Both the position numbers and the translations under genes were made by a program. Positions 1-64,000 of a stretch of 64,000 bases of DNA are shown here, piece after piece. This DNA is from Pedobacter sp. BS3. GTDB taxonomy: Bacteria; Bacteroidota; Bacteroidia; Sphingobacteriales; Sphingobacteriaceae. Each line of letters opens with the position of its first letter. Within the stretch, counting starts at the first letter, position 1. The stretch spans positions 806,001 through 870,000 of the forward strand of contig NZ_VTRT01000001.1 in NCBI RefSeq assembly GCF_008274585.1, in the 5' to 3' direction. A model generated the notes under the pieces. That model was not told where the DNA came from. It was given only the letters and a program-made list of their open reading frames with translations, and did not search any database.

Positions 1-40
1 GGTCGTCGGCAATAATAATTGAGTTTATTTCTGTTTCCAT
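1..40 (-). CDS. Response regulator, N-terminal fragment (cut by window edge)
   Basis: Only the first 13 codons are visible: M-E-T-E-I-N-S-I-I-I-A-D-D. A short hydrophobic strand ending in an acidic pair is how receiver domains begin (beta-1 followed by the Asp pair that binds Mg). The ATG overlaps the stop codon of the upstream sensor kinase (TAATG), which suggests translational coupling. HisKA_3 kinases usually pair with LuxR/NarL-type DNA-binding regulators, so that is the expected identity. This is inferred from context and a very short stretch of sequence. Confidence 0.6.
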   Translation of the reverse strand, partial: METEINSIIIADD

Positions 41-1794
41 TATGTGGGTATAGTAATTTTTATTTGGGTTCCGGTTAATTTTTCAGAGGTTACCTGCATG
101 CTCCCATTAAGCAGATGTACCCTGGCGCTGATATTTTTCCAGCCTAATCCTTTAGACTCTTTGATTTTTGAGGTATCAAATCCCTTTCCGTTATCTTTTA
201 TAGTAATGGTAAAGGTATCATGAGCTTTTGTAATATCCAGATCAATTTCAGTAGCGTCAGCATGTTTGGAGATGTTGCCAAGCACTTCCTGTACAATTCG
301 GTATACAGAAAGCGCATTCTGTTCGGTAAACGTATAGTTGCGTACCTCATCGGAAATGGCTACCTCGACCCTGGTTTTACCGGTGGCATTAATTTTACCG
401 GCTAAATCTTCAATGGCATTTATCAAACCAAAATTAAGCGCTTCGGGAATCAGGTTATGTGAGATGTGGCGTACCTCAGTGATGGTTTTATCCAGGACCT
501 CAATGGTATCTGCCGGCGACTGCTGATTAGAGAGTTTCATTTTTAATACGGCCAGCATCTGTCCGATGCTGTCGTGCAGGTCGCGGGCAATGCGGATGCG
601 CTCCTTTTGTTCGCCTTCAAAAAGCGCCCTGCTGGCCAGTTCCTGTTGCCTGTACACTTCGGCCTGTAAGCGTTTTTCCAGCTTGTATTTATTGGTTCGG
701 TAAATTAAATAGGCAACGGTTGCACCCAATAAGATCAATATAAATAAGCTGAAAAGCAGGTAGTTCTGTTTGCTGATCTCAAATTGCTGCTGCTGGATCA
801 GCTTCTGTTTTTTCGCTGTTTCGTATTTGATGTTAAGCTCTGATAATTGCCGGGTACTTTCTATGTTGATGAACTTCGCGTTAGCATCAGAAAACCGTTT
901 GTGATAATTAAACGCAGCTTTGTAATCACCGGCTTTTGCTGCAATCTCGCTCATGGTATCGTATGTAGATTCGATGATCTCCAGGGCGCTTATCTCTTTG
1001 GCTAAAGCCAATGCTTTTTCACAATAAGCAATTGCTTTTTTGTAATCAGCCATTTCGCAGTAAAGGCTACCTATATTATTGTTTGTAGCTGCCATAAGCC
1101 ATTTATCGCCAAGCTTTGTGGAAAGTGTCAACGCCTTTAAGTTGTATTCGAGCGATGCCTGGTAATTTTTCTGGTATTTATAAACAATGGCAATATTGCT
1201 CAATGCCATAGATATTTTATCAGTAATGTTTTTCTGCGTATAAACGGTCAGGGCATTTTTATAAGCGCTTATTGCTTTGTTGTATTCCTGCTGTTGTTCG
1301 TAAACCGTTCCCTTGTTATTCTGGCAGTCGGCCACAAGCTCATCTTCGTGAATTTCGGCCGCAATATTTTCGGCCTTTTCGTAATAGCTTATGGCCCGTC
1401 CGAATTTTTTCCAGCTGATGTACAGTGCACCGATGTTTTTGTACAAATGTGCAGTAAGCTGTTTATTGCCGGTGCTTTCTGCTTTAGTTAGCCCCTGCTG
1501 AAAATGGCTTAGTGCCTTAACGTTCTCACCTTTATCGGCATATATTCTGCCGATGTTCATTTGAGCTTTTATAAAAACCGGGATATCTTTTTTCCGGATA
1601 GCTGTTTGTGCCGCCTCTGTCAGAAGAAGCTCCGCCTTATCTGCGTTTCCTTTTTTAAGATAGGAGATACCTGATTCCAGCAGTGCTGCGGGACTCTCCG
1701 GGTGTTTCATCAGCTCCAGACTATATGCTCCGGGAGTTGCGGCAAATACGCTGAAGCAGCAGATTATCTTCAGCACAACTAAGATGTATTTCAT
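40..1794 (-). CDS. TPR-containing sensor histidine kinase (HisKA_3 / NarL-partner type)
   Basis: This is a membrane sensor kinase of about 584 residues. An N-terminal signal-like segment (MKYILVVLKIICC) is followed by tandem tetratricopeptide repeats from about residue 30 to 310, then a coiled coil and one transmembrane helix (about 345-363). The cytoplasmic part has a HisKA_3 H-box, DLHDSIGQ, with the phosphoacceptor His near residue 407. An HATPase_c domain follows, with an N-box (QEVLGNISKHA) and a G-box (DNGKGFD, about 535-541). I chose the ATG at 1794 because the signal sequence starts there; an open extension to 1869 adds 25 residues with no signal character. The stop overlaps the start of the next gene, a response regulator. 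The periplasmic TPRs presumably sense a protein or peptide signal; the ligand is unknown. Confidence 0.9.
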   Translation of the reverse strand: MKYILVVLKIICCFSVFAATPGAYSLELMKHPESPAALLESGISYLKKGNADKAELLLTEAAQTAIRKKDIPVFIKAQMNIGRIYADKGENVKALSHFQQGLTKAESTGNKQLTAHLYKNIGALYISWKKFGRAISYYEKAENIAAEIHEDELVADCQNNKGTVYEQQQEYNKAISAYKNALTVYTQKNITDKISMALSNIAIVYKYQKNYQASLEYNLKALTLSTKLGDKWLMAATNNNIGSLYCEMADYKKAIAYCEKALALAKEISALEIIESTYDTMSEIAAKAGDYKAAFNYHKRFSDANAKFINIESTRQLSELNIKYETAKKQKLIQQQQFEISKQNYLLFSLFILILLGATVAYLIYRTNKYKLEKRLQAEVYRQQELASRALFEGEQKERIRIARDLHDSIGQMLAVLKMKLSNQQSPADTIEVLDKTITEVRHISHNLIPEALNFGLINAIEDLAGKINATGKTRVEVAISDEVRNYTFTEQNALSVYRIVQEVLGNISKHADATEIDLDITKAHDTFTITIKDNGKGFDTSKIKESKGLGWKNISARVHLLNGSMQVTSEKLTGTQIKITIPT

Positions 1795-1880
1795 TGAGAG
1801 CGGTTTGCCGTAAATATACCGTCTCTGTAGTATTAAGCCAAAAGAAAAAATCAAAGCGGAATACCGCAATAAACCCTGAA

Positions 1881-1922
1881 AAATACAAAAGGAGACCGTT
1901 GTGAAACAGCCTCCTTTCTTTC
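1881..1922 (-). terminator. Intrinsic terminator after the outer-membrane barrel gene
   Basis: On the minus strand AAAGGAG and CTCCTTT (1888-1894 / 1911-1917) form a stem. It continues inward as CTGTT/AACGG through a G-T wobble, with a 4-nt loop. A T-rich stretch (TTGTATTTTT) follows. It lies between two minus-strand genes and separates the barrel gene from the kinase operon. The other strand is also T-rich after the stem, so it may work in both directions. Confidence 0.7.
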
Positions 1923-1940
1923 TGGAGTTTTAAAACAGAG

Positions 1941-2462
1941 TTAGAATTTAAATGTAACACCTGCATTTAAGTTTCCAACCCCATAGCCTACTTCGGCGAA
2001 TATGCCGATCTTATCAGAGAAGAAATATCTTGCACCGGCATGGCCGCCATAAATAACGCCGCCCGCAGAAGCGCTGGCCGGAGCAGTGCCGCTACCGCTC
2101 CATTTGGCCGAAGCAATGTTATAACCCAGGATAGCGCCGATATACGGGTCTAACTTGTCGCCACCAAAAGAAAAATGGTACGATGCTCTTGCTGCAGTAA
2201 GGATGTACGAATATTTATAATCTCCCCAGGCGCCTAAAGCTTCCTTTTTGCTTGAATAAGAAACATAGGCGCCACCGCTGATCTTATCGGAAAAGCCATG
2301 TTCAAAGCTAAGTCCGATAGGAGTGCCAAAGCCACCGCCGAAGCCTGCACCGATGTTGAGCAGGTTGTCGCCTTTTTTGTAATTCTGCGCTGAGGCAATT
2401 GTTACACTGCATCCTGCAACCAGTAGGGAGAATGCTAACTTTTTGAGGTTTAAGTTCATCAT
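1941..2462 (-). CDS. Outer-membrane beta-barrel protein (small porin-like)
   Basis: This is a 173-residue protein with a clear Sec signal peptide (LAFSLLVAGCSVTIASAQ, cleaved near residue 26). The rest is a run of alternating hydrophobic, Gly- and aromatic-rich strands and ends in a hydrophobic-aromatic strand (NLNAGVTFKF), the usual outer-membrane insertion signal. The size fits an eight-stranded OmpW/OmpX-like barrel. It has its own -7 box and terminator, so it is probably a single-gene transcript. The ligand cannot be read from the sequence. A second Met follows the first directly, so the start may be one codon downstream. Confidence 0.8.
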   Translation of the reverse strand: MMNLNLKKLAFSLLVAGCSVTIASAQNYKKGDNLLNIGAGFGGGFGTPIGLSFEHGFSDKISGGAYVSYSSKKEALGAWGDYKYSYILTAARASYHFSFGGDKLDPYIGAILGYNIASAKWSGSGTAPASASAGGVIYGGHAGARYFFSDKIGIFAEVGYGVGNLNAGVTFKF

Positions 2463-2501
2463 GTGTGTTATTTTAATTGATTTAAGATTGGGTTATGTTG
2501 G

Positions 2502-2509
2502 CAAAACTA
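2502..2509 (-). promoter_or_regulatory. Bacteroidota -7 box for the barrel gene
   Basis: The minus strand reads TAGTTTTG, a full match to TAnnTTTG, about 40 nt before the start codon at 2462. No convincing -33 TTG was seen at the usual distance. The rest of the 2463-2835 gap is AT-rich and shows no other recognisable element except the hemW box. Confidence 0.5.
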
Positions 2510-2823
2510 TTGTGAAGCACCGTAAAAGGTTATCCGTATAAATGCTGATTTTGTGTCAGTGGAAATACGGAGTTCTTATACATAGCGCAAAAACTGCGGC
2601 TAAACAGTGATTGTATTATAAAACTGTGTTTTCATTGAGAGCGATTTTGCGTTTACATCAGCAAAAATGAAAATCAATATGCGGCAGTAAACAGAGAATA
2701 ATCTTTGTTTTTATAGGGATGTATACCTAATTGCAGGCAATAACGTCGAAAATTTAATCGACAAAAGCTCTGCCTCACTCTCCCGATAATAATTTCTATG
2801 CCATCTGAGGTTTAGATAAGTGC

Positions 2824-2831
2824 TACCTTTG
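2824..2831 (+). promoter_or_regulatory. -7 box directly before hemW (leaderless arrangement)
   Basis: TACCTTTG matches the TAnnTTTG consensus exactly and ends only four bases before the hemW ATG at 2836. Transcription in this phylum starts roughly 5-7 nt after the box, so the mRNA would have almost no 5' leader. No -33 TTG was identified. Confidence 0.5.
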
Positions 2832-2835
2832 CGCC

Positions 2836-3960
2836 ATGGCCGGTATCTATCTCCATATTCCGTTTTGCAAAAAAGCCTGTTACTACTGCGATTTTCATTT
2901 CAGCACATCCCTGAAGTATAAACCGGAAATGTTACAGGCCATGAAAAAAGAGCTGGCTTTGCAGAAAGATTACCTTAGCGGTCAGGAAATACAAACGCTG
3001 TATTTTGGCGGCGGCACACCCAGCATCCTGGATGCAGAAGATATTCAGTCACTGATGGATGAAGTTAACCGCTATCATTCCGTTGCAGCCGATGCCGAAA
3101 TAACACTGGAAGCTAATCCCGACGATCTCACTCCCCAAAAGGTAAAAGCGTTGAGGCGAACTCCGGTTAACCGTTTCAGCATCGGGATACAGTCTTTTTT
3201 TGATGAAGATTTACGTTGGATGAACCGGGCGCATACATCCGCGGAAGCGGATAGCGCTATAAAACGGGTGCAGGATGCCGGCTTTGAGAACATTACCGCC
3301 GATCTGATCTATGGCTATCCGCTGTTGAGCGATGATAAGTGGAAAAGCAATATGCATAATCTATTGCAATTGGATATTCCGCACCTGTCGGCGTACAGCA
3401 TGACGGTTGAGCCACGGACAGCTCTTGCCTCTTTCATCCGTAAGGGAAAACAGCAGGCCATGAACGATGCGCAAAGCTCTTCGCAGTTCCTACTGTTAAG
3501 CGATACGCTTACCGGTGCAGGCTTTGAACATTATGAAATATCCAATTTTGCCAGGCCCGGACGCTATTCACAACATAACACCAATTACTGGCGTGGCGTG
3601 CCGTACCTGGGAATAGGCCCTTCGGCACACTCATTTAACGGCATATCGCGGCAGTGGACTGTTGCCAACAATGCCCGGTATATGGAAGCAATAGAACAAG
3701 GTCGCGTTTCCGCCGAAACAGAGCTGCTTACCATAGAAAACCGTGTTAACGAATACATTATGACTTCGCTGCGTACGATATGGGGCATGAACCTGGATAA
3801 GATCCACAGCGATTTCGGAACTGATCACTACGATTTAATTATAAACAATTGTCGTCCGTTTTTTGAAAAGAGCTGGATAGAGCAGCATGGAAACGTAGTC
3901 AGGCTCACGCAACCCGGTAAGCTGTTTGCCGACCATATTGCTGCGGAGCTGTTTGTGTAA
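2836..3960 (+). CDS. hemW: Radical SAM heme chaperone HemW
   Basis: This 374-residue protein begins MAGIYLHIPF and carries the radical-SAM cluster motif C11-x3-C15-x2-C18 followed by Asp-Phe. The CDF ending is the HemW/HemN-like form. A GGGTPS motif (about 58-63) for SAM binding follows, with the HemN C-terminal domain at the end. HemW binds heme and delivers it to respiratory enzymes; it is often misnamed oxygen-independent coproporphyrinogen oxidase. The start at 2836 is supported by the family N-terminus. It stands alone between a divergent barrel gene and a convergent regulator. Confidence 0.92.
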   Translation: MAGIYLHIPFCKKACYYCDFHFSTSLKYKPEMLQAMKKELALQKDYLSGQEIQTLYFGGGTPSILDAEDIQSLMDEVNRYHSVAADAEITLEANPDDLTPQKVKALRRTPVNRFSIGIQSFFDEDLRWMNRAHTSAEADSAIKRVQDAGFENITADLIYGYPLLSDDKWKSNMHNLLQLDIPHLSAYSMTVEPRTALASFIRKGKQQAMNDAQSSSQFLLLSDTLTGAGFEHYEISNFARPGRYSQHNTNYWRGVPYLGIGPSAHSFNGISRQWTVANNARYMEAIEQGRVSAETELLTIENRVNEYIMTSLRTIWGMNLDKIHSDFGTDHYDLIINNCRPFFEKSWIEQHGNVVRLTQPGKLFADHIAAELFV

Positions 3961-4188
3961 GTTGGTATTGAGTATTGCGATTTTAGATTGCTGAATTGTT
4001 CTATTGTTGTTCGTTATTCGTCCTTCGTTGTTCGCCTTACGCCATACACCTTCTACCTTCACCTTAAAACCTTCCACCTTCCACCTTTCTTGTCTCTTGC
4101 TTCTATGTTCCTGCCATTGCAGTATGCAGCTTCGCTTATTACTTGCAGGCTGCTGAGCTTTGCTATTCAGACTCGGCTAATAGCTGGA
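3961..4188 (-). repeat. Intergenic shuffled-word repeat (copy 1)
   Basis: This spacer between two convergent genes is made of short words that recur in other gaps. Read on the minus strand it contains GAACATAGAAGCAAGAGACA (about 4091-4110), GGTGGAAGGTGGAAGG, AAGGTAGAAGGT and AACGAAGGACGAATAACGAA. The first recurs exactly near 30911, and close variants occur near 8617 and 30496. The last recurs near 14878. There is no coding potential on either strand. Confidence 0.6.
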
Positions 4189-5424
4189 CTAATCCTTAAA
4201 ATGCAGATATTGCGAAGGGCTTAAACCGGTAACTTTTTTAAACGAAGTAAAAAACGTACTCCTGGATGCAAAGCCTGCTTCATTAGCCAGGGCTTCAAGA
4301 GTAAAAGATCGCCAGTCTTCGCGTTCCAGTCGTTTTTTTACATAATTAACGCGACAGGTATTAATAAAATCGGTGAACCGCTGCTTATAGTAATGGTTAA
4401 GCACATAAGACAGGTGATGCAGGGGGATTTGCAATGCCAGAGCCAGCTCATTAACAGTGAAGCCCTGTTTCTTAAAGGGCTCTTCCAGCCGGACGTAGGT
4501 TTCCAGCCGGCACACATACATATTCATTAATTCCGGATTAAAAGGAGCCTCTCGTTTTGACGTTGTACAACTATCTTTTTTACTCTCTTTATGATGATGA
4601 TCCGTTGACTGTTCAACCTTTATCTGCCCTGTATTTGCCACTGGTGATTTACTGGTATAAACTTCCCGGGGGATACCATATAAAATATCAGGTTTGAAAA
4701 AGAGATAGACACTTAAGCACATAAAACCAAGTATTTGCAGCAGCGCAGGAACAGAACGGGCCGAAGAAAGCAGGTTCACTCCCGAACCCAGGTTCAGCCA
4801 GGCAATAACAGACATAATACCCAGGCCGGTATATATGATTGTGCTGAATGCTGAAAATGTGAATAACCAACCGGTTACATTGCTGAAATTTTCCAGCTTA
4901 TCTTTTTTTGTGATCCGATACAACAATGCCCATTGAAAAACCAGGTAAACTATCCCTTGTATCCAGCGCAATTGGAAGTGCCAGAAGGCGGGTATCATAC
5001 CCGATCCTTTCTGATAAGACAGGTTAAAATCTGTTGTAATGGCATTAACCACGGCTTTTTTCGTCTCCATATCTGCCAGATAAAAAGGCATCAAATCAAT
5101 CACATTGATCAGGGCCGGTATAAAATGCAACCAGTCGCATTTCCTGAATTTAGTTTCATCTAATAAAACACTCCTGACATACAGGTAGCTGCAGGGTGGG
5201 ATAAGGTAATAAAGCGGACTGCCTACACGGTGTATCCATGGAATAGAGCGTATCCAACCGGTAATAACCAGTAAATATAACAGGGCATACCATCCCCAGG
5301 TAAAGATCACTACGCCCAAAAGCCGGTTAGCATGTAGCTGGTATCTTCCCCGCGTGAACAACAACAGGCTTGTAAGAAAACTTGTAAGTACTCCTCCGGC
5401 AACCAGAATGTCGTAAAAGCGCAT
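4189..5424 (-). CDS. Membrane-anchored AraC-family transcriptional regulator
   Basis: This 411-residue protein has an N-terminal half with about seven hydrophobic helices (residues 5-245) and a C-terminal AraC/XylS helix-turn-helix domain of about 100 residues. The two HTH units are visible around FTVNELALALQIPLHHLSYVL and LEALANEAGFASRSTFFTSFK; the ending TGLSPSQYLHFKD is typical of the family. A charged linker of about 50 residues joins the two parts. This architecture is common in Bacteroidota and presumably couples a membrane signal to transcription. It is divergent from the pectinesterase at 5856, so control of that gene is possible, but the palindromic site there looks more like a LacI-type dimer site than a typical AraC site. 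Confidence 0.88.
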   Translation of the reverse strand: MRFYDILVAGGVLTSFLTSLLLFTRGRYQLHANRLLGVVIFTWGWYALLYLLVITGWIRSIPWIHRVGSPLYYLIPPCSYLYVRSVLLDETKFRKCDWLHFIPALINVIDLMPFYLADMETKKAVVNAITTDFNLSYQKGSGMIPAFWHFQLRWIQGIVYLVFQWALLYRITKKDKLENFSNVTGWLFTFSAFSTIIYTGLGIMSVIAWLNLGSGVNLLSSARSVPALLQILGFMCLSVYLFFKPDILYGIPREVYTSKSPVANTGQIKVEQSTDHHHKESKKDSCTTSKREAPFNPELMNMYVCRLETYVRLEEPFKKQGFTVNELALALQIPLHHLSYVLNHYYKQRFTDFINTCRVNYVKKRLEREDWRSFTLEALANEAGFASRSTFFTSFKKVTGLSPSQYLHFKD

Positions 5425-5749
5425 GATTACAACCTCATTAATAAAAGAAACCTATCTTTTATGATGATTTTTACGGCGAAATTATTAAAACTGTTTAGCG
5501 TTTTTCTAAATAAGAAGATGATGGTTTTGTAATATTTGTTTTACTGATTACTTATTGTTCGTTGTTAGCGGTTATTAGATAGTTAGTTGTTTGTGCCTGC
5601 TTCTCTCCATTTCGTAAATCTAAATTCGTAGTTCGTAATTTCTTTTTGTCCGGAGCTGCTTCCTCTTGCTGGTGCACGCCTGTGGCGTGTGCCTTCCGCG
5701 TATGGTTGATCTGATCTTTTATTAAAACTCCGGCAATTGCCATGTTTTA
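5425..5749. other. Gap between the AraC-type regulator and pectin locus 1
   Basis: This is non-coding, AT-rich sequence. The middle (about 5550-5650) contains words of the intergenic repeat family (TTGTTCGTTGTTAGCGG, CTAAATTCGTAGTTCGTAA). A small hairpin, GCACGCC TGT GGCGTGC, lies near 5680. I see no RNA gene or promoter box for the regulator that I can defend. Confidence 0.4.
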
Positions 5750-5775
5750 TGCAATCGTTCCCGGCATCGATTGCA
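5750..5775. promoter_or_regulatory. Pectin operator, copy 1
   Basis: This is a 26-bp inverted repeat: TGCAATCG, a 10-bp spacer TTCCCGGCAT with a central CCGG, then CGATTGCA. The same 26 bp occurs at 45590 and, with one change, at 40739, always before a pectin gene. The arms are perfect 8-bp complements, as expected for a dimeric regulator of the LacI type. It ends 43 bp before the TAAACTTG box at 5819, so it lies upstream of the core promoter, which fits an activator site. Confidence 0.8.
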
Positions 5776-5818
5776 TATTTTTACCGTCTCAAAAAAGCCG
5801 ATTTTGTTATTTCTTGAC

Positions 5819-5826
5819 TAAACTTG
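5819..5826 (+). promoter_or_regulatory. Putative -7 box of pectin locus 1
   Basis: TAAACTTG is one base off TAnnTTTG. The same octamer occurs at 40809 and 45660 at the same distance from the operator (43-44 bp). It ends 29 bp before the pectinesterase ATG. No consensus -33 element is visible, as expected for an activator-dependent promoter. Confidence 0.55.
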
Positions 5827-5855
5827 TACAGCTATCCTAAAAACCGGGACATTAA

Positions 5856-6839
5856 ATGAAGCATTTACTCTGTATCTTTTTCTGCCTGATCACTATCCCG
5901 CTGTTTGCTCAGCAATTGACCATAACAGTAGCACAAAACGGTAGTGGAAATTTCAGAACGATACAGGAAGCCGTAAACTCAGTTCGCGATTTATCGCAAA
6001 AGCAGGTGCGCATTTACATTAAGAACGGCATATATCCTGAAAAACTGGTTATCCCCTCGTGGAAAACCCATATATCGCTTATCGGCGAAAGCAAAGAGCA
6101 CACGATTATTACCGGTAATGATTTTTCTGGGAAACCTTTTCCCGGCGGTAAAGACCCTTACGGGAATACGAAATTCAGCACCTATACATCCTGCACGGTT
6201 TTGGTACAGGGCAATTATTTTACTGCCGAAAACCTGACCATACAGAATACTGCCGGAAGGGTTGGACAAGCCGTAGCCCTGCATGTAGAAGCCGATTGTA
6301 CCGTTATTAAAAATTGCCGCATACTGGGTAACCAGGATACCTTGTACACCGCAACAGGGAACAGTCGCCAATATTACCGGGATTGCTATGTGGAGGGAAC
6401 TACCGATTTTATCTTTGGCGAAGCTACGGCGGTATTTGATAACTGCACGATCAAAAGCCTGAGCAACTCGTACATTACAGCCGCGGCTACACCCGCGGGG
6501 CGTTCTTTCGGTTTTGTATTTATAAATTGCAGGCTTATTGCCGATACAGCTGTTACCAAAGTTTACCTGGGAAGGCCCTGGCGTCCGTACGCCAAAACTG
6601 TTTTTATCCATACCGAAATGGGCGGGCACATTGTCCCCGACGGCTGGAATCCCTGGAAAGGTGACGCGATGTTTCCTGACAAAGAAAAAACCACGTTTTA
6701 TGCCGAATACCAATGTACCGGCCCGGGAGCAAACACTGAAAAACGGGTAAGCTGGGCGAAACAGTTATCCGCCAAAGCATATAAACACTATACACTTAAA
6801 AATATATTTGGTCAAACCGCTTGGTTACCGGGCTATTAG
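5856..6839 (+). CDS. Pectinesterase (carbohydrate esterase family 8)
   Basis: This 327-residue secreted enzyme removes methyl esters from homogalacturonan. The signal peptide is residues 1-19 (LITIPLFAQQ). The right-handed beta-helix carries the CE8 signatures: GQAVALHVEAD (137-147), GNQDTLY with Asp161, GTTDFIFGEA with Asp184, and YLGRPWRPY with Arg240 and Trp242. The two Asp and the Arg are the expected catalytic set. Length is normal for a single-domain CE8 enzyme. It lies behind the pectin operator and 42 bp before the GH43 gene, probably in one transcript. No lipid-attachment Cys is present, so it is likely periplasmic or released. Confidence 0.93.
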   Translation: MKHLLCIFFCLITIPLFAQQLTITVAQNGSGNFRTIQEAVNSVRDLSQKQVRIYIKNGIYPEKLVIPSWKTHISLIGESKEHTIITGNDFSGKPFPGGKDPYGNTKFSTYTSCTVLVQGNYFTAENLTIQNTAGRVGQAVALHVEADCTVIKNCRILGNQDTLYTATGNSRQYYRDCYVEGTTDFIFGEATAVFDNCTIKSLSNSYITAAATPAGRSFGFVFINCRLIADTAVTKVYLGRPWRPYAKTVFIHTEMGGHIVPDGWNPWKGDAMFPDKEKTTFYAEYQCTGPGANTEKRVSWAKQLSAKAYKHYTLKNIFGQTAWLPGY

Positions 6840-6881
6840 CCAACAGCTATTGGCCATTAGCTTAAAGCCAAAAATCGAGAA

Positions 6882-8516
6882 ATGATCTCAATAAAAAACA
6901 TATTTCTTTTAGTATGCCTTACGGCGATATCAAGTTATGCAATAGCGCAAACCACACCGTATGTTTCTAACGTGTGGGTGGCCGATCAGGGAAACGGAAC
7001 CTATAAAAACCCGGTTATCAATGCCGATTATTCCGATCCGGATGCGATACGTGTAGGTGCCGATTTTTACATGGTAGCGTCAAGCTTTGATGCAGTTCCG
7101 GGCTTGCCGATATTACATTCAAAAGATTTGGTGAACTGGTCTATACTCACCCATGCCTTAAAAAGGCAACCGCCTTTTAAGCATTTCGAAAAAACACAAC
7201 ACGGCAATGGCGTGTGGGCGCCGTCCATTCGTTATCATAACGGCGAATTCTATATTTATTATCCCGACCCGGATTTTGGTATTTATTTGATAAAAGCTAA
7301 AAATGCCGTGGGGCCGTGGTCTGAACCCATACTCGTAGAAGCCGGTAAAGGCTTAATAGATCCATGTCCTTTATGGGATGATGACGGTCGGGTTTACCTG
7401 GTTTATGCGTATGCCGGCAGTCGTGCAGGTGTTAAAAGCATTATTGCCGTGAAAAAGCTCAATGCTGCGGGCGATAAAACACTGGATGCCGGAACCATTG
7501 TATACGATGGTCATGAAACCGACCCGACCATTGAAGGCCCCAAATTTTACAAACGTAATGGCTATTACTACATTTTCGCACCTGCCGGAGGCGTTCCTAC
7601 CGGTTGGCAACTGGTTTTACGGTCAAAAAATGTATATGGCCCGTATGAGCGTAAGGTGGTCATGGATCAGGGGTCGTCACCGGTAAACGGCCCGCACCAG
7701 GGCGCTTGGGTGGATACGCCTACCGGCGAAGACTGGTTTTTGCACTTCCAGGATAAGGATGCCTATGGACGGGTTGTTCACCTGCAACCTATGAAATGGA
7801 TAAATAACTGGCCGGTTATTGGTATAGATAAACAAAACAGTGGAAAGGGCGAACCGGTACTGAGCTATAAAAAACCAAATGTGGGCAAAATATATCCCAT
7901 TGCCACTCCGGCCGAAAGTGATGAATTTAACTCTAACAAATTAGGATTACAGTGGCAATGGCAGGCCAATCCGCAGGCCACCTGGATGTTTATGAACCCG
8001 GCAAAAGGGGCTTTACGGTTATATACTTACCAGGTACCGGATAGCGCCAGGAATTTGTGGGATGTACCCAATATCCTGATGCAGAAATTTCCGGCCGATG
8101 AATTTACCGTTACCACAAAACTGGCGTTTACACCCAATCCGAATATTGAAAATGAGCAAACCGGCCTGGTCATTATGGGCCGCAGTTATGCTGCCTTAAG
8201 CCTGGAAAGCAAAAAGGATGGTATTTATATTGTTTACAGCATTTGCCAGAATGCGGATAAGGGCAAGTCAGAGACCGAAACACAACTCGCTAAAATCAGC
8301 AATCAACCGGTTTACCTGCGGGTAAGCGTAAGTAAGGGCGCCAAATGCCGGTTTGCATACAGCACAGACGGCACAAACTTTACAGATGTACAACAGGAAT
8401 TTCAGGCCGTTGCCGGTCAGTGGATCGGTGCTAAAGTAGGTCTGTTCGCCACAAGGAAAACTCAGATCAATGATTCGGGCTACGCCGATTTTGACTGGTT
8501 TAGAGTGGAAAGGTAA
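6882..8516 (+). CDS. GH43 glycoside hydrolase (arabinofuranosidase/xylosidase type)
   Basis: This 544-residue secreted enzyme has a signal peptide ending near residue 22 (SSYAIAQ). The five-bladed propeller has the GH43 catalytic acids: base Asp52 in DYSDPDAIR, Asp160 in LIDPCPLWDDDG, and acid Glu218 in TIEGPKFYK. A C-terminal beta-sandwich (about 345-544) is typical of the GH43 subgroup that includes GH43_12. Next to a pectinesterase, the likely substrate is an arabinan or arabinose side chain of pectin; xylan fragments are an alternative. It probably shares the operator-driven transcript of the pectinesterase gene. Confidence 0.9.
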   Translation: MISIKNIFLLVCLTAISSYAIAQTTPYVSNVWVADQGNGTYKNPVINADYSDPDAIRVGADFYMVASSFDAVPGLPILHSKDLVNWSILTHALKRQPPFKHFEKTQHGNGVWAPSIRYHNGEFYIYYPDPDFGIYLIKAKNAVGPWSEPILVEAGKGLIDPCPLWDDDGRVYLVYAYAGSRAGVKSIIAVKKLNAAGDKTLDAGTIVYDGHETDPTIEGPKFYKRNGYYYIFAPAGGVPTGWQLVLRSKNVYGPYERKVVMDQGSSPVNGPHQGAWVDTPTGEDWFLHFQDKDAYGRVVHLQPMKWINNWPVIGIDKQNSGKGEPVLSYKKPNVGKIYPIATPAESDEFNSNKLGLQWQWQANPQATWMFMNPAKGALRLYTYQVPDSARNLWDVPNILMQKFPADEFTVTTKLAFTPNPNIENEQTGLVIMGRSYAALSLESKKDGIYIVYSICQNADKGKSETETQLAKISNQPVYLRVSVSKGAKCRFAYSTDGTNFTDVQQEFQAVAGQWIGAKVGLFATRKTQINDSGYADFDWFRVER

Positions 8517-8835
8517 AAGGTGAGCTAAAAGCAGAAAGCCAAAGGCTGAAAGCAATCTTTAATAATTGATAATGGACAGTGGACAATTTTTGTGGTTCAT
8601 AGCGATTGAGAAGCAAGAACATAGATGCAAGAAACAAGACAGTAAAGGTAGAGAGGCAGAGGATTTAGGGCGTGAGGCTAAAAAGGTTATAAGTTATGGG
8701 TTGTAAGTTATACGTTTTAGCCCTTACAGCAGATCCTCGTAACCCGCAACAATTTGACAATGCAACAATTAAGCAATTTACAGTATCTCAATACACACTA
8801 CCCACTACTCAATACCATATTAAGAGTGCGGCCAA
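8517..8835 (+). repeat. Intergenic shuffled-word repeat (copy 2)
   Basis: This 319-bp spacer between convergent genes shows the same vocabulary as the gaps at 3961, 14690, 30368 and 30868. Examples are AAAGCAGAAAGCCAAAGGC, AGAACATAGATGCAAGAAAC, ATAATTGATAATGGACAGTG and TTATAAGTTATGGGTTGTAA. No start codon with a plausible protein and no terminator with a U-run was found. Confidence 0.55.
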
Positions 8836-10005
8836 CTACCCCGGCATACTGATCTTTCCCATGGTTACCGCCGGTAATCCGGCAATGGCTGTGCCTTTTC
8901 CGGCAATGGCTTCATTGGCCAATACGGCAAAAAGCAGGGCTTCTTTCGCATCAGGATTTATACCTAACTCATCAAAATTTTTTATGGTGTATGGGGGAAG
9001 AAGCTGTTGCAGGTTTCGCATTAATAAAGGATTATGGCATCCGCCGCCACTTACATAGATCGCTGCCGGCTTATGTATGGAGATAATTGCTTCGGCAATA
9101 CTCCGGGCACTCAGTTGTGCAAGTGTAGCCATCAAGTCCTCACCGGAAACGGGTTCTTTTAAAAAAGACCCTAACCAGTCCAGGTTGAACAATTCAGGGC
9201 CGGTGGTTTTAGGTAAGGCCTCTTTGAAAAAAGGATGTTCCAGCAAGCGGGTTAAAAGCGTTTCATTTACGTTACCCCTGAAGCCTATTTCGGCATCACG
9301 ATCATACGGCCTGCTAAAATCACGCCTCGCTAATGCATCCAGCAGGGTATTTCCCGGGCCGGTATCGGTACATACAATTTTAGCCGTATCGCCATCCGAA
9401 GGCAGGTACGTAAAATTGGCTATACCGCCGATGTTCAGTAAGATCCGGTCTTCCTGCCGGTCAGAAAACAGCAGGTAATCGCCGTAAACGGCCAGCGGAG
9501 CGCCTTCGCCGCCAACCGCCAGGTGTTTCTGCCTGAAATCGCTCAAGGTGATAATACCTGTTTTAACTGCAATATGATCGGCGTCGCCAATTTGCAGGGT
9601 AGCATCCGGGTAAGCGGCTAAGCCATGCAACCGTTTAGGCGCATGATAAATGGTTTGGCCGTGGCTGGCAATACAATCCACTTCCGAAGGCGATAGGGCA
9701 TGTTTTTTCAAAAAGGCATTGATCAGTCCGGCATGCAAATTCCCGGTTTGCTCATTGAGCAGGGTAAGCTTCTCAAGGTCGACTGTTTTTTTAGAAAAGA
9801 TACGCAGTATATCATCCTTAAAAGCGTTTTCATACGGTGCCGTTTCAAATTCGAGCACGCGGGCCGTGGTTTCTTTTCCGTGCCCCGAAATCCGGCAAAG
9901 TGCCATATCCAAGCCGTCCAGCGATGTTCCCGACATCAGTCCGATAATAAGCCGCGATGGCTTTTGGGCCATCTGCCATAAGCTGCCAATATCTCTTAAA
10001 CTCAT
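8836..10005 (-). CDS. anmK: Anhydro-N-acetylmuramic acid kinase
   Basis: This 389-residue cytoplasmic enzyme phosphorylates and opens 1,6-anhydro-MurNAc during peptidoglycan recycling. The family start IGLMSGTSLDGLD is at residues 21-33. Nucleotide-binding motifs follow, including LLNIGGIANFTYLP, CTDTGPGN and YVSGGGCHNPLLM. Length matches the family. The ATG at 10005 is preferred; Met12 is a possible shorter start. It is divergent from nagB, which acts further down the amino-sugar path, and the two share an 82-bp intergenic region. Confidence 0.93.
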   Translation of the reverse strand: MSLRDIGSLWQMAQKPSRLIIGLMSGTSLDGLDMALCRISGHGKETTARVLEFETAPYENAFKDDILRIFSKKTVDLEKLTLLNEQTGNLHAGLINAFLKKHALSPSEVDCIASHGQTIYHAPKRLHGLAAYPDATLQIGDADHIAVKTGIITLSDFRQKHLAVGGEGAPLAVYGDYLLFSDRQEDRILLNIGGIANFTYLPSDGDTAKIVCTDTGPGNTLLDALARRDFSRPYDRDAEIGFRGNVNETLLTRLLEHPFFKEALPKTTGPELFNLDWLGSFLKEPVSGEDLMATLAQLSARSIAEAIISIHKPAAIYVSGGGCHNPLLMRNLQQLLPPYTIKNFDELGINPDAKEALLFAVLANEAIAGKGTAIAGLPAVTMGKISMPG

Positions 10006-10059
10006 AATAAATTAAGCGATGTAATTTAAAAATTAACTTTATAACCATCATTATTATCT

Positions 10060-10067
10060 TAGTTTTG
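10060..10067 (+). promoter_or_regulatory. -7 box of nagB
   Basis: TAGTTTTG matches TAnnTTTG and ends 20 bp before the nagB ATG. About 19 bp upstream is a weak TTTA in the -33 position. This leaves a leader of roughly 15 nt. Confidence 0.45.
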
Positions 10068-10087
10068 TTTAACCTTAAATACACATT

Positions 10088-12007
10088 ATGGCTCGCTTAA
10101 ACTTATTAGAAGAAACCCGTTACGAAAAACTACCGGTCACTATATACCCGGACGAACATATTGCCTCAAAAAAAGTTGCCGCACGTATTGCTAACCTGAT
10201 TCGCGAGAAGCAGGAAAATAACCAACCGGCTGTTTTAGGATTAGCTACCGGGCAAACACCGGTGGGTGTTTATGCCGAGCTGGTACGTTTGCACCGGGAA
10301 GAAGGTTTGAGCTTTAAAAACGTAGTTACCTTCAACCTGGATGAGTACTACCCCATGAAGCCGGAATCAGCCCAGAGCTACGTGACTTTTATGAATGAGC
10401 ATTTATTTAATCACGTGGATATTAACCGGGCTAATGTGCATATTCCTGACGGAACGCTATCGCTGGATGAAATACCGGCTTACTGCATTGAATACGAGCG
10501 TAAAATATCATCTTACGGTGGTTTAGACCTGCAGATCCTGGGTATAGGACGTACGGGCCACATCGGTTTTAACGAGCCGGGATCAGCGCCAAATTCAGGA
10601 ACACGCCTCGTTACGCTGGATGACCTTACCCGCCGTGACGCTTCACGCGATTTTGGCGGTAAAGCCAACGTGCCCACCAAAGCCATCACCATGGGTATCG
10701 GCACCATTTTCAAGGCCCGGGAAATTATCCTGATGGCCTGGAATCAGAAGAAAGCGCCCATTATCCGAAAGGCTGTTGAAGGTGAGATATCATCCGAAGT
10801 GCCGGCAACGTACCTGCAGCTTTCGGATAAGGTTGAATTTGTTATTGATACCGACGCGGCATCAGAGTTGACCCGCTTTAAAACTCCGTGGCTGGTTAAA
10901 GATTGTACCTGGACAGATTACCTGATCAGGAAAGCAGTGATCTGGCTGGCACAACACACCGGTAAACCCATACTGAAACTCACCGAAGAAGATTACAACA
11001 ACAACGGTATGGCGCAGCTGGCAACCGAGAAAGGGCCGGTGTACGATATCAACATCCGCATTTTTAATGAGATACAGCATACCATTACCGGCTGGCCGGG
11101 CGGCAAACCGAATGCCGACGACAGCCAGCGACCGGAACGTGCAGTACCTGCCCATAAACGGGTAGTGATCTTTTCTCCGCACCCGGATGATGATGTGATC
11201 TCGATGGGCGGTACATTTATCCGGCTGGCTGATCAGGGGCACGATGTACATGTGGCTTACCAGACATCGGGCAATACTGCCGTTTGGGATGACGACGCCC
11301 TGCGCTTTGTTGAGTTTGCCATTGATTTCGGTAAATCCCAGCAATTGGATACCAAACAGCTGGAAAACCTGTATGGCAACATGCGTAATTTTGTTGCCGC
11401 TAAGCAGCCTAATCAGCCCGATCCGAAAGAAATTCTTACCGTTAAGGGCCTGATACGCAAGGGAGAGGCTATTGCAGGAGCCCGCTTCGCCGGTTTGCCG
11501 GATGATCATATTCATTTCATGGATCTTCCGTTTTACGACCGGGGTAAAGTACAGAAAAACCCGGTTGGCGAAGATGATATTCTGCAAACCATGGAGCTGT
11601 TAAGAAGCATAAAACCGCACCAGGTTTTTGCTGCCGGCGATTTTGCCGATCCTCACGGCACACACAAGATATGTTTTGATATTGTGTTAAAGGCATTGCA
11701 ACGTTTAAAAGCAACCGACGACTGGGTGAAAGATTGCTGGCTGTGGCTGTATCGCGGAGCATGGCATGAATTTGAAGTATATGAAATTGAGATGGCTGTT
11801 CCGCTATCACCTTCTGAAGTGGAGCGTAAACGCCTGGCTATCTTTAAACACCAGTCGCAAAAAGACCGGCCGGTATTTCCCGGCGACGATGCCCGCGAAT
11901 TCTGGGTACGTGCCGAAGACCGTACCCGCGAAACTGCTCATATATACGATGAGCTTGGCCTGGCCGAATATGAAGCTATGGAAGCGTTTATACGATACTC
12001 TTTTTAG
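10088..12007 (+). CDS. nagB: Glucosamine-6-phosphate deaminase fused to a LmbE/PIG-L domain
   Basis: This 639-residue cytoplasmic protein has two domains. Residues 1-290 form the NagB isomerase fold, with the ATGQTP phosphate loop (about 53-58), FNLDEYYP (Asp85) and GIGRTGHIGFNEPGS (about 152-166). It converts GlcN6P to fructose-6-phosphate and ammonia. Residues about 355-620 are LmbE-like: HPDDD at 365-369 and a PHGTH motif near residue 520, both potential zinc ligands. LmbE proteins deacetylate GlcNAc compounds, so one chain could in principle do deacetylation and deamination. This fusion is known in Bacteroidota; activity of the second domain is inferred. The neighbour anmK supports a role in amino-sugar recycling. 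Confidence 0.9.
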   Translation: MARLNLLEETRYEKLPVTIYPDEHIASKKVAARIANLIREKQENNQPAVLGLATGQTPVGVYAELVRLHREEGLSFKNVVTFNLDEYYPMKPESAQSYVTFMNEHLFNHVDINRANVHIPDGTLSLDEIPAYCIEYERKISSYGGLDLQILGIGRTGHIGFNEPGSAPNSGTRLVTLDDLTRRDASRDFGGKANVPTKAITMGIGTIFKAREIILMAWNQKKAPIIRKAVEGEISSEVPATYLQLSDKVEFVIDTDAASELTRFKTPWLVKDCTWTDYLIRKAVIWLAQHTGKPILKLTEEDYNNNGMAQLATEKGPVYDINIRIFNEIQHTITGWPGGKPNADDSQRPERAVPAHKRVVIFSPHPDDDVISMGGTFIRLADQGHDVHVAYQTSGNTAVWDDDALRFVEFAIDFGKSQQLDTKQLENLYGNMRNFVAAKQPNQPDPKEILTVKGLIRKGEAIAGARFAGLPDDHIHFMDLPFYDRGKVQKNPVGEDDILQTMELLRSIKPHQVFAAGDFADPHGTHKICFDIVLKALQRLKATDDWVKDCWLWLYRGAWHEFEVYEIEMAVPLSPSEVERKRLAIFKHQSQKDRPVFPGDDAREFWVRAEDRTRETAHIYDELGLAEYEAMEAFIRYSF

Positions 12008-12028
12008 TAATTTAGTAATTTCAAAATT

Positions 12029-12262
12029 GTGGAGGTCTTATTCATTGCTACATTCAAATTTGAAGAAGAACTAATAGCACTAAAAGATATTCCATCTTAC
12101 TTCTATCGAAATGTGCTCGGAATAATGTTCCCCTATGTTAGGGCTTTTGTGAGTATGCTAAGTTTTCAGGCAAATATGAATCCAATTATATTACCATTGT
12201 TAAACTTGACAACTCTTGAGTCTTATTTCAAGGAGAATACAACTATGGTTGAAGAAGTTTAA
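12029..12262 (+). pseudogene. SecB-like chaperone, C-terminal remnant
   Basis: This is a 77-codon open frame starting at a GTG 22 bp after nagB. The core, LGIMFPYVRAFVSML followed by NPIILPLLNLTTL, resembles the C-terminal part of SecB-fold chaperones, where an FPYxR segment precedes a PPxxLxPxNF strand. Full-length members are about 140-160 residues, so the N-terminal half of the fold is missing. The base composition is more AT-rich than nagB. I read it as a 5'-truncated remnant; an intact short protein is less likely. SecB-like proteins occur in export and in toxin-antitoxin-chaperone modules, and which applies cannot be told. Confidence 0.45.
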
Positions 12263-12334
12263 AATCTAATCATCATATTTACGGTATATAGCTTCCTTGT
12301 AAGAAATAATCTGCAATCTTTTAATATCTATGAA

Positions 12335-12425
12335 GCCTCCCGCGAGGTATCGGGGCGGGTTGCAGGCGTATGAGCGTAACACAGGACTACCGGCACCGAA
12401 GCAAACCGGCCCCTGCTTTTCAAGT
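12335..12425. repeat. REP-like element A
   Basis: The segment GCAGGCGTATGAGCGTAA, then GGACTACCG, then a CTGCTTTTCAA ending matches the element at 25190-25250 almost word for word. Upstream it has CCTCCCGCGAGG, an inverted repeat of CCTC/GAGG around CCGC. It lies in the gap between the SecB-like remnant and the M20 gene. This type of GC-rich hairpin element is scattered in Bacteroidota genomes; its function is unknown. Confidence 0.6.
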
Positions 12426-12467
12426 AATTTGTATTAAAATTATGCGATACAGACGTTTAAATGATGG

Positions 12468-12494
12468 TTGTAGCTGAAATTTTATCTAAGTTTG
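12468..12494 (+). promoter_or_regulatory. Promoter of the M20 hydrolase gene
   Basis: TTG at 12468-12470 and TAAGTTTG at 12487-12494 are spaced 16 bp apart, close to the Bacteroidota arrangement (TTG, 17-23 bp, TAnnTTTG). The -7 box is an exact match and lies 22 bp before the ATG. Confidence 0.55.
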
Positions 12495-12516
12495 AGCTGT
12501 TTTCAAATTCCGCACG

Positions 12517-13701
12517 ATGTTAAAAGATAAAATCAGGCAAATGGCCCGGGATATCCACCAGGATACCATTGCCATACGCCGGCACCTGCATGCTAATCCC
12601 GAACTGTCTTTCCACGAGTACCAAACTTCGGCGTTTGTAAAAGAAAAGCTTGCCGGCATGGGCATCCCTTTTGAGGCTATGGCCGATACCGGTGTGGTAG
12701 CTCTGATCAAAGGCAACAAACCGTCTGATAAGGTAATTGCCCTGCGTGCCGATATGGATGCTTTGCCCATAACTGAAACGAATAACGTGGAGTATAAATC
12801 AACCAATCCGGGCGTGATGCATGCCTGCGGACACGATGTGCATACTTCGTCGCTACTGGGAACGGCCAGGATACTTTCAGAGTTAAAGGATGAGTTTGGC
12901 GGTACGGTAAAGCTGATTTTTCAGCCCGCGGAGGAAAAACTACCCGGCGGCGCCAGCATCATGATAAAGGAAGGTGTGCTGGAAAACCCTAAGCCTTCGG
13001 CGGTTATCGGCCAGCATGTTATGCCGCTGATCGAAGCGGGTAAAGTCGGTTTTCGTTCCGGTAAATACATGGCATCCACTGATGAGTTGTATGTAACAGT
13101 TCGGGGAAAAGGCGGCCATGGGGCCCAGCCGCAACAAAATATAGACCCTGTTGTAATTACGGCTCATATTATTGTGGCTTTGCAGCAGATTGTTAGTCGC
13201 ATAGCCGACCCGAAATTACCCACGGTGCTTTCGTTTGGCAAAGTGATTGCCAATGGTGCTACCAACGTAATCCCTAACGAGGTTTACCTGGAAGGCACTT
13301 TCAGAACTCTTGATGAAGACTGGCGTGCCGAGGCGCACAAGCGTATGAAAAAGATGGCCGAAGGCATTGCCGAAAGTATGGGCGCTGTTTGCGAGTTTAA
13401 TATTATGAAAGGTTATCCGTTCCTGATCAACGAGGAAAAACTTACCGCAGACGTGCGGGCTTTTGCCGAGGATTTTCTGGGTAAGGAAAATGTGGTTGAC
13501 CTGGATATCTGGATGGCGGCCGAAGATTTTGCCTATTACTCGCAAATAGCCGATGCCTGTTTCTACCGGCTGGGCACGGGCAACCAGTCACTGGGAATAA
13601 CTTCATCGGTGCATACACCTACATTTAATATTGATGAAAGTGCGCTGGCCATCAGCACCGGTTTAATGGCGTATATTGCCGTAAAGCAACTGGGTAATTA
13701 A
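12517..13701 (+). CDS. M20 family amidohydrolase (N-acyl amino acid / hippurate hydrolase type)
   Basis: This 394-residue cytoplasmic di-metal hydrolase cleaves N-acyl or amide bonds of amino-acid conjugates. The N-terminus IRRHLHANPELSFHEY is typical of the M20D (IAA-amino acid hydrolase) branch. Metal ligands are seen in MHACGHDVH (Cys104, His106), the EEK motif (about 137-139), and His in IGQHVMP. The C-terminal AAEDFAYYS supplies a further Glu. The dimerisation domain sits in the middle (about 190-300). It has its own promoter. The natural substrate cannot be told; peptidoglycan-derived or N-acetyl amino acids are possible. Confidence 0.9.
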   Translation: MLKDKIRQMARDIHQDTIAIRRHLHANPELSFHEYQTSAFVKEKLAGMGIPFEAMADTGVVALIKGNKPSDKVIALRADMDALPITETNNVEYKSTNPGVMHACGHDVHTSSLLGTARILSELKDEFGGTVKLIFQPAEEKLPGGASIMIKEGVLENPKPSAVIGQHVMPLIEAGKVGFRSGKYMASTDELYVTVRGKGGHGAQPQQNIDPVVITAHIIVALQQIVSRIADPKLPTVLSFGKVIANGATNVIPNEVYLEGTFRTLDEDWRAEAHKRMKKMAEGIAESMGAVCEFNIMKGYPFLINEEKLTADVRAFAEDFLGKENVVDLDIWMAAEDFAYYSQIADACFYRLGTGNQSLGITSSVHTPTFNIDESALAISTGLMAYIAVKQLGN

Positions 13702-13747
13702 AACCCGTTAGGGGGATATTCCGTTATATCGGGCAAACAACTTATCA

Positions 13748-14686
13748 ATGAAGAAAATTGCCCTCGCAATTTTGTTTTCAGCGCTTTACAGCCTGCCGGT
13801 TATGGCGCAGCAAATTCCCCGCTTTAACCCGGATACGCTGCTTACCGTAACTATTGATTCGGCTATTAATATTACGGCCAAGCGCCTTTCGGCCGAAACC
13901 TTTATTGACGAAATATTGCGTGATACCAGCTTTTACGAGGCTTTCCGCAATATGAAAAAATACACCTTTACTGCCGAAAATCAGCTTTATACGTATAATA
14001 AGCACAATAAAGTTGAAGCTAAGCTGTACCGTAAATTGCTGCATACGGTTAGTCCCGGAGCTGACAGGGTTAAAGTGCTGGCCCAACGCGACAGCGGCAA
14101 AATTTATAAGAAAAACGGCAAATACCAGCTTTACACCGTAGAAATGTTCGACTACATTTTTATGAACGCCTATAAATCCGCTTATTCGGCATCGGCAGAG
14201 TCGCCTGTTGGCGGCGGTACCAATCAATCGTATAAACAAAAGCTCAAAACATTATTGTTCAGTCCGGGAAGGCCGGTAAAAGGAATACCGTTTATTAGCG
14301 ATAAAACCGAAATCTTTACGGCCAACATGCGGCAGTACTATGATTATAATTTTTACAGCGGTACATACCTAGATTCTATCCCGGTGTACCGCTTTAAGGT
14401 AACGCAAAAAACCGACCTTTCTAACTGGACGAAAAGCGGTATTATGATTAAAGAGCTTACCACTATTTTCGATAAGCGCAATATGCAGATCCTGGGCCGT
14501 TACGTAGATATGAAGTACAGCAACATGCTGTTTGACTTTGATGTGCAAATGAATATTGAGCTGGGCTATTTCATCGATGGCGAAACCCTGCTTCCTGTTA
14601 AAATAAGCTACCAGGGCAACTGGAACGTACCGTTGAAAAAGGAGGAACGGGTAAGCTTCCTGATACAACAGGGCGGTTACCGGTGA
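13748..14686 (+). CDS. Exported protein of unknown function
   Basis: This 312-residue protein has a signal peptide (ALYSLPVMAQQ, cleaved near residue 21) and no transmembrane segment after it. The mature part is rich in Tyr, Lys and beta-strand patterns, for example YYDYNFYSGTYLDSIPVYRFKV and NIELGYFIDGETLLPVKISYQGNW. That pattern could fit a LolA- or DUF-type beta-sheet lipoprotein-carrier fold, but I do not recognise a named family. It starts 46 bp after the M20 gene and may be co-transcribed. Probably periplasmic. Confidence 0.7.
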   Translation: MKKIALAILFSALYSLPVMAQQIPRFNPDTLLTVTIDSAINITAKRLSAETFIDEILRDTSFYEAFRNMKKYTFTAENQLYTYNKHNKVEAKLYRKLLHTVSPGADRVKVLAQRDSGKIYKKNGKYQLYTVEMFDYIFMNAYKSAYSASAESPVGGGTNQSYKQKLKTLLFSPGRPVKGIPFISDKTEIFTANMRQYYDYNFYSGTYLDSIPVYRFKVTQKTDLSNWTKSGIMIKELTTIFDKRNMQILGRYVDMKYSNMLFDFDVQMNIELGYFIDGETLLPVKISYQGNWNVPLKKEERVSFLIQQGGYR

Positions 14687-14689
14687 GCC

Positions 14690-14910
14690 TGGAATAGAAG
14701 CAGGAAGTGGAAGGTTTTAAGTTATACATAGTATGTTTTACGTTGTAGGTGGCGGATAGTTCATGGCTTATGGTTCATAGCCTGGAAGCGGAAAAAGGTA
14801 GAAGGAAGGTTTAAGGTGACTAATGATTCTCTGATAATTGATAGTTGATAATTGACAGCTGACAATGTAATGTGAATAACGAAGGACGAATAACAATTTA
14901 GCAATTAAAA
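14690..14910 (+). repeat. Intergenic shuffled-word repeat (copy 3)
   Basis: The same vocabulary appears again: AGTGGAAGGTTTTAAGTTAT, GTTCATGGCTTATGGTTCAT, AAGGTAGAAGGAAGGTTTAA, TTGATAGTTGATAATTGACA and AATAACGAAGGACGAATAAC. The last of these is shared with the minus strand near 4010-4030. It fills the gap between two plus-strand genes and is not coding. Confidence 0.6.
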
Positions 14911-14949
14911 AATCTCACGCCTCATATCTAAAATCCCGATAGACCAAAA

Positions 14950-14980
14950 TTTGCGCTCAAGCGAATAATCGCTATCTTGC
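14950..14980 (+). promoter_or_regulatory. Promoter of the lipoprotein gene at 15011
   Basis: TTTG at 14950-14953 and TATCTTGC at 14973-14980 are separated by 19 bp, the canonical spacing. The -7 box differs from TAnnTTTG in two positions. It lies 30 bp before the ATG. Confidence 0.45.
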
Positions 14981-15010
14981 AATGCGAGAAACCTAAATAC
15001 TTTCATTTGC

Positions 15011-15814
15011 ATGAAGAAACTTTTACCTGCGTTTTTATTACTGATAACCTTCGCCTGCCGTAAAGACAGCTCGACATCTGTTCCCAGTACTGTGAGCAAC
15101 CAAAAATGTTTATTGCTAAGCTCAACATCGCCCGATGGATATACCACTGCCATAGCAAAATATGAACTTGATTCTATTGTTACAGAAATAAAAACCACCA
15201 ACGGGAATGAAGCCCTTAAATGGTATCTCCAGATAGAAAACCCTAAGCAATTTATATTTATGGACGGTGACAAGAGCCTGAAAAATGCTAAAACCAGAAT
15301 CTATTTGAACGATTTTGGCAGCATTGAAAAGGAAATAGTTGTTACGCTAAATGCCGATGGGGTTACATTAACAGAGGATCCTGACCAGGTACGCTTGTTT
15401 ACCTATAACAGTAAAAAACAGCTGATTAAGGTTGAATCAAGTATAGGAGATCAGGGTGTATATAAACTGACTTATGATAGTAAAAACAGGCTAAATCGTA
15501 TATCAATACAGGATACTTTTGATGACGAAATATTTGTATATGAAAACTTTACCTACCTGGATAAACCTAAAAATGATAACTCATTTGTTGTTGCTTTTTT
15601 TGAATCCATGGCCATGTACCTGATACCATCAATACGTAATGTATATATTACAGGTTACCAGATCAATTCACCACTTTTCCCCGCTCTATCTACAGAGGCC
15701 AAATATGATTATACATTTGATAAGGAAGGGAATCTTAGTACCGTTCGTAACAGAATAAATACCTATGGGGTCGCTGTTGATACTGTAACACCCGTTACAT
15801 TAAGCTGCAAATAA
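15011..15814 (+). CDS. Lipoprotein of unknown function
   Basis: This 267-residue protein has a lipobox (LLITFAC, lipid Cys near residue 16) followed by Arg-Lys and a Ser/Thr-rich linker. The body has short repeats of the form TYNSKKQLIKVESS, TYDSKNRLNRISI and TFDKEGNLSTVRN. These resemble the YD-type or DUF4595-like units found in Bacteroidota surface lipoproteins. It is probably outer-membrane anchored. The following barrel gene starts 12 bp downstream and should be in the same transcript, so the two may form an envelope pair. No enzymatic motif is seen. Confidence 0.75.
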   Translation: MKKLLPAFLLLITFACRKDSSTSVPSTVSNQKCLLLSSTSPDGYTTAIAKYELDSIVTEIKTTNGNEALKWYLQIENPKQFIFMDGDKSLKNAKTRIYLNDFGSIEKEIVVTLNADGVTLTEDPDQVRLFTYNSKKQLIKVESSIGDQGVYKLTYDSKNRLNRISIQDTFDDEIFVYENFTYLDKPKNDNSFVVAFFESMAMYLIPSIRNVYITGYQINSPLFPALSTEAKYDYTFDKEGNLSTVRNRINTYGVAVDTVTPVTLSCK

Positions 15815-15825
15815 CCACTGTCACA

Positions 15826-16539
15826 ATGAAAAAAATGCCTAAGCAATTACTCACATCGGCAGTTTTTTTGCTGATATGTCTTTCTTCTAAAGCCCAGATT
15901 CACATCAATGGGCGTAATCCCAGCCGGTCATTTTGGGGCGGGCCGCAAAACGCGGTAAGTTTGTCATTCGGCAACATTATTTGGGTAGATGGTAAAAATG
16001 TAGCGCTTCCGGGCTACAGCGAACCCCTAAAAGCCGCCCATACATTCGGCGATTTCTTCTCGCTGGAACGGTATAATTACTCTTCGGGCGTTAAAGTTGG
16101 TTATGACCGGAAACTTTCGGATAAATTTTCATTGCGCACAGCTTTCCTTATAGCCAGGTTAGTTACCGGTTTGGTTTCACGTACCGATCTGATTACGAAT
16201 GATAAATCCAGGATTGCACAGTTAAGCGTATTAGCCAGCTATCTGCTCACCAAAAACACCGATCACCGGTTGCAGTTCCAATGGCTTTTAGGTCCCGAAT
16301 TTTTATATGCCAACAAAAATGTAACAGTATCACAATACATGGTTAATGACGATGATACCCCCGAAAATTATAATCAAAAAATAGCCATAGGTGAGGTTGG
16401 CATCGTAACCGGCCTGGGTATTTCGTTCAGAATTACCGAAAAATTTGCCCTGTTTTCGGAAGGTACAATGGGCATTTCTCTTCCGGGGAAAGGTTTCAAA
16501 TGGAGCAATTCAGGCATAGGATTGAAGTATAACTGGTAA
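15826..16539 (+). CDS. Outer-membrane beta-barrel protein of unknown function
   Basis: This 237-residue protein has a signal peptide (FLLICLSSKAQ, cleaved near residue 24). Amphipathic strands with aromatic girdles end in GIGLKYNW, a terminal aromatic strand that fits outer-membrane insertion. Length suggests 8-10 strands. It follows the lipoprotein gene by 12 bp. Its stop codon abuts the stop of the convergent gmhA gene with no spacer, so no terminator fits between them. Confidence 0.75.
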   Translation: MKKMPKQLLTSAVFLLICLSSKAQIHINGRNPSRSFWGGPQNAVSLSFGNIIWVDGKNVALPGYSEPLKAAHTFGDFFSLERYNYSSGVKVGYDRKLSDKFSLRTAFLIARLVTGLVSRTDLITNDKSRIAQLSVLASYLLTKNTDHRLQFQWLLGPEFLYANKNVTVSQYMVNDDDTPENYNQKIAIGEVGIVTGLGISFRITEKFALFSEGTMGISLPGKGFKWSNSGIGLKYNW

Positions 16540-17106
16540 TTACAGGTTTCGCTCTACATAATCTATCAGCGAGTGAATCACTTTAATGTGGATCTCCTGT
16601 GCCCGGTCTGCATATTCTGATTTTGGCGCACGAACTTCCACATCGCACAAAGCTGCCATTTTGCCGCCGTCTTTGCCGGTTAAACCGATAACTTTTAGCC
16701 CTTTGGCTTTGGCCGCCTGAATGGCATTAAGCACATTTTCAGAGTTGCCGCTGGTACTGATGCCTAACAGTACATCGCCGCTTTGGCCGATGGCTTCCAC
16801 CATTCGCGAAAAAACAAACGCATAGCCATAATCATTGCTTACACAGGATAAATGCGATGGGTCGGATATGGAAATCGCTGCCAGGGCGGGCCGGTCATTG
16901 CGGTATCGTCCCGAAAGCTCTTCGGCAAAATGCATGGCATCACACATGGATCCGCCGTTGCCGCAGGAAATTACCTTATGTCCGTTTCGCAGCGCATCAA
17001 CCAGCAACTGACCGGCCTGCTCTATTGTACGAAAATTAGCATCATCAGCCAAAAAGGTGGATAACACCTGCTCTGCCTGTTGAAAATGCTTTTTTATAGC
17101 TTCCAT
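16540..17106 (-). CDS. gmhA: D-sedoheptulose-7-phosphate isomerase (SIS domain)
   Basis: This 188-residue cytoplasmic enzyme makes D-glycero-D-manno-heptose-7-phosphate, the first step of ADP-heptose synthesis for LPS. It has the SIS fold with the phosphate-binding [18 protein letters not shown] segment, [12 protein letters not shown] and the terminal helix [17 protein letters not shown] carrying the metal/catalytic His and Glu. Length is that of GmhA. The start lies two bases after the pfkA stop, so the two genes form an operon. Other SIS proteins such as DiaA are related, but the ELSGRY segment favours GmhA. Confidence 0.88.
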
Positions 17107-17108
17107 AA

Positions 17109-18086
17109 TTACAGGGATAATATTTCAACCAGCTTTAGTAAGCCCGGGTTTAATTCGGAGATATGTTTGATGGCATTTTTAAACGGCGTAAATTCCACAT
17201 GACCATTTACAACACCGGCCATTTCGCCTTTGCGTCCTTCGAGTAAGGCTTCAACAGCAGCTACACCCAGCCTGCTTGATAATACCCGGTCCATACAGGT
17301 CGGGCTTCCGCCACGTTGGATATGTCCCAAAACCGAAACCCTCGTATCGTAATTTGGGAACCGCTCTTTCACATTTTTAGCTACTTCGAAAGCGCCACCG
17401 GCCTCATCGCCTTCGGCTACAATAATAATTTTAGATGCTTTATCTTTTCGCCCGTACTCCAATCGGTTGAATAATTCGTTGATATCTGTTTTTAATTCGG
17501 GAATGAGTATACATTCTGCACCAACACCAATGCCGCTGCGTAGCGCTATCAGCCCTGAGTCGCGTCCCATAACCTCAACAATAAACAGGCGATCGTGAGA
17601 TTCGGCCGTATCGCGTATCTTATCTACGGCCTGCACTACGGTGTTGATAGCGGTATCATAACCAATGGTGAAATCCGTTCCTACCAGGTCGTTATCTATG
17701 GTTCCAGGTAAGCCGATAACCGGCACATCAAACTCGCTGATAAAGATATTGGCGCCGGTAAACGTACCGTCACCACCAATGGCCACAAGTGCATCTACTC
17801 CATGAGCTTTCAGATTCTCGTACGCCTTCTTGCGGCCTTCTGTGGTTTTAAACGCCTCGCTCCGGGCTGTTTTTAAAATGGTACCGCCACGCTGTATGAT
17901 GTTTGCCACAGATTTACGGTCCATTTCAAAAAGCTCGCCGTTTATCATCCCTTCATATCCCCGCATTATGCCCGTAACTTTTACATCATAATACAATGCT
18001 GCACGAACAACAGCACGTATTGCAGCATTCATACCCGGCGAATCGCCGCCGGAGGTTAATACACCTATATGTTTAACAGTGCTCAT
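17109..18086 (-). CDS. pfkA: ATP-dependent 6-phosphofructokinase
   Basis: This 325-residue cytoplasmic glycolytic enzyme phosphorylates fructose-6-phosphate. The motifs are in order: [14 protein letters not shown] (ATP loop, about 11-24), [28 protein letters not shown] (catalytic Asp), MGRDSGLIA and [14 protein letters not shown]. The Gly in the GGDGT context indicates use of ATP, not pyrophosphate. Length fits bacterial group B1 PfkA. It is the first gene of an operon with gmhA. A T-rich tract lies just upstream. Confidence 0.95.
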
Positions 18087-18092
18087 ATTGGG

Positions 18093-18128
18093 AAAGTCAA
18101 AAGTTAAAATTAAAAAGTTAAAATAAAG
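18093..18128 (-). repeat. ACTTTTGA tract upstream of pfkA
   Basis: On the coding strand this is a T-rich run of the words TTTTTAATTTTAACTTTTGA and CTTT, ending about 6 bp before the ATG. Comparable tracts precede six other genes in the window, always T-rich on the sense strand. Confidence 0.5.
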
Positions 18129-18257
18129 ATCATCTGCGATTTGAACGTTTCAATAGCTTTGAAGCTTTTTCTCTACGGCAATCTTTCAGCCAAACCATCT
18201 CCTCACAATTAACAGGGCCAAAAATGCAATAAAATCTTAAGATCTGGTAAACACAGA

Positions 18258-18707
18258 TTATTTAACAGGAACACTAAATGCTATTTCTTCGGGAGGAAGG
18301 CATTGCCGGTCGCTGCAAACCATGTATTCCAGTTTGCCTTTTACGGTAGCAGAGGGAGTATGGAGCTTGATACGCTGCTGGAAAATAACCGAATTTTCAA
18401 AGTAACTTACATTCATATTGAAGGTTTTTTCAAATTTGGTTACCGGTTTGGGCTCAATGGTTTTACCCGAAAGAACATAGCTTTTTGATGGGGAAAATGT
18501 AAAAGAGGTTTTTATCGGGCCGCCATCGGGCACGTTTAGTGAATAAATATGCCACCCTTTTTCAATGGTGGCTTTCATAAAAATAACGGCTTCGGTAGCG
18601 CTTATTTTTTTGGCAGCGTACGACCATTTTACGGGTTTAAGCAATTGCGCATGAACTGTACTGCTTAACAGGACGGCCAGGATGATTATTATGCTTGTTC
18701 TCTTCAT
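18258..18707 (-). CDS. Stand-alone DsbD alpha-like domain protein
   Basis: This is a 149-residue periplasmic protein with a signal peptide (MKRTSIIIILAVLLSSTVHA). The mature part is an immunoglobulin-like sandwich as in the N-terminal domain of DsbD, with the diagnostic MVCSDRQCLPPEE near the end. The two Cys (C-x4-C) correspond to the redox pair. DsbD normally continues into an eight-helix domain and a thioredoxin domain; both are absent here and the following sequence is non-coding. It may take electrons from a separate CcdA-like partner. The ATG at 18707 is chosen because the upstream in-frame codon at 18719 is TTG and would lie inside a T-rich tract. Confidence 0.8.
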   Translation of the reverse strand: MKRTSIIIILAVLLSSTVHAQLLKPVKWSYAAKKISATEAVIFMKATIEKGWHIYSLNVPDGGPIKTSFTFSPSKSYVLSGKTIEPKPVTKFEKTFNMNVSYFENSVIFQQRIKLHTPSATVKGKLEYMVCSDRQCLPPEEIAFSVPVK

Positions 18708-18714
18708 GTTATAA

Positions 18715-18746
18715 TTCAAAAGTAAAAATTAAAAATTAAAAAGTTG
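18715..18746 (-). repeat. ACTTTTGA tract upstream of the DsbD-like gene
   Basis: The coding strand reads CAACTTTTTAATTTTTAA, then TTTTTACTTTTGAA, 8 bp before the ATG. It directly continues from a GC-rich segment ending CGGGATT, as the tract at 63727 also does. Confidence 0.5.
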
Positions 18747-18759
18747 AATCCCGTATCCC

Positions 18760-18918
18760 GAATCGTTCCTTCCCGGGACAGGCAGTACGGGAAAACCCAC
18801 CCCTTGGTCTGTCCCCAGGACAGACCAACACTATTCGTTGGGGCCTGTCGGGGGACAGGCCGGGGAAAGCTCTTAACTTGACGCTAATACGAGACTTCGG
18901 GGATCGTCGAAATGACAA
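18760..18918. repeat. GC-rich palindromic repeat cluster
   Basis: Two hairpins stand out. One is at 18804-18828, arms TTGGTCTGTCC / GGACAGACCAA with a 3-nt loop. The other is at 18842-18861, arms GGCCTGTC / GACAGGCC with a 4-nt loop. The segment ends in TCGTCGAAATGACA, a common end of intergenic repeats. It fills most of the 370-bp gap before ruvC. The remainder of the gap (18920-19055) shows nothing recognisable. Confidence 0.6.
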
Positions 18919-19055
18919 TGTCCTTTGGCTTTTTAGATACCCTGTAGTAAAAAGGCAGTACAGGCAATATATAAAAGCATTAACTAAATGTGGGAGAACC
19001 GTAGCCTCGCAAGGAACCTTCTGTGTTGAAAATCAAAATCTGATAAACTGACCTG

Positions 19056-19084
19056 TTTTTGCGTTTTACTTTTTACTTTTGACT
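19056..19084 (+). repeat. ACTTTTGA tract upstream of ruvC
   Basis: GTTTTACTTTTTACTTTTGA ends 7 bp before the ruvC start. It uses the same words as the tracts before pfkA, satP and the gene at 63805. Confidence 0.5.
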
Positions 19085-19089
19085 CCAAC

Positions 19090-19659
19090 GTGGCATTCCC
19101 GAATGAATTAAAAGAAAGAATTATACTGGGTATTGATCCGGGTACAGCTATTATGGGCTATGGCTTGGTGAACGAGGCTGGTAGTAAAACTTCATTGATC
19201 AGCCTGGGCATTGTAAAGCTTAACCATTTTGACGATCATCCGCTGAAGCTGCAACACATTTTTAACAAAACGCTTGCACTGATCGACCAGTATCACCCCG
19301 ACTGCCTGGCAGTTGAAGCCCCTTTTTATGGCAAAAACGTGCAGGTAATGCTGAAACTGGGCCGGGCTCAGGGTGTAGCCATGGCGGCAGCATTATCGCG
19401 TAATTTGCCCATTTTTGAATATTCGCCGCGTAAGATCAAGCAGTCTATCACCGGTAACGGAAATGCAACCAAAGAGCAGGTTGCTGCCATGCTTAAAACC
19501 TTACTTGGGTTCAATGAAACTCCCGAATTTTTAGATGCTACCGATGGCCTTGCTGTAGCTGTTTGCCATTCGTTTCAGAAGATCGGCAGATCGGGGAATA
19601 AAAAAAGTTATTCGGGCTGGGAGGCTTTTGTAAAAGAGAATACAAAGCGGATCAGGTAA
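19090..19659 (+). CDS. ruvC: Holliday junction resolvase RuvC
   Basis: This 189-residue endonuclease resolves four-way junctions together with RuvAB. The acidic active site is visible: Asp16 in GIDPGT, Glu76 in AVEAPFYG, and Asp149/Asp152 in FLDATDGLAVAVCH. The C-terminus is about 20 residues longer than in E. coli and is basic (SGNKKSYSGWEAF and onward). The start codon is GTG, giving the family-like beginning MAFPNELKERIILGID; no ATG is available in frame before the first active-site Asp. It is not linked to ruvA or ruvB here. Confidence 0.93.
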   Translation: MAFPNELKERIILGIDPGTAIMGYGLVNEAGSKTSLISLGIVKLNHFDDHPLKLQHIFNKTLALIDQYHPDCLAVEAPFYGKNVQVMLKLGRAQGVAMAAALSRNLPIFEYSPRKIKQSITGNGNATKEQVAAMLKTLLGFNETPEFLDATDGLAVAVCHSFQKIGRSGNKKSYSGWEAFVKENTKRIR

Positions 19660-19878
19660 AGCTTAAAGCAATAAGACCAATAATAGTACGGTTAATTATT
19701 GAAGATGACCTACAGGCTATAGCAGCATCTGATCCGAAGCAGGCCCGGAAAATTTACTAAGCTGTTGCATTCTTGCTGTTAAGCCAACAAACAGAACTAT
19801 GTGTACCCAAGCGGTAACAACCTTGTTTCCTAAAATACTTTGAAAAGCCTGTAGCCTTTTTATTACTCCACCCTAAAG

Positions 19879-20310
19879 TCAGGTGCTGATATAATTTTCA
19901 AGCTCCCGGATAATATGCTTCTGATCTTCAATAATAAACTTCACCACATCGCCTATCGATACAATGCCGGTTACCTTATCGCCTTCCATTACCGGCAGAT
20001 GACGGATGTGTTTAGACGACATCATTTCCATACATTTTTCAATGCTATCGTCCGGGCTGATCACATACAAGCCTGTTGATGTCATTACCTCTGTTATCGG
20101 TGTAGTTTTAGATGTTTTACCCAGCAATACTACCTTACGGGCATAATCGCGTTCGGTAAAAATGCCGGCTAACCGGTCCTGATCCATGACCAAAATAGCG
20201 CTGATGTTGTGATCCATCATAATTTGAAGCGCTTCATAAACAGTAACTTCACGTGGCACCGAGATCAGCCTGCTGGGTTTTTGCCTGAGAATTTCGCTTA
20301 TTTTTTTCAT
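19879..20310 (-). CDS. CBS-domain pair protein
   Basis: This 143-residue cytoplasmic protein consists of two tandem CBS motifs: about 10-65 (SVPREVTVYEALQIM, then GIFTERDYARK) and about 75-130 (ISPDDSIEKCMEMM, then GIVSIGDVVKF). Such stand-alone Bateman modules bind adenine nucleotides or SAM and regulate partners. The order and the FTERDYARKVVL segment match a common CBS protein of Bacteroidota and Proteobacteria whose target is not established. It is a single-gene unit; the neighbouring gaps show no shared promoter. Confidence 0.88.
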   Translation of the reverse strand: MKKISEILRQKPSRLISVPREVTVYEALQIMMDHNISAILVMDQDRLAGIFTERDYARKVVLLGKTSKTTPITEVMTSTGLYVISPDDSIEKCMEMMSSKHIRHLPVMEGDKVTGIVSIGDVVKFIIEDQKHIIRELENYIST

Positions 20311-20508
20311 AAGCTAACGTTTTACCTGGTTTTAATTAGTTTAATGAAAGTAAGTAAAATCACTGAATATTCATAACATTTTTTTTACAAAGCAATAAAC
20401 AGCTACTGCTCCGCCCTTTCAGGGAACAGGCCGAAGAGACATAATTATCTATAACATAACGCTTATAGAATTTGATTTTTGCCTTTGGCTTTAAGTACGC
20501 TTTGCAGG

Positions 20509-20536
20509 TTTTTACTTTTGAATTTTGACTTTTGAC
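20509..20536 (+). repeat. ACTTTTGA tract upstream of satP
   Basis: TTTTTACTTTTGAATTTTGA followed by CTTTTGAC lies 51 bp before the satP ATG, farther than in the other cases. The rest of the 20311-20587 gap has no recognisable feature apart from a GC-rich word AGGGAACAGGCCG. Confidence 0.45.
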
Positions 20537-20587
20537 GTTATACTTAGTAAGTTTAACCCAAACAAATTATCTAACCAATAAAGAATT

Positions 20588-21178
20588 ATGAACCCAATCA
20601 CTGAAATTATCCAGAAGGATACCACAGCAAATCCGGCCCCGCTGGGCTTACTTGGTTTTGGTTTAACAACCGTACTGTTAAACCTGCACAATTCCGGTTT
20701 ATTTGAGCTAAGCTCCATGATCCTTGCCATGGGCATATTTTATGGCGGCCTGGCGCAAATCATTGCCGGTATTATGGAAGCTAAGAAAAACAACACCTTC
20801 GGACTTACCGCATTTACCTCGTACGGATGTTTCTGGCTCACACTTGTGGCCCTAATTGTAATGCCTAAGCTGGGCTGGATAGAACCCGCATCCGAAGAAA
20901 GTATGGTTGCTTACCTGGTTATGTGGGGAATATTCACCGGTTTCCTTTTTATCGGTACATTTAAGCTTAACCGGGCCCTGCAATTTGTATTTGCCACATT
21001 AACCATCCTGTTCTTCCTGTTAGCCATAGGCGATGCAACCGGAAATGCCGGTATCAAGCAATTTGCCGGTTACGAGGGTATTATTTGCGGAGCCTCTGCC
21101 ATTTATACCGGCATGGCCAACTTGCTAAACGAAGTGTACGGTCGTACCGTTCTGCCCATTGGTAACGTAAACAAATAG
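20588..21178 (+). CDS. satP: Acetate uptake transporter (GPR1/FUN34/YaaH family)
   Basis: This 196-residue inner-membrane protein has six predicted helices. The family signature [11 protein letters not shown] lies at residues 16-26, and the second helix contains the [20 protein letters not shown] segment typical of YaaH/SatP. These proteins carry acetate and succinate with protons. It sits 73 bp before acs, so uptake and activation of acetate are encoded together, probably in one operon. That neighbourhood strongly supports acetate as the substrate. Confidence 0.9.
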
Positions 21179-21251
21179 ATTTTTAAGTAAGAGTAAGAGT
21201 TTTTAAATTTACCATCTCAATATCACCAATTATCAGAATTAACTAACAATC

Positions 21252-23159
21252 ATGAAACTAACAATTGATTCCTTTGAAGAGTACAAAAAAATATACGATT
21301 ACAGTGTTTCAAACCCCGAAGCATTTTGGGCAGAAATAGCCGAGAATTTTCAGTGGCGTAAAAAATGGGACACGGTAGTTAAATGGAACTTTAAGGAACC
21401 CAATATCCGGTGGTTTGATGGTGCAACTCTTAATATTACCGAAAATTGCCTCGACCGCCATTTAGACACTATTGGCGATAGGCCCGCTATTATCTGGGAG
21501 CCCAACGACCCCGAAGAAAGTCACCGGGTTTTAACCTATAAGCAGCTGCATGAAAAAGTTTGCCAGTTTGCCAACGTATTAAAAAACAACGGCGCAAAAA
21601 AAGGCGACCGCATTTGTATCTATATGCCCATGGTTCCCGAGCTGGCCATTGCTGTGCTGGCTTGCGCCCGTATCGGAGCCATCCATTCAGTAGTATTTGG
21701 CGGTTTTTCTGCCCAATCTATTGCAGATCGTATACAGGATGCCGGCTGTACACTGGTTATTACGGCCGATGGCGGTTTCAGAGGAACGAAAGAAATTCCG
21801 CTCAAAAGCGTTATTGACGATGCCTTAGTGCAATGTCATACCGTACAAAAAGTTATCGTACTTACACGAAGCCGCACACCGGTATCCATGATAAAAGGCC
21901 GCGACGTATGGTGGGAAGATGAGCTGAAAAAAGTAGAAACGATGGGCAATCCGCCATGCCCGGCAGAAGAAATGGCCGCCGAAGACGAACTGTTCATATT
22001 ATATACCTCCGGCTCAACCGGCAAACCCAAAGGTGTTGTGCATACCTGTGCCGGTTACATGGTATACACCGGGTACACTTTTGCTAATGTATTCAACTAC
22101 CAGCCCGGCGAGATCTATTTCTGTACCGCCGATATCGGCTGGATCACAGGTCATTCGTATATCGTGTACGGGCCGCTATCGCAGGGAGCCACATCCCTGA
22201 TGTTTGAAGGTATTCCAACCTGGCCGGATGCCGGACGTTTCTGGGATATTGTGCAGAAATACCAGGTAAATATCCTGTACACCGCTCCAACCGCAATCCG
22301 CTCGCTCATGAGCTTCGGCCTTGAGCCGCTTGAAGGTAAAGACCTGAGCTCACTCAAAAAGCTGGGTTCTGTTGGCGAGCCCATTAACGAAGAAGCATGG
22401 CACTGGTACGATGAACATATCGGCAAGCGGAAATGTCCGATTGTAGATACCTGGTGGCAAACCGAAAACGGCGGGATCATGATCTCGCCTATAGCCAATG
22501 TAACACCAACCAAACCGGGATATGCCACCCTGCCGCTGCCCGGAGTGCAGCCTGTTATAGTGGATGAGAACGGGAATGAAATAGCAGGTAACGGCGTAAG
22601 CGGGAATTTATGTATCAAGTTCCCCTGGCCGGGAATGTTGCGCACCACCTATGGCGACCACGAGCGCTGCCGCACCACTTATTTCGCCACCTACCCGGAT
22701 ATGTACTTTACCGGCGACGGTTGCTTACGCGATGAGGACGGCTATTATCGTATTACAGGTCGTGTGGATGATGTGCTGAATGTTTCGGGACACCGTATCG
22801 GAACTGCCGAGGTTGAAAATGCCATTAACATGCACTCCAGCGTAGTTGAATCAGCTGTTGTTGGCTATCCGCATGATATTAAGGGACAAGGCGTTTATGC
22901 CTTCGTGGTTTGTCCTGAATTGCATGATGATGCCGATCTTACCCGGAAAGATATTGTGATGACAGTTTCACGTATTATCGGGCCAATTGCCAAACCTGAC
23001 AAAATACAATTTGTGTCTGGCCTGCCTAAAACCCGTTCAGGCAAAATTATGCGTCGTATTCTTCGCAAAATTGCCGAGGGCGATACCAGCAATCTGGGCG
23101 ATACAACTACCCTACTCGACCCTGCCGTTGTTGAAGAAATTAAAGCCGGAGCGCTTTAA
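21252..23159 (+). CDS. acs: Acetyl-CoA synthetase
   Basis: This 635-residue cytoplasmic AMP-forming ligase makes acetyl-CoA from acetate, ATP and CoA. The P-loop-like motif YTSGSTGKPKG is at residues 251-261. DTWWQTENGG lies in the acetate pocket; the Trp in this motif is what limits the substrate to acetate. YFTGDGC and GRVDDVLNVSGHR follow. The C-terminal LPKTRSGKIMRR carries Lys598, the usual acetylation and catalytic lysine. Length matches Acs. It is downstream of satP and followed by a strong terminator. Confidence 0.95.
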   Translation: MKLTIDSFEEYKKIYDYSVSNPEAFWAEIAENFQWRKKWDTVVKWNFKEPNIRWFDGATLNITENCLDRHLDTIGDRPAIIWEPNDPEESHRVLTYKQLHEKVCQFANVLKNNGAKKGDRICIYMPMVPELAIAVLACARIGAIHSVVFGGFSAQSIADRIQDAGCTLVITADGGFRGTKEIPLKSVIDDALVQCHTVQKVIVLTRSRTPVSMIKGRDVWWEDELKKVETMGNPPCPAEEMAAEDELFILYTSGSTGKPKGVVHTCAGYMVYTGYTFANVFNYQPGEIYFCTADIGWITGHSYIVYGPLSQGATSLMFEGIPTWPDAGRFWDIVQKYQVNILYTAPTAIRSLMSFGLEPLEGKDLSSLKKLGSVGEPINEEAWHWYDEHIGKRKCPIVDTWWQTENGGIMISPIANVTPTKPGYATLPLPGVQPVIVDENGNEIAGNGVSGNLCIKFPWPGMLRTTYGDHERCRTTYFATYPDMYFTGDGCLRDEDGYYRITGRVDDVLNVSGHRIGTAEVENAINMHSSVVESAVVGYPHDIKGQGVYAFVVCPELHDDADLTRKDIVMTVSRIIGPIAKPDKIQFVSGLPKTRSGKIMRRILRKIAEGDTSNLGDTTTLLDPAVVEEIKAGAL

Positions 23160-23178
23160 CAGCATAACATCTAACAGT

Positions 23179-23207
23179 AAGCCACCTGATTACGGGTGGC
23201 TTTTTTG
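23179..23207 (+). terminator. Intrinsic terminator after acs
   Basis: The stem AAGCCACC / GGTGGCTT with a short loop (tgattacg) runs into TTTTTTG. It lies 20 bp past the acs stop codon. Confidence 0.85.
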
Positions 23208-23270
23208 TTTGATATTTATATAATCCTGTATATTTAACTCATATTATCCGTACAGTAGAATACAAGAAAA

Positions 23271-23591
23271 ATGCCTGTAACAATCCCCCAGGAACAAATT
23301 ATTAGTAAAATAATAGTACTACGAGAAGAAAAAGTAATCTTAGACATTCATATAGCAGAAATTTACGGAGTGGAAACAAGGGTATTAAAACAGGCAGTCC
23401 GCAGAAATTCAGATTTATTCCCCGACGATTTTATGTTTGTTTTAAACGAAGTGGAAACCGAAATAGTGGTATCACAAAATGTGATACCTTCCAAACAACA
23501 TTTAGGTGGCTATGAATTACTGGTAAAGAAGGAAGAAACACCGATGAGGAAAAGCATCGGATATCAGCTAAAATCTACAAAAGAAGAATAA
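23271..23591 (+). CDS. ORF6N-domain protein, shortened and probably decayed
   Basis: This is a 106-codon frame. Residues 1-75 match the ORF6N DNA-binding domain of phage and plasmid antirepressor-like proteins: VILDIHIAEIYGVETRVLKQ, then RRNSDLFPDDFMF. Full-length relatives continue with a segment like FTEQGVAML and a coiled coil before a short tail containing PIGF. Here the sequence jumps from VSQNVIPSKQHLGGY straight to a charged tail with RKSIGYQL. This suggests an internal deletion that kept the frame. Function in the short form is doubtful. It opens a 1-kb stretch of decayed accessory genes. Confidence 0.6.
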   Translation: MPVTIPQEQIISKIIVLREEKVILDIHIAEIYGVETRVLKQAVRRNSDLFPDDFMFVLNEVETEIVVSQNVIPSKQHLGGYELLVKKEETPMRKSIGYQLKSTKEE

Positions 23592-23704
23592 ACTATCTCC
23601 TCTTTACGTAAGTTCTTCACTATATAAGGGTTTATATTACAACCGGTTATATGCTTCTTTTGGAGAACCGGATGAAAAGTACAATCTTTGTAGAAAGGAA
23701 TGTT

Positions 23705-23947
23705 ATGACAGCTACAGATAACATCAGAAACAGCATAATTGATAAATTGCTGACCATTTCAAACAAAGACTATTTAACAGCTCTATATCAATTGGTAGAC
23801 AAAAGTGCTGTTGGCAATGACATGGTAAAACTTTCTGAAGAACAGATACTCATGTTAAACATGAGTGATGAAGACATTAAAAACAATCGTATTATCTCTC
23901 AGGATGAGTTAGACCAGAAAGATTTAGAATGGTTAAAAAGTCTGTAA
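23705..23947 (+). CDS. Antitoxin of a ParE/RelE-type toxin-antitoxin pair
   Basis: This is an 80-residue protein from the ATG at 23705 (MTATDNIRNSIIDKLL). A helical N-terminal part (IIDKLLTISNKDYLTALYQL) precedes an acidic C-terminal tail containing ISQDELDQKDLEWLKSL, typical of antitoxins that wrap around ParE-like toxins. The end overlaps the start of the toxin frame by 19 bp. An upstream in-frame start at 23651 would add 18 residues without antitoxin character. The antitoxin itself is open and apparently intact. The specific antitoxin subfamily is not recognised. Confidence 0.7.
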   Translation: MTATDNIRNSIIDKLLTISNKDYLTALYQLVDKSAVGNDMVKLSEEQILMLNMSDEDIKNNRIISQDELDQKDLEWLKSL

Positions 23948-24226
23948 TATGGACTGAAACGGCTTTAAAGCAAAGACGTGAAATCCTGAAGTATTTAACT
24001 GTTCAACAAAATACGCTGAAAGATTAATTAAAATAACAAAAGAAAAACAGCTTTAATATTACAAAACCCATATATCGGAAAACCGACTAATCATTTTGAG
24101 ACTCGAACAACAGCTATGGGTAATTTTAGCATCTACTACAGAATAATTGAAGAAAATATTTTCATTACTGCATTTTGGGACAACAGGCAAGACCCAGGTA
24201 AATTGTTTGAAATACTAAAAAAATAA
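23929..24226 (+). pseudogene. ParE/RelE-type toxin, two frameshifts
   Basis: The frame from the ATG at 23929 reads MVKKSVIWTETALKQRREIL, a typical ParE-like start, but stops after about 32 codons. Moving one frame near 24010 gives YAERLIKITKEK (from 24012), and moving again near 24046 gives TALILQNPYIGKPTNHFE, later MGNFSIYYRI, FITAFWDNRQDP and LFEILKK to a stop at 24226. Joined, the three pieces make a complete toxin of about 98 residues. Both breaks fall in A runs (CAAAATAC and GAAAAAC), each consistent with loss of one A. The toxin should be dead unless slippage restores it. Confidence 0.85.
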
Positions 24227-24255
24227 AGCAGAACTCGTACTTAAAGGCGGGCATA

Positions 24256-24951
24256 TTAATCCACAGGTAACAAATCGCAAAACCAGAATCCGTTTTTAGT
24301 TTCTTCTGTACCATATTCTTTAAAAACAGTTTCGCCAATTGAAAACCGGATTGGGAATTTGAATACCGGCCCGTCAAAGCAGAAGGTATGGAATTCTCCG
24401 TTCTCACCGCAGGCGTCTACACCATTGGGTAAGCTGTTAATAAAATCGTTATCAATCACCCTGCCGGCAAAAGATTGATCCAATAGCTCCGCATTTACGC
24501 AAACTGTAATGGCTTTAAATCCCAATGCGATAAATTCTTCCATCAGTTGCCTGGAATCTTTTTGCCAAAGCGGGAAAATGGTCTTCATTCCCAATGGTTC
24601 TAACTGCCGCTCGCGGTATTGCCGTAAATCCTCCAGGAAAATATCGCCAAACGCGGCATACTCAAATCCCATAGCTTTTAGCTGAGTTACTTTTTGTTTC
24701 ATCAGCATTTCATATTCAGCATTTGCGGGCTGCTCCGGTAATTCCAAAATTCCACCGGGAATATCTATAGCGGCAATTTGCTGTTCCAGCAATCTGGTTC
24801 TTAGGCCGTGCATACTTACCCGGTTATAATGCGTATTAACGGCGGTAAGCAAATATTCCACATTGTATTTCTTATCCTGTAACAGGTAATACAGCGCTAA
24901 CGCCGAGTCTTTACCGGTGCTCCAGTTAAAATAGGTTTTGTGATGGGGCAT
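24256..24951 (-). CDS. Dph6-like ATP pyrophosphatase (diphthine--ammonia ligase family)
   Basis: This 231-residue cytoplasmic protein has the PP-loop NWSTGKDSALALYYL (residues 8-22), the adenine-nucleotide alpha hydrolase fold, and the family end motif GVDACGENGEFHTF. Archaeal and eukaryotic members amidate diphthine on elongation factor 2. Bacteria lack diphthamide, so the bacterial substrate is unknown, and the name describes the family only. It is a single gene with a T-rich tract 18 bp before the start. The first codons MPHHKTYFNWSTGKD fit the family N-terminus. Confidence 0.88.
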   Translation of the reverse strand: MPHHKTYFNWSTGKDSALALYYLLQDKKYNVEYLLTAVNTHYNRVSMHGLRTRLLEQQIAAIDIPGGILELPEQPANAEYEMLMKQKVTQLKAMGFEYAAFGDIFLEDLRQYRERQLEPLGMKTIFPLWQKDSRQLMEEFIALGFKAITVCVNAELLDQSFAGRVIDNDFINSLPNGVDACGENGEFHTFCFDGPVFKFPIRFSIGETVFKEYGTEETKNGFWFCDLLPVD

Positions 24952-24968
24952 TTGTATTTCAGTTAAAG

Positions 24969-24988
24969 CTCAAAAGTAAAAAAAGAAG
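24969..24988 (-). repeat. ACTTTTGA tract upstream of the Dph6-like gene
   Basis: The coding strand reads CTTTTTTTACTTTTGAGC, 18 bp before the ATG. This is the shortest of the tracts. Confidence 0.4.
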
Positions 24989-25116
24989 GGATTTACGAGC
25001 TATGATCTTAGAATTACGATTTAAACGATCTTAGAACATTGAGGCCTCATCCCTAACTTCACTTTTTGCCGGTTCTGTGAAGACACGAACCGGGCGTTAG
25101 CATTTTCTGCAATAAT

Positions 25117-25254
25117 GCAATAATAGTAGCACTGGCCTGTCCCGGCTAAACCGGATTGTAGCGGATACCGGCCTGTGGCTAATGCCTTGCAGGCGTATGA
25201 GCGTAAAGCCGGACTACCGTAAAACAGCAGCACGGCTTTTGCTTTTCAAATTAT
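25117..25254. repeat. REP-like element B
   Basis: This GC-rich element contains ACCGGATTGTAGCGGATACC, CCTTGCAGGCGTATGAGCGT and AAAGCCGGACTACCG. CCGGC and GCCGG (about 25168 / 25207) pair to form a long hairpin with an inner GCCT/AGGC stem. The right part repeats element A at 12360. It abuts the stop codon of the UbiA-like gene and may act in 3'-end processing or termination. The rest of the 303-bp gap (24990-25115) shows nothing recognisable. Confidence 0.65.
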
Positions 25255-26133
25255 TTAAAACTGCAGGTAGCTGCAAACCAGCAATATAATGTATTGCAAG
25301 ATCAGGATGCCGTCGAGGTAAAAGAAGTAGTAATATTCGTTGCGTTCCCAGTTGGATTTAAAGATCAGCCATCCGGCCAGCACAATGCTGAGGGTTAGCC
25401 CGATAAAATTGGCATCGAGGGTTTTGTTAAACAGGAAAAGCAGTACGAGGTATAATGCCAGCAGAAACAGGCAAAATAAATAGGCCCGCTTTTCGCCTAC
25501 AATAACGGGGATGGTTTTCAGCTCGTAGGTTCTGTCCTGGAACAGGTCGCGGATATCGAACGGGACGGCCAGCGCCGCGATGAATAAAAAGCGCTTGGCC
25601 AGCAGCAGGCCGGTATCGCGGGCGGAAACAACGAAATGGTGGTTATTTTCCAGCTCAAGTACGGGCAGCAGCACACAGCTTGCAGACCATACCACGGCAA
25701 TGAGCAACAGCTTGATGCCGGGGATGTTACGCAGGCCGAAGCGCTTATCCTGCCAGCTAAACAGCGGCAGATTATACGCAACGGCTATTATTCCTAAAAG
25801 GCCCAGTAAAAGCAGTGATGACATGGATAAAAATAGCGCCAATGGAATAAGCGCCAGCACGCAGATAATGGTGATGGAGATCATTAAGCGTTCGTATTTA
25901 AAGAACCATCGTACCCGCCTGAAAGGCGATTCTTCCGGGATTGCCGGTTTGGCCAGCAGGATGCTGAAATTGTACAGTGCCAGCGTAGCGCAAAATAAAA
26001 TGCCGGGCACGTACAGATCGGGAGTGGTGTATAGCAACTGGTACGTTACCAATGCCTGTGCAACGGCGCAAAGCGCCATGAAAATGTTGCTGAATAGCAG
26101 GAAGTCAAGAAATTGCCGGAACAGGTTTTTCAT
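25255..26133 (-). CDS. UbiA-like integral membrane protein
   Basis: This 292-residue inner-membrane protein has eight to nine hydrophobic helices. The segment PFDIRDLFQDR (about 200-210), followed by KTIPVIVGEKRA, corresponds to the second Asp-rich motif and following loop of UbiA prenyltransferases. The first motif (NDxxDxxxD) is not present: the equivalent region reads LALYNFSILLAK. Either it uses a changed active site or it is a divergent relative with another role. It starts 5 bp after the metallophosphoesterase stop and should be co-transcribed with it. Confidence 0.7.
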   Translation of the reverse strand: MKNLFRQFLDFLLFSNIFMALCAVAQALVTYQLLYTTPDLYVPGILFCATLALYNFSILLAKPAIPEESPFRRVRWFFKYERLMISITIICVLALIPLALFLSMSSLLLLGLLGIIAVAYNLPLFSWQDKRFGLRNIPGIKLLLIAVVWSASCVLLPVLELENNHHFVVSARDTGLLLAKRFLFIAALAVPFDIRDLFQDRTYELKTIPVIVGEKRAYLFCLFLLALYLVLLFLFNKTLDANFIGLTLSIVLAGWLIFKSNWERNEYYYFFYLDGILILQYIILLVCSYLQF

Positions 26134-26138
26134 GTATG

Positions 26139-27413
26139 CTAAGCGGGAACAGGGCCTCGCTTAAGCTCAAATATCGTAATTTCGGGCAAAACTCCAACAC
26201 GGCCGGGGTAGCCCAGAAAGCCATATCCCACGTTAACATATAATTGCTGCTGCTTTTCGCGATAAAAGCCTGCCCATTCTTTATAAATATATTTTATAGG
26301 GCTCCACTGGTAATGCTCGGTTATGATACCGAACTGCATGCCATGTGTATGTCCGCTGAACATGATGTCGATTTGCGGATATTCGGGCAGCACCTGTGCC
26401 CGCCAGTGCGATGGATCGTGCGATAGCAGCAAGCGTACCGGTGCATCCTCGGTGCCTTTTACGGCCAGATCCATGCGGCCATATTTCGGGAAACGCCCGG
26501 CGCCCCAATTTTCAATACCCAGGATGGCTATTTCGGCTCCGTCGACTTTCAGGCGGCGGTTTTCGTTCATGAGCAGATCCCAGTTCAGGTTTTTATGGGT
26601 GGCTATCACGTCTTTCAGGTTTTTAGCCTTTGCCGGCGATGGCTTGGGCCCGAAATAATAATTGCCGTAATCGTGATTACCTAAGGTAGAGAATACGCCC
26701 AGGGGAGCTTTTACCTTTGAGAAGATGTCCTGGTAATCCCGCATTTCGCTGGCCAGGTTATTCACAATGTCGCCTGTAAAGAAAATAAAATCCGGCTTTT
26801 CGGCCAGCAGCATCTCCACGCCGCCCAACACCGCTTTTTTGTTATAAAAGCTGCCGGAGTGAATGTCGGATATTTGCCCCAGGGTGATGCCATCAAATTC
26901 TTTGGGCAGGTTGGGCAGGTAAACTTTGCGGCGTTTTACCTGGTAATCGTAAGCGCCTGAGACTATTCCCCAGGTAAGTCCGGCAAACGGAACAGCGGCT
27001 ACCGCGATACCGGCTTTGATGATAAAGTCTGAGCGGGATATTTTCTCTCCTTCGGTACGCCGGACAACTTCCCCGGCAGGTTTCTTTTTACTGAACAGCT
27101 TGCGCCAAATCCAGATAACGCTGCGTCTTAAATCGTCGATGAGCACAAAAGGCAGCAAAAATATCTTGGTAACAACGGTAATAAAGAACGCAACCAGCAG
27201 GATGGAACGAATGCTTAACCGCAGGTTGAAAAACACACCAATGAATACGCCGATTATCAGTAAAAAGGAATATCCCCACCATACGTAAACAAAAGCCCGG
27301 TGCTTTTTGGCGCCCCATTTGGGCTTAACGGCACGTATAGCCCTGAAAATGTAATAATCTATTAATAGCAGTAAAATGCTGATGCCTATTAACGGAAGTA
27401 TGCGGTCGGACAT
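26139..27413 (-). CDS. Membrane-anchored metallophosphoesterase (YkuE-like)
   Basis: This 424-residue protein has four hydrophobic segments in residues 1-165. The calcineurin-like phosphoesterase domain follows with all five metal-binding blocks: QISDIHSGSF, FTGDIVNN, TLGNHDYGNYY, LLSHDPSHW and FSGHTHGMQFG. This arrangement is that of YkuE/YaeI-like enzymes, where the substrate is often a phospholipid or is unknown. The catalytic domain lies on the side following the last membrane segment, likely periplasmic. It is the first gene of a two-gene unit with the UbiA-like protein, so a lipid substrate is a reasonable guess. A T-rich tract precedes the ATG by 7 bp. Confidence 0.88.
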   Translation of the reverse strand: MSDRILPLIGISILLLLIDYYIFRAIRAVKPKWGAKKHRAFVYVWWGYSFLLIIGVFIGVFFNLRLSIRSILLVAFFITVVTKIFLLPFVLIDDLRRSVIWIWRKLFSKKKPAGEVVRRTEGEKISRSDFIIKAGIAVAAVPFAGLTWGIVSGAYDYQVKRRKVYLPNLPKEFDGITLGQISDIHSGSFYNKKAVLGGVEMLLAEKPDFIFFTGDIVNNLASEMRDYQDIFSKVKAPLGVFSTLGNHDYGNYYFGPKPSPAKAKNLKDVIATHKNLNWDLLMNENRRLKVDGAEIAILGIENWGAGRFPKYGRMDLAVKGTEDAPVRLLLSHDPSHWRAQVLPEYPQIDIMFSGHTHGMQFGIITEHYQWSPIKYIYKEWAGFYREKQQQLYVNVGYGFLGYPGRVGVLPEITIFELKRGPVPA

Positions 27414-27420
27414 GAGTTAT

Positions 27421-27498
27421 AAAGTCAAAAGTTGAAAGTCAAAAGTTGAACGTAGTGAAACCCCGAGCACTCGGAGTCAAAAGTTGAAAGTTAAAAGA
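27421..27498 (-). repeat. Compound ACTTTTGA tract with hairpin, upstream of the metallophosphoesterase
   Basis: On the coding strand two blocks of CAACTTTTGACTTT-type words flank a hairpin CCGAG TG CTCGG (27463-27474) and the segment GGTTTCACTACGTTCAACTT. The same architecture, with a different hairpin sequence, is found at 63690-63760. Confidence 0.55.
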
Positions 27499-27573
27499 GC
27501 CTGTGTGTTGCATAAACCAATACTATACAGACACACAGCACCGGATTTTGTTACACAGACTCCTCATAACGGC

Positions 27574-29052
27574 TTATTCGCCTTCATCTTCTTCGAAACC
27601 GGCGCTGAACAAGCTGTTGAACATATCGGTAAAGGCAAAACCATTATCCAGGTGCGATTTATGCAACTGTGAAAACTCGGCCAGCCCGTGCAATAGAAAT
27701 TCCATGAGCAGATATTGCTGGTTATCACTTAAACCGGGATGAAATTTTTTGACTACCACCCGCAATCCCGGCACGGTAAGCAAGGCTGATTTATAATCCT
27801 GGTCTGACAGATCATCCAGCAGGTTAATGGTATTCCCGGCGGCAAACCAGTCCACAATTTCTTCGTAAGGATTGGTTTGCTTTGATTTTTTAATCTTTTC
27901 AGGGTCGGGGAAGTACCGGGCCATTAAGGTTTTAATGGCTTTGCCCACCAATATAGTCGCTACCTTGGCAGGCCCCTCCTGCTCGCCTTCGTACACCAGC
28001 TCTATCTTGCCGGTTATTGCGGGTATAATACCCAGGAAATCTGAAATACGTACTGCCGTCCGTTTTTCATTGTTTAGCAGCAGGCGCCTTTCGGCGGCAC
28101 TGACCAAATTCTCATAAGCCGATATGGTAAGCCGGGCAGACACCCCGGATTTTTTATCGATATACTCCGACTGCCGGGCTTCAAAAGCAATTTGTTCTAC
28201 CAAATCCTTCACCAGGCCATCTGCTTCAATAGCGTTGCGCTGCTGGGTAGCCAGGTTAGCTTCCTGCTGGGTAATTTTCCGGGAAATTTCTATGCTTCGC
28301 GGATAATGGGTTAGTATCTGGCTTTCTATACGGTCTTTCAACGGTGTTACAATGCTTCCGCGATTGGTATAATCTTCCGGGTTGGCGGTAAACACAAACT
28401 GGATATCCAGCGGCAACCGCAGCTTGAAGCCGCGTATCTGGATGTCTTTTTCCTGCAGGATATTGAACAAAGCAACTTGTATGCGGGCCTGCAGATCGGG
28501 CAGCTCGTTAATAACAAATATGCCTCGATGCGCCCGCGGAATAAGTCCGAAATGAATTACCCGCTCGTCTGAATAAGTCAGCTTGAGCGTTGCTGCCTTA
28601 ATGGGGTCAACATCGCCTATCAGGTCGGCAACGGTAACATCGGGCGTAGCCAGCTTCTCGGTATAACGTTCTGACCGGTGCAGCCAGGCTACCGGTGTGT
28701 CGTCGCCTAATTCCTGTAGCCGCTGACGTCCGTACCAGGATATGGGATGAAAGGGATCGTCGTATAACTCTGAACCTTCGATATAAGGGACATATTCGTC
28801 CAGCAGGTTGATCATGAGCCGTGCAATACGGGTTTTTGCCTGTCCACGCAAACCCAGCAGCAGAATGTTGTGCCGCGATAGAATAGCGGTCTGCAGGTCG
28901 GGGATTACGGTATCTTCGTAACCGATGATGCCTTCAAAACCGGCTTCCTTGTTTTTTAGCTGCTTAACCAGGTTTTCGCGTAATTCTTCTTTAACGGGTC
29001 GTGATTTGTACCCTGATTTTTTTAATGCTCCGAATGTTGTGATCTTATTCAT
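27574..29052 (-). CDS. MoxR-type AAA+ ATPase (magnesium chelatase ChlI-like)
   Basis: This 492-residue cytoplasmic ATPase has the Walker A motif GLRGQAKTR at residues 67-75. A Walker B-like block GIFVINELPDL follows, then a VFTANPEDYTNRG segment of the sensor 1 kind and DRIESQILTHYPRS. The fold is that of ChlI/MoxR proteins that remodel partners together with a VWA protein. The VWA gene lies directly upstream (29238) on the same strand, separated by 185 bp that contain a palindromic repeat. No chelatase H subunit or tetrapyrrole operon is near, so metal insertion into chlorophyll is not implied. The client protein is unknown. Confidence 0.88.
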   Translation of the reverse strand: MNKITTFGALKKSGYKSRPVKEELRENLVKQLKNKEAGFEGIIGYEDTVIPDLQTAILSRHNILLLGLRGQAKTRIARLMINLLDEYVPYIEGSELYDDPFHPISWYGRQRLQELGDDTPVAWLHRSERYTEKLATPDVTVADLIGDVDPIKAATLKLTYSDERVIHFGLIPRAHRGIFVINELPDLQARIQVALFNILQEKDIQIRGFKLRLPLDIQFVFTANPEDYTNRGSIVTPLKDRIESQILTHYPRSIEISRKITQQEANLATQQRNAIEADGLVKDLVEQIAFEARQSEYIDKKSGVSARLTISAYENLVSAAERRLLLNNEKRTAVRISDFLGIIPAITGKIELVYEGEQEGPAKVATILVGKAIKTLMARYFPDPEKIKKSKQTNPYEEIVDWFAAGNTINLLDDLSDQDYKSALLTVPGLRVVVKKFHPGLSDNQQYLLMEFLLHGLAEFSQLHKSHLDNGFAFTDMFNSLFSAGFEEDEGE

Positions 29053-29089
29053 TAGCCTCTCCTAAGATGTTTTCTAAAAAGCCGATTTC

Positions 29090-29182
29090 CGTCATCCTGA
29101 ACTTGATTCATCCCGTACGTACGGGATAAAGCACCATTTATGCTGCTATTGAGGAGATTCCGGATCAGGTCCGGAATGACGT
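29090..29182. repeat. MITE/REP-like element with CGTCAT ends
   Basis: A 93-bp element is bounded by CGTCAT and ATGACG. Inside are the palindrome CCCGTACGTACGGG and the hairpin TTCCGGATCAGGTCCGGAA. Its flanks CCTGAACTTGATTCA and CCGGATCAGGTCCGGAATGA are words typical of mobile intergenic repeats. It lies between the VWA and MoxR genes and may affect their joint transcription. Confidence 0.6.
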
Positions 29183-29237
29183 AAGGCTTTTCAGGAACCA
29201 CCCTCCTTTTTGTAATTTTAAATATAAGCCTTCCGGC

Positions 29238-30335
29238 TTACCGAACCGTTTTTCTGCGGTTGCGGATATAATCTTCAAAAATATATTCGCCCAATCCTTT
29301 TAATGAGCTGTAAAATGCCCGGCCACCGTTTACTTCGGTAAAAGTACGTACAAATTGCTGCAGGTATGGATCGCGGGCTATCATAAAAGTAGTAATGGGA
29401 ATTTTTAACCGTTTGCATTGCGCCGCCATGTTCAATGTTTTATTGATCACCTTGCGGTCGAGGCCCATACTGTTTTTGTAATACCGGCCGTTCTCTTTCA
29501 GGCAGGTTGGCTTGCCGTCGGTTATCATAAATATTTGCTTGTTATGCGTTTTACGACGACGCAGAATATCCGTAGCCAGCTCCAGTCCGGCATACGTGTT
29601 GGTATGATACGGGCCAACCTGCAAATACGGCAGATCTTTTAGCGTAATGGGCCAGGCGTCGTTACCGAATACCACGATATCCAGCGTATCTTTAGGATAT
29701 TTTGTATGGATAAGCTCCGCCAGCGCCATAGCTACTTTTTTAGCCGGTGTAATACGATCTTCGCCATACAGGATCATGGAGTGCGAAATATCGATCATCA
29801 GCACGGTTGAGGTAAGCGTTTTAAAATCTTTTTCCTCTACTTCCAGGTCGCGTTCTGTAAGATGAAAATCGCCAATGCCATGATTTATCTGTGCATTGTG
29901 GATGGACGTCGTCATATCGATCTGGTCTGCTGAGTCGCCAAACTGGTATTCGCGGCGGTCGGCATTCTTTTCTTCTCCGTGGCCGGATTTGGAGGTATTA
30001 TGCTGTCCCTTACCGGATTTTTTCAGCTTGCCGAATATTTCTTCCAGCGCCGACTGCCGGATGCTCTGCTCGGTTTTAGCGGTGATCCTGATCTCGCCGG
30101 AATTACCGTCATCGTCAATATAGCCCTGCTTCTTCAGGTCTTCGATAAAATCGCCCATACCGTATTCATCGGTGGTGAGCTGGTATTGCTTATCCAGCTC
30201 GTTCATCCAGGCCAAGGCTTCGCCGGCATCGCCCGATGTGTAATTAAGCAATTCCAAGAACAGCTTGAGCAACTCGTCGAAGCCGCCCTTAGGCAACTGC
30301 CGCGGAATGAATTTTGAAAACTGGTAGCCCCGCAT
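29238..30335 (-). CDS. VWA-domain protein, partner of the MoxR-type ATPase
   Basis: This 365-residue cytoplasmic protein has an N-terminal helical part (1-105), a charged low-complexity linker (about 106-140, rich in Lys, Gly, Ser, His) and a C-terminal von Willebrand A domain (about 175-350). The metal-ion-dependent adhesion site is intact: Asp182-x-Ser184-x-Ser186 in IDISHSM, the Thr in HTNTYAGL and the Asp in MITDGKPT. It is upstream of and co-oriented with the MoxR ATPase, the usual pairing for AAA+/VWA chaperone systems. The client protein is not evident. Confidence 0.87.
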   Translation of the reverse strand: MRGYQFSKFIPRQLPKGGFDELLKLFLELLNYTSGDAGEALAWMNELDKQYQLTTDEYGMGDFIEDLKKQGYIDDDGNSGEIRITAKTEQSIRQSALEEIFGKLKKSGKGQHNTSKSGHGEEKNADRREYQFGDSADQIDMTTSIHNAQINHGIGDFHLTERDLEVEEKDFKTLTSTVLMIDISHSMILYGEDRITPAKKVAMALAELIHTKYPKDTLDIVVFGNDAWPITLKDLPYLQVGPYHTNTYAGLELATDILRRRKTHNKQIFMITDGKPTCLKENGRYYKNSMGLDRKVINKTLNMAAQCKRLKIPITTFMIARDPYLQQFVRTFTEVNGGRAFYSSLKGLGEYIFEDYIRNRRKTVR

Positions 30336-30367
30336 AATTTCCTTTCTGGAATAACGAAAAAACGAAG

Positions 30368-30610
30368 TTAAAAGTTTGTTAGCGCAAGGTTGTTAGGCTG
30401 GTGTAAAAAAAGTTGATGGCTGGTGGCGAATGGTTCATGGTTCATGGCGGATAGTCCGAAAGTCGGGAAAGTCCGGAAGACCGGAAGCGAAACAAGAACA
30501 TAGAAGTAAGAGAACAAGAAAGCTCGGAAGTAGGATAAGAAAAGTTTTACGTTATAAGTTTTACGTAGTACGTAGCAGGGTGGAAAGCAGGCGACAATTA
30601 AACGAATAAT
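30368..30610 (+). repeat. Intergenic shuffled-word repeat (copy 4)
   Basis: Examples are GGTTCATGGTTCATGG, GTCCGGAAGACCGGAAG, GAAACAAGAACATAGAAG and AAAGTTTTACGTTATAAGTT. The block GGAAGACCGGAAG plus GAAACAAGAACATAGAAG (30475-30511) returns at 30890-30929 with two differences. It is non-coding and part of a 1.3-kb gap without any long gene. Confidence 0.6.
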
Positions 30611-30641
30611 CAAATAATGATATTACTATCGGCAATTACAA

Positions 30642-30782
30642 TCACTTTGCAATCATTGTTTCAAGCCATTTTTTAGTAATGTTGCGGTTTATCTGGTCAG
30701 ATAGCTGCTGAATCTCCGCCTTTATATTAACTTTCTTTTTTGCGACAGGCTTTGCTGTGCTTTTTTTTACTTTCTTTTCCAC
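30642..30782 (-). CDS. Possible small basic protein
   Basis: This is a 46-codon frame starting with GTG. The first half is very Lys-rich (VEKKVKKSTAKPVAKKKV), and the second half reads as an amphipathic helix with two Ile-Asn and Trp-Leu contacts (KAEIQQLSDQINRN, KKWLETMIAK). That layout resembles small nucleoid- or ribosome-associated proteins, but I recognise no family. It sits alone between repeat blocks, with an A-rich stretch just upstream of the start. It may equally be a chance frame or a remnant. Confidence 0.25.
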   Translation of the reverse strand: MEKKVKKSTAKPVAKKKVNIKAEIQQLSDQINRNITKKWLETMIAK

Positions 30783-30867
30783 TATTGTTGCCGTTAACTA
30801 CTGTTCTTATTTCTCATAAAAATAAAAAAAACAAAAAACAAAAGCTATTTGTCGCACCTGATATTTA

Positions 30868-31015
30868 TGGCTTATAGTCGGAAAAGTTTGGAAGACCGGA
30901 AGAGAAACAAGAACATAGAAGCAAGAGACAAGACGAAGAGGCAAAAGGTAGAAGGTTTAGGATGTAGGGCAGAAGGTGAGCTAAAAGCCTAAAGCAGAAG
31001 GCCTGAAGCGATGTG
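30868..31015 (+). repeat. Intergenic shuffled-word repeat (copy 5)
   Basis: It contains GGAAGACCGGAAGAGAAAC, AGAACATAGAAGCAAGAGAC (exact match to the minus strand near 4091), AAAGGTAGAAGGTTTAGG and GGTGAGCTAAAAGCCTAAAG (matches 8520 and, more weakly, 31345). The sequence 31016-31100 shows nothing recognisable. Confidence 0.6.
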
Positions 31016-31106
31016 AATGATGAGTTTAGGTTTACAAATTCCCTTTGTACCTCCACACCGGCTTAAGTTTAAGACTCAGATTAAACACTCATTCCTTGTG
31101 GGATCC

Positions 31107-31144
31107 TTCGGTGATCTTACGTTCCCGAACGTAGGATCACCGAA
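31107..31144. repeat. Long perfect hairpin
   Basis: The arms TTCGGTGATC-T-TACGTT and AACGTA-G-GATCACCGAA close over a CCCG loop, a 17-bp stem with a single T-G wobble. No U-run follows and no gene ends here. It may be an RNA structure or a protein-binding palindrome. The 31145-31500 stretch around it has no other recognised feature. Confidence 0.6.
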
Positions 31145-31502
31145 CATGGTACGAAGATGTCCCGGTAAAATACCTGGTTAAACTTTAAATTGAAGGAATT
31201 GCGTGACCAGCGTATTTGTTTAAAGCAAGTTAGTAAAATTCTTTAAGTAATTCGCCATAATATACCTGTACGCCGTCATATCGAACCTATATGGCAATTG
31301 CCGGGTTTACGGGGTTTGTAAAAAATTCTGGTGGGGTAAAAACAGAAAGCTCCAAAGCTAAAAGCAATATTGTTTAACTTTTCTACCTTCGAAAGATATA
31401 ATTAAATACAGATGAGTTAAAAATCATATTAAATAGCGTTTTGCTTTAGGATTCCTGTTTCAGAAACCGACCAAAATTTTCTAACACTACAGGAAGTAAA
31501 GT

Positions 31503-31538
31503 GGAAACGCCTGCGGTAAAACGCGGGCGTTCCTTTTT
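31503..31538 (+). terminator. Terminator-like hairpin without an upstream gene
   Basis: The stem AACGCC-T-GCG / CGC-G-GGCGTT with a 6-nt loop is followed by CCTTTTT. There is no coding gene upstream on this strand for more than a kilobase. It could end a small RNA made from about 31380-31500, or be a leftover of a removed gene. Confidence 0.45.
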
Positions 31539-31631
31539 GCTTTGTGGTGTGGGCTCTTGGTCGGGCCTCTGAAACGAGTAGAGGAATTAGCCTGCGCTTT
31601 TTTTGTAGCATATAAAAACCAAAATTAACAA

Positions 31632-31829
31632 ATGAAAAAAGCAATCGGCATTGACCTTGGAACAACGAATTCGGTTATCGCATTCAAAGAAACAGTTTTA
31701 AAAATTATCAGAAATAGTGACGGAGAAGAACTTACTCGTTCGTACATTGCACTTAACAATGGAGAACCTTTTGTTGGACAAAGAGCGTATATGATAATAA
31801 AGCGAGCCCTCAGTTCCACCTTTCAATGA
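31632..31829 (+). pseudogene. Hsp70 (DnaK-like) N-terminal fragment
   Basis: This is a 65-codon frame with a perfect Hsp70 beginning: KKAIGIDLGTTNSVIAFKE is the phosphate-1 loop of the ATPase domain, and LTRSYIALNNGEPFVGQRAY follows the family. After about 60 residues the similarity stops and the frame ends, whereas Hsp70 proteins have 550-650 residues. The remaining 100 bases to the TonB gene show no continuation in any frame. It is a 3'-truncated remnant, probably left by a deletion, and cannot fold into an ATPase. Confidence 0.85.
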
Positions 31830-31894
31830 TGTTATTCCGTATTTGTAATATGGGTTATCAACATAAAATATGCATTGACTGAAGGTCTCACAGG

Positions 31895-31933
31895 TTCAGA
31901 CTTCACAGGTTTTATAAACCTATAAAGTCTGAA
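31895..31933 (-). terminator. Hairpin after the TonB receptor gene
   Basis: The arms TTCAGACTT / AAGTCTGAA are perfect and an inner AGGTTT / AAACCT pair extends the stem. It starts 4 bp beyond the receptor stop codon. The ACCTGTGA words around it belong to an intergenic repeat family common in the phylum. No clear U-run follows, so termination is only probable. Confidence 0.5.
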
Positions 31934-31937
31934 GCAA

Positions 31938-34730
31938 TCAGAACGTGTACGAAAATGATAAAGAATAATTGCTGCCGGATTTATAACGGCTTATGGTTTC
32001 ATCTGCACCGCCCGTGTACGATTTGCTGTTATCTTTGTCCCAGTATAATACGTTATCTTCATTCAGAATATCGCCGGCATTGAACTTCACTTCGCCTTTG
32101 TTTCGTAATACTTTCAGGCTGAGCTGTAAATCGATCACATTGCGGGGAGCTTCCCACATACTTGGGAACAATTGCCCGGCCGCCTTAAATATTCTGCGTC
32201 CTACCCGGTTATATAAGGCATTGAAAGTGAGCTTATCCTGTAAGAAAGCGTGTTGTAATCCACCGTTGATAACATACGGAGCCTGACCAACCATTGGCCT
32301 GTTCTTTTCTATCAGCAGTGGATTGTTCGGGTTTTTTACTTCCGATTTTACCAGCGATACATTGGTATATAACGTAGTGTTTTTGAGAAAGTTGCTTGCC
32401 GCGATAAAATCCAGCGATTTGCGTATTTCAAACTCCAACCCGTACACATTGGCCTTTTCTGAGTTGAAATAGGAGATATTGGGCAGGGAATTAGCATCGT
32501 CAATATAAGCTTCTATGGCATTGTTGAAGTTTTTATAAAACGCAGAAACTGACAGGATCTGCCCGGCCGAGGGATAGATCTCGTAACGGAGATCCATGTT
32601 GTCTATCAATGCTCTTTTTAGATCGGGATTACCGGTTTGCGAGGCCAGCAATTCAAAGTCATAATAAATAAATGGAGCCAGCTCCCTGAATTCCGGACGG
32701 GCCAGGCTGCGATAGTACGATGCCCGTAAATTGCTCCTGGCCGTTAAGCTGTATGTAAAATTGGCCGATGGTAATATATCCAGGTAATGCTGCTCAATGG
32801 CTTTTTGCATAGGATCTGGCGTAGTGAGGTTCAGGCTGAACTGCTCTGCCCGTACTCCCCAAAGCACACGCAGTTTTTCGCCGATTTTATTATCCAGCAT
32901 GGCATAAGCCGCATTGGTAAAGGCATTTGCCGTGTAGTTATCGGTTAAGTTAGCAATATCATTCAGTTGGTAAACATTCCGTTCTATTAAATCTTCGCCG
33001 AATAACGTTTCGATAGGCCGTAACCTGATCTCATTAAGATCGGGTGTGCTGACAGGCAATACCAGGGTGATAAAGCGGGCGCTAAAGTCACGATCACGGT
33101 ACTGAGATGACAGCCCGAATTTTAACAATGCTGATTTGCTAAACATGGTGACCAGGGTGGAGTAATTAATACCGGCTGAATAATTGTTCTCATTCATGCG
33201 GGAAAATAAACGGGCATTCTCTTTGCCGGGCGAAGTAACATTGGCAGAAAAACCGGTTGATGGATCGGCCTGGTATGAAGCGATATTGCGCTGGTAGCCG
33301 ATCTTACGCTGATCCGGCTGATTGTTCAGTACATTGCTGTACGCTAATGACCAGTTTAATTTGTTGTTATCACCAACTTTATGTATCCCTTCAATGGTTG
33401 ATTTAAACAGCGATTTTTCTAACAGATCGAAAGCATAATACCGGATCTCGTCGTTTTGCCGCAACACACCGCTTCTGTACAAAAACTGGTCATCAAACGA
33501 TTTATTATAGATGTTTTTGAAGGTTATCTTGCTGTTGCCGAAGCTGTATGCGAAATTAGCCAGGGCTCCTAAGCTGGTAGAAAATTTATACTGATTGTCG
33601 GTATATTTATAATCGTAGAAGCTACGCTCAAGATTGGCGTTGGTGTTTTGTGCGTTACGATAGGTTAACGATACAATGGCTCCAAGCTTTTTATTGCCGT
33701 TATCGAAGTCTTTTACGCGTCCTATAGTAAGCTGGTAGTTCTGGCTGGGTAACGCGTTATGATTATAAATGTTCCAGTCCCGGGGCAGGCTTTGTATAGC
33801 AGCCTGATTTTGTACGGCGGTTAAACCGTTAACAATCTGGTTGCGTGATGGAAAATTGTTGCTTAAGCTTTTGCTGTTATTGTCAAAACCGAAATAGTTC
33901 AAAGTGTTTCTCGGGCCGCTTTGAAAATCTTTAAATGTAGAAACGGTGTTATATCCTACACCAGCACCTACGGTTATAAAATTGTTGTCCGGAATGTCTT
34001 TGGTGCGTATTTGTACGGCTCCGCCTGTAAAGTCGCCGGGTAAGTCGGGGGTAGCGGTTTTACTGATCACCAGATTGTCAACTAAACCTGATGGAACAAT
34101 ATCGAACGAAAATGCCTTGCGGTTAGGTTCTGTACTGGGCAAAGTTGCATTATCCAGCATGGCGGTATTATACCGGTCGCTTAAGCCACGCACAATTACA
34201 AATTTGTTATCCTGTATGGTAGCGCCACTTACCCGTTTTAATACATCCGAAGTATTTTTATCCGGCGATTTTTTTATCAGTTCTGAAGATACGCCATCGG
34301 TTATTGCACCGCTGTTTTTTTGTTGCGCATATAATGAATTGACCGACTCTTGTTTGTAACTGGCTGTAACAACCACCTCATTTAATCGGATGTCCGATGA
34401 TTCTTCCAGGATAATATTGAGCGGAGTTACATTGCCTGGTTTTACCTCTACACCTGTAATGCGTTTTGTTGCGTAACCTACGTATGATATTTCGAGGGTG
34501 TAAGTGCCCGGGTTAATACCGATGAGAGAGAATTTTCCTTCCACATTGGTGGCAATACCCTTGGTTGTTCCTGCAATTTTAACTGAAACACCGATCAGTG
34601 TTTCGCCGGTCTTTTTATCAGATATTGTTCCTGAAATTCTTCCGGGAACCTCTGCCGCGAAGATCATTCCGCTGTAAAACAGAGCAACTACGGCGAATAA
34701 AAGCGTTTTTAGATTAATTTGTGATTTCAC
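31938..34730 (-). CDS. TonB-dependent outer-membrane receptor
   Basis: This 930-residue protein has a signal peptide (residues 1-25, ending GMIFAA). A CarboxypepD_reg-like beta-sandwich follows (about 30-115, ISGTISDKKTGETLIGVSV). The plug domain (about 125-245) contains LKRVSGATIQDNKFVIVRGL and GDFTGGAVQIRTKD. The C-terminal beta-barrel ends with SLSFSYTF, an aromatic-terminated strand. No SusD partner is next to it, so it is not a standard glycan importer; iron, phosphate-ester or peptide substrates are possible. It is divergent from a sulfatase gene, and the 236-bp region between them may be shared control DNA. Confidence 0.9.
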   Translation of the reverse strand: MKSQINLKTLLFAVVALFYSGMIFAAEVPGRISGTISDKKTGETLIGVSVKIAGTTKGIATNVEGKFSLIGINPGTYTLEISYVGYATKRITGVEVKPGNVTPLNIILEESSDIRLNEVVVTASYKQESVNSLYAQQKNSGAITDGVSSELIKKSPDKNTSDVLKRVSGATIQDNKFVIVRGLSDRYNTAMLDNATLPSTEPNRKAFSFDIVPSGLVDNLVISKTATPDLPGDFTGGAVQIRTKDIPDNNFITVGAGVGYNTVSTFKDFQSGPRNTLNYFGFDNNSKSLSNNFPSRNQIVNGLTAVQNQAAIQSLPRDWNIYNHNALPSQNYQLTIGRVKDFDNGNKKLGAIVSLTYRNAQNTNANLERSFYDYKYTDNQYKFSTSLGALANFAYSFGNSKITFKNIYNKSFDDQFLYRSGVLRQNDEIRYYAFDLLEKSLFKSTIEGIHKVGDNNKLNWSLAYSNVLNNQPDQRKIGYQRNIASYQADPSTGFSANVTSPGKENARLFSRMNENNYSAGINYSTLVTMFSKSALLKFGLSSQYRDRDFSARFITLVLPVSTPDLNEIRLRPIETLFGEDLIERNVYQLNDIANLTDNYTANAFTNAAYAMLDNKIGEKLRVLWGVRAEQFSLNLTTPDPMQKAIEQHYLDILPSANFTYSLTARSNLRASYYRSLARPEFRELAPFIYYDFELLASQTGNPDLKRALIDNMDLRYEIYPSAGQILSVSAFYKNFNNAIEAYIDDANSLPNISYFNSEKANVYGLEFEIRKSLDFIAASNFLKNTTLYTNVSLVKSEVKNPNNPLLIEKNRPMVGQAPYVINGGLQHAFLQDKLTFNALYNRVGRRIFKAAGQLFPSMWEAPRNVIDLQLSLKVLRNKGEVKFNAGDILNEDNVLYWDKDNSKSYTGGADETISRYKSGSNYSLSFSYTF

Positions 34731-34812
34731 TTGCTGCTTATTGTTATGCAGGCAAAAATATTATCACAATGTTAGCCTTGAGTTAGGTTTCAATTAACTA
34801 AAGGTAAGGTTG

Positions 34813-34829
34813 TTGTTAAGTTATTGTTA
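34813..34829. promoter_or_regulatory. Direct repeat TTGTTA, 11-bp period
   Basis: TTGTTA occurs at 34813 and 34824, one helical turn apart, between the divergent receptor and sulfatase genes. A spacing of 11 bp between direct repeats is what winged-helix response regulators such as PhoB use. The match is weak and the regulator is unknown. Confidence 0.25.
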
Positions 34830-34966
34830 TCTGGATTATTGGCCAGCGCCGGAATAATATCTATCATTTTCATGAAAAATGCTATTCATATACCCTGAAA
34901 TCCTGCAATCTTTGTATAATTATCAAACCGGGTTAGCCAATTATTCCCGGATGTTAAATAAACGAT

Positions 34967-36451
34967 ATGAGAAACCAAATCTTCACTTTTACCTGGATAT
35001 GTTTCATGCTATTGGGTACGGAGAGTTTTTGTCAGACAGCGATCCATCAGAGGTCTAAAGATTTTCAATCAAAACCCAATGTGGTATTTTTCCTGGTGGA
35101 TGATCTGGGCTGGACTGATGTTGAGCCTTTCGGAACCACGTTTTATGAAACGCCGAATATCAAAAAGCTGGCCGCAGAATCTGTGCGGTTTACGAGGGCT
35201 TATGCGGCTTGTCCGGTATGTTCGCCAACAAGGGCAAGCATCATGACCGGCAAATATCCCGCAAGGTTACAAACTACCGACTGGTTTGGAGCGCCTCAGC
35301 CTGAAGAGGTGTTAGCTAATCCTAAAAAGGCCGGTTTACGTAAGTTACTTCCTGCATCGTATATCGAGTATTTACCTTTGCAGGAAAACACCATTGCCGA
35401 AGCATTTAAGCAAGGTGGTTATACCACGTTTATTGCGGGTAAATGGCATCTTGGCGATGAAGAGAAATACTGGCCTCAACATCAGGGATTTGATGTTAAC
35501 AAAGGTGGCTTTACAGCCGGACATCCTAAAAGTTACTTTTCACCGTATTTTAATCCGATGCTTCCGGATGGGCCGGTAGGAGAGCATCTTCCTGACCGTT
35601 TAGCGAACGAAACCATTAAGTTTATAAATGAGAACAAGGATAAACCATTTTTTGCTTATTTCTCATTTTATTCGGTACATACGCCGTTACAGGGTCGCAA
35701 GGATCTGATTGAAAAATACGAGCGGAAAAAGGAGAAGCTTGGGCTTAAGGACGTGTTTGCAAGCGAAGGTAAATCAAAAGTGCGTACGGTGCAGGCAAAT
35801 GTGGTATATGCTGCTATGGTAGAAGCGATGGATGAGTCTATTGGAAAAGTGATCCAAAAATTAAAGGATGATGGCTTGTATGATAATACTATTATTGTAT
35901 TTTTTTCTGATAATGGTGGGCTTTCTACTGCCGAAGGCCATCCAACATCAAATCTGCCGTTACGTGGAGGCAAAGGATGGCTTTACGAAGGTGGAATACG
36001 TGAACCTTTGCTGATCAGGTGGCCGGGGCATACAACCAATGGCGCTATTTGCAATATGCCTGTAATAAGTACTGATTTTTATCCTACCTTGCTACAAATG
36101 ACCGGGCAGCCGTTGCAGCCACAGCAACATGTTGATGGCGAGAGTATTACCCCGTTACTGGCCGGGAAAAGCATGAAACAGCGTCCGCTTTACTGGCATT
36201 ATCCGCATTATGGTAATCAGGGAGGAGCGCCGGGGTCTGCGGTTATTGATGGCGATTGGAAACTGATACGCTGGTATGAAGATAACCGGGAGGAACTTTA
36301 TAACCTGCGTGATGATATTTCAGAGAAAAATGACCTGATTCAAATACAGTCGGCCGTTGCCCGGAAGCTTCGCAATGAGTTAGATAAATGGCTGGAAAGT
36401 CAGCATGCAGTTATGCCTAAGCCTAATCCGGCTTATAAAGCGGAGAAATAA
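34967..36451 (+). CDS. Sulfatase (formylglycine type)
   Basis: This 494-residue secreted enzyme has a signal segment (residues 1-22). The metal-binding pair Asp45-Asp46 lies in FFLVDDLGWTD. The sulfatase signature Cys85-Ser-Pro-Thr-Arg is followed by ASIMTGKYPARL, so Cys85 would be converted to formylglycine by a maturase. FFSDNGGLSTAEG gives the second metal site, and AGKWHLGDE contains the Lys and His of the active site. The family (S1) removes sulfate esters from glycans or small molecules; the substrate cannot be told. No maturase gene is visible in the window. Confidence 0.92.
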   Translation: MRNQIFTFTWICFMLLGTESFCQTAIHQRSKDFQSKPNVVFFLVDDLGWTDVEPFGTTFYETPNIKKLAAESVRFTRAYAACPVCSPTRASIMTGKYPARLQTTDWFGAPQPEEVLANPKKAGLRKLLPASYIEYLPLQENTIAEAFKQGGYTTFIAGKWHLGDEEKYWPQHQGFDVNKGGFTAGHPKSYFSPYFNPMLPDGPVGEHLPDRLANETIKFINENKDKPFFAYFSFYSVHTPLQGRKDLIEKYERKKEKLGLKDVFASEGKSKVRTVQANVVYAAMVEAMDESIGKVIQKLKDDGLYDNTIIVFFSDNGGLSTAEGHPTSNLPLRGGKGWLYEGGIREPLLIRWPGHTTNGAICNMPVISTDFYPTLLQMTGQPLQPQQHVDGESITPLLAGKSMKQRPLYWHYPHYGNQGGAPGSAVIDGDWKLIRWYEDNREELYNLRDDISEKNDLIQIQSAVARKLRNELDKWLESQHAVMPKPNPAYKAEK

Positions 36452-36583
36452 ATTTGTTCCATTTATCCAAAACAGGTTTGATGTACGATTAGACAGATTT
36501 GATGAAAGAGAAAAGGCAGAAAGGTGTTATTTACTACTTTACAAGTCGGATTAATATTTATAAATTTACTTTTATTTGTCAGC

Positions 36584-36835
36584 ATGAAAGAGGCCATTAT
36601 TAAATACAGAAATCCAAAAACTCTCAAAGCTTTGTACGATCTGAGTAAATATCTTGGATTTTCTGTATCCTCCCAGAATCCGGTTGGAAAGAAGCAAGGT
36701 AGCAATACCGTAAATGGAGTGCCGGTAATACCTGGTGACAAAACTATTGATATAGCAGAGTTAACCGCAATCTTTACGGGTAAAGAGCTTAATGCTTCTG
36801 ATTTAAGAAAAACTGAATGGCGGCGCAACAAATAA
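36584..36835 (+). CDS. VapB-type antitoxin
   Basis: This is an 83-residue protein from the ATG at 36584 (MKEAIIKYRNPKTLKALYDL). The N-terminal half has the strand-helix pattern of a small DNA-binding domain. The C-terminal half ends with IAELTAIFTGKELNASDLRKTEWRRN, an antitoxin tail. The stop overlaps the toxin start by 19 bp, as in working vapBC pairs. An upstream extension to 36524 is hydrophobic and unlikely. The antitoxin is intact although its toxin is not. Confidence 0.75.
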   Translation: MKEAIIKYRNPKTLKALYDLSKYLGFSVSSQNPVGKKQGSNTVNGVPVIPGDKTIDIAELTAIFTGKELNASDLRKTEWRRNK

Positions 36836-37218
36836 TTTGCGATACCGATGTAATGATTGATTATTTTGATGAGAAAAAAGCTCGTCATAATGAAACGAAG
36901 CATATAATCGAGAATAATATAGGCTTGGATAATATTCTTTTTTCAGCGATAACTAAACTGTAATTGTTATCCGGAGCGGGAAATAAAGCCGAGTTAAATA
37001 CTATTAACAAAAAATTATCCCGCTTTGATATTTTGCTTATCAATCCTGCTATAACTATACTGGCAATAGAACTAATTCAGAAATACAAGCTTAGTCATGG
37101 TTTAGCTTTAGCTGATGGAATGATTGCAGCTACAGCATTAGAAGCAAAACTGACCTTGTTCACCTACAACACTAAAGATTTTAAGTTTATAAAGAGCTTA
37201 GAACTATTTAGGGGATAA
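36817..37218 (+). pseudogene. VapC-type PIN toxin with an in-frame stop
   Basis: The frame starts MAAQQIICDTDVMIDYFDEK, with PIN-domain acidic residues, and reads SAITKL before a TAA at 36961-36963 (codon 49). It continues in the same frame as LLSGAGNKAELNTINKKL, GLALADGMIAATALEA and FTYNTKDFKFI to 37218. The region before the stop normally reads TKMELLSGA in this family, so CTG-TAA probably replaces ATG-GAA. A single nonsense mutation has therefore split a 133-residue toxin. Reinitiation would give only the second half, which lacks the first active-site Asp. Confidence 0.88.
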
Positions 37219-37269
37219 AGCAATACGATATTACACCTTGACCAATTTTCCGACAGACGAATCGACTTG

Positions 37270-37551
37270 TCATACTTTAGAATTAACCTGATCTGACTCA
37301 TGTGGAGGGATTATTTGCCCGTTCTGCGTAACCAACGCATGTGTAGCATCCAAAAGCTCCTGTATGTGTACGTAAAAGGTCAGCAGATTTTGCCTCACAT
37401 TTACAGGCTCTTGCCCGAAGCTGCCGCTTACCGTAATATTGAGCCAATCCCAAAGTAGCTTTCTGCTTTCTTCCACATCAAAGCAGAGGAAGAAGTCCTG
37501 AAGGGAGTGCAATGGAGTTTGTGTGGTAAGAGTTGAATTAGTTTTATTCAT
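37270..37551 (-). CDS. Small hypothetical protein of the accessory island
   Basis: This 93-residue protein is predicted to be helical and has no signal or membrane segment. It contains LQDFFLCFDVEESRKLLWDW and VRQNLLTFYVHIQELLDATH, with a conserved-looking Trp/Phe pattern. I do not recognise a family. It lies between the broken VapC and the XRE regulator at 37670, on the opposite strand to both, so it is part of the island at 36.5-38.2 kb. The ATG gives a compact protein and no better start exists. Confidence 0.55.
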   Translation of the reverse strand: MNKTNSTLTTQTPLHSLQDFFLCFDVEESRKLLWDWLNITVSGSFGQEPVNVRQNLLTFYVHIQELLDATHALVTQNGQIIPPHESDQVNSKV

Positions 37552-37669
37552 GTTAGCTTCATATAAAGAGTACTATTTTATCAAAAGCCTCAGACCAAAA
37601 GTAATGATTATTTTAAAAATTGTCAATATTGACAAGAATTTATTTTGCTAAACACTCGAAATTTCCTTC

Positions 37670-37909
37670 ATGAAGGATGAGTTCAGGAATTATTATGTAA
37701 GAATTGGAATTAACTTAAGAAAGGCGAGAGTAAAGAAAAATTGGACTCAGGACGAATTAGCTAATAGATGCAGTGTAAATTCTGCTAAAATTAGTAAAAT
37801 AGAAAATGCACGGGAGGACTACATGTTCTCTACGTTGATAGAACTTTGTAAGGCTTTAGATATTGACGTTTCGTACTTGCTAAATAAGCAAGAACCTGGA
37901 GAAAACTAA
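37670..37909 (+). CDS. XRE-family transcriptional regulator 1
   Basis: This 79-residue protein is essentially one Cro/CI helix-turn-helix domain: INLRKARVKKNWTQDELANR forms helices 1-2 and CSVNSAKISKIENAREDYMF the recognition helix and following turn. It ends LDIDVSYLLNKQEP. Such single-domain repressors are common in mobile or toxin-antitoxin settings. It is followed 27 bp later by a second XRE gene on the same strand. Confidence 0.85.
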   Translation: MKDEFRNYYVRIGINLRKARVKKNWTQDELANRCSVNSAKISKIENAREDYMFSTLIELCKALDIDVSYLLNKQEPGEN

Positions 37910-37936
37910 GTACCATTTCTCCATTGCCAAAGGGAG

Positions 37937-38197
37937 ATGTTAATGGAAAAAAATAAGCAGGATATTTTAGTAAAGTTTGGGAAAAGGCTCAGTGCCATCC
38001 GCAAAGAAAAAAAACTTTCATATCGTAAAATAGCTACGCTTTGCAATATTGACCATAGCGATATTAAAAGATATGAGGATGGTAAGAAAAACCTAACCCT
38101 TTTAACCATTACAGAGTTGGCAACCGGGTTAGGAATTCACCCTAAAGATTTGCTTGATTTTGATTATGGGATAGACTTTAATATCTCAATAGAATGA
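37937..38197 (+). CDS. XRE-family transcriptional regulator 2
   Basis: This 86-residue protein has a Cro/CI HTH (FGKRLSAIRKEKKLSYRKIA, then TLCNIDHSDIKRYEDGKKNL) and a short tail with LGIHPKDLLDFDYG. It is similar in size and layout to the regulator at 37670 but clearly diverged. It may start at the second Met two codons downstream. The stop lies 21 bp from the stop of the convergent lipoprotein gene, which closes the island. Confidence 0.85.
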   Translation: MLMEKNKQDILVKFGKRLSAIRKEKKLSYRKIATLCNIDHSDIKRYEDGKKNLTLLTITELATGLGIHPKDLLDFDYGIDFNISIE

Positions 38198-38218
38198 AAC
38201 CCATATCAGCATCCTTAA

Positions 38219-39154
38219 TCACAACCATTGTACCTTACTATCGTAAGACTGAGGCGAAGATTCGCCATGAGCAATAACAGGTTTTACATTTGAATCGCTG
38301 CTATCCATCTGGTACTTCTTTCCATCTGCCGGAACAATAAACATGGTATAATATTTAGCCCAGGGACCGCCGCCACTGGCAAAATTATAAGTTCCTACTA
38401 TCATGAAAGACCCATCTGGAGAGAAACAGACAGCTCCTTCTTCTGAATTACTATCTGTAATTTGCATCAGGTTATCCGCATTGGCATCCATCATCCAAAT
38501 GTGCTTGTCGCCTGCAAATGCAATTTTCTTACCATCGTTTCGCACTGCTACAGAACCCCACGAGCTAAAGTCCATATTTTTTATTAACGAAACCTGATCA
38601 AACGTTTTGTTGCTTCGGTAAAGCGCATTGGCGGTCGATAGCAAAATGGTCTCATCCGGCATCCAACAGGCGTTTGTAAGGCTCTTTCCCTGTATGTCCT
38701 TTATGGTAGTAAATTTCTGAGTTACAATATTCAGGATAGTAACAGAGCCTGGCAATAAGGGAGAACAGAGTATCAATGTACCATTAGGTGATAAACGGGG
38801 ATTGGTGTAGGTTTCGGTACTGGTAAAATCCATAGAACTGATAACGGTTCCGTTATTCAGATCCAAAATCTTAAACCGTTGCGTATCATATTGCCCCGGG
38901 ACATCTTCCTGAACGAGAATTCTTTTTTGATCCTTACTAACATCAAAACCGTTTTGTTTGGTGTCGTTAGGAAGTACTAACGATTTAGCTCCCGATTGCA
39001 GGTTAATCTTTAATGTCCCTTCATCTGCCCATGTAAAATATACATTCCCGCTACCCAGGGCCCCTTTACTGCCGGATCTATCTTTTTTACAAGATAAACT
39101 TAATAACATCAAACCAATAAAGGCGCCTGCAATGTTTATTCTTCTTATACGCAT
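38219..39154 (-). CDS. Beta-propeller lipoprotein (WD40/TolB-like)
   Basis: This 311-residue protein begins at the ATG at 39154, which gives a lipoprotein signal (FIGLMLLSLSC followed by Lys-Lys); a longer open frame to 39340 has no such signal. Repeated units such as NPRLSPNGTLILCS, GSVAVRNDGKKIAFAGD and EGAVCFSPDGSFMIVG are blades of a TolB/WD40-like propeller. The protein is likely anchored to the outer membrane and involved in binding; no catalytic motif is seen. It is a single-gene unit, divergent from rarA. Confidence 0.82.
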   Translation of the reverse strand: MRIRRINIAGAFIGLMLLSLSCKKDRSGSKGALGSGNVYFTWADEGTLKINLQSGAKSLVLPNDTKQNGFDVSKDQKRILVQEDVPGQYDTQRFKILDLNNGTVISSMDFTSTETYTNPRLSPNGTLILCSPLLPGSVTILNIVTQKFTTIKDIQGKSLTNACWMPDETILLSTANALYRSNKTFDQVSLIKNMDFSSWGSVAVRNDGKKIAFAGDKHIWMMDANADNLMQITDSNSEEGAVCFSPDGSFMIVGTYNFASGGGPWAKYYTMFIVPADGKKYQMDSSDSNVKPVIAHGESSPQSYDSKVQWL

Positions 39155-39417
39155 AATTCGATTTTCATTTGTAGTGTAACAGAATAACCCTGTAAAAAAT
39201 ATATTGTTTGGCAGAAAGAAGGGTTTTATGTTTGAATCCTGCGACCGTATCGCAAACAATCGGTCATCTTCGGCGTTATAAACGCCGTATAAATGAGGTG
39301 CCCGTTGTAAACGAGTGCCATTTTGAAAGGATTGAAACATCTAAGTCTAACCACTCTTTGGGGGCTTTTGAATTTTTCTTTTTCCCTTTCAACTTAACAT
39401 TCGATATTTGTTTCCCT

Positions 39418-40692
39418 ATGGCTACCCGTGCACCTCTGGCAGAACGTATGCGCCCCAAAACTCTCGACGAATATGCCGGGCAGCAGCACCTTGTTGGCCC
39501 GAATGCGGTTTTACGCAAGGCCATAGAAAGCGGCAACCTGCCTTCGCTGATATTGTGGGGGCCGCCCGGAGTAGGTAAAACAACGCTGGCGTACATCATC
39601 TCACAACAGCTTAACCGGCCATTCTTTAGCTTAAGCGCCATTAACTCGGGTGTGAAAGACGTCCGCGAAGTAATTGAGCAGGCGGCCAGATTAAAAGAAA
39701 CCGAAGCTAATCTGCCTATATTGTTTATTGATGAAATTCATCGCTTCTCCAAATCGCAGCAGGATTCGTTGTTGGGCGCCGTAGAGCGTGGATTGGTTAC
39801 ACTGATTGGTGCAACAACAGAAAATCCTTCATTCGAGGTTATTTCGGCTCTGCTTTCGCGATGCCAGGTCTACATCCTGAAACCGCTTACCGAGGATGAC
39901 CTGATCAGCTTAATTAAGCGGGCGCTGGCCGAAGATGAGTTGCTGAAAGATCAGCAGGTAGTTATAGAAGAGTATGAGGCCCTGTTGCGCCTGTCGGGAG
40001 GCGATGCCCGTAAATTGCTGAACATCTTAGAGCTTGTTATCCAGGCTGCCGATGGCCGGGCTATCACTAACGAATTCGTGCTGCAGCAGGTTCAGCAGAA
40101 CATGGCGCTTTACGATAAAGCCGGCGAGCAACACTACGATATTATTTCGGCATTTATCAAATCCATCCGCGGCAGCGATCCTAATGCAGCTGTCTACTGG
40201 CTTGCCCGTATGATTGCCGGTAGCGAAGATCCCTTGTTTATTGCCCGGCGACTTTTAATACTTGCTTCTGAGGATATCGGCAATGCCAATCCCAACGCCT
40301 TATTGCTGGCAAACAATTGCTTCCAGGCGGTAAATGTTATCGGCTGGCCAGAATCACGGATCATCCTTTCTCAAACCGTAACTTATCTGGCATCATCGGT
40401 TAAAAGCAATGCTGCTTATGAGGCCATCAACAAAGCGCAGGAGCTGGTTAACCGTACCGGAGATCTACCGGTTCCGCTGCATATCCGCAATGCTCCAACC
40501 AAGCTGATGAAAAATATTGGCTACGGAAAAGATTACAAATACTCCCACGCTTATGAGAATAATTTCTCTGAGCAGGAATACTTTCCCGACAGCCTGAGCG
40601 GAACCTTGCTGTATGATCCGGGTAATAACGCCGCGGAGCAGAAACTCCGGGAAAGGCTCAAATCGCTATGGAAAACAAAGTATAAATATTGA
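39418..40692 (+). CDS. rarA: Replication-associated recombination ATPase RarA/MgsA
   Basis: This 424-residue AAA+ ATPase acts at stalled replication forks. It starts at the ATG at 39418 (MATRAPLAERMRPKTLDEYA), which is the family N-terminus; the 70 codons open before it have no similarity. Walker A is WGPPGVGKTT, Walker B is LFIDEIHRFSKSQQD, sensor 1 is GATTENPSFE, and the arginine finger region is SRCQVYIL. The MgsA C-terminal domain follows (SDPNAAVYWLARMI, IGYGKDYKYSHAY). It is monocistronic, followed by the pectin promoter region. Confidence 0.95.
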   Translation: MATRAPLAERMRPKTLDEYAGQQHLVGPNAVLRKAIESGNLPSLILWGPPGVGKTTLAYIISQQLNRPFFSLSAINSGVKDVREVIEQAARLKETEANLPILFIDEIHRFSKSQQDSLLGAVERGLVTLIGATTENPSFEVISALLSRCQVYILKPLTEDDLISLIKRALAEDELLKDQQVVIEEYEALLRLSGGDARKLLNILELVIQAADGRAITNEFVLQQVQQNMALYDKAGEQHYDIISAFIKSIRGSDPNAAVYWLARMIAGSEDPLFIARRLLILASEDIGNANPNALLLANNCFQAVNVIGWPESRIILSQTVTYLASSVKSNAAYEAINKAQELVNRTGDLPVPLHIRNAPTKLMKNIGYGKDYKYSHAYENNFSEQEYFPDSLSGTLLYDPGNNAAEQKLRERLKSLWKTKYKY

Positions 40693-40737
40693 ATAGCTTT
40701 TATTCATTAGCTTATTATTCCTTTATCTTCGACAATA

Positions 40738-40835
40738 GCGCAATCGTTCCCGGCATCGATTGCACAAATTTTTATCCTAAAACATTAATCTTTTCAGTTT
40801 TATCTCTTTAAACTTGTTTTAGGAGCTGACCAAAA
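40738..40835 (+). promoter_or_regulatory. Pectin promoter block, copy 2 (98-bp duplication)
   Basis: This 98-bp block, from operator through TAAACTTG to ACCAAAA, matches 45589-45686 with six single-base differences and no gaps. The leader after it is about 260 nt long and includes GCTAATCAATCAAT (41060-41073), which also occurs in the SusC leader (from about 45742). The rest of the leader (40836-41059) has no recognised feature; together these account for the 401-bp gap before the pectinesterase gene. Confidence 0.7.
40739..40764. promoter_or_regulatory. Pectin operator, copy 2
   Basis: The same 26-bp palindrome as at 5750 and 45590, with C in place of the first T (CGCAATCG-N10-CGATTGCA; the spacer is identical). 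It ends 44 bp before the TAAACTTG box at 40809. It lies 330 bp before the large pectinesterase gene. Confidence 0.8.
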
Positions 40836-41093
40836 CTATATTAAACAGGCCTTTGATATTATTCTTTTAAGTGAGATTCGTTCAGTTTGATGTTCTTAAG
40901 TAAAGAAATTTAATCTGTTTTGAGTATGAAAAAAGATTATTCATAAGCTTTTTTTTAACCGAATACATCATTCAATTTAATCAAGGGTATTTGCCCTGTA
41001 TGTCTATGCCGGTACCTTAAGCAGGATACCACATAAGGATAGTATTTGCCTGTAAATCTGCTAATCAATCAATAAAATAAAAACCAATAGAAT

Positions 41094-44000
41094 ATGAAAA
41101 CATTTTTTACTTTCCCACTAAGAGTATGCTTGATGTTCGTCGGGTTGTTATGTTCAACCTATGTAAAGGCTGCATCCTACGACGCTGTTGTAGATAAAAA
41201 CGGCACTGGTGATTATACTACAATACAAGCGGCCTTAGATGCCGCCCCAGCCAGCGCTACCTCACCTTACAGAATCTACATTAAAAGTGGTGTTTACTAT
41301 GAAAATCTTACTATTGCTAAGCCATTCATACAGTTTATTGGCGAAAGTGCGGCAAAAACGATTATTACATACAACAATTATAACGGTAAAGCTATCCCCG
41401 GTGGTGGGGGCACAACCTACGGTACCGCAAATTCAGCTTCGGTAATTATAACAGCCGATGATTTTAGTGCGGCCAATATTACCTTTGAAAATTCAACAGG
41501 TGACGCTCCGCAAGCGCTTGCCATAAATGTTAGCGGAGACAGAGCATCGTTCAAGAACTGCCGGTTCTTAGGTGGTCAGGATACTTTTTTGGGATATAAT
41601 TCCAAGTATCCGCAATCACTATATAAATGTTATATCGAGGGTGTTGTCGACTTTATTTTCGGGAATTCTAAAACCGTTTTTGATGAATGTACCATTTACG
41701 CCAGGGACAGGTCTGATAACAACGGAAGTTACATAACCGCGTCCAATACCCGCGAAACAAGGGGTTTTGTTTTTAGAAATTGCGAAATTATAGCCAACAG
41801 AGGCACAACCAAATATGTTTTAGGCAGGCCATGGCAAAATGATGCCAATACAGCATCAGCGGATAAATCTACCGCGGCAACAGTATTTATCAATACAAAA
41901 ATGAGTTCTGTTGTAAAACCGGAAGGTTGGTCGGTTTGGGATGCCGGAACAGATGTTTCCAAAATTATTTATGCCGAGTATAATTCTATGGATATGAGTG
42001 GTGATCCGTTGGATGTTTCTTCACGTGTATCGTGGTCTAAGCAGCTTAACAGCACAGAGGCGGCAGAATACCTGGATAATTCGGTGATGTTTAAAGACCG
42101 GAATAACAACATCTGGGATCCATATTCGGTTTTTCCGGATGGTCAGGATGTGCCGGTAAACAGGCTTGCCATCTCTAATTTTAAATATGTAAAGAGCGGC
42201 ACGGAATTAACATTTACCTGGAACCTGAATTGGCCAGAAAGTAACGTAACCTACAAGCTATACCGTATAACAGACGGTGGAGCGCCTGTTCTGGTAAATG
42301 AACAAACCATTGCGGATAACAATGTGAATGTATCTTACACTCCCGCAACCGGTAAAGAAACGGTTCCACCCTCCATGTCAACTTATGAATATTATGTAGA
42401 AGCCAGCTCAGCAAACGGAACCGTACGTTCAGAAAGTGTAATGATATCGGCTATACCGGTAATTAACTTAACAGGTACGCTACAAGCATTTAAACAAGGA
42501 AGTGATGCGCCTTCGCAATCGCAGCCTATTACTATTAGCGGAGAATATTTGCAGGAAAATGTAACCATTACCCCTCCTGCAAATTTTGAAGTAAGCGCCG
42601 ATAACGGTACAACCTGGTACAATTCGGCTAATCCGTTGATACTCAACATAAGCGGCGGGTTATTAACTTCCAAAACTGTTCTGGTGCGTTTGAATGCATC
42701 TGCTGCAGGTACAAGTACCGGTAATTTAACTATTGTTTCGGGCACCGGCAGTCATAACAAAAGTATCGCGGTAAGCGGCGAAACGTATGACCATCCTTTG
42801 GTAAACAGCCAGTCAATAGCCAGCCTTTCTTTAGCTCAAAATGCCGGTGCAACCTATCTTAAAGAAGGCCTGGAATCGGCAAACCTGGACCTGAATACCT
42901 ATATCTTGTCTGATAAGACCTCAGGTACAAACATCCCTTATTCTACTGATTATGGCATACAGTTTGGCCCAACAGCAGCCGGTGGCGGTTGGAATGATAA
43001 TGCCATTAAAAACATGACGGATAAGTCCAGATACATAGAAATTACACTGAAAACCGCGTCAACCCACGAAGCACGGGCAGATTCGTTATTATTTAACCTT
43101 GCTGTTTTTCAAACCACAGGCAATTTCGCATTAGAATATTCAACAGATGATTTTGCTACAAGTACATTATTGCAGAATACGCTTTTAAATGGTTCGCCGG
43201 TAGCAGGTACTACATATGGAAGCTTTACCAATGGTGCATTTGCGCTGGCCAATCAAAACACGGGAGCCAAAAGATACGCGTTTGCCTTGAACGGTGCTAC
43301 AGGCGTACGGGTTGCTGCCGGCGAACAGCTAAAAGTAAGAATGTATTTCAGAACAGGCAGTTCATCTGATGGCAGGTACATTACACTTAAAGACATTGAT
43401 TTTAAAGGAAGTGTTGGTCTGGCGGCAGCTGAAGGCGATTATAAAACCGTAAGCAGCGGATCGTGGTTAGACGTTTCTATCTGGGCCCAAATGGTAGGCG
43501 GGGTTTGGACTGCGGCGGCTACTCCTCCGCATTACGGCACAGGACATACCTCGTTTATAGAATCAGGACATATTGTAACGGCGCCTAACAGTACCGACTT
43601 AAATACGGCTTACAATAGTTCGTATGGTTATGTAAATTCCACTGTAGTGAGAGAAGGTGGTAAGCTAATTGTTGAAAGCGGAAAAACCATGAATGTACAC
43701 CATGATCAGCTTTACCAAATTGATGGTGAGCTTGAAAATAACGGAACCATAAATAACGATGGTAAATATGATCTGATCATTAACGGAACGGTAACTAATA
43801 ACGGCACGCTAAAGGTAGATCAAACCGGAAGCAATGTGTATATTAAAGGTAAGCTGATCAATAAGGCATCGGTTAACTATAACTATGTGACTGTAAAAGA
43901 TGGTGGTGTTTATGAGCACGCTGCAAACTCAAACACTATGCCTGCAACCATTACTTTTGAAGACGGCTCTACTTTCCTTATTTCAGGAATAACAACCTCT

Positions 44001-45485
44001 CAAACAGGTATATTGAAAAATACCATCAGCTATTACAACGTAACCTGGGATAATCCGGGGCAAACCAAATATTATGCTTTCCAGGGAAACCTGGTGGAGA
44101 ACATTCGTGGCAAGTTTACAGTTAACAACACCGGTTCACAATATTTAGCTTTATTGAATGCTAATGGTACTGTTGGTCTGGGAAGTTATGAACAAAACGG
44201 TGGCAGGGTGCTGGTGCGAGAAAACAGTACGGTAAATGCGGTAATTAATGTTGCCGGAGATTTTATGGTGAACGGGGGTACATTGGAGTCTAACTCCGCC
44301 GTTTCGGTTGAAATTAACCTGAAAGGCGCTGATAGTAAATATCAATATAATGATGCCACAAATTTGCTAACAGGGCTAAAGATAGATGTAACCGGCAATT
44401 ACACATTACAATCGCCTTTAACTGTTAATAATTTAAACATAGCTGATGGTAAGATCACTTTGGGTGATAACACCTTAACAGCAAGTACAGTTGCCAGAAC
44501 GGGTACCGGCTATATTGTTACCAATGGAGCAGGAACATTGACTGTTAAGAGTGTTGGCCCAACCGATGTTCTGTTTCCTGTTGGTACGGCATCGGGTTAT
44601 AATCCACTTATTCTTTCTAATACCGGAACCATAAGCGACTTTGCGGTTAAAGTTAAAACCGGGCTTGATCATACCTTACCCAGCAACAATTCAAAATCAG
44701 TGAATCTGCAATGGGATGTTACGCCAGCTACAGCAGGAGGAAAAGTAGACATTACTTTTCAGTGGAATACCGCCGACCAGAACAGTGGCTTTGATATAGC
44801 TTCGCCGGTAGTAGCCGCTAATTATCATAACGGCAGTTATGTGGGATATACCGCAACGGTAAGCGGTTCAAACCCTTATATGGCAAAAATTACCGGGATT
44901 GACATATTTAGCCCTTTTGTAGTTGCCAACGAGTTGGCCCTGCCGCTAAAAATGCTATCGTTTACAGCAAAATTAACTCAACAGTTAACGCCTTCGGTAG
45001 TATTAAACTGGCAAACTGCCGATGAAGTAAATACTTCAAATTTTGAAGTTGAACGTGCAGGTGCAGACTTAGTTTTCGTTAAAATTGGGTCGCAGTCGGC
45101 GTTTAATACTTCGGGAACTAACAATTATTCATTCACAGATGTAATGCCTATGGATGGCACCTCTTATTACCGTATTAAGCAGGTGGATTTGGATGGCAAG
45201 TACAGCTACAGTGGCATACGAGCTGTAGAAAATGCCGGTACGCTAAAATTAGCCTTATATCCTAATCCCGTTTCAGAAAAATTAAGTATTCAATGCGGAA
45301 AAGTAAGCGGTAATACCCAGATCCGTATTATAAGTATTGACGGGAAGGTTGTGTTCACATCAGGTACAATTAATGCGCTATCGGCACCTTATACAGTTGA
45401 TGTTTCGGGATTAAAGGCCGGATTTTATTCCGTGCTGTTTACAAGTGGCAATAACAAACTATCTGGCGCTTTCATAAAGCAATAA
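41094..45485 (+). CDS. Large modular T9SS pectinesterase (CE8)
   Basis: This is a 1463-residue secreted protein. The signal peptide is about residues 1-26. A CE8 pectinesterase domain fills about 28-340, with the catalytic motifs GGQDTFLG, GVVDFIFGNS and YVLGRPWQND. A fibronectin-like region follows (about 355-455), then beta-rich domains including ITPPANFEVSADNGTTWYNS and, from about 780, a glycan-binding-like beta-helix rich in NGT/NNGT repeats. The last 80 residues start LALYPNPVSEKLSI and form a type A sorting domain, so the protein exits through the type IX system and is bound to the surface. It is 4-5 times longer than usual CE8 enzymes. Own operator-driven promoter; strong terminator after it. 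Confidence 0.9.
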   Translation: MKTFFTFPLRVCLMFVGLLCSTYVKAASYDAVVDKNGTGDYTTIQAALDAAPASATSPYRIYIKSGVYYENLTIAKPFIQFIGESAAKTIITYNNYNGKAIPGGGGTTYGTANSASVIITADDFSAANITFENSTGDAPQALAINVSGDRASFKNCRFLGGQDTFLGYNSKYPQSLYKCYIEGVVDFIFGNSKTVFDECTIYARDRSDNNGSYITASNTRETRGFVFRNCEIIANRGTTKYVLGRPWQNDANTASADKSTAATVFINTKMSSVVKPEGWSVWDAGTDVSKIIYAEYNSMDMSGDPLDVSSRVSWSKQLNSTEAAEYLDNSVMFKDRNNNIWDPYSVFPDGQDVPVNRLAISNFKYVKSGTELTFTWNLNWPESNVTYKLYRITDGGAPVLVNEQTIADNNVNVSYTPATGKETVPPSMSTYEYYVEASSANGTVRSESVMISAIPVINLTGTLQAFKQGSDAPSQSQPITISGEYLQENVTITPPANFEVSADNGTTWYNSANPLILNISGGLLTSKTVLVRLNASAAGTSTGNLTIVSGTGSHNKSIAVSGETYDHPLVNSQSIASLSLAQNAGATYLKEGLESANLDLNTYILSDKTSGTNIPYSTDYGIQFGPTAAGGGWNDNAIKNMTDKSRYIEITLKTASTHEARADSLLFNLAVFQTTGNFALEYSTDDFATSTLLQNTLLNGSPVAGTTYGSFTNGAFALANQNTGAKRYAFALNGATGVRVAAGEQLKVRMYFRTGSSSDGRYITLKDIDFKGSVGLAAAEGDYKTVSSGSWLDVSIWAQMVGGVWTAAATPPHYGTGHTSFIESGHIVTAPNSTDLNTAYNSSYGYVNSTVVREGGKLIVESGKTMNVHHDQLYQIDGELENNGTINNDGKYDLIINGTVTNNGTLKVDQTGSNVYIKGKLINKASVNYNYVTVKDGGVYEHAANSNTMPATITFEDGSTFLISGITTSQTGILKNTISYYNVTWDNPGQTKYYAFQGNLVENIRGKFTVNNTGSQYLALLNANGTVGLGSYEQNGGRVLVRENSTVNAVINVAGDFMVNGGTLESNSAVSVEINLKGADSKYQYNDATNLLTGLKIDVTGNYTLQSPLTVNNLNIADGKITLGDNTLTASTVARTGTGYIVTNGAGTLTVKSVGPTDVLFPVGTASGYNPLILSNTGTISDFAVKVKTGLDHTLPSNNSKSVNLQWDVTPATAGGKVDITFQWNTADQNSGFDIASPVVAANYHNGSYVGYTATVSGSNPYMAKITGIDIFSPFVVANELALPLKMLSFTAKLTQQLTPSVVLNWQTADEVNTSNFEVERAGADLVFVKIGSQSAFNTSGTNNYSFTDVMPMDGTSYYRIKQVDLDGKYSYSGIRAVENAGTLKLALYPNPVSEKLSIQCGKVSGNTQIRIISIDGKVVFTSGTINALSAPYTVDVSGLKAGFYSVLFTSGNNKLSGAFIKQ

Positions 45486-45503
45486 ATTCTTATTTAGAAG
45501 GAA

Positions 45504-45543
45504 GTATAGCCCGAATTCTGCATTGGCAGAATTCGGGCTATAC
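45504..45543 (+). terminator. Perfect 18-bp hairpin terminator
   Basis: The arms GTATAGCCCGAATTCTGC and its exact complement close over ATTG. It lies 19 bp past the pectinesterase stop and insulates the SusC operon promoter. The T-run after it is short (TATTTAAGG). Confidence 0.8.
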
Positions 45544-45588
45544 TATTTAAGGCAGGGTTAACAGTAATGAAAATACCCCACTTTATTT

Positions 45589-45686
45589 GTGCAATCGTTC
45601 CCGGCATCGATTGCACAAATTTTTATCCTGAAACATTAATTTTTTCGGTTTTATCTCTTTAAACTTGTTTTAGGAACTAACCAAAA
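45589..45686 (+). promoter_or_regulatory. Pectin promoter block, copy 3 (98-bp duplication)
   Basis: Duplicate of 40738-40835, with six substitutions. The TAAACTTG box (45660-45667) is 95 bp before the SusC ATG. This is the promoter of the susC-susD operon. Confidence 0.7.
45590..45615. promoter_or_regulatory. Pectin operator, copy 3
   Basis: Identical over all 26 bp to the site at 5750. Here the palindrome continues outward (ATTTG / CAAAT), giving 13-bp arms from 45585 to 45620, the longest of the three. It ends 44 bp before the TAAACTTG box at 45660. Confidence 0.85.
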
Positions 45687-45762
45687 AAGGACTTATAAAT
45701 TGCAAAAACATCAGGTAAGAATTACAGTTAACTGTATTTCGGCTAATCAATCAATTATAAAT

Positions 45763-48700
45763 ATGAAACACGTATTACTTCTTTTCGGTATGCTGTTATT
45801 TCTCGTTTCAGGTGTATATGCCCAAACGCAGCAGGTAACAGGTAAAGTAACAGACAAAACCAGTAACGAGCCGCTTATTGGTGTTAGCATTACAATTAAA
45901 GGAACTACTAAAGGCACGTCTACAGATGCTGATGGAAAATTTAAATTATCGGCGCCCTCAAATGCTGTATTAGTCATCAAATATATCGGATATAAAACCC
46001 AGGAGGTTTCGGTTTCCGGTAAATCCGATTTATCCATTAAAATGGAAACCGCTAACAGCCAGTTAGATGAAGTAGTGGTAATTGGATATGGCACGGTAAA
46101 AAAGAAAGATCTTACAGGCGCAGTTTCATCTGTCAGTGCTGAAACAATATCGGCAGCACCGGTATCATCGGCCCTTGAAGCTATTGCAGGCCGCGTTTCA
46201 GGAGTAAATATCACTACAACAGAAGGTTCTCCCGATGCAGAAATGACCGTACGGGTGAGAGGAGGGGGATCCATTACACAGGATAACTCACCATTATACA
46301 TTGTCGATGGATTCCCGGTAAGCTCGATTGATGATATTGCTCCATCAGATATAGAATCTATTGACGTCTTAAAAGATGCTTCGTCGACCGCAATCTATGG
46401 TTCACGGGGTGCAAACGGTGTAGTTTTGGTTACCACCAAAAACAGTAAAACAGGTAAAACAGCTGTTAGCTATAATGTATTTACCGGGGTAAGAAATCTT
46501 GCTAAGAAAATAGACGTATTAACACCGTATGATTACGCTACCTGGCAATATGAGCGCTCTTTACTTGCCACAAATAAAACAGATGATTACACCAAGTATT
46601 TTGGTAATTACCAGGATATTGATTTATACGCTACCGTACAACCTAATGATTGGCAGGATATTGTTTTTGGCCGCACAGGAAATACGTACAATCAAAACTT
46701 AACCATTAGTGGTGGAAGTGATAAAACAAAATTCAGCCTGAGCCATAGTTTTGTTAAGGATAAAGCCATCATGTTGCTTTCTAACTACGAAAGACAAAAT
46801 ATCAACTTCAAACTAAATCACAAATTGTATGACAAACTTACGCTGGATATTGGCGCACGTTATGCCGACACCAAAATAAACGGAGGTGGCGCCAATGAGC
46901 AAAACGAAGTTTCATCAGCAGATTCCCGTTTAAAATACGCCATGATCTACCCACCATTTCCGGTAACAGGTCTAACTAATTCGGACGAAACAGATGACAG
47001 CTTTAACCTGTACAACCCGGTAGTGGCTATTTCAGATAATGATCAGTATATCCATCGTAAAACCTACAATTTAAATAGTGCGCTTACTTACGAAGTGGTT
47101 AAAAACCTGAAACTCCGCTCAGAAGTTGGTTATGATGGTTATAGAAATGATCAGGACCGGTTTTACGGTACTACCACTTACTATGTAAAAAACATTCCTG
47201 CTGGAGATTATCAAAATCTGCCTGCTGTCATTTTTGCCAATACCAGCCGCAACAGCTTTAGAAATACTAATACCTTAAATTACGATTTTAAGAAATATAT
47301 AAACAAAGATCATAGTTTGAACCTCTTATTGGGAGAGGAATATATTAAAACCATAGAAGGTACATTAACGGATGTGGTACATGGATTTCCAGAATCGTTT
47401 ACTTTCGATGATGCCAGGAGATTATCTACCCAGGGGCTGGCAAACTCTATAGATAATAACTTTTTGCCTGATGATAAGCTATTGTCTTTTTTTGGCAGAG
47501 CAAATTACAGTTATAAAGATAAATATTTGCTTAGCGCCACTTTCAGGGCTGATGGATCTTCAAAATTTTCTAAAGGAAACCGTTGGGGATATTTCCCGTC
47601 CGTTTCGGGAGCATGGAGAATTTCGCAGGAAAGTTTTATGGAAGGAACTAAGTCCTGGCTGGCTGATTTAAAATTACGGGCCAGTTATGGTGCTGCAGGT
47701 AATAATAATATTTCTTCAGGCCAGATGGTACAATCGTTTAATAACTCCACTACTTCCTGGGTTAACGGGTATAATAACTATTGGGCTCCTTCTAAAACAA
47801 TGGCTAACCCCGATTTAAAATGGGAAACTACGGTTACCAGAAATGTCGGGTTTGATTTTTCACTGCTGAATTCTAAGCTTAATGGTACAATTGATGCCTA
47901 TCTTAACCGAACAAAAGATTTACTTGTTCTTTATCCGGTGCCCGGAACAGGTTATGATAACCAATTCCGTAATATAGGTGAAACAGAAAATAAAGGCCTG
48001 GAGTTTTCTTTGAATTGGAGTGCTATCCGGAAAAAGAACTTTGATCTGTCAGTGAATGCCAACATTAACTTTAACAGAAATAAAGTGATCTCGATCGGAG
48101 GACTTGAAAATATTCCTGGTAAATCAGATTGGGCATCGTCTGAGATCGGTACGGATTACCTGATATTAGCAGGTGCTTCAGTGGGACGGATATATGGCTA
48201 CCAAAGCGATGGCAGATATGAGGTTTCAGATTTTAGCGGCTACGATTCAGCTACCGGAAGATGGACATTAAAACCCGGTGTGGCAGATGATAGCCCGGTT
48301 ATCGGTACTGTGCGTCCCGGATCGATGAAATTAAAAGACATTGTTGACGATGGCGACGGTAAAGTAAATGAATCAGATAAAACTTTTATAGGTAATACTA
48401 ATCCCTTACATACCGGCGGTTTTTCAATTACGTCACGAATTTATCAATTTGATATAGGCGCTTATTTTAACTGGAGCTATGGTAACGATGTATATAATGC
48501 TAATAAAATTGAATATACATCTACCAGTAAATACAATTCCAGGAATATGATCGCGATGATGGCAAGTGGCAATCGCTGGACAAACCTGCGTGCCGATGGT
48601 ACCATCAGCAATGATCCGGCCGAACTTGAAGCCATGAATGCCAATACAACCCTGTGGTCGCCATATATGAGCCGGTTTGTTCTAAGCGACTGGGCAGTAG

Positions 48701-48951
48701 AAGATGGTTCTTTTCTACGTTTATCCACCATAACGCTAGGTTATACGCTACCTAAAGCCATATCTTCTAAATTGAAAATGAAAGGCTTACGAATATATGC
48801 TTCGGGTTATAATTTATGGTTATGGACCAATTATTCCGGCTTTGATCCGGAAGTGTCAACCCGCCGCAAAACACCGCTTACACCGGGTGTAGACTATTCA
48901 GCCTACCCCAAAAGCAAATCTTATGTATTCGGTCTGAATGTTAACTTTTAA
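45763..48951 (+). CDS. SusC-like TonB-linked outer-membrane glycan importer
   Basis: This 1062-residue protein starts at the ATG at 45763 with a signal peptide (FLVSGVYAQ). A CarboxypepD_reg domain comes next, then the SusC signature DEVVVIGYGTVKKKDLTGAV. The plug domain contains VRVRGGGSITQDNSPLYIVDG and KDASSTAIYGSRGANGVV. A large beta-barrel ends SYVFGLNVNF. With the SusD lipoprotein 12 bp downstream it forms the import pedal-bin complex for oligosaccharides. The neighbouring pectate lyases make oligogalacturonides the likely substrate. A longer reading from a TTG at 45700 adds 21 residues and would hide the signal peptide. Confidence 0.95.
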   Translation: MKHVLLLFGMLLFLVSGVYAQTQQVTGKVTDKTSNEPLIGVSITIKGTTKGTSTDADGKFKLSAPSNAVLVIKYIGYKTQEVSVSGKSDLSIKMETANSQLDEVVVIGYGTVKKKDLTGAVSSVSAETISAAPVSSALEAIAGRVSGVNITTTEGSPDAEMTVRVRGGGSITQDNSPLYIVDGFPVSSIDDIAPSDIESIDVLKDASSTAIYGSRGANGVVLVTTKNSKTGKTAVSYNVFTGVRNLAKKIDVLTPYDYATWQYERSLLATNKTDDYTKYFGNYQDIDLYATVQPNDWQDIVFGRTGNTYNQNLTISGGSDKTKFSLSHSFVKDKAIMLLSNYERQNINFKLNHKLYDKLTLDIGARYADTKINGGGANEQNEVSSADSRLKYAMIYPPFPVTGLTNSDETDDSFNLYNPVVAISDNDQYIHRKTYNLNSALTYEVVKNLKLRSEVGYDGYRNDQDRFYGTTTYYVKNIPAGDYQNLPAVIFANTSRNSFRNTNTLNYDFKKYINKDHSLNLLLGEEYIKTIEGTLTDVVHGFPESFTFDDARRLSTQGLANSIDNNFLPDDKLLSFFGRANYSYKDKYLLSATFRADGSSKFSKGNRWGYFPSVSGAWRISQESFMEGTKSWLADLKLRASYGAAGNNNISSGQMVQSFNNSTTSWVNGYNNYWAPSKTMANPDLKWETTVTRNVGFDFSLLNSKLNGTIDAYLNRTKDLLVLYPVPGTGYDNQFRNIGETENKGLEFSLNWSAIRKKNFDLSVNANINFNRNKVISIGGLENIPGKSDWASSEIGTDYLILAGASVGRIYGYQSDGRYEVSDFSGYDSATGRWTLKPGVADDSPVIGTVRPGSMKLKDIVDDGDGKVNESDKTFIGNTNPLHTGGFSITSRIYQFDIGAYFNWSYGNDVYNANKIEYTSTSKYNSRNMIAMMASGNRWTNLRADGTISNDPAELEAMNANTTLWSPYMSRFVLSDWAVEDGSFLRLSTITLGYTLPKAISSKLKMKGLRIYASGYNLWLWTNYSGFDPEVSTRRKTPLTPGVDYSAYPKSKSYVFGLNVNF

Positions 48952-48963
48952 TAGAGTCAGGAA

Positions 48964-50739
48964 ATGAAAAAGATCATCAATATATTATTCATAATTACAG
49001 GGATTGCTTTTATAAGCAGTTGTAAAGACACGCTGGAAGCTCCTACCAAATCATCTTTGGATGAATCGGTTATTTTTTCTACCCCCAGCTTGGCTGAAGG
49101 AGCCATTGCTGGTGTTATCCAATCATTTGCAGAAACTAACTCATACCGTGGCAGATTTTTAGTTTACTATGGTATCAATACGGATGCTGAGGTATATAAC
49201 AGCTTAAAATCAGTAGATGATGATAAGGCCCGGTTATCAAACTATAATACCAACGTGAATAACTCTCAAATGAACACAAACGATAATGTGTGGGCAAAGC
49301 TTTATGAGGGCATTGAGCGGGCTAATTTAGCAATCAGAGGATTAAGAACCTATGGACATGTTGAAAGCAACCCGCAGTTGGCGCAAATATTAGGCGAAAT
49401 GCTAACCTTAAGGGCTGTAGTGTATAGTGACCTGGTAAAAGCATGGGGAGATGTGCCTGCCAGGTTTGAGCCGGTAACTTCTGCTACCGCTTACCTGCCC
49501 CGAAGTGATCGGGACGTTATTTATAAACAACTGCTTGTTGATCTGGATTCGGCCGCCAATTTGCTACCCTGGCCTAATGAAACATCAACCACAACTTCGG
49601 TTGAGCGTGTAAATAAAGCGTTTGCCAAAGGCATGAGAGCACGTATAGCCTTAGCTGCTGGTGGATACGGACAACGCCCGGATGGTATTCGTTTAAGTAA
49701 TGATCCTGATTTGGCCCGCGAAAAGATGTATACTATTGCAAAAAATGAATGTCTGGACATCATACAAAGCGGGAAGTTACACTTGCTTGGTTTTGAAGAA
49801 CTTTTTAAAACTTTAAATCAGGAAACTGGTAAAGCCGGTTTGGAATCGATGTGGGAAATCCCGTTTAGCGAAGGCCGCGGTAGGGTGATTTTTGATTTAG
49901 GTGTTAAACATACTACAACCGATAAATATACCGGACAGGCCAAAGGCGGTACGAATGGACCTAATCCCATTATGTTTTATGAGTATGATAAAGACGATGT
50001 TCGTCGCGATGTTACCTGTGTTCCTTATGAATGGACAAGCGGCGTACAGGTTCCGACTAACTTAAATAAATGGTATTTTGGAAAATACCGTTACGAATGG
50101 ATGTCAAGGCGGGTAACTTCTACTAATGATGATGGTCTGAACTGGCTTTACATGCGTTACGCTGATGTACTGTTAATGGCAGCGGAAGCGATCAATGAAT
50201 TAGATGGCCCAACCGCGGCAGCGCCGTACTTAAAACAGGTGCGGGACAGGGCTTTCCCGAACAATCCTGAAAAAGTTGCTCAATATATGTCTGAAGTTAC
50301 AGCAGATAAACCAACCTTTTTCAATGCCATTGTTAACGAAAGAGCCTTGGAATTTACCGGCGAAATGTTACGGAAGTCCGACCTGATTCGCTGGAATTTA
50401 TTAAGCGCCAAACTAAATGAGGCCAAAACAAAATTGCAGCAGCTTGAAAACAGGCAAGGCCAATATGCTGACCTTCCTGCAAAAATTTATTACAAAACAG
50501 CCGCCGATGGAGAAACCGTACAAATTTATGGCTTAAACCACGGCGATACTGATGCACAGGGCGCCTCGTTAGGATATACATCAAATAAATCATGGAAATT
50601 ATCTTCTGACGGAGATGTTGTTACCTATTGGGATGCACTTTTCCGGAGAAACCCGGATACACAGCAGTACTGGCCGATCTGGCAAACATTCTTAGATTCA
50701 TCTAACGGCATGTTAAATAATAATGGTTATAACTTTTAA
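48964..50739 (+). CDS. SusD/RagB-like glycan-binding lipoprotein
   Basis: This 591-residue lipoprotein has a lipobox Cys20 (IAFISSC followed by Lys-Asp). The SusD fold of TPR-like helices is seen in the N-terminal half (LRAVVYSDLVKAWGDVP, MRARIALAAGGYGQ) and the C-terminal family segment NYMRYADVLLM-like (LYMRYADVLLMAAEA) with ERALEFTGEMLRKSDLIRW. It binds the oligosaccharide and closes the SusC barrel. Gap to SusC is 12 bp and to the next gene 11 bp, so the three genes are one operon. Confidence 0.95.
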   Translation: MKKIINILFIITGIAFISSCKDTLEAPTKSSLDESVIFSTPSLAEGAIAGVIQSFAETNSYRGRFLVYYGINTDAEVYNSLKSVDDDKARLSNYNTNVNNSQMNTNDNVWAKLYEGIERANLAIRGLRTYGHVESNPQLAQILGEMLTLRAVVYSDLVKAWGDVPARFEPVTSATAYLPRSDRDVIYKQLLVDLDSAANLLPWPNETSTTTSVERVNKAFAKGMRARIALAAGGYGQRPDGIRLSNDPDLAREKMYTIAKNECLDIIQSGKLHLLGFEELFKTLNQETGKAGLESMWEIPFSEGRGRVIFDLGVKHTTTDKYTGQAKGGTNGPNPIMFYEYDKDDVRRDVTCVPYEWTSGVQVPTNLNKWYFGKYRYEWMSRRVTSTNDDGLNWLYMRYADVLLMAAEAINELDGPTAAAPYLKQVRDRAFPNNPEKVAQYMSEVTADKPTFFNAIVNERALEFTGEMLRKSDLIRWNLLSAKLNEAKTKLQQLENRQGQYADLPAKIYYKTAADGETVQIYGLNHGDTDAQGASLGYTSNKSWKLSSDGDVVTYWDALFRRNPDTQQYWPIWQTFLDSSNGMLNNNGYNF

Positions 50740-50750
50740 TTCATACTATT

Positions 50751-52310
50751 ATGAATACAAACAAAATATATATAATTATCGCTTTCCTAGCTGGTATAGT
50801 AAGCTTATCCGGTTGTAAGGATGATGTGTTGTCCGAAATAACTACCTTAAACGTCAATAGAGCCTTTTCTCCAACTGGATTAACTGCTCAGGTAGTTAAT
50901 AAAACAGGAGTAAAGTTGACATGGAAAGCCGTAAATAATGCTAATTCTTATACCATAGAGATTTTTGACAATGTAGATTTTTCCGGTTCGCCGGTAAAAA
51001 CTATCTCTGATATTTCATTTAGTCAGGTACCTTACACTGTTACTGGTCTTGCTGGAGAAACCCAATACGCAGTAAGAGTAAAAGCTATTGGTGAGAATAT
51101 TGATGACTCTAAATGGGTAACAGCTACATTTGCTACCGATGCAGAGCAAATCTTCCAGGCGGTCGATCCGGATAAGCTAACTGCAAACTCGGTTACACTG
51201 AACTGGCCTGCAGGAGAAACAGCAACCTCTATAGTGCTCACGCCGGGAAATATTACGCATACGGTTACCAGCACTGAAATTACTGCCGGAGAAGCCACTA
51301 TTTCAGGCCTGACCGGAGAAACTACCTATACGGCTAAGCTAATGAATGGCACTAAGGTTCGTGGTACCATAACATTCACTACCTTAATAGATTTAGGCGG
51401 AGCGATCCCTGTTTCTCCAACAGATAACTTAGCAACATTAATTGCAAATGCCACCGGAGGCGAGACTTTTGCCCTGTTACCAGGAGCTTATACCATTAAT
51501 GCCGATATTACTGTTAGTAAATCTATATCCATTAAAGGTGCAAAGCCCACAGATAGGCCGGTTATTACCGGGGCAGTTTTCAGGATAAAGGCTAACGCTG
51601 CTTTTGCGTTAAAAGATGTAGTGCTTGATGGCACAGGAGCGTTAAATAATAACCAGGCTATTATATATGATGAAGCTTCAGATAATGCGTATGGCAATTT
51701 AAATGTACAGGGTTGTGAAATTAAAAACTATGTAAAAGGCATTATATATGTAAACGTTAAAGCCCTGATAGAGTCAGTAAACTATAGTGATAACATTATT
51801 CATGATATCAAATGTGATGGTGGTGATTTTGTTGACTTTAGAAATGGTATAGCAAAAACATTCCTTTTCCAAAACAATACGGTTTATAATAGCAGTAGCG
51901 CTGGTTCAGCCAGGGATATCTTCCGTATGGACGCAGGAGGATCAACAAATTTCCCAAGTATAAATAGTGTGATAAATATATCGAATAACACCTTTAATAA
52001 GATTCCGGTTACTGATGGTAAATCCCGTATGCTATATATCCGCTTAGCGAATCATGGAATTACTTTTTCTAAAAATATTATAGCTAACTCGGGGGCATTT
52101 TATAGTGATCAGGCTGCAACGCATGTCGTTGCTATGGTTGCTAACAATTACTTCAATGCGCCCAAGTTTATTAATGAAGCCACATCTAAAATTAATGATG
52201 CTAATGGTACAACCCTCGACCCTGGCTTTAAATCTCCTGATAGTGGCGATTTTACATTAAGTAATGACGATTTAAAATTAAATGGTATTGGCGCCGCAAG
52301 ATGGCGTTAA
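50751..52310 (+). CDS. Surface lipoprotein with FnIII and DUF4957/DUF5123-like domains
   Basis: This 519-residue protein has lipid Cys22 (VSLSGC followed by Lys-Asp-Asp). One or two fibronectin type III domains follow (about 40-215; SPTGLTAQVVNKTGVKLTWK and LTANSVTLNWPAGE). A right-handed beta-helix makes up the rest (about 225-519; FALLPGAYTINADITV, ISNNTFNKIP, ITFSKNIIAN), as in DUF4957 and DUF5123. Such proteins are regular third members of pectin SusCD operons and are thought to bind pectin at the surface; catalysis is not shown. It ends the transcript: a terminator follows. Confidence 0.85.
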   Translation: MNTNKIYIIIAFLAGIVSLSGCKDDVLSEITTLNVNRAFSPTGLTAQVVNKTGVKLTWKAVNNANSYTIEIFDNVDFSGSPVKTISDISFSQVPYTVTGLAGETQYAVRVKAIGENIDDSKWVTATFATDAEQIFQAVDPDKLTANSVTLNWPAGETATSIVLTPGNITHTVTSTEITAGEATISGLTGETTYTAKLMNGTKVRGTITFTTLIDLGGAIPVSPTDNLATLIANATGGETFALLPGAYTINADITVSKSISIKGAKPTDRPVITGAVFRIKANAAFALKDVVLDGTGALNNNQAIIYDEASDNAYGNLNVQGCEIKNYVKGIIYVNVKALIESVNYSDNIIHDIKCDGGDFVDFRNGIAKTFLFQNNTVYNSSSAGSARDIFRMDAGGSTNFPSINSVINISNNTFNKIPVTDGKSRMLYIRLANHGITFSKNIIANSGAFYSDQAATHVVAMVANNYFNAPKFINEATSKINDANGTTLDPGFKSPDSGDFTLSNDDLKLNGIGAARWR

Positions 52311-52330
52311 TAAGATAAAGATTAGTCAGT

Positions 52331-52358
52331 AAAGGTGGTGCATTTACACCACCTTTTT
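52331..52358 (+). terminator. Intrinsic terminator inside the pectin locus
   Basis: The arms AAAGGTGGTG and CACCACCTTT with a 6-nt loop run into TT. It lies between the surface lipoprotein gene and the first pectate lyase gene, only 15 bp before the latter's ATG. It may lower lyase expression relative to susCD. Confidence 0.75.
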
Positions 52359-52372
52359 AATTATATGGATAT

Positions 52373-53833
52373 ATGCGAAGACTCAACTGTAGTTTGATTA
52401 TTTTGGTATTTGCTTTAACAACTTTTTTTTCTTGTAAAAAATCTAAAAAAGAAGATACCGGCGGAAGTAATAATCAAAATAATGATAAGCCGGTGCAGGT
52501 TGTAGAAACCGCTTACGCCTTTCCCGGAGCCGAAGGATTTGGTAAGAATACCACCGGTGGACGTGGTGGCAAAGTTATTAAAGTAACCAACCTTAATGAC
52601 TCCGGTTCAGGCAGCTTACGCGAAGCCATCAATACCAGCGGAGCCCGCATTATTGTTTTTGAGGTATCCGGGAATATTCAGCTAAAAAGCCGCTTACAAA
52701 TTAAAAATGGCGACGTAACTATAGCCGGGCAAACTGCTCCCGGCGATGGGATCTGTATCCAGAATTACGAAGTACAGATCGATGCCGATAATGTGATCGT
52801 AAGGTATATGCGTTTTCGTCTCGGGGATTTAACCCAGCAGGAAACAGACGCATTCTGGGGCCGTAATCATCAGAATATCATTATTGATCATTGCTCCATG
52901 AGCTGGTCTATTGATGAAACCTCATCATTTTATAACAATAAAAACTTCACCATGCAATGGTGTATGCTTTCAGAAAGCCTGAATAAATCCTTTCACGAAA
53001 AAGATGATCATGGCTATGGGGCAATCTGGGGTGGCACTAATGCAAGTTTCCATCATAACCTGCTGGCTAATCATTTAAGCCGGTTACCAAGGTTTAATGG
53101 CGGCTTACGTTCGGGTATTGACCCCGGGCCGTATGGAGGCGATTTGGTTGATTACCGGAATAACGTAGTATATAATTGGGGCGACAACAGCAGCTATGGC
53201 GGCGAAAATGGTAAATACAATATTGTAAACAACTATTATAAAGCCGGTCCGGGAACAGCAACCAGTAAAACAGCCCGTTTGCTGGATGTTTATTTTGATA
53301 ATTCGGTAGCTTCTCCAGGATACGGGCAGTTTTTTATTAGTGGTAATTACATGAACGGCAGTACGTCGGTAACAGCCGATAACTGGACTGGCGTAGCCTA
53401 TAAAACCGGTGCTTCAATGAGCCTTTCAAAAGTAAGCTCGCCTTTTACTGATGAAAATATTACCGGGCAAACAGCAGAAAGTGCTTTCGCTTTGGTTTTA
53501 AGTTATGCCGGTGCCAGTTTCAAACGAGATGCAGTAGACAGCCGGATAGTCAATGAAGTTCAAACCGGCACAGTAACTTACAGTGGTTCTAAAACCGGCC
53601 GGAAGGGCATCATCGACTCACAAGCCGACGCTGGCGGCTGGCCCGAATTAAAATCGCAGCCGGCGCCGCTTGATACCGATGGCGACGGTATGCCCGATGA
53701 GTGGGAAACAGCCAATAAGCTCGACCCGAAAAAAGCCAATGCCAATAGCCACGATCTAAGCACCGGCTATGATAACATTGAAGTATATCTGAACAGCCTG
53801 GTGAAAAACATTACCCAAAATCAGGCACAATAA
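52373..53833 (+). CDS. Pectate lyase 1 (PL1), lipoprotein
   Basis: This 486-residue protein has lipid Cys21 (FALTTFFSC followed by Lys-Lys) and a Lys/Asp/Asn linker, so it is membrane-anchored. The parallel beta-helix begins AFPGAEGFGKNTTGGRGGKV and includes IIIDHCSMSWSIDET, with the Ca-binding Asp residues, and LSRLPRFNGG, with the likely catalytic Arg. It cleaves de-esterified homogalacturonan by beta-elimination. Near the C-terminus DTDGDGMPDEWE is an EF-hand-like Ca loop. It is followed 5 bp later by a close paralog. Confidence 0.9.
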   Translation: MRRLNCSLIILVFALTTFFSCKKSKKEDTGGSNNQNNDKPVQVVETAYAFPGAEGFGKNTTGGRGGKVIKVTNLNDSGSGSLREAINTSGARIIVFEVSGNIQLKSRLQIKNGDVTIAGQTAPGDGICIQNYEVQIDADNVIVRYMRFRLGDLTQQETDAFWGRNHQNIIIDHCSMSWSIDETSSFYNNKNFTMQWCMLSESLNKSFHEKDDHGYGAIWGGTNASFHHNLLANHLSRLPRFNGGLRSGIDPGPYGGDLVDYRNNVVYNWGDNSSYGGENGKYNIVNNYYKAGPGTATSKTARLLDVYFDNSVASPGYGQFFISGNYMNGSTSVTADNWTGVAYKTGASMSLSKVSSPFTDENITGQTAESAFALVLSYAGASFKRDAVDSRIVNEVQTGTVTYSGSKTGRKGIIDSQADAGGWPELKSQPAPLDTDGDGMPDEWETANKLDPKKANANSHDLSTGYDNIEVYLNSLVKNITQNQAQ

Positions 53834-53838
53834 TAATT

Positions 53839-55170
53839 ATGAAAGCAATTTTTCTCCTGTTAACACTGTTTGTTAACGTTTTATATGCACAGGTTCCGGC
53901 TTTTCCCGGGGCCGAAGGATTTGGGAAATATACTACCGGTGGTCGTGGGGGTAAAGTGTTGATGGTAACCAACGTGAACGATAGTGGCCCCGGCAGCTTA
54001 CGCGAAGCAGTAAAAGCCAACGGCCCGCGAATAATTGTTTTCACGGTTTCAGGCACAATTGCGTTGCAATCTCCGTTAAGCATTAAAAACGGTGATGTCA
54101 CCATAGCCGGTCAGTCAGCTCCCGGCGATGGTATTTGCCTGAAAAATTATACCACGCATATTGATGCCGACAATGTGATCATCCGTTACATCCGTTTCCG
54201 CCTGGGCGATGAATCTAAGCAGGAAGACGATGCCATCAATAGTACACATAACCATCGCGACATTATTATCGATCACTGTTCCATGAGCTGGTCGGTAGAT
54301 GAATGCGCTTCTTTTTACCGGAACCATAATTTTACCCTGCAATGGTGTATTATTGCCGAGGCGCTGAACCATTCCGTGCACAGCAAAGGGCCGCACGGTT
54401 ATGGCGGTATCTGGGGTGGCGAGGGAGCCAGCTATCATCATAACCTCATTGCATGCAACAACAGCCGCAATCCCCGTTTCAGCGGCTCGTCAACTACCCT
54501 GAACCCCGAAGATGAGCTGGTAGATTTCAGTAATAACGTGATTTTTAACTGGGGGCAAAACAGCAGCTACGGCGGTGAAAAAGGACGTTACAACATGGTA
54601 AACAATTATTACAAGCCCGGCCCGGCAACATCCAAAAGCAAGCGCCAGCGTATGATGAATCCCTGGTCGCCTTACGGGAAGTTTTACATTGCCGGCAATA
54701 TAATGGAAGGGAGCAAAGAAGTAAGCGCAGACAACTGGAAAGGCGTAGAATATGAGCACGGTCAATCTACCGATTCAACATACACAGATAAACCGTTCCC
54801 GGTAGCAGCTATCAGCCTGCAAAAAGCACACAAAGCCTACACAGATGTACTGGCCAAAGCCGGCGCCAGCATAACCCGCGATGCTGTGGATAAACGCATC
54901 ATAGAAGAAACCCGCTTGGGGATGGCTACCGCAGGAGTCAATAAAAACGGGCTGATAGATTCGCAGAATGATGTAGGTGGCTGGCCCGAATTAAAATCTC
55001 TACCAGCTCCGGCTGATACGGACAGGGACGGTATGCCCGATGTCTGGGAGAAAAAAATGAAGCTTGATCCCGCTAAAGCCAATGCAAACGGTCGTGATTT
55101 AGACAAAAACTACGATAATATTGAAGTTTACCTGAATAGCCTGGTCCCCCTTACAAATGTAGCAGGCTGA
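53839..55170 (+). CDS. Pectate lyase 2 (PL1), secreted paralog
   Basis: This 443-residue enzyme has a plain signal peptide (LLTLFVNVLYAQ), so unlike its neighbour it is not a lipoprotein. It repeats the same landmarks: FPGAEGFGKYTTGGRGGKV, IIIDHCSMSWSVDECA, NSRNPRFSGS with the catalytic Arg, and near the end DTDRDGMPDVWE and YDNIEVYLNSLVP. The gene starts 5 bp after the first lyase, so they are co-transcribed and come from a tandem duplication. Different anchoring suggests a division between surface-bound and periplasmic or released activity. Confidence 0.9.
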   Translation: MKAIFLLLTLFVNVLYAQVPAFPGAEGFGKYTTGGRGGKVLMVTNVNDSGPGSLREAVKANGPRIIVFTVSGTIALQSPLSIKNGDVTIAGQSAPGDGICLKNYTTHIDADNVIIRYIRFRLGDESKQEDDAINSTHNHRDIIIDHCSMSWSVDECASFYRNHNFTLQWCIIAEALNHSVHSKGPHGYGGIWGGEGASYHHNLIACNNSRNPRFSGSSTTLNPEDELVDFSNNVIFNWGQNSSYGGEKGRYNMVNNYYKPGPATSKSKRQRMMNPWSPYGKFYIAGNIMEGSKEVSADNWKGVEYEHGQSTDSTYTDKPFPVAAISLQKAHKAYTDVLAKAGASITRDAVDKRIIEETRLGMATAGVNKNGLIDSQNDVGGWPELKSLPAPADTDRDGMPDVWEKKMKLDPAKANANGRDLDKNYDNIEVYLNSLVPLTNVAG

Positions 55171-55265
55171 TACCCCACGTTAGTGCCAAAGGGCCCATGA
55201 GGTTTTCACACAACATTCACAGAGAAGAATTCCTTGGCACTCCTGGCGTAAATCACATCGTGTTA

Positions 55266-55284
55266 ATTTAGATTAATGCTAAAT
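55266..55284. promoter_or_regulatory. Putative iron-regulator site 1
   Basis: ATTTAG-N7-CTAAAT is a perfect inverted repeat in an AT-rich context, upstream of the siderophore receptor. It resembles Fur-type sites. A second palindrome lies 65 bp downstream. Confidence 0.45.
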
Positions 55285-55332
55285 AATTATTGCAAATATA
55301 AAGTGCAATGCGTTCCTTTGCAGCGAATTTAA

Positions 55333-55347
55333 TTAGATTTAATCTAA
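55333..55347. promoter_or_regulatory. Putative iron-regulator site 2
   Basis: TTAGATT-T-AATCTAA is a perfect inverted repeat around one T, 36 bp before the receptor ATG, where a bound repressor would block transcription or translation start. Confidence 0.5.
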
Positions 55348-55383
55348 ATAATATCACGTACTGCAAATTAATATCATAATTCA

Positions 55384-57813
55384 ATGAAAAGATCATTACA
55401 CTTTGTTTATTCGCTGCTGATGCTGTTATTTACAGCAATAGGCGTTTATGCACAAACCGGAACTATTTCCGGAACTATTTCCACATCAGATGGTCAGCCG
55501 GCCGAGGCTGTATCTGTAGGCCTAAAAGGCAAAGGGTTGGGTACTATAACCGATACCAGGGGCTATTATGAGCTCAAAAAGGTGAAACCCGGAACTTATA
55601 CGCTTCGCGTATCGGCTGTGGGCCTGGCAGTTCAGGAAAAGACCATCACATTATCTGCTAACCAAAGTCAAACTATTAATTTTACACTTACCGAAAATGC
55701 AGAACAGCTTAAGGAAGTAACGGTATCGGCTGTGCGTAATAAGTACAAGGTTGATAAACCTTCGCCTTCTTTACGTCTCAATGAACCAATTCTTGAAATG
55801 CCACAGAACGTTCAGGTAGTAACAAATGGTCTTATTAAAGATCAGCAGATCTTTGATATGTTAGAGGGTGTGACCAGGAATGTAAGCGGGGCATCGCGTA
55901 CTGAACATTGGGATAACTACGCCCGTGTAACCATGCGTGGCGCCAATATTCAGGCCTTCCGTAACGGGATGAATGTAACCATGCCCTGGGGGCCGCTCAC
56001 CGAAGATATGAGCTTTGTTGAACGTATTGAATTTGTAAAAGGCCCGGCCGGATTTATGCTTGGTAATGGCGAGCCTGCCGGTTTTTACAACGTGGTTACC
56101 AAAAAGCCTACCGGCGAAACCAAAGGCGAAGCTACCCTCTCGTTAGGCAGTTTTGATACCTATCGCAGTACAGTTGACCTGGATGGAAAATTAAGCAGCA
56201 ATGGTAAATTATTGTACCGTTTAAATGTAATGGGTATGCTTAAAGGCTCGCACCGGCAATACGATTATAATAACCGGTATACACTTGCCCCGGTGATCAC
56301 CTATAAAATAAATGATAAAACATCCATTACAGGCGAATATACTTATCAGTTCTCACAAGTACCATTACTGGGTTCGGCCTACGTATTTGGTGCTAATGGA
56401 TATGCAACCACAGATCGTGACCTATCATTACTTGAACCCAATATTGACCCTACCAAAATTAATGATCACAGCGCTTTCCTGACATTTAATCACCAGCTTA
56501 ACGAAAACTGGAAATTTACGGCACAACTGGCCTATTTAACTTTCTCACAGAAGGGAAGCTCTACCTGGGCAAGCAGTATATATGATGATAATGGCAATAT
56601 AGCAGTATCGGGTGCTGCCATTAACGGAGATATTCGTCGCAGCATAAATGTATGGGATGCATGGGGGCAAAATAAGTTAGGTCAGGTATTTTTAAACGGA
56701 AATGTAGGCACTGGTGCTGTTAGCCATAAAATCCTGGCGGGGTTAGATATGAGCAATAAGCAATATCTGGGAGATTGGAGCCAGAGTTTCTTATTAAGAA
56801 ATGCAGACGGCTCGCTGTTTAATATTTACAATCCTGCTTATGGACAGGTTCCACCAGATTCTATCTTAACGTACGATCGCAGCAAAAGTCTGAGGCAACG
56901 TGCCGGTGCAAGTATGAATTATGAGAATTATACCGGTTTGTATCTTCAGGATGAATTAGGCTTCCTGGAAAACAGGATACGTTTAACACTGGCAGGTCGT
57001 TATTCAACCTTAAAGCAATTTGATGGCTATAGTCCAGAAACAAACGATTCTAAACTTACACCACGGGTTGGCCTAAGCGTGTCTATCGATAAGCAAACCT
57101 CATTCTATGGCTTGTATGATCAGACATTCCTGCCACAGTCCGGCCGCGTATATGGTGGCGGTAAGATAAAACCTTTAACAGGCAACAGTATAGAGTTTGG
57201 TCTTAAAAAAGACTGGTTTGGTGGTAACTGGAATACAACGTTGTCAGTTTATCAGATCACAAAAAACAATATTATGGGAACGGATACCAATCCGGAGCAT
57301 ATTACAGACGAAGAGCCGGTTGGTACTTACGCCATACAAATTGGCCAGGTTAAAGCAAAAGGTATAGAGTTTGATCTTCATGGTGAAATTGCAACCGGGT
57401 TAAGCTTAATTTTCAATTATGCTTATACGGATTCAAAAATTACTGAAAATGGTGGCGATGCCTATATAGGAGCCAGCATCGATAGCTATGCTAAGCACAA
57501 TACCAACGGTTGGCTGTCATACCGTGTTACCCAAAGCGAATTTAAGGGCTTAGGGATTTCGCTGGGTTACCAGTACCAGATAGACCGTGTTGCCGGTAAC
57601 TGGGGCGGTATCAATCCGTTAAATGTATCATTGCCTGATTATTTCCGCTTAGATGGTGCTATAAGCTGGCAAAACGATAACATGAACATCGGGTTAAATG
57701 TTAATAACATACTGAACAAATATTTGTATATGGGAGCTCCCTATGAAGATTATTATTACTGGCAAACTGAGCCGGGTACTAATTTCAGGCTCTCTATAGG
57801 GTATAAATTTTAA
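55384..57813 (+). CDS. TonB-dependent siderophore receptor
   Basis: This 809-residue outer-membrane protein has a signal peptide (FTAIGVYAQ), a CarboxypepD_reg-like domain (about 25-113) and a FhuA/FecA-type plug. The plug shows PQNVQVVTNGLIKDQQ, YARVTMRGANIQAFRNGM and FVERIEFVKGPAGFMLGNGE, followed by GFYNVVTKKPTGE; these are siderophore-receptor features. The barrel ends FRLSIGYKF. The gene for a PepSY membrane protein follows after 3 bp. The pair and the two palindromes upstream point to iron acquisition and iron control. Confidence 0.9.
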   Translation: MKRSLHFVYSLLMLLFTAIGVYAQTGTISGTISTSDGQPAEAVSVGLKGKGLGTITDTRGYYELKKVKPGTYTLRVSAVGLAVQEKTITLSANQSQTINFTLTENAEQLKEVTVSAVRNKYKVDKPSPSLRLNEPILEMPQNVQVVTNGLIKDQQIFDMLEGVTRNVSGASRTEHWDNYARVTMRGANIQAFRNGMNVTMPWGPLTEDMSFVERIEFVKGPAGFMLGNGEPAGFYNVVTKKPTGETKGEATLSLGSFDTYRSTVDLDGKLSSNGKLLYRLNVMGMLKGSHRQYDYNNRYTLAPVITYKINDKTSITGEYTYQFSQVPLLGSAYVFGANGYATTDRDLSLLEPNIDPTKINDHSAFLTFNHQLNENWKFTAQLAYLTFSQKGSSTWASSIYDDNGNIAVSGAAINGDIRRSINVWDAWGQNKLGQVFLNGNVGTGAVSHKILAGLDMSNKQYLGDWSQSFLLRNADGSLFNIYNPAYGQVPPDSILTYDRSKSLRQRAGASMNYENYTGLYLQDELGFLENRIRLTLAGRYSTLKQFDGYSPETNDSKLTPRVGLSVSIDKQTSFYGLYDQTFLPQSGRVYGGGKIKPLTGNSIEFGLKKDWFGGNWNTTLSVYQITKNNIMGTDTNPEHITDEEPVGTYAIQIGQVKAKGIEFDLHGEIATGLSLIFNYAYTDSKITENGGDAYIGASIDSYAKHNTNGWLSYRVTQSEFKGLGISLGYQYQIDRVAGNWGGINPLNVSLPDYFRLDGAISWQNDNMNIGLNVNNILNKYLYMGAPYEDYYYWQTEPGTNFRLSIGYKF

Positions 57814-57816
57814 TGG

Positions 57817-59022
57817 ATGACCTTTAAAAAGGCAGTTGGCAAAATACACCTCTGGCTCGGATTAGCGTCCGGGCTGGTGGTGTTTATTGTGAGTATTACG
57901 GGCTGCATCTTCGCTTTTCAAAAAGAGATCAGCGAAGCCGTAGAGCGTGATCTGTTTTTTATCAAGCCACCGTCAGCACAGGCGCAAACGCTACCGCTAA
58001 GTACCTTATTACAGCGGGCAGAAGGTGCACTGGACGGTAAGGTTTACCCCAATTTTATTACCAGCTACCGCAGTCCCGACCGTACCTGGGAATTTATGGC
58101 CTATAAAGATGGCGATGAAAAAGCATTTACCTTTTTCGGAACAGTTGATTATTATAAATCAGCTTTTGTTAACCCGTATACAGGTGAAATTACCGGTATA
58201 AAAGATTATAAATATGATTTTTTTACCGTTATTAAATACCTGCACTGGAGCCTGTTGTTAAATACTATCTATGGGCAGCCCATTGTAGGCTGGTCTACGT
58301 TTATTTTTGTTATCATGCTGATAAGCGGCCTCATTTTATGGTGGCCAAAGAAGTGGAATAAAACCAATATTCAAAAGAGCTTCAACATCAAATGGTCGGC
58401 GAAGTTTAAGCGTATAAACTACGATCTGCATAATGTGCTTGGCTTTTATGCCATGCTGATAACGTTGATACTTGCCTTCACCGGGCTGGTATGGGCATTC
58501 AGCTGGTTTCAAAGCGCAGTGTATGTGGTTGCGTCGCAATCGGTGACTCCTCCGCAGCATAAAACAGTAAAGTCAGATACCACTGCGGTTGCTGTAAAAA
58601 CTCCGCTCGATATTGCTTTCAGAACAGCTCAAAACACATTTCCGGAGGCAGAGCGTATCGGAGTATCTCCGGCAACGGGAAAAGAAGGCCTTATCTATAT
58701 ATACGGCTATCGCGATGAGGAAACCTATTACGATGCCGATGGGCTGCAATTTGACCAATATACCGGTAAGCTGCTTAACCGCGAAAACTTCAAAGACGGC
58801 AACGCCGGCGAAAAACTCATCTCCATGAATTACGATATTCATGTGGGCGCTATTCTCGGTCTCCCCGGAAAAATCATTGCCTTCTGCGCCAGCCTGATAG
58901 CCGCCAGCCTGCCTGTAACCGGGTTATTGATATGGCTCGGAAAAGGCAGGAAAAGCGCTAAGCGCTCAAAGCGAAGAGTTATTCATCGCCTGCGTTTTGG
59001 TAAGGCTGTCAGTGCATCCTGA
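57817..59022 (+). CDS. PepSY-associated membrane protein
   Basis: This 401-residue inner-membrane protein has four transmembrane segments: near 14-34 (LWLGLASGLVVFIVSITGCIFAF), about 155-172, about 200-225 and about 345-368. Two periplasmic PepSY-like regions lie between them. The C-terminus is highly basic (KGRKSAKRSKRRVIH). This family (PiuB-like) sits next to siderophore receptors and is thought to help reduce or release iron in the periplasm. The ATG is 3 bp after the receptor stop, so the genes form an operon. His residues in GKIHLWLG and KYLHWSLL could bind heme or metal. Confidence 0.9.
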   Translation: MTFKKAVGKIHLWLGLASGLVVFIVSITGCIFAFQKEISEAVERDLFFIKPPSAQAQTLPLSTLLQRAEGALDGKVYPNFITSYRSPDRTWEFMAYKDGDEKAFTFFGTVDYYKSAFVNPYTGEITGIKDYKYDFFTVIKYLHWSLLLNTIYGQPIVGWSTFIFVIMLISGLILWWPKKWNKTNIQKSFNIKWSAKFKRINYDLHNVLGFYAMLITLILAFTGLVWAFSWFQSAVYVVASQSVTPPQHKTVKSDTTAVAVKTPLDIAFRTAQNTFPEAERIGVSPATGKEGLIYIYGYRDEETYYDADGLQFDQYTGKLLNRENFKDGNAGEKLISMNYDIHVGAILGLPGKIIAFCASLIAASLPVTGLLIWLGKGRKSAKRSKRRVIHRLRFGKAVSAS

Positions 59023-59043
59023 TGTTAAACTCCCAACTCAGGC

Positions 59044-59574
59044 TTAATAAAGCTGGCTCATATCCCGTTTAATGATCAGCAAAGCCGTATCGTACGGACT
59101 TTCCTCCTGTTTGGCCAGATGCGACAAAATAGTGCGGCTCAGCTCAGTTCCCGAAGCATCTTCCGGCAATCCCAACGCAGCATTCTTAACCATGTTAATG
59201 GTCTCGTCTTTTAGCTTTCTCACCATTTCCCATGCCGCATCACCTACATACAACTGCTGGGCAATATTGTGCTGGTACTCATTCCTGATCTCTGTAATAA
59301 CCATATTTTGCAGTTCGCGGGCGCTCATACCGCTAACATGCAGGCGGATAAGCATATTCACCGGGTTAATACGTTCGGTAAAGATCACCAGGCGCTCATA
59401 AGCCTGTATCCTTAAAGGAAGCAGTTGAGCCTGGGCTCCCTTTTTCAGTTCCAGCAGCTGGATATGTCCCTGTTTCCGGATATATGGGCGCAATACCAGG
59501 TATCCTACCCCAAAAACAACCAATCCGGCAAGGGTATATTTTAACGTATCAATTAAAAAGCTGATGATATCCAT
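59044..59574 (-). CDS. Membrane-anchored DUF7935-like protein
   Basis: This 176-residue protein has one N-terminal transmembrane helix (TLKYTLAGLVVFGVGYLVL). A mostly helical cytoplasmic part follows, with ERLVIFTERINPVNMLIRLH and ARELQNMVITEIRNEYQHN; these match a conserved Bacteroidota family of unknown function. No enzymatic motif is visible. It is convergent with the PepSY gene and divergent from the Fe-S carrier gene. Confidence 0.75.
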   Translation of the reverse strand: MDIISFLIDTLKYTLAGLVVFGVGYLVLRPYIRKQGHIQLLELKKGAQAQLLPLRIQAYERLVIFTERINPVNMLIRLHVSGMSARELQNMVITEIRNEYQHNIAQQLYVGDAAWEMVRKLKDETINMVKNAALGLPEDASGTELSRTILSHLAKQEESPYDTALLIIKRDMSQLY

Positions 59575-59630
59575 TATGTTAACGTATGGTCATGAAAGAA
59601 TTAACGCAAACAAAAATGTGCATTTTACCT

Positions 59631-59638
59631 TATATTTG
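59631..59638 (+). promoter_or_regulatory. -7 box of the Fe-S carrier gene
   Basis: TATATTTG is an exact TAnnTTTG match. A leader of about 16 nt follows, containing AGAGGATG, one of few purine-rich Shine-Dalgarno-like segments in this window. Confidence 0.5.
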
Positions 59639-59660
59639 CATGATCAAAAGAGGATGAAAT

Positions 59661-60011
59661 ATGAGTACTGCAACCCTTACCTCAGCTCCGGTTACTTTAA
59701 CAGAAGGAGCTAAGGCAGAGATTAGAAAATTAAGAAGCCAGCAGGAGCTTAACGAAGATTTTGGCTTACGCGTGGGTGTGGAAGGCGGTGGCTGTTCAGG
59801 CATGAATTACGTGCTGGGCTTTGACCAGAAGAAAGACGGCGACCAGGAATATATGATCGATGATATTAAGATCTACATGAATAAGGCTCACGGGCTTTAC
59901 CTGGTGGGCATGGAAATAGATTTTCAAAACGGACTGAATGCCCGTGGTTTCACGTTTAATAACCCCAATGCAACCAGCACCTGTGGCTGCGGTTCGTCTT
60001 TTGCCGTATAA
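59661..60011 (+). CDS. A-type iron-sulfur cluster carrier (IscA/SufA/ErpA family)
   Basis: This 116-residue cytoplasmic protein has the HesB/IscA fold and three conserved Cys: Cys45 in GGGCSGMNY, and Cys108 and Cys110 in STCGCGSSF. They bind a cluster for transfer to target enzymes. The family is unmistakable; which of IscA, SufA or ErpA it matches best cannot be decided without the rest of the pathway, and no other suf or isc genes are here. It has its own promoter and terminator. Confidence 0.93.
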   Translation: MSTATLTSAPVTLTEGAKAEIRKLRSQQELNEDFGLRVGVEGGGCSGMNYVLGFDQKKDGDQEYMIDDIKIYMNKAHGLYLVGMEIDFQNGLNARGFTFNNPNATSTCGCGSSFAV

Positions 60012-60033
60012 CACGAGCCTGATATCTTTTTAT

Positions 60034-60072
60034 AAAAATCCTGCAGGATACTTTTCATGCGGGATTTTTTTA
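60034..60072 (+). terminator. Intrinsic terminator after the Fe-S carrier gene
   Basis: The stem AAATCCTGCA / TGCGGGATTT with one wobble pair and a 12-nt loop is followed by a T run (TTTTATA). It starts 25 bp past the stop codon. Confidence 0.8.
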
Positions 60073-60171
60073 TAATATAGCACACAAAAATGCTAACATA
60101 AAGCTAAAAATTGATAGGTCTGTAACAGATAAAACGTGCAACTTGCAATAGAAAAATAACTGATCGATTGT

Positions 60172-61404
60172 ATGAAAGCCATTTTAACTTTTCTGTTTGC
60201 TTTTGTTTTTACGTTAACCTATGCACAACCGGATAACGGGTTGGCAAAAACACCGCCAATGGGCTGGAACAGCTGGAATTATTTCGGCAAAGCCGGTATT
60301 GATGAAAAAATTATTAAAGAAGTTATTGATGCTATGGCGGCCCATAATATGAAGCAACTGGGCTATGAATATATCGTGGTAGACGGCGGCTGGCGGGATA
60401 CCGTGCTGGGTAAAAATGGAGAGCTATTGGTAAACAAGCAGAAATTCCCTCATGGGATGAAAGCTCTGGCCGATTATGCCCATAGCAAAGGATTCAAATT
60501 CGGGCTGCATACAGTGCCCGGCTCACACGATTGTGGCTGCGATAAAGTTGGCGGCTGGGGCGTAGAAGAAGTACAGGCAAAACAATTTACAGACTGGGGA
60601 CTGGATTTTGTAAAATTAGACCGTTGCCGGTTTTCGCTGGATGAACACCCGGATTATCCTAAAAAAGATCCGCGATGGTACAAAGGCTGGGATGCGGAAG
60701 GCAAAAATATCCTGACGGCATACAGCAAATGGAGCAAGCTGCTGAAAGAAAGCGGGCGTAAGATCCTTTTCAGCGCCAGCGCATACCGCTTTTATGACTG
60801 GTATCCCCAATTAACCAATATGGGGCGTACTACCGGTGATATCAAATCAAACCAAACTAAAGGCGCCGTTTTTGACAACCCGAAGGTAAACAGTGTAATG
60901 ACCGTTGCCGACAAGAACAACAAATACAGCCAATATGCAAAACCGGGTTACTGGAATGACCCGGACATGCTGGTAACCGGCGCCCAGGGACTTACTTATG
61001 AGGAACAAAAAGCTCATTTTGCACTGTGGTGCATCATGACTTCGCCGCTTATGCTGGGTAACGATCCCCGCAACATGACCAGTGAAGAGTTAAGCATCAT
61101 AACCAATAAACAGGCAATAGCCATTAACCAGGATCCTACCGAGCAGGGAAAGAAAATTAAATCGGAAGATAACGCCGAATTGTGGGCTAAGAAGCTTAAA
61201 GACGGCAGTTACGCGGTACTCCTTTTAAACCGGGATAATGCAGTCGCTAAGCCCATTACCCTCAGCTGGACGGACCTAGGCTTAACCGGCAAAAAACAAA
61301 TCAGCGATGTATATGCAGGTAAAAAGCTCGGCAGTTTTAACAACAGCTTTTCGGCAACGGTAAACCCACACTCAGGGTTGTTTATTACGGTAAAGGCAGA
61401 TTAA
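60172..61404 (+). CDS. Alpha-galactosidase (GH27)
   Basis: This 410-residue secreted enzyme has a signal peptide (residues 1-19). The (beta/alpha)8 barrel starts LAKTPPMGWNSWNYFG, the GH27 hallmark. The nucleophile is Asp150 in DFVKLDRC and the acid/base is probably Asp223 in TTGDIKSN. The GYWNDPDMLVTG loop is also conserved. The C-terminal beta-sandwich (about 320-410) is typical. It removes alpha-1,6 or similar galactose from galactomannans or glycolipids, or from pectin side chains. It lies outside the SusCD operon and lacks the pectin operator. Related alpha-N-acetylgalactosaminidases cannot be ruled out. Confidence 0.92.
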   Translation: MKAILTFLFAFVFTLTYAQPDNGLAKTPPMGWNSWNYFGKAGIDEKIIKEVIDAMAAHNMKQLGYEYIVVDGGWRDTVLGKNGELLVNKQKFPHGMKALADYAHSKGFKFGLHTVPGSHDCGCDKVGGWGVEEVQAKQFTDWGLDFVKLDRCRFSLDEHPDYPKKDPRWYKGWDAEGKNILTAYSKWSKLLKESGRKILFSASAYRFYDWYPQLTNMGRTTGDIKSNQTKGAVFDNPKVNSVMTVADKNNKYSQYAKPGYWNDPDMLVTGAQGLTYEEQKAHFALWCIMTSPLMLGNDPRNMTSEELSIITNKQAIAINQDPTEQGKKIKSEDNAELWAKKLKDGSYAVLLLNRDNAVAKPITLSWTDLGLTGKKQISDVYAGKKLGSFNNSFSATVNPHSGLFITVKAD

Positions 61405-61459
61405 GGTCTAATCGTTTCTCGTTGTAAACTTTGCGTAAAAAAGCTCTCGCTTTGCTCAT

Positions 61460-61536
61460 CGGGATTTGCAATCCCGGTGGCCATAACCCCGGATTTAAAA
61501 TCCGGCACTAACAGGGTCAGGATTACAAATCCTGAC
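61460..61536. repeat. Three consecutive GGATT/AATCC hairpins
   Basis: Hairpins at 61460-61476 (CGGGATT TGC AATCCCG), 61489-61505 (CCGGATTT A AAATCCGG) and 61516-61536 (GTCAGGATT ACA AATCCTGAC) follow one another at 27-29-bp intervals. The core GGATT-loop-AATCC is kept while the outer pairs change. Flanking AACTTTGCGTAAAA (about 61427) and AACTTCGCGTAAAA (about 61561) form a near-direct repeat. The element lies between the GH27 gene and the convergent serS gene. Confidence 0.7.
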
Positions 61537-61600
61537 CAGCGATGATTGTTTCTCTTTGCGAACTTCGCGTAAAACTTTCGTGGGCTTGGTGTGAAACAAC

Positions 61601-62872
61601 TCAGTCAATATACTCAAAACCGGTATACGGCACTAAGGCAGCCGGAATCTTAATCCCCTGGTCAGTCTGGTTGTTTTCCAGCAACGATGCCACGATACGC
61701 GGCAGGGCCAGGGCGCTTCCGTTAAGCGTATGCGCTAACTGGGGTTTGCCTTCTTTACCCTTAAACCGCAGCTTTAAGCGGTTGGCCTGGTAGGTCTCAA
61801 AATTAGAAACCGATGAAACTTCCAGCCAGCGTTTCTGTGCGGCACACCATACTTCCATATCGTAGGTTTTGGCTGAGGTAAAGCCCATATCGCCACCACA
61901 AAGGCTTAGCACACGGTATGGCAGCTTCAACGCCTGAAGCAACGACTGCACATAGCTGCTCATCTCTTCCAGCACTTGGTAAGAGCTATCGGGGTGCGCA
62001 ATCTGAACAATTTCAACCTTATCAAACTGGTGCAGGCGATTTAACCCACGAACATGAGCGCCATACGAACCGGCCTCACGACGAAAGCAGGGCGTATAAC
62101 CACAATTCCGGATGGGCAATTCTTCCTCTTTCACAATCACATCCCGGTACAGGTTGGTAATGGGTACTTCGGCGGTAGGAATGAGGTATAAATTATCCAC
62201 ACCGATATGATACATCTGGCCTTCCTTATCGGGAAGCTGCCCTGTACCAAACCCAGAATCCTCATTAACTACTACAGGCGGCTGTATTTCGCGGTAGCCT
62301 TGTTTTCCGGCATTATCCAGAAAGAAATTAATTAAAGCCCGCTGCAACCTGGCACCTTTTCCTTTGTAAACCGGGAAACCGGCCCCGGTGATCTTATTAC
62401 CCAGCTCAAAATCAATAATATCGTATTTGGCGGCAAGCTCCCAGTGAGGCAAAGCATTTTCAGGCAAATTAGGTTTGTCGCCATGCTCAAGTGCCACTTC
62501 GTTATCATCAGCCGATATACCTTTGGGAACAGAACTGTGCGGCAGGTTAGGTAACAGCACAATAATCTGCTGCAATTGCTGCTCTAACTGCTGAAGCTCA
62601 TCCGCCAGTGTTTTGGTTTGTTCTTTATAAGCACCGCTGTTCGCTTTCAGCTGTTCAGCCTGTTGCTTTTCACCTTTGCGCATTAATTCGCCAATTTGTT
62701 TTGCGGTGGCATTCGCTTCCGCGGATATGGCATCCAGCTTAGTCTGAACCTGGCGGCGTTTTTCGTCAACCTGTAACAGTTCATCAACCAGTTCCGGCTG
62801 TTTAAAATTCCTGACAGCTAAACGCTCTAAAACTTTCTCCCTATTTTCGCGGATATAATTAACTTGCAGCAT
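61601..62872 (-). CDS. serS: Seryl-tRNA synthetase
   Basis: This 423-residue class II synthetase starts at the ATG at 62872 (MLQVNYIRENREKVLERLAV). The open frame further upstream to 63436 is antisense to rsmI and not part of the gene. Residues 1-110 form the long coiled coil that holds tRNA-Ser. Class II motifs follow: motif 2 around CFRREAGSYGAHVRGLNRLH and motif 3 around ALPRIVASLLEN. It charges tRNA-Ser and also tRNA-Sec where present. A TATCTTTG box (minus strand, 62893-62900) lies 20 bp upstream. Confidence 0.96.
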   Translation of the reverse strand: MLQVNYIRENREKVLERLAVRNFKQPELVDELLQVDEKRRQVQTKLDAISAEANATAKQIGELMRKGEKQQAEQLKANSGAYKEQTKTLADELQQLEQQLQQIIVLLPNLPHSSVPKGISADDNEVALEHGDKPNLPENALPHWELAAKYDIIDFELGNKITGAGFPVYKGKGARLQRALINFFLDNAGKQGYREIQPPVVVNEDSGFGTGQLPDKEGQMYHIGVDNLYLIPTAEVPITNLYRDVIVKEEELPIRNCGYTPCFRREAGSYGAHVRGLNRLHQFDKVEIVQIAHPDSSYQVLEEMSSYVQSLLQALKLPYRVLSLCGGDMGFTSAKTYDMEVWCAAQKRWLEVSSVSNFETYQANRLKLRFKGKEGKPQLAHTLNGSALALPRIVASLLENNQTDQGIKIPAALVPYTGFEYID

Positions 62873-62892
62873 GCTAATAAATTTTGGCAAGG

Positions 62893-62900
62893 CAAAGATA
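62893..62900 (-). promoter_or_regulatory. -7 box of serS
   Basis: The minus strand reads TATCTTTG, an exact TAnnTTTG match, 20 bp before the serS ATG. The opposite strand towards rsmI has only a partial box (TAATTTGA at about 62934). Confidence 0.5.
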
Positions 62901-62969
62901 TAACTGAATTGCGAATTACAGGTTACGATTTCGTAATTTGACTGATTTGCAAGCGAAAAACAGCCATAC

Positions 62970-63656
62970 ATGAGCGGTAAACTGTATTTAATACCTACAC
63001 CTATCGGCAACCTGGAAGATATTACCCTGCGGGCCATACGCCTGCTAAAAGAGGCTGATGTGCTGTTGGCCGAAGATACCCGCACCAGCAGCTTACTGCT
63101 AAAGCACCTGGGCATCGACAAAAAAATACTGGCGCACCACCAGCATAACGAACACCAGTCCGCAAAAGAGATCATCCGTTTTTTAAGCGAAGGTAAAACC
63201 GTTGCCCTGATGTCTGACGCCGGAACGCCGGCCATCTCCGATCCCGGTTTTTTCCTTGTTCGTGAAGCCATAAGAAATGATATTGCCGTAGAATGCCTGC
63301 CCGGAGCAACGGCCTTTGTGCCTGCTTTGGTTAATTCGGGCTTGCCTTCAGACCGTTTTACGTTTGAGGGATTTCTCCCCGTAAAAAAAGGACGCCAGAC
63401 CCGGCTCAAACAGCTGGAGCACGAAGAACGAACCATGATTTTTTACGAATCGCCCCATCGGCTGTTAAAAACACTAACTGAATTTATACAATACTTTGGC
63501 GATAACCGCCCGGCATCAGTATCGCGTGAGCTGACCAAACTTTTTGAGGAAACTGTACGGGGCAGCCTGGCAGATATAAAATCACATTTTGAAAACAATA
63601 CCTTAAAAGGAGAATTTGTAATTTGTGTGGCCGGAAAAGGTAGTGTAAAAGAGTAG
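62970..63656 (+). CDS. rsmI: 16S rRNA 2'-O-ribose C1402 methyltransferase
   Basis: This 228-residue protein is a tetrapyrrole-methylase-fold SAM enzyme that methylates C1402 in the 30S decoding centre. Diagnostic motifs: LYLIPTPIGNLEDITLRAI at the N-terminus, AEDTRTSSLLLKHLGID, LMSDAGTPAISDPG and PGATAFVPALVNSGLP. RsmI proteins often have a longer C-terminal tail; here it stops shortly after GEFVICVAGK. It is divergent from serS and possibly monocistronic. Confidence 0.95.
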   Translation: MSGKLYLIPTPIGNLEDITLRAIRLLKEADVLLAEDTRTSSLLLKHLGIDKKILAHHQHNEHQSAKEIIRFLSEGKTVALMSDAGTPAISDPGFFLVREAIRNDIAVECLPGATAFVPALVNSGLPSDRFTFEGFLPVKKGRQTRLKQLEHEERTMIFYESPHRLLKTLTEFIQYFGDNRPASVSRELTKLFEETVRGSLADIKSHFENNTLKGEFVICVAGKGSVKE

Positions 63657-63682
63657 CTTTCAATGATAGAGTCCCGTTTCTG

Positions 63683-63800
63683 TTTTTGACTTTTTAATTT
63701 TAACTTTTGGTCCCGAAGCGTCGGGATTTCGCTTCGCTCAACTTTTAATAACGAAGATACCTGTAGTTTTTTGACTTTTGATTTTTTAATTTTGACTTTT
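63683..63800 (+). repeat. Compound ACTTTTGA tract with hairpin, upstream of the last gene
   Basis: Two T-rich blocks (about 63683-63710 and 63766-63800) flank a hairpin TCCCGA AGCG TCGGGA (63711-63726) and the segment TTTCGCTTCGCTCAACTTTT (63727-63746). The layout matches 27421-27498 read on the minus strand. The last T-rich block ends 4 bp before the ATG at 63805. Confidence 0.55.
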
Positions 63801-63804
63801 AGCA

Positions 63805-64000
63805 ATGAATATAGACCGTTTTTTAACCGACGAACAGGATGCCAAGACAGCAGAAAAGGTGCTGACCAAGGTTCAGGATATGCTGACATCCGGAGAAGAT
63901 CTGGTGTACCTGGCAGTGCAGAAAAAGCCCGTGGCTAATCTCATCCCCGACGCCATTGTGCTAACCAGCAAACGCATTATCTTTTGTATCCCCGGCAACC
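63805..64000 (+). CDS. PH-domain-like protein, N-terminal part (cut by window edge)
   Basis: 65 codons are visible, starting MNIDRFLTDEQDAKTAEKVL. An N-terminal helix precedes a beta-strand segment containing AIVLTSKRIIFCIPG, the strand pair with TSKRIIF that marks bacterial PH-like (bPH) domains. No signal peptide is present, so the visible part is cytoplasmic. Rest of the gene and its function are beyond the window. The start is supported by the T-rich tract that ends just before it. Confidence 0.65.
   Translation, partial: MNIDRFLTDEQDAKTAEKVLTKVQDMLTSGEDLVYLAVQKKPVANLIPDAIVLTSKRIIFCIPGN

Follow-up and report, generated by a model that had tools for sequence, protein, structure and literature searches.

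Regulon growth is usually ascribed to operators that arise through point mutation. Matus-Garcia et al. (2012) reportedly described putative mobile promoters, in which a non-coding sequence of promoter length is found at more than one place in one genome. The available parts of PMC8049555, PMC11111574, and PMC5890482 describe three kinds of event: a promoter can be duplicated within its genome or captured through a tandem duplication, and a regulatory region can pass from one genome to another. A tandem duplication or deletion can give a gene an adjacent promoter without long homology (PMC11111574, citing Anderson and Roth 1978), and in horizontal regulatory transfer (Oren et al. 2014) an intergenic regulatory region is replaced by a non-homologous one (PMC5890482). 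KdgR and UxaR are Bacteroides LacI-family regulators of glucuronate and galacturonate pathways in Bacteroidetes, as stated in the accessible text of PMC3878776. Our literature search, which left subscription journals mostly outside, found no paper on the operator described below, which is no claim of absence; the accessible parts of PMC3870299, PMC5306329, and PMC12125979 had no bearing on it. Pedobacter sp. BS3 appears to have copied a pectin-uptake promoter in front of a pectinesterase gene, and a comparable event seems to have taken place independently in a second species.

The window is the whole stretch of DNA that was analyzed, 64,000 nucleotides of contig NZ_VTRT01000001.1 (positions 806,001 to 870,000), and its promoter elements, hairpin, and genes given here with coordinates lie on the plus strand. 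Positions 40738-40835 and 45589-45686 align over 98 bp without gaps and with six substitutions, exactly at the coordinates that a first-pass annotation had given beforehand. An independent repeat finder reports the pair as 40740-40835 and 45591-45686 at 95%, and a BLAST search of the block in the genome returns the second copy with E = 3.7e-37. These two are the only long copies in the 4.8-Mb genome, 4.85 kb apart; six further matches with E <= 0.001 span 27-38 bp around operators (13 of 49 candidates scored). Outside the block, identity is at background (0.10-0.40 per 20 bp). The match ends abruptly, on the left at the operator edge and on the right just past GACCAAAA/AACCAAAA. The block consists of a 26-bp palindromic operator of the TGCAATCG-N10-CGATTGCA type, a -7 box TAAACTTG 45 bp past the 24-bp operator core, and a short tail. 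In a pattern search, the operator has one mismatch in the first copy (40739-40764) and is exact in the second (45590-45615); the boxes lie at 40809-40816 and 45660-45667. Downstream of the first copy is a 1463-aa pectinesterase with a C-terminal T9SS sorting domain (41094-45485; Pfam PF01095, PF18962), and downstream of the second is a SusC-type TonB-dependent receptor (45763-48951; Pfam). A non-coding promoter sequence is repeated in one genome before non-homologous genes. The annotation had claimed the gapless alignment, its coverage of operator, spacer, and TAAACTTG, and the unrelatedness of the two coding regions, and all three are borne out.

A perfect 19-bp hairpin past the pectinesterase gene (45503-45544) is a terminator candidate (fold z = -7.5 for 45486-45590). 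It could separate two transcription units, though no long T run (U in the transcript) follows it. The susC gene is followed by genes for a SusD-type protein (48964-50739; Pfam) and for a DUF4957/DUF5123/fn3 protein (50751-52310; Pfam), the third in a susCD run whose order is the same in L077, L079, and L080. Behind them are tandem genes for two pectate-lyase-like proteins, 52373-53833 and its paralogue 53839-55170 (71% DNA identity over 251 bp). Neither has a Pfam match at the default cut-off, and the NCBIfam PelZ match is far below the model cut-off. Elsewhere in the window, a 53-bp direct repeat (30461-30513 and 30876-30928, 91% identity, 415 bp apart) lies between VWA-domain and TonB-receptor genes.

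With up to three mismatches, the operator pattern occurs at nine places in the genome versus two for the reversed control: the two block promoters, 5750, C24:58405, C24:58515, C1:560511, C21:126296, C25:33831, and C23:41568. Judging from the look of the protein starts, the first eight have pectin-related genes downstream; the ninth, with three mismatches, is probably due to chance. The two C24 operators (G000:C24:58405-58428 and 58515-58538) both precede a T9SS-tailed pectate-lyase-like gene; they are separated by 110 bp and form the only close double site among the nine. Operators were searched for in 22 genomes, and 60 sites from 14 of these, among the matches listed, were compared; G135, G154, G194, G197, G224, G248, G308, G317, and some sites of the 14 with one or two mismatches fall outside this sample. 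The distance from operator to box is nearly fixed. Among the oriented sites that have a reading frame downstream, 107 in number, TAnnnTTG follows the operator core at 45 bp in 47 cases, at 46 bp in six, and at 44 bp in one, against 2.8 expected from shuffles in the 40-50 window and none in 36 orientations without a reading frame. When each distinct site is counted once and both sides of it are considered, the box is present at 44-46 bp for 59 of 77, and in a 15-genome set, mostly pattern-derived, 44 of 68 loci have it at 45 or 46 bp. The counts of 107 and 77 leave out sites that lie closer than 400-450 bp to the end of a locus. All of these counts treat close species as separate, so that sites are not independent, and some loci were chosen by DNA similarity to the block, which can favor box-bearing sites.

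Activators that contact RNA polymerase typically bind at a set distance upstream. The Bacteroidetes sigma-A -7 box has the consensus TAnnTTTG and spans -12 to -5, as given in the available part of PMC9723704, and the block boxes TAAACTTG are one base off this consensus. Because of that span, the operator center would lie near -69.5. A LacI N-terminus is encoded within 450 bp of 21 of the 77 sites, linking the palindromic operator to this family. The BS3 orthologue (G000:C1:65423-66436; L119:7424-8437), which has a Pfam LacI match, is itself not beside an operator: none was found within 400 bp upstream of it, the best match having eight mismatches. It lies about 785 kb from susC, which it adjoins in five relatives. 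LacI relatives with E <= 1e-100 are found in 260 of 399 genomes and operators with up to one mismatch in 162 of 399, so the two coincide imperfectly. In G030, a LacI homologue (G030:C6:93442-94458) reads through one in-frame TGA and is possibly a broken regulator; this genome keeps the operator before susC. From position and adjacency, we infer that the regulator of this operator is a LacI-type activator. The orthologue at C1:65423 would bind the 26-bp palindrome centered near -69.5. It would most likely activate promoters with the imperfect box TAAACTTG rather than TAnnTTTG on pectin breakdown products, activation being favored because the distance from operator to box is nearly fixed.

The two genes differ in what precedes them in relatives. 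Nine susC loci were collected, of which L077 (Pedobacter boryungensis), L079 (Sphingobacterium corticibacterium), and L080 (S. siyangense), 65-71% identical, were used; L078 comes without upstream sequence, and L081-L085 are distant (28-50%). In all three orthologues, an operator followed by TAnnnTTG precedes susC, as it does for susC homologues in G001, G025, G030, G003, and G076, and a divergent lacI stands beside the operator in five of these eight loci (L077, L080, G001, G025, G076). A scan of the distant loci L081-L084 found no operator near the start. The first-pass annotation had proposed comparing the same promoters in related genomes. In this comparison, the relatives' susC promoters share little with either block copy beyond the operator, nearby T-rich bases, and the box, in support of a duplication of the promoter itself.

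A search of 398 other genomes yielded six full-length orthologues of the large pectinesterase, a seventh that is truncated by a contig end, and a partial relative in G184. The one other genome of the genus in this set lacks a full-length orthologue and encodes only shorter pectinesterases (363- and 330-aa frames, about 42% identical), so it offers no dating of the copy. No operator was found within 700 bp upstream of any of the six or of the 458-aa G184 relative, the best matches having 6-8 mismatches; the cut orthologue, L110 (G408), was excluded from this comparison. All six lie at other places than the BS3 gene, behind other genes with T9SS-like tails. The gene run that contains the pectinesterase gene is headed by an operator in G125 (three mismatches) and G062 (two mismatches), and G076 has an operator-led susC run on the strand of the pectinesterase gene, far upstream of it. 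For G321, G132, and G152, the stretches read around the gene contain no operator, and none was found genome-wide at up to one mismatch. Because the relatives' susC genes carry operator and box and the pectinesterase orthologues lack a close operator of their own, the ancestral promoter, and hence the donor, is probably that of susC (45589-45686), and the pectinesterase copy is probably derived and the recipient (40738-40835). In some relatives, the pectinesterase gene belongs to the same regulon. The suggestion that the copying served to bring a new gene into the regulon is accordingly supported as to the copying but too strong as to recruitment. Since the gene already follows operators in G125, G062, and G076, the copy may instead keep a relocated gene under control; since G321, G132, and G152 show no operator near it or, at up to one mismatch, genome-wide, recruitment is also possible.

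We consider it quite probable that a duplicate of the pectin susC operon's promoter came to lie 4.85 kb upstream, before the large secreted pectinesterase gene, in a capture that went with relocation of that gene. The duplicated unit would comprise the operator, the 45-bp spacer, the -7 box, and probably the leader end. The capture, with susC as donor, would have accompanied the move that put the pectinesterase gene between rarA and susC, and the copy would give it the same switch as the uptake system. The likely route is a local tandem duplication or a template switch, not a mobile element. A 4.85-kb segment of pectinesterase gene plus promoter may instead have been inserted at the susC promoter, Campbell-type or imported, with the direct repeat as a by-product. 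This course of events is the less likely one, but it deserves consideration: the layout is repeat-gene-repeat, lacI, a frequent neighbor of susC, is about 785 kb away here, and the orthologues are patchy, six full-length and one contig-cut among 398 genomes. The third-position G+C of the pectinesterase gene (0.37) and of susC and susD (0.35-0.39) sets the whole cluster apart from rarA (0.54). However, the pectinesterase gene is like susC and susD in this respect, so composition does not decide, and a Pfam scan of window proteins, which covered 29 of the 45 ORFs listed, showed no transposase.

How far the duplication extends was examined in the leaders. The word GCTAATCAATCAAT lies at 41060-41073 and 45742-45755, in both leaders as had been claimed, and the genome has no other exact occurrence of it. 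Allowing up to two mismatches gives 58 matches, against 22 when the word is reversed as a control; words of this kind are thus moderately common. The alignment score of the whole leaders is matched by 1 of 1000 simple shuffles. The leader interiors from the block to GCTAATCAATCAAT, 55 nt for susC and 224 nt for the pectinesterase gene, do not align beyond chance, with 924 of 1000 shuffles reaching their score; one clean copy reaching the start codon is thus not demonstrated, and a copy of the full leader was rejected. A structured RNA in the pectinesterase leader is unsupported (z = -0.92). The sharp block edges and the unmatched leaders would also fit a gene-conversion tract that made two older promoters alike and created no new one, and both genes could have had operators before. 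We regard such conversion as rather improbable, since no operator was found within 700 bp upstream of the six orthologues, so that nothing points to an earlier promoter of this type at the recipient gene.

Promoter duplication is set apart from shared function by the 71 bp past the operator. The block copies are equal at 66 of 71 positions, and the other 257 oriented operator sites reach at most 42 of 71 against either copy (259 distinct sites compared, up to four mismatches allowed, close species counted separately). Because of this difference, the block match is not explained by shared regulation, and the claim that the promoter itself, not the operator alone, was duplicated is supported. 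Among 19 operator promoters from this genome and relatives, pairs with either copy score 23-41 and the remaining pairs at most 42. Among 538 within-genome oriented pairs (68 loci in 15 multi-site genomes, 14 of them chosen as multi-operator or g18 genomes), the BS3 pair ranks first, at 63/71 in that frame, one pair from S. corticibacterium (G320) scores 61/71, and all others are at or below 40. Between-genome pairs in the same test reach 71/71, as should be expected for orthologous promoters of close species. BLAST of the block in other genomes gives matches of 67-80 bp at 73-77% in G033, G077, G083, and G408; spacers were scored in G033 and G408, where the matches span 79-80 bp at 74-76%, yet the spacers agree at only 42/71 and 32/71.

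The third operator in the window (5750-5775, exact) precedes a second pectinesterase gene (5856-6839; Pfam). Its 26-bp operator is identical, and TAAACTTG lies 44 bp past its 24-bp core, but its spacer matches at just 33/71, inside the range of other regulon promoters. The proposal that this site, which has operator and box in common with the block, arose separately or is older, in that case much older, is supported. The sequence CTCAAAAAAGCCGA is found in the 5750 promoter (5788-5801) and beside one C24 operator (L016, G000:C24:58509) at a similar distance beyond the operator; it may reflect chance, a terminator remnant, or a trace of another copy.

The close species of genus g18 offer a rough measure of age. 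Two orthologous spacers agree at 68/71 and 71/71 between G018 and G119, whose compared proteins are 91-100% identical (one compared in part), and at 62-65 and 59 of 71 between G106 and these two. The level of the BS3 pair, 66/71, is about that of close-species divergence, which places the duplication as recent relative to the split from G001 (RarA 84% identical) but not brand new. An old duplication, or convergent promoters, could in principle have been held alike by purifying selection on the full 98 bp, and the operator, the T-rich stretch directly after it, and the box do recur across many promoters. This explanation is very improbable, given that other operator promoters stay at or below 42/71 against either copy and that orthologous promoters of close species, at 59-71/71, are at the level of the BS3 pair. 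A mobile or dispersed repeat element, a reading for which nothing beyond the two copies speaks, was rejected as having next to no likelihood: just two long copies were found in the genome (13 of 49 candidates scored), 4.85 kb apart rather than dispersed, the window has no inverted repeats of at least 40 bp, and across the 398 other genomes of the family, with two candidates scored in each, the best matches are the operator with short extensions or the 67-80 bp at 73-77% in four genomes.

A second case is found in S. corticibacterium. On G320:C4 (L230:1068-1265 and 10310-10503), the operator, promoter, and leader of a GH88 gene, together with about 26 of its codons, are repeated 9.2 kb downstream before an Sde182_NH-like (nucleoside-hydrolase-like) gene. 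The copies are identical at 188 of 198 positions with seven gap positions, and the copy extends into the signal peptide. Single versions match the first copy at 190/203 (G112) and 187/203 (G227) and the second at 183/197 and 173/197, which makes the duplication about as old as the split from G112. The two cases come from 15 genomes of which 14 were picked, and do not give a rate. A further candidate in g18 (L007, L060, L068), read as one promoter before different genes, was rejected: the first genes of G018 and G119 are 91.5% identical over 189 aa and differ in the N-terminus. Near 2.2 kb in L231, L232, and L233 (G018, G119, G106), nearly the same promoter precedes a first gene whose N-terminal part differs in each.

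Seen separately in BS3 and S. corticibacterium, copying of complete regulated promoters could be a recurrent route by which the pectin regulon is rewired, although we advance this only tentatively. The copied unit would be the operator, the fixed 45-bp spacer, the -7 box, and sometimes the start of a signal peptide, and the rigid geometry of a LacI-type activator may make copying a whole promoter easier than evolving operator and box de novo. A rigid operator-to-box distance hinders the point-mutation route, and two lineages seem to have copied a finished promoter. With hundreds of family genomes and a recognizable operator, the frequency of copying versus the birth of new operators can be counted directly.

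The BS3 case resembles the intragenomic propagation of putative mobile promoters reported by Matus-Garcia et al. (2012), in that a promoter-length sequence is repeated within one genome. It differs in having just two copies and a unit that includes a specific operator with fixed spacing; the copied unit therefore carries regulation, not expression alone. Its repeat-gene-repeat layout fits promoter capture by tandem duplication, but the capture in the available part of PMC11111574 was laboratory-selected, whereas the BS3 event is read from a natural genome and its mechanism is putative. As in horizontal regulatory transfer, an intergenic regulatory region would have been replaced by a non-homologous one; unlike the transfer described in the accessible text of PMC5890482, source and target are in the same genome, 4.85 kb apart. 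The proposed regulator belongs to the LacI family, as do KdgR and UxaR, but, set against what the available part of PMC3878776 describes, the Sphingobacteriaceae operators head susC and secreted pectinase genes, and the -7 box follows them at a fixed distance. BS3 is a natural example in which a whole regulated unit was copied, a known kind of event in a new setting.
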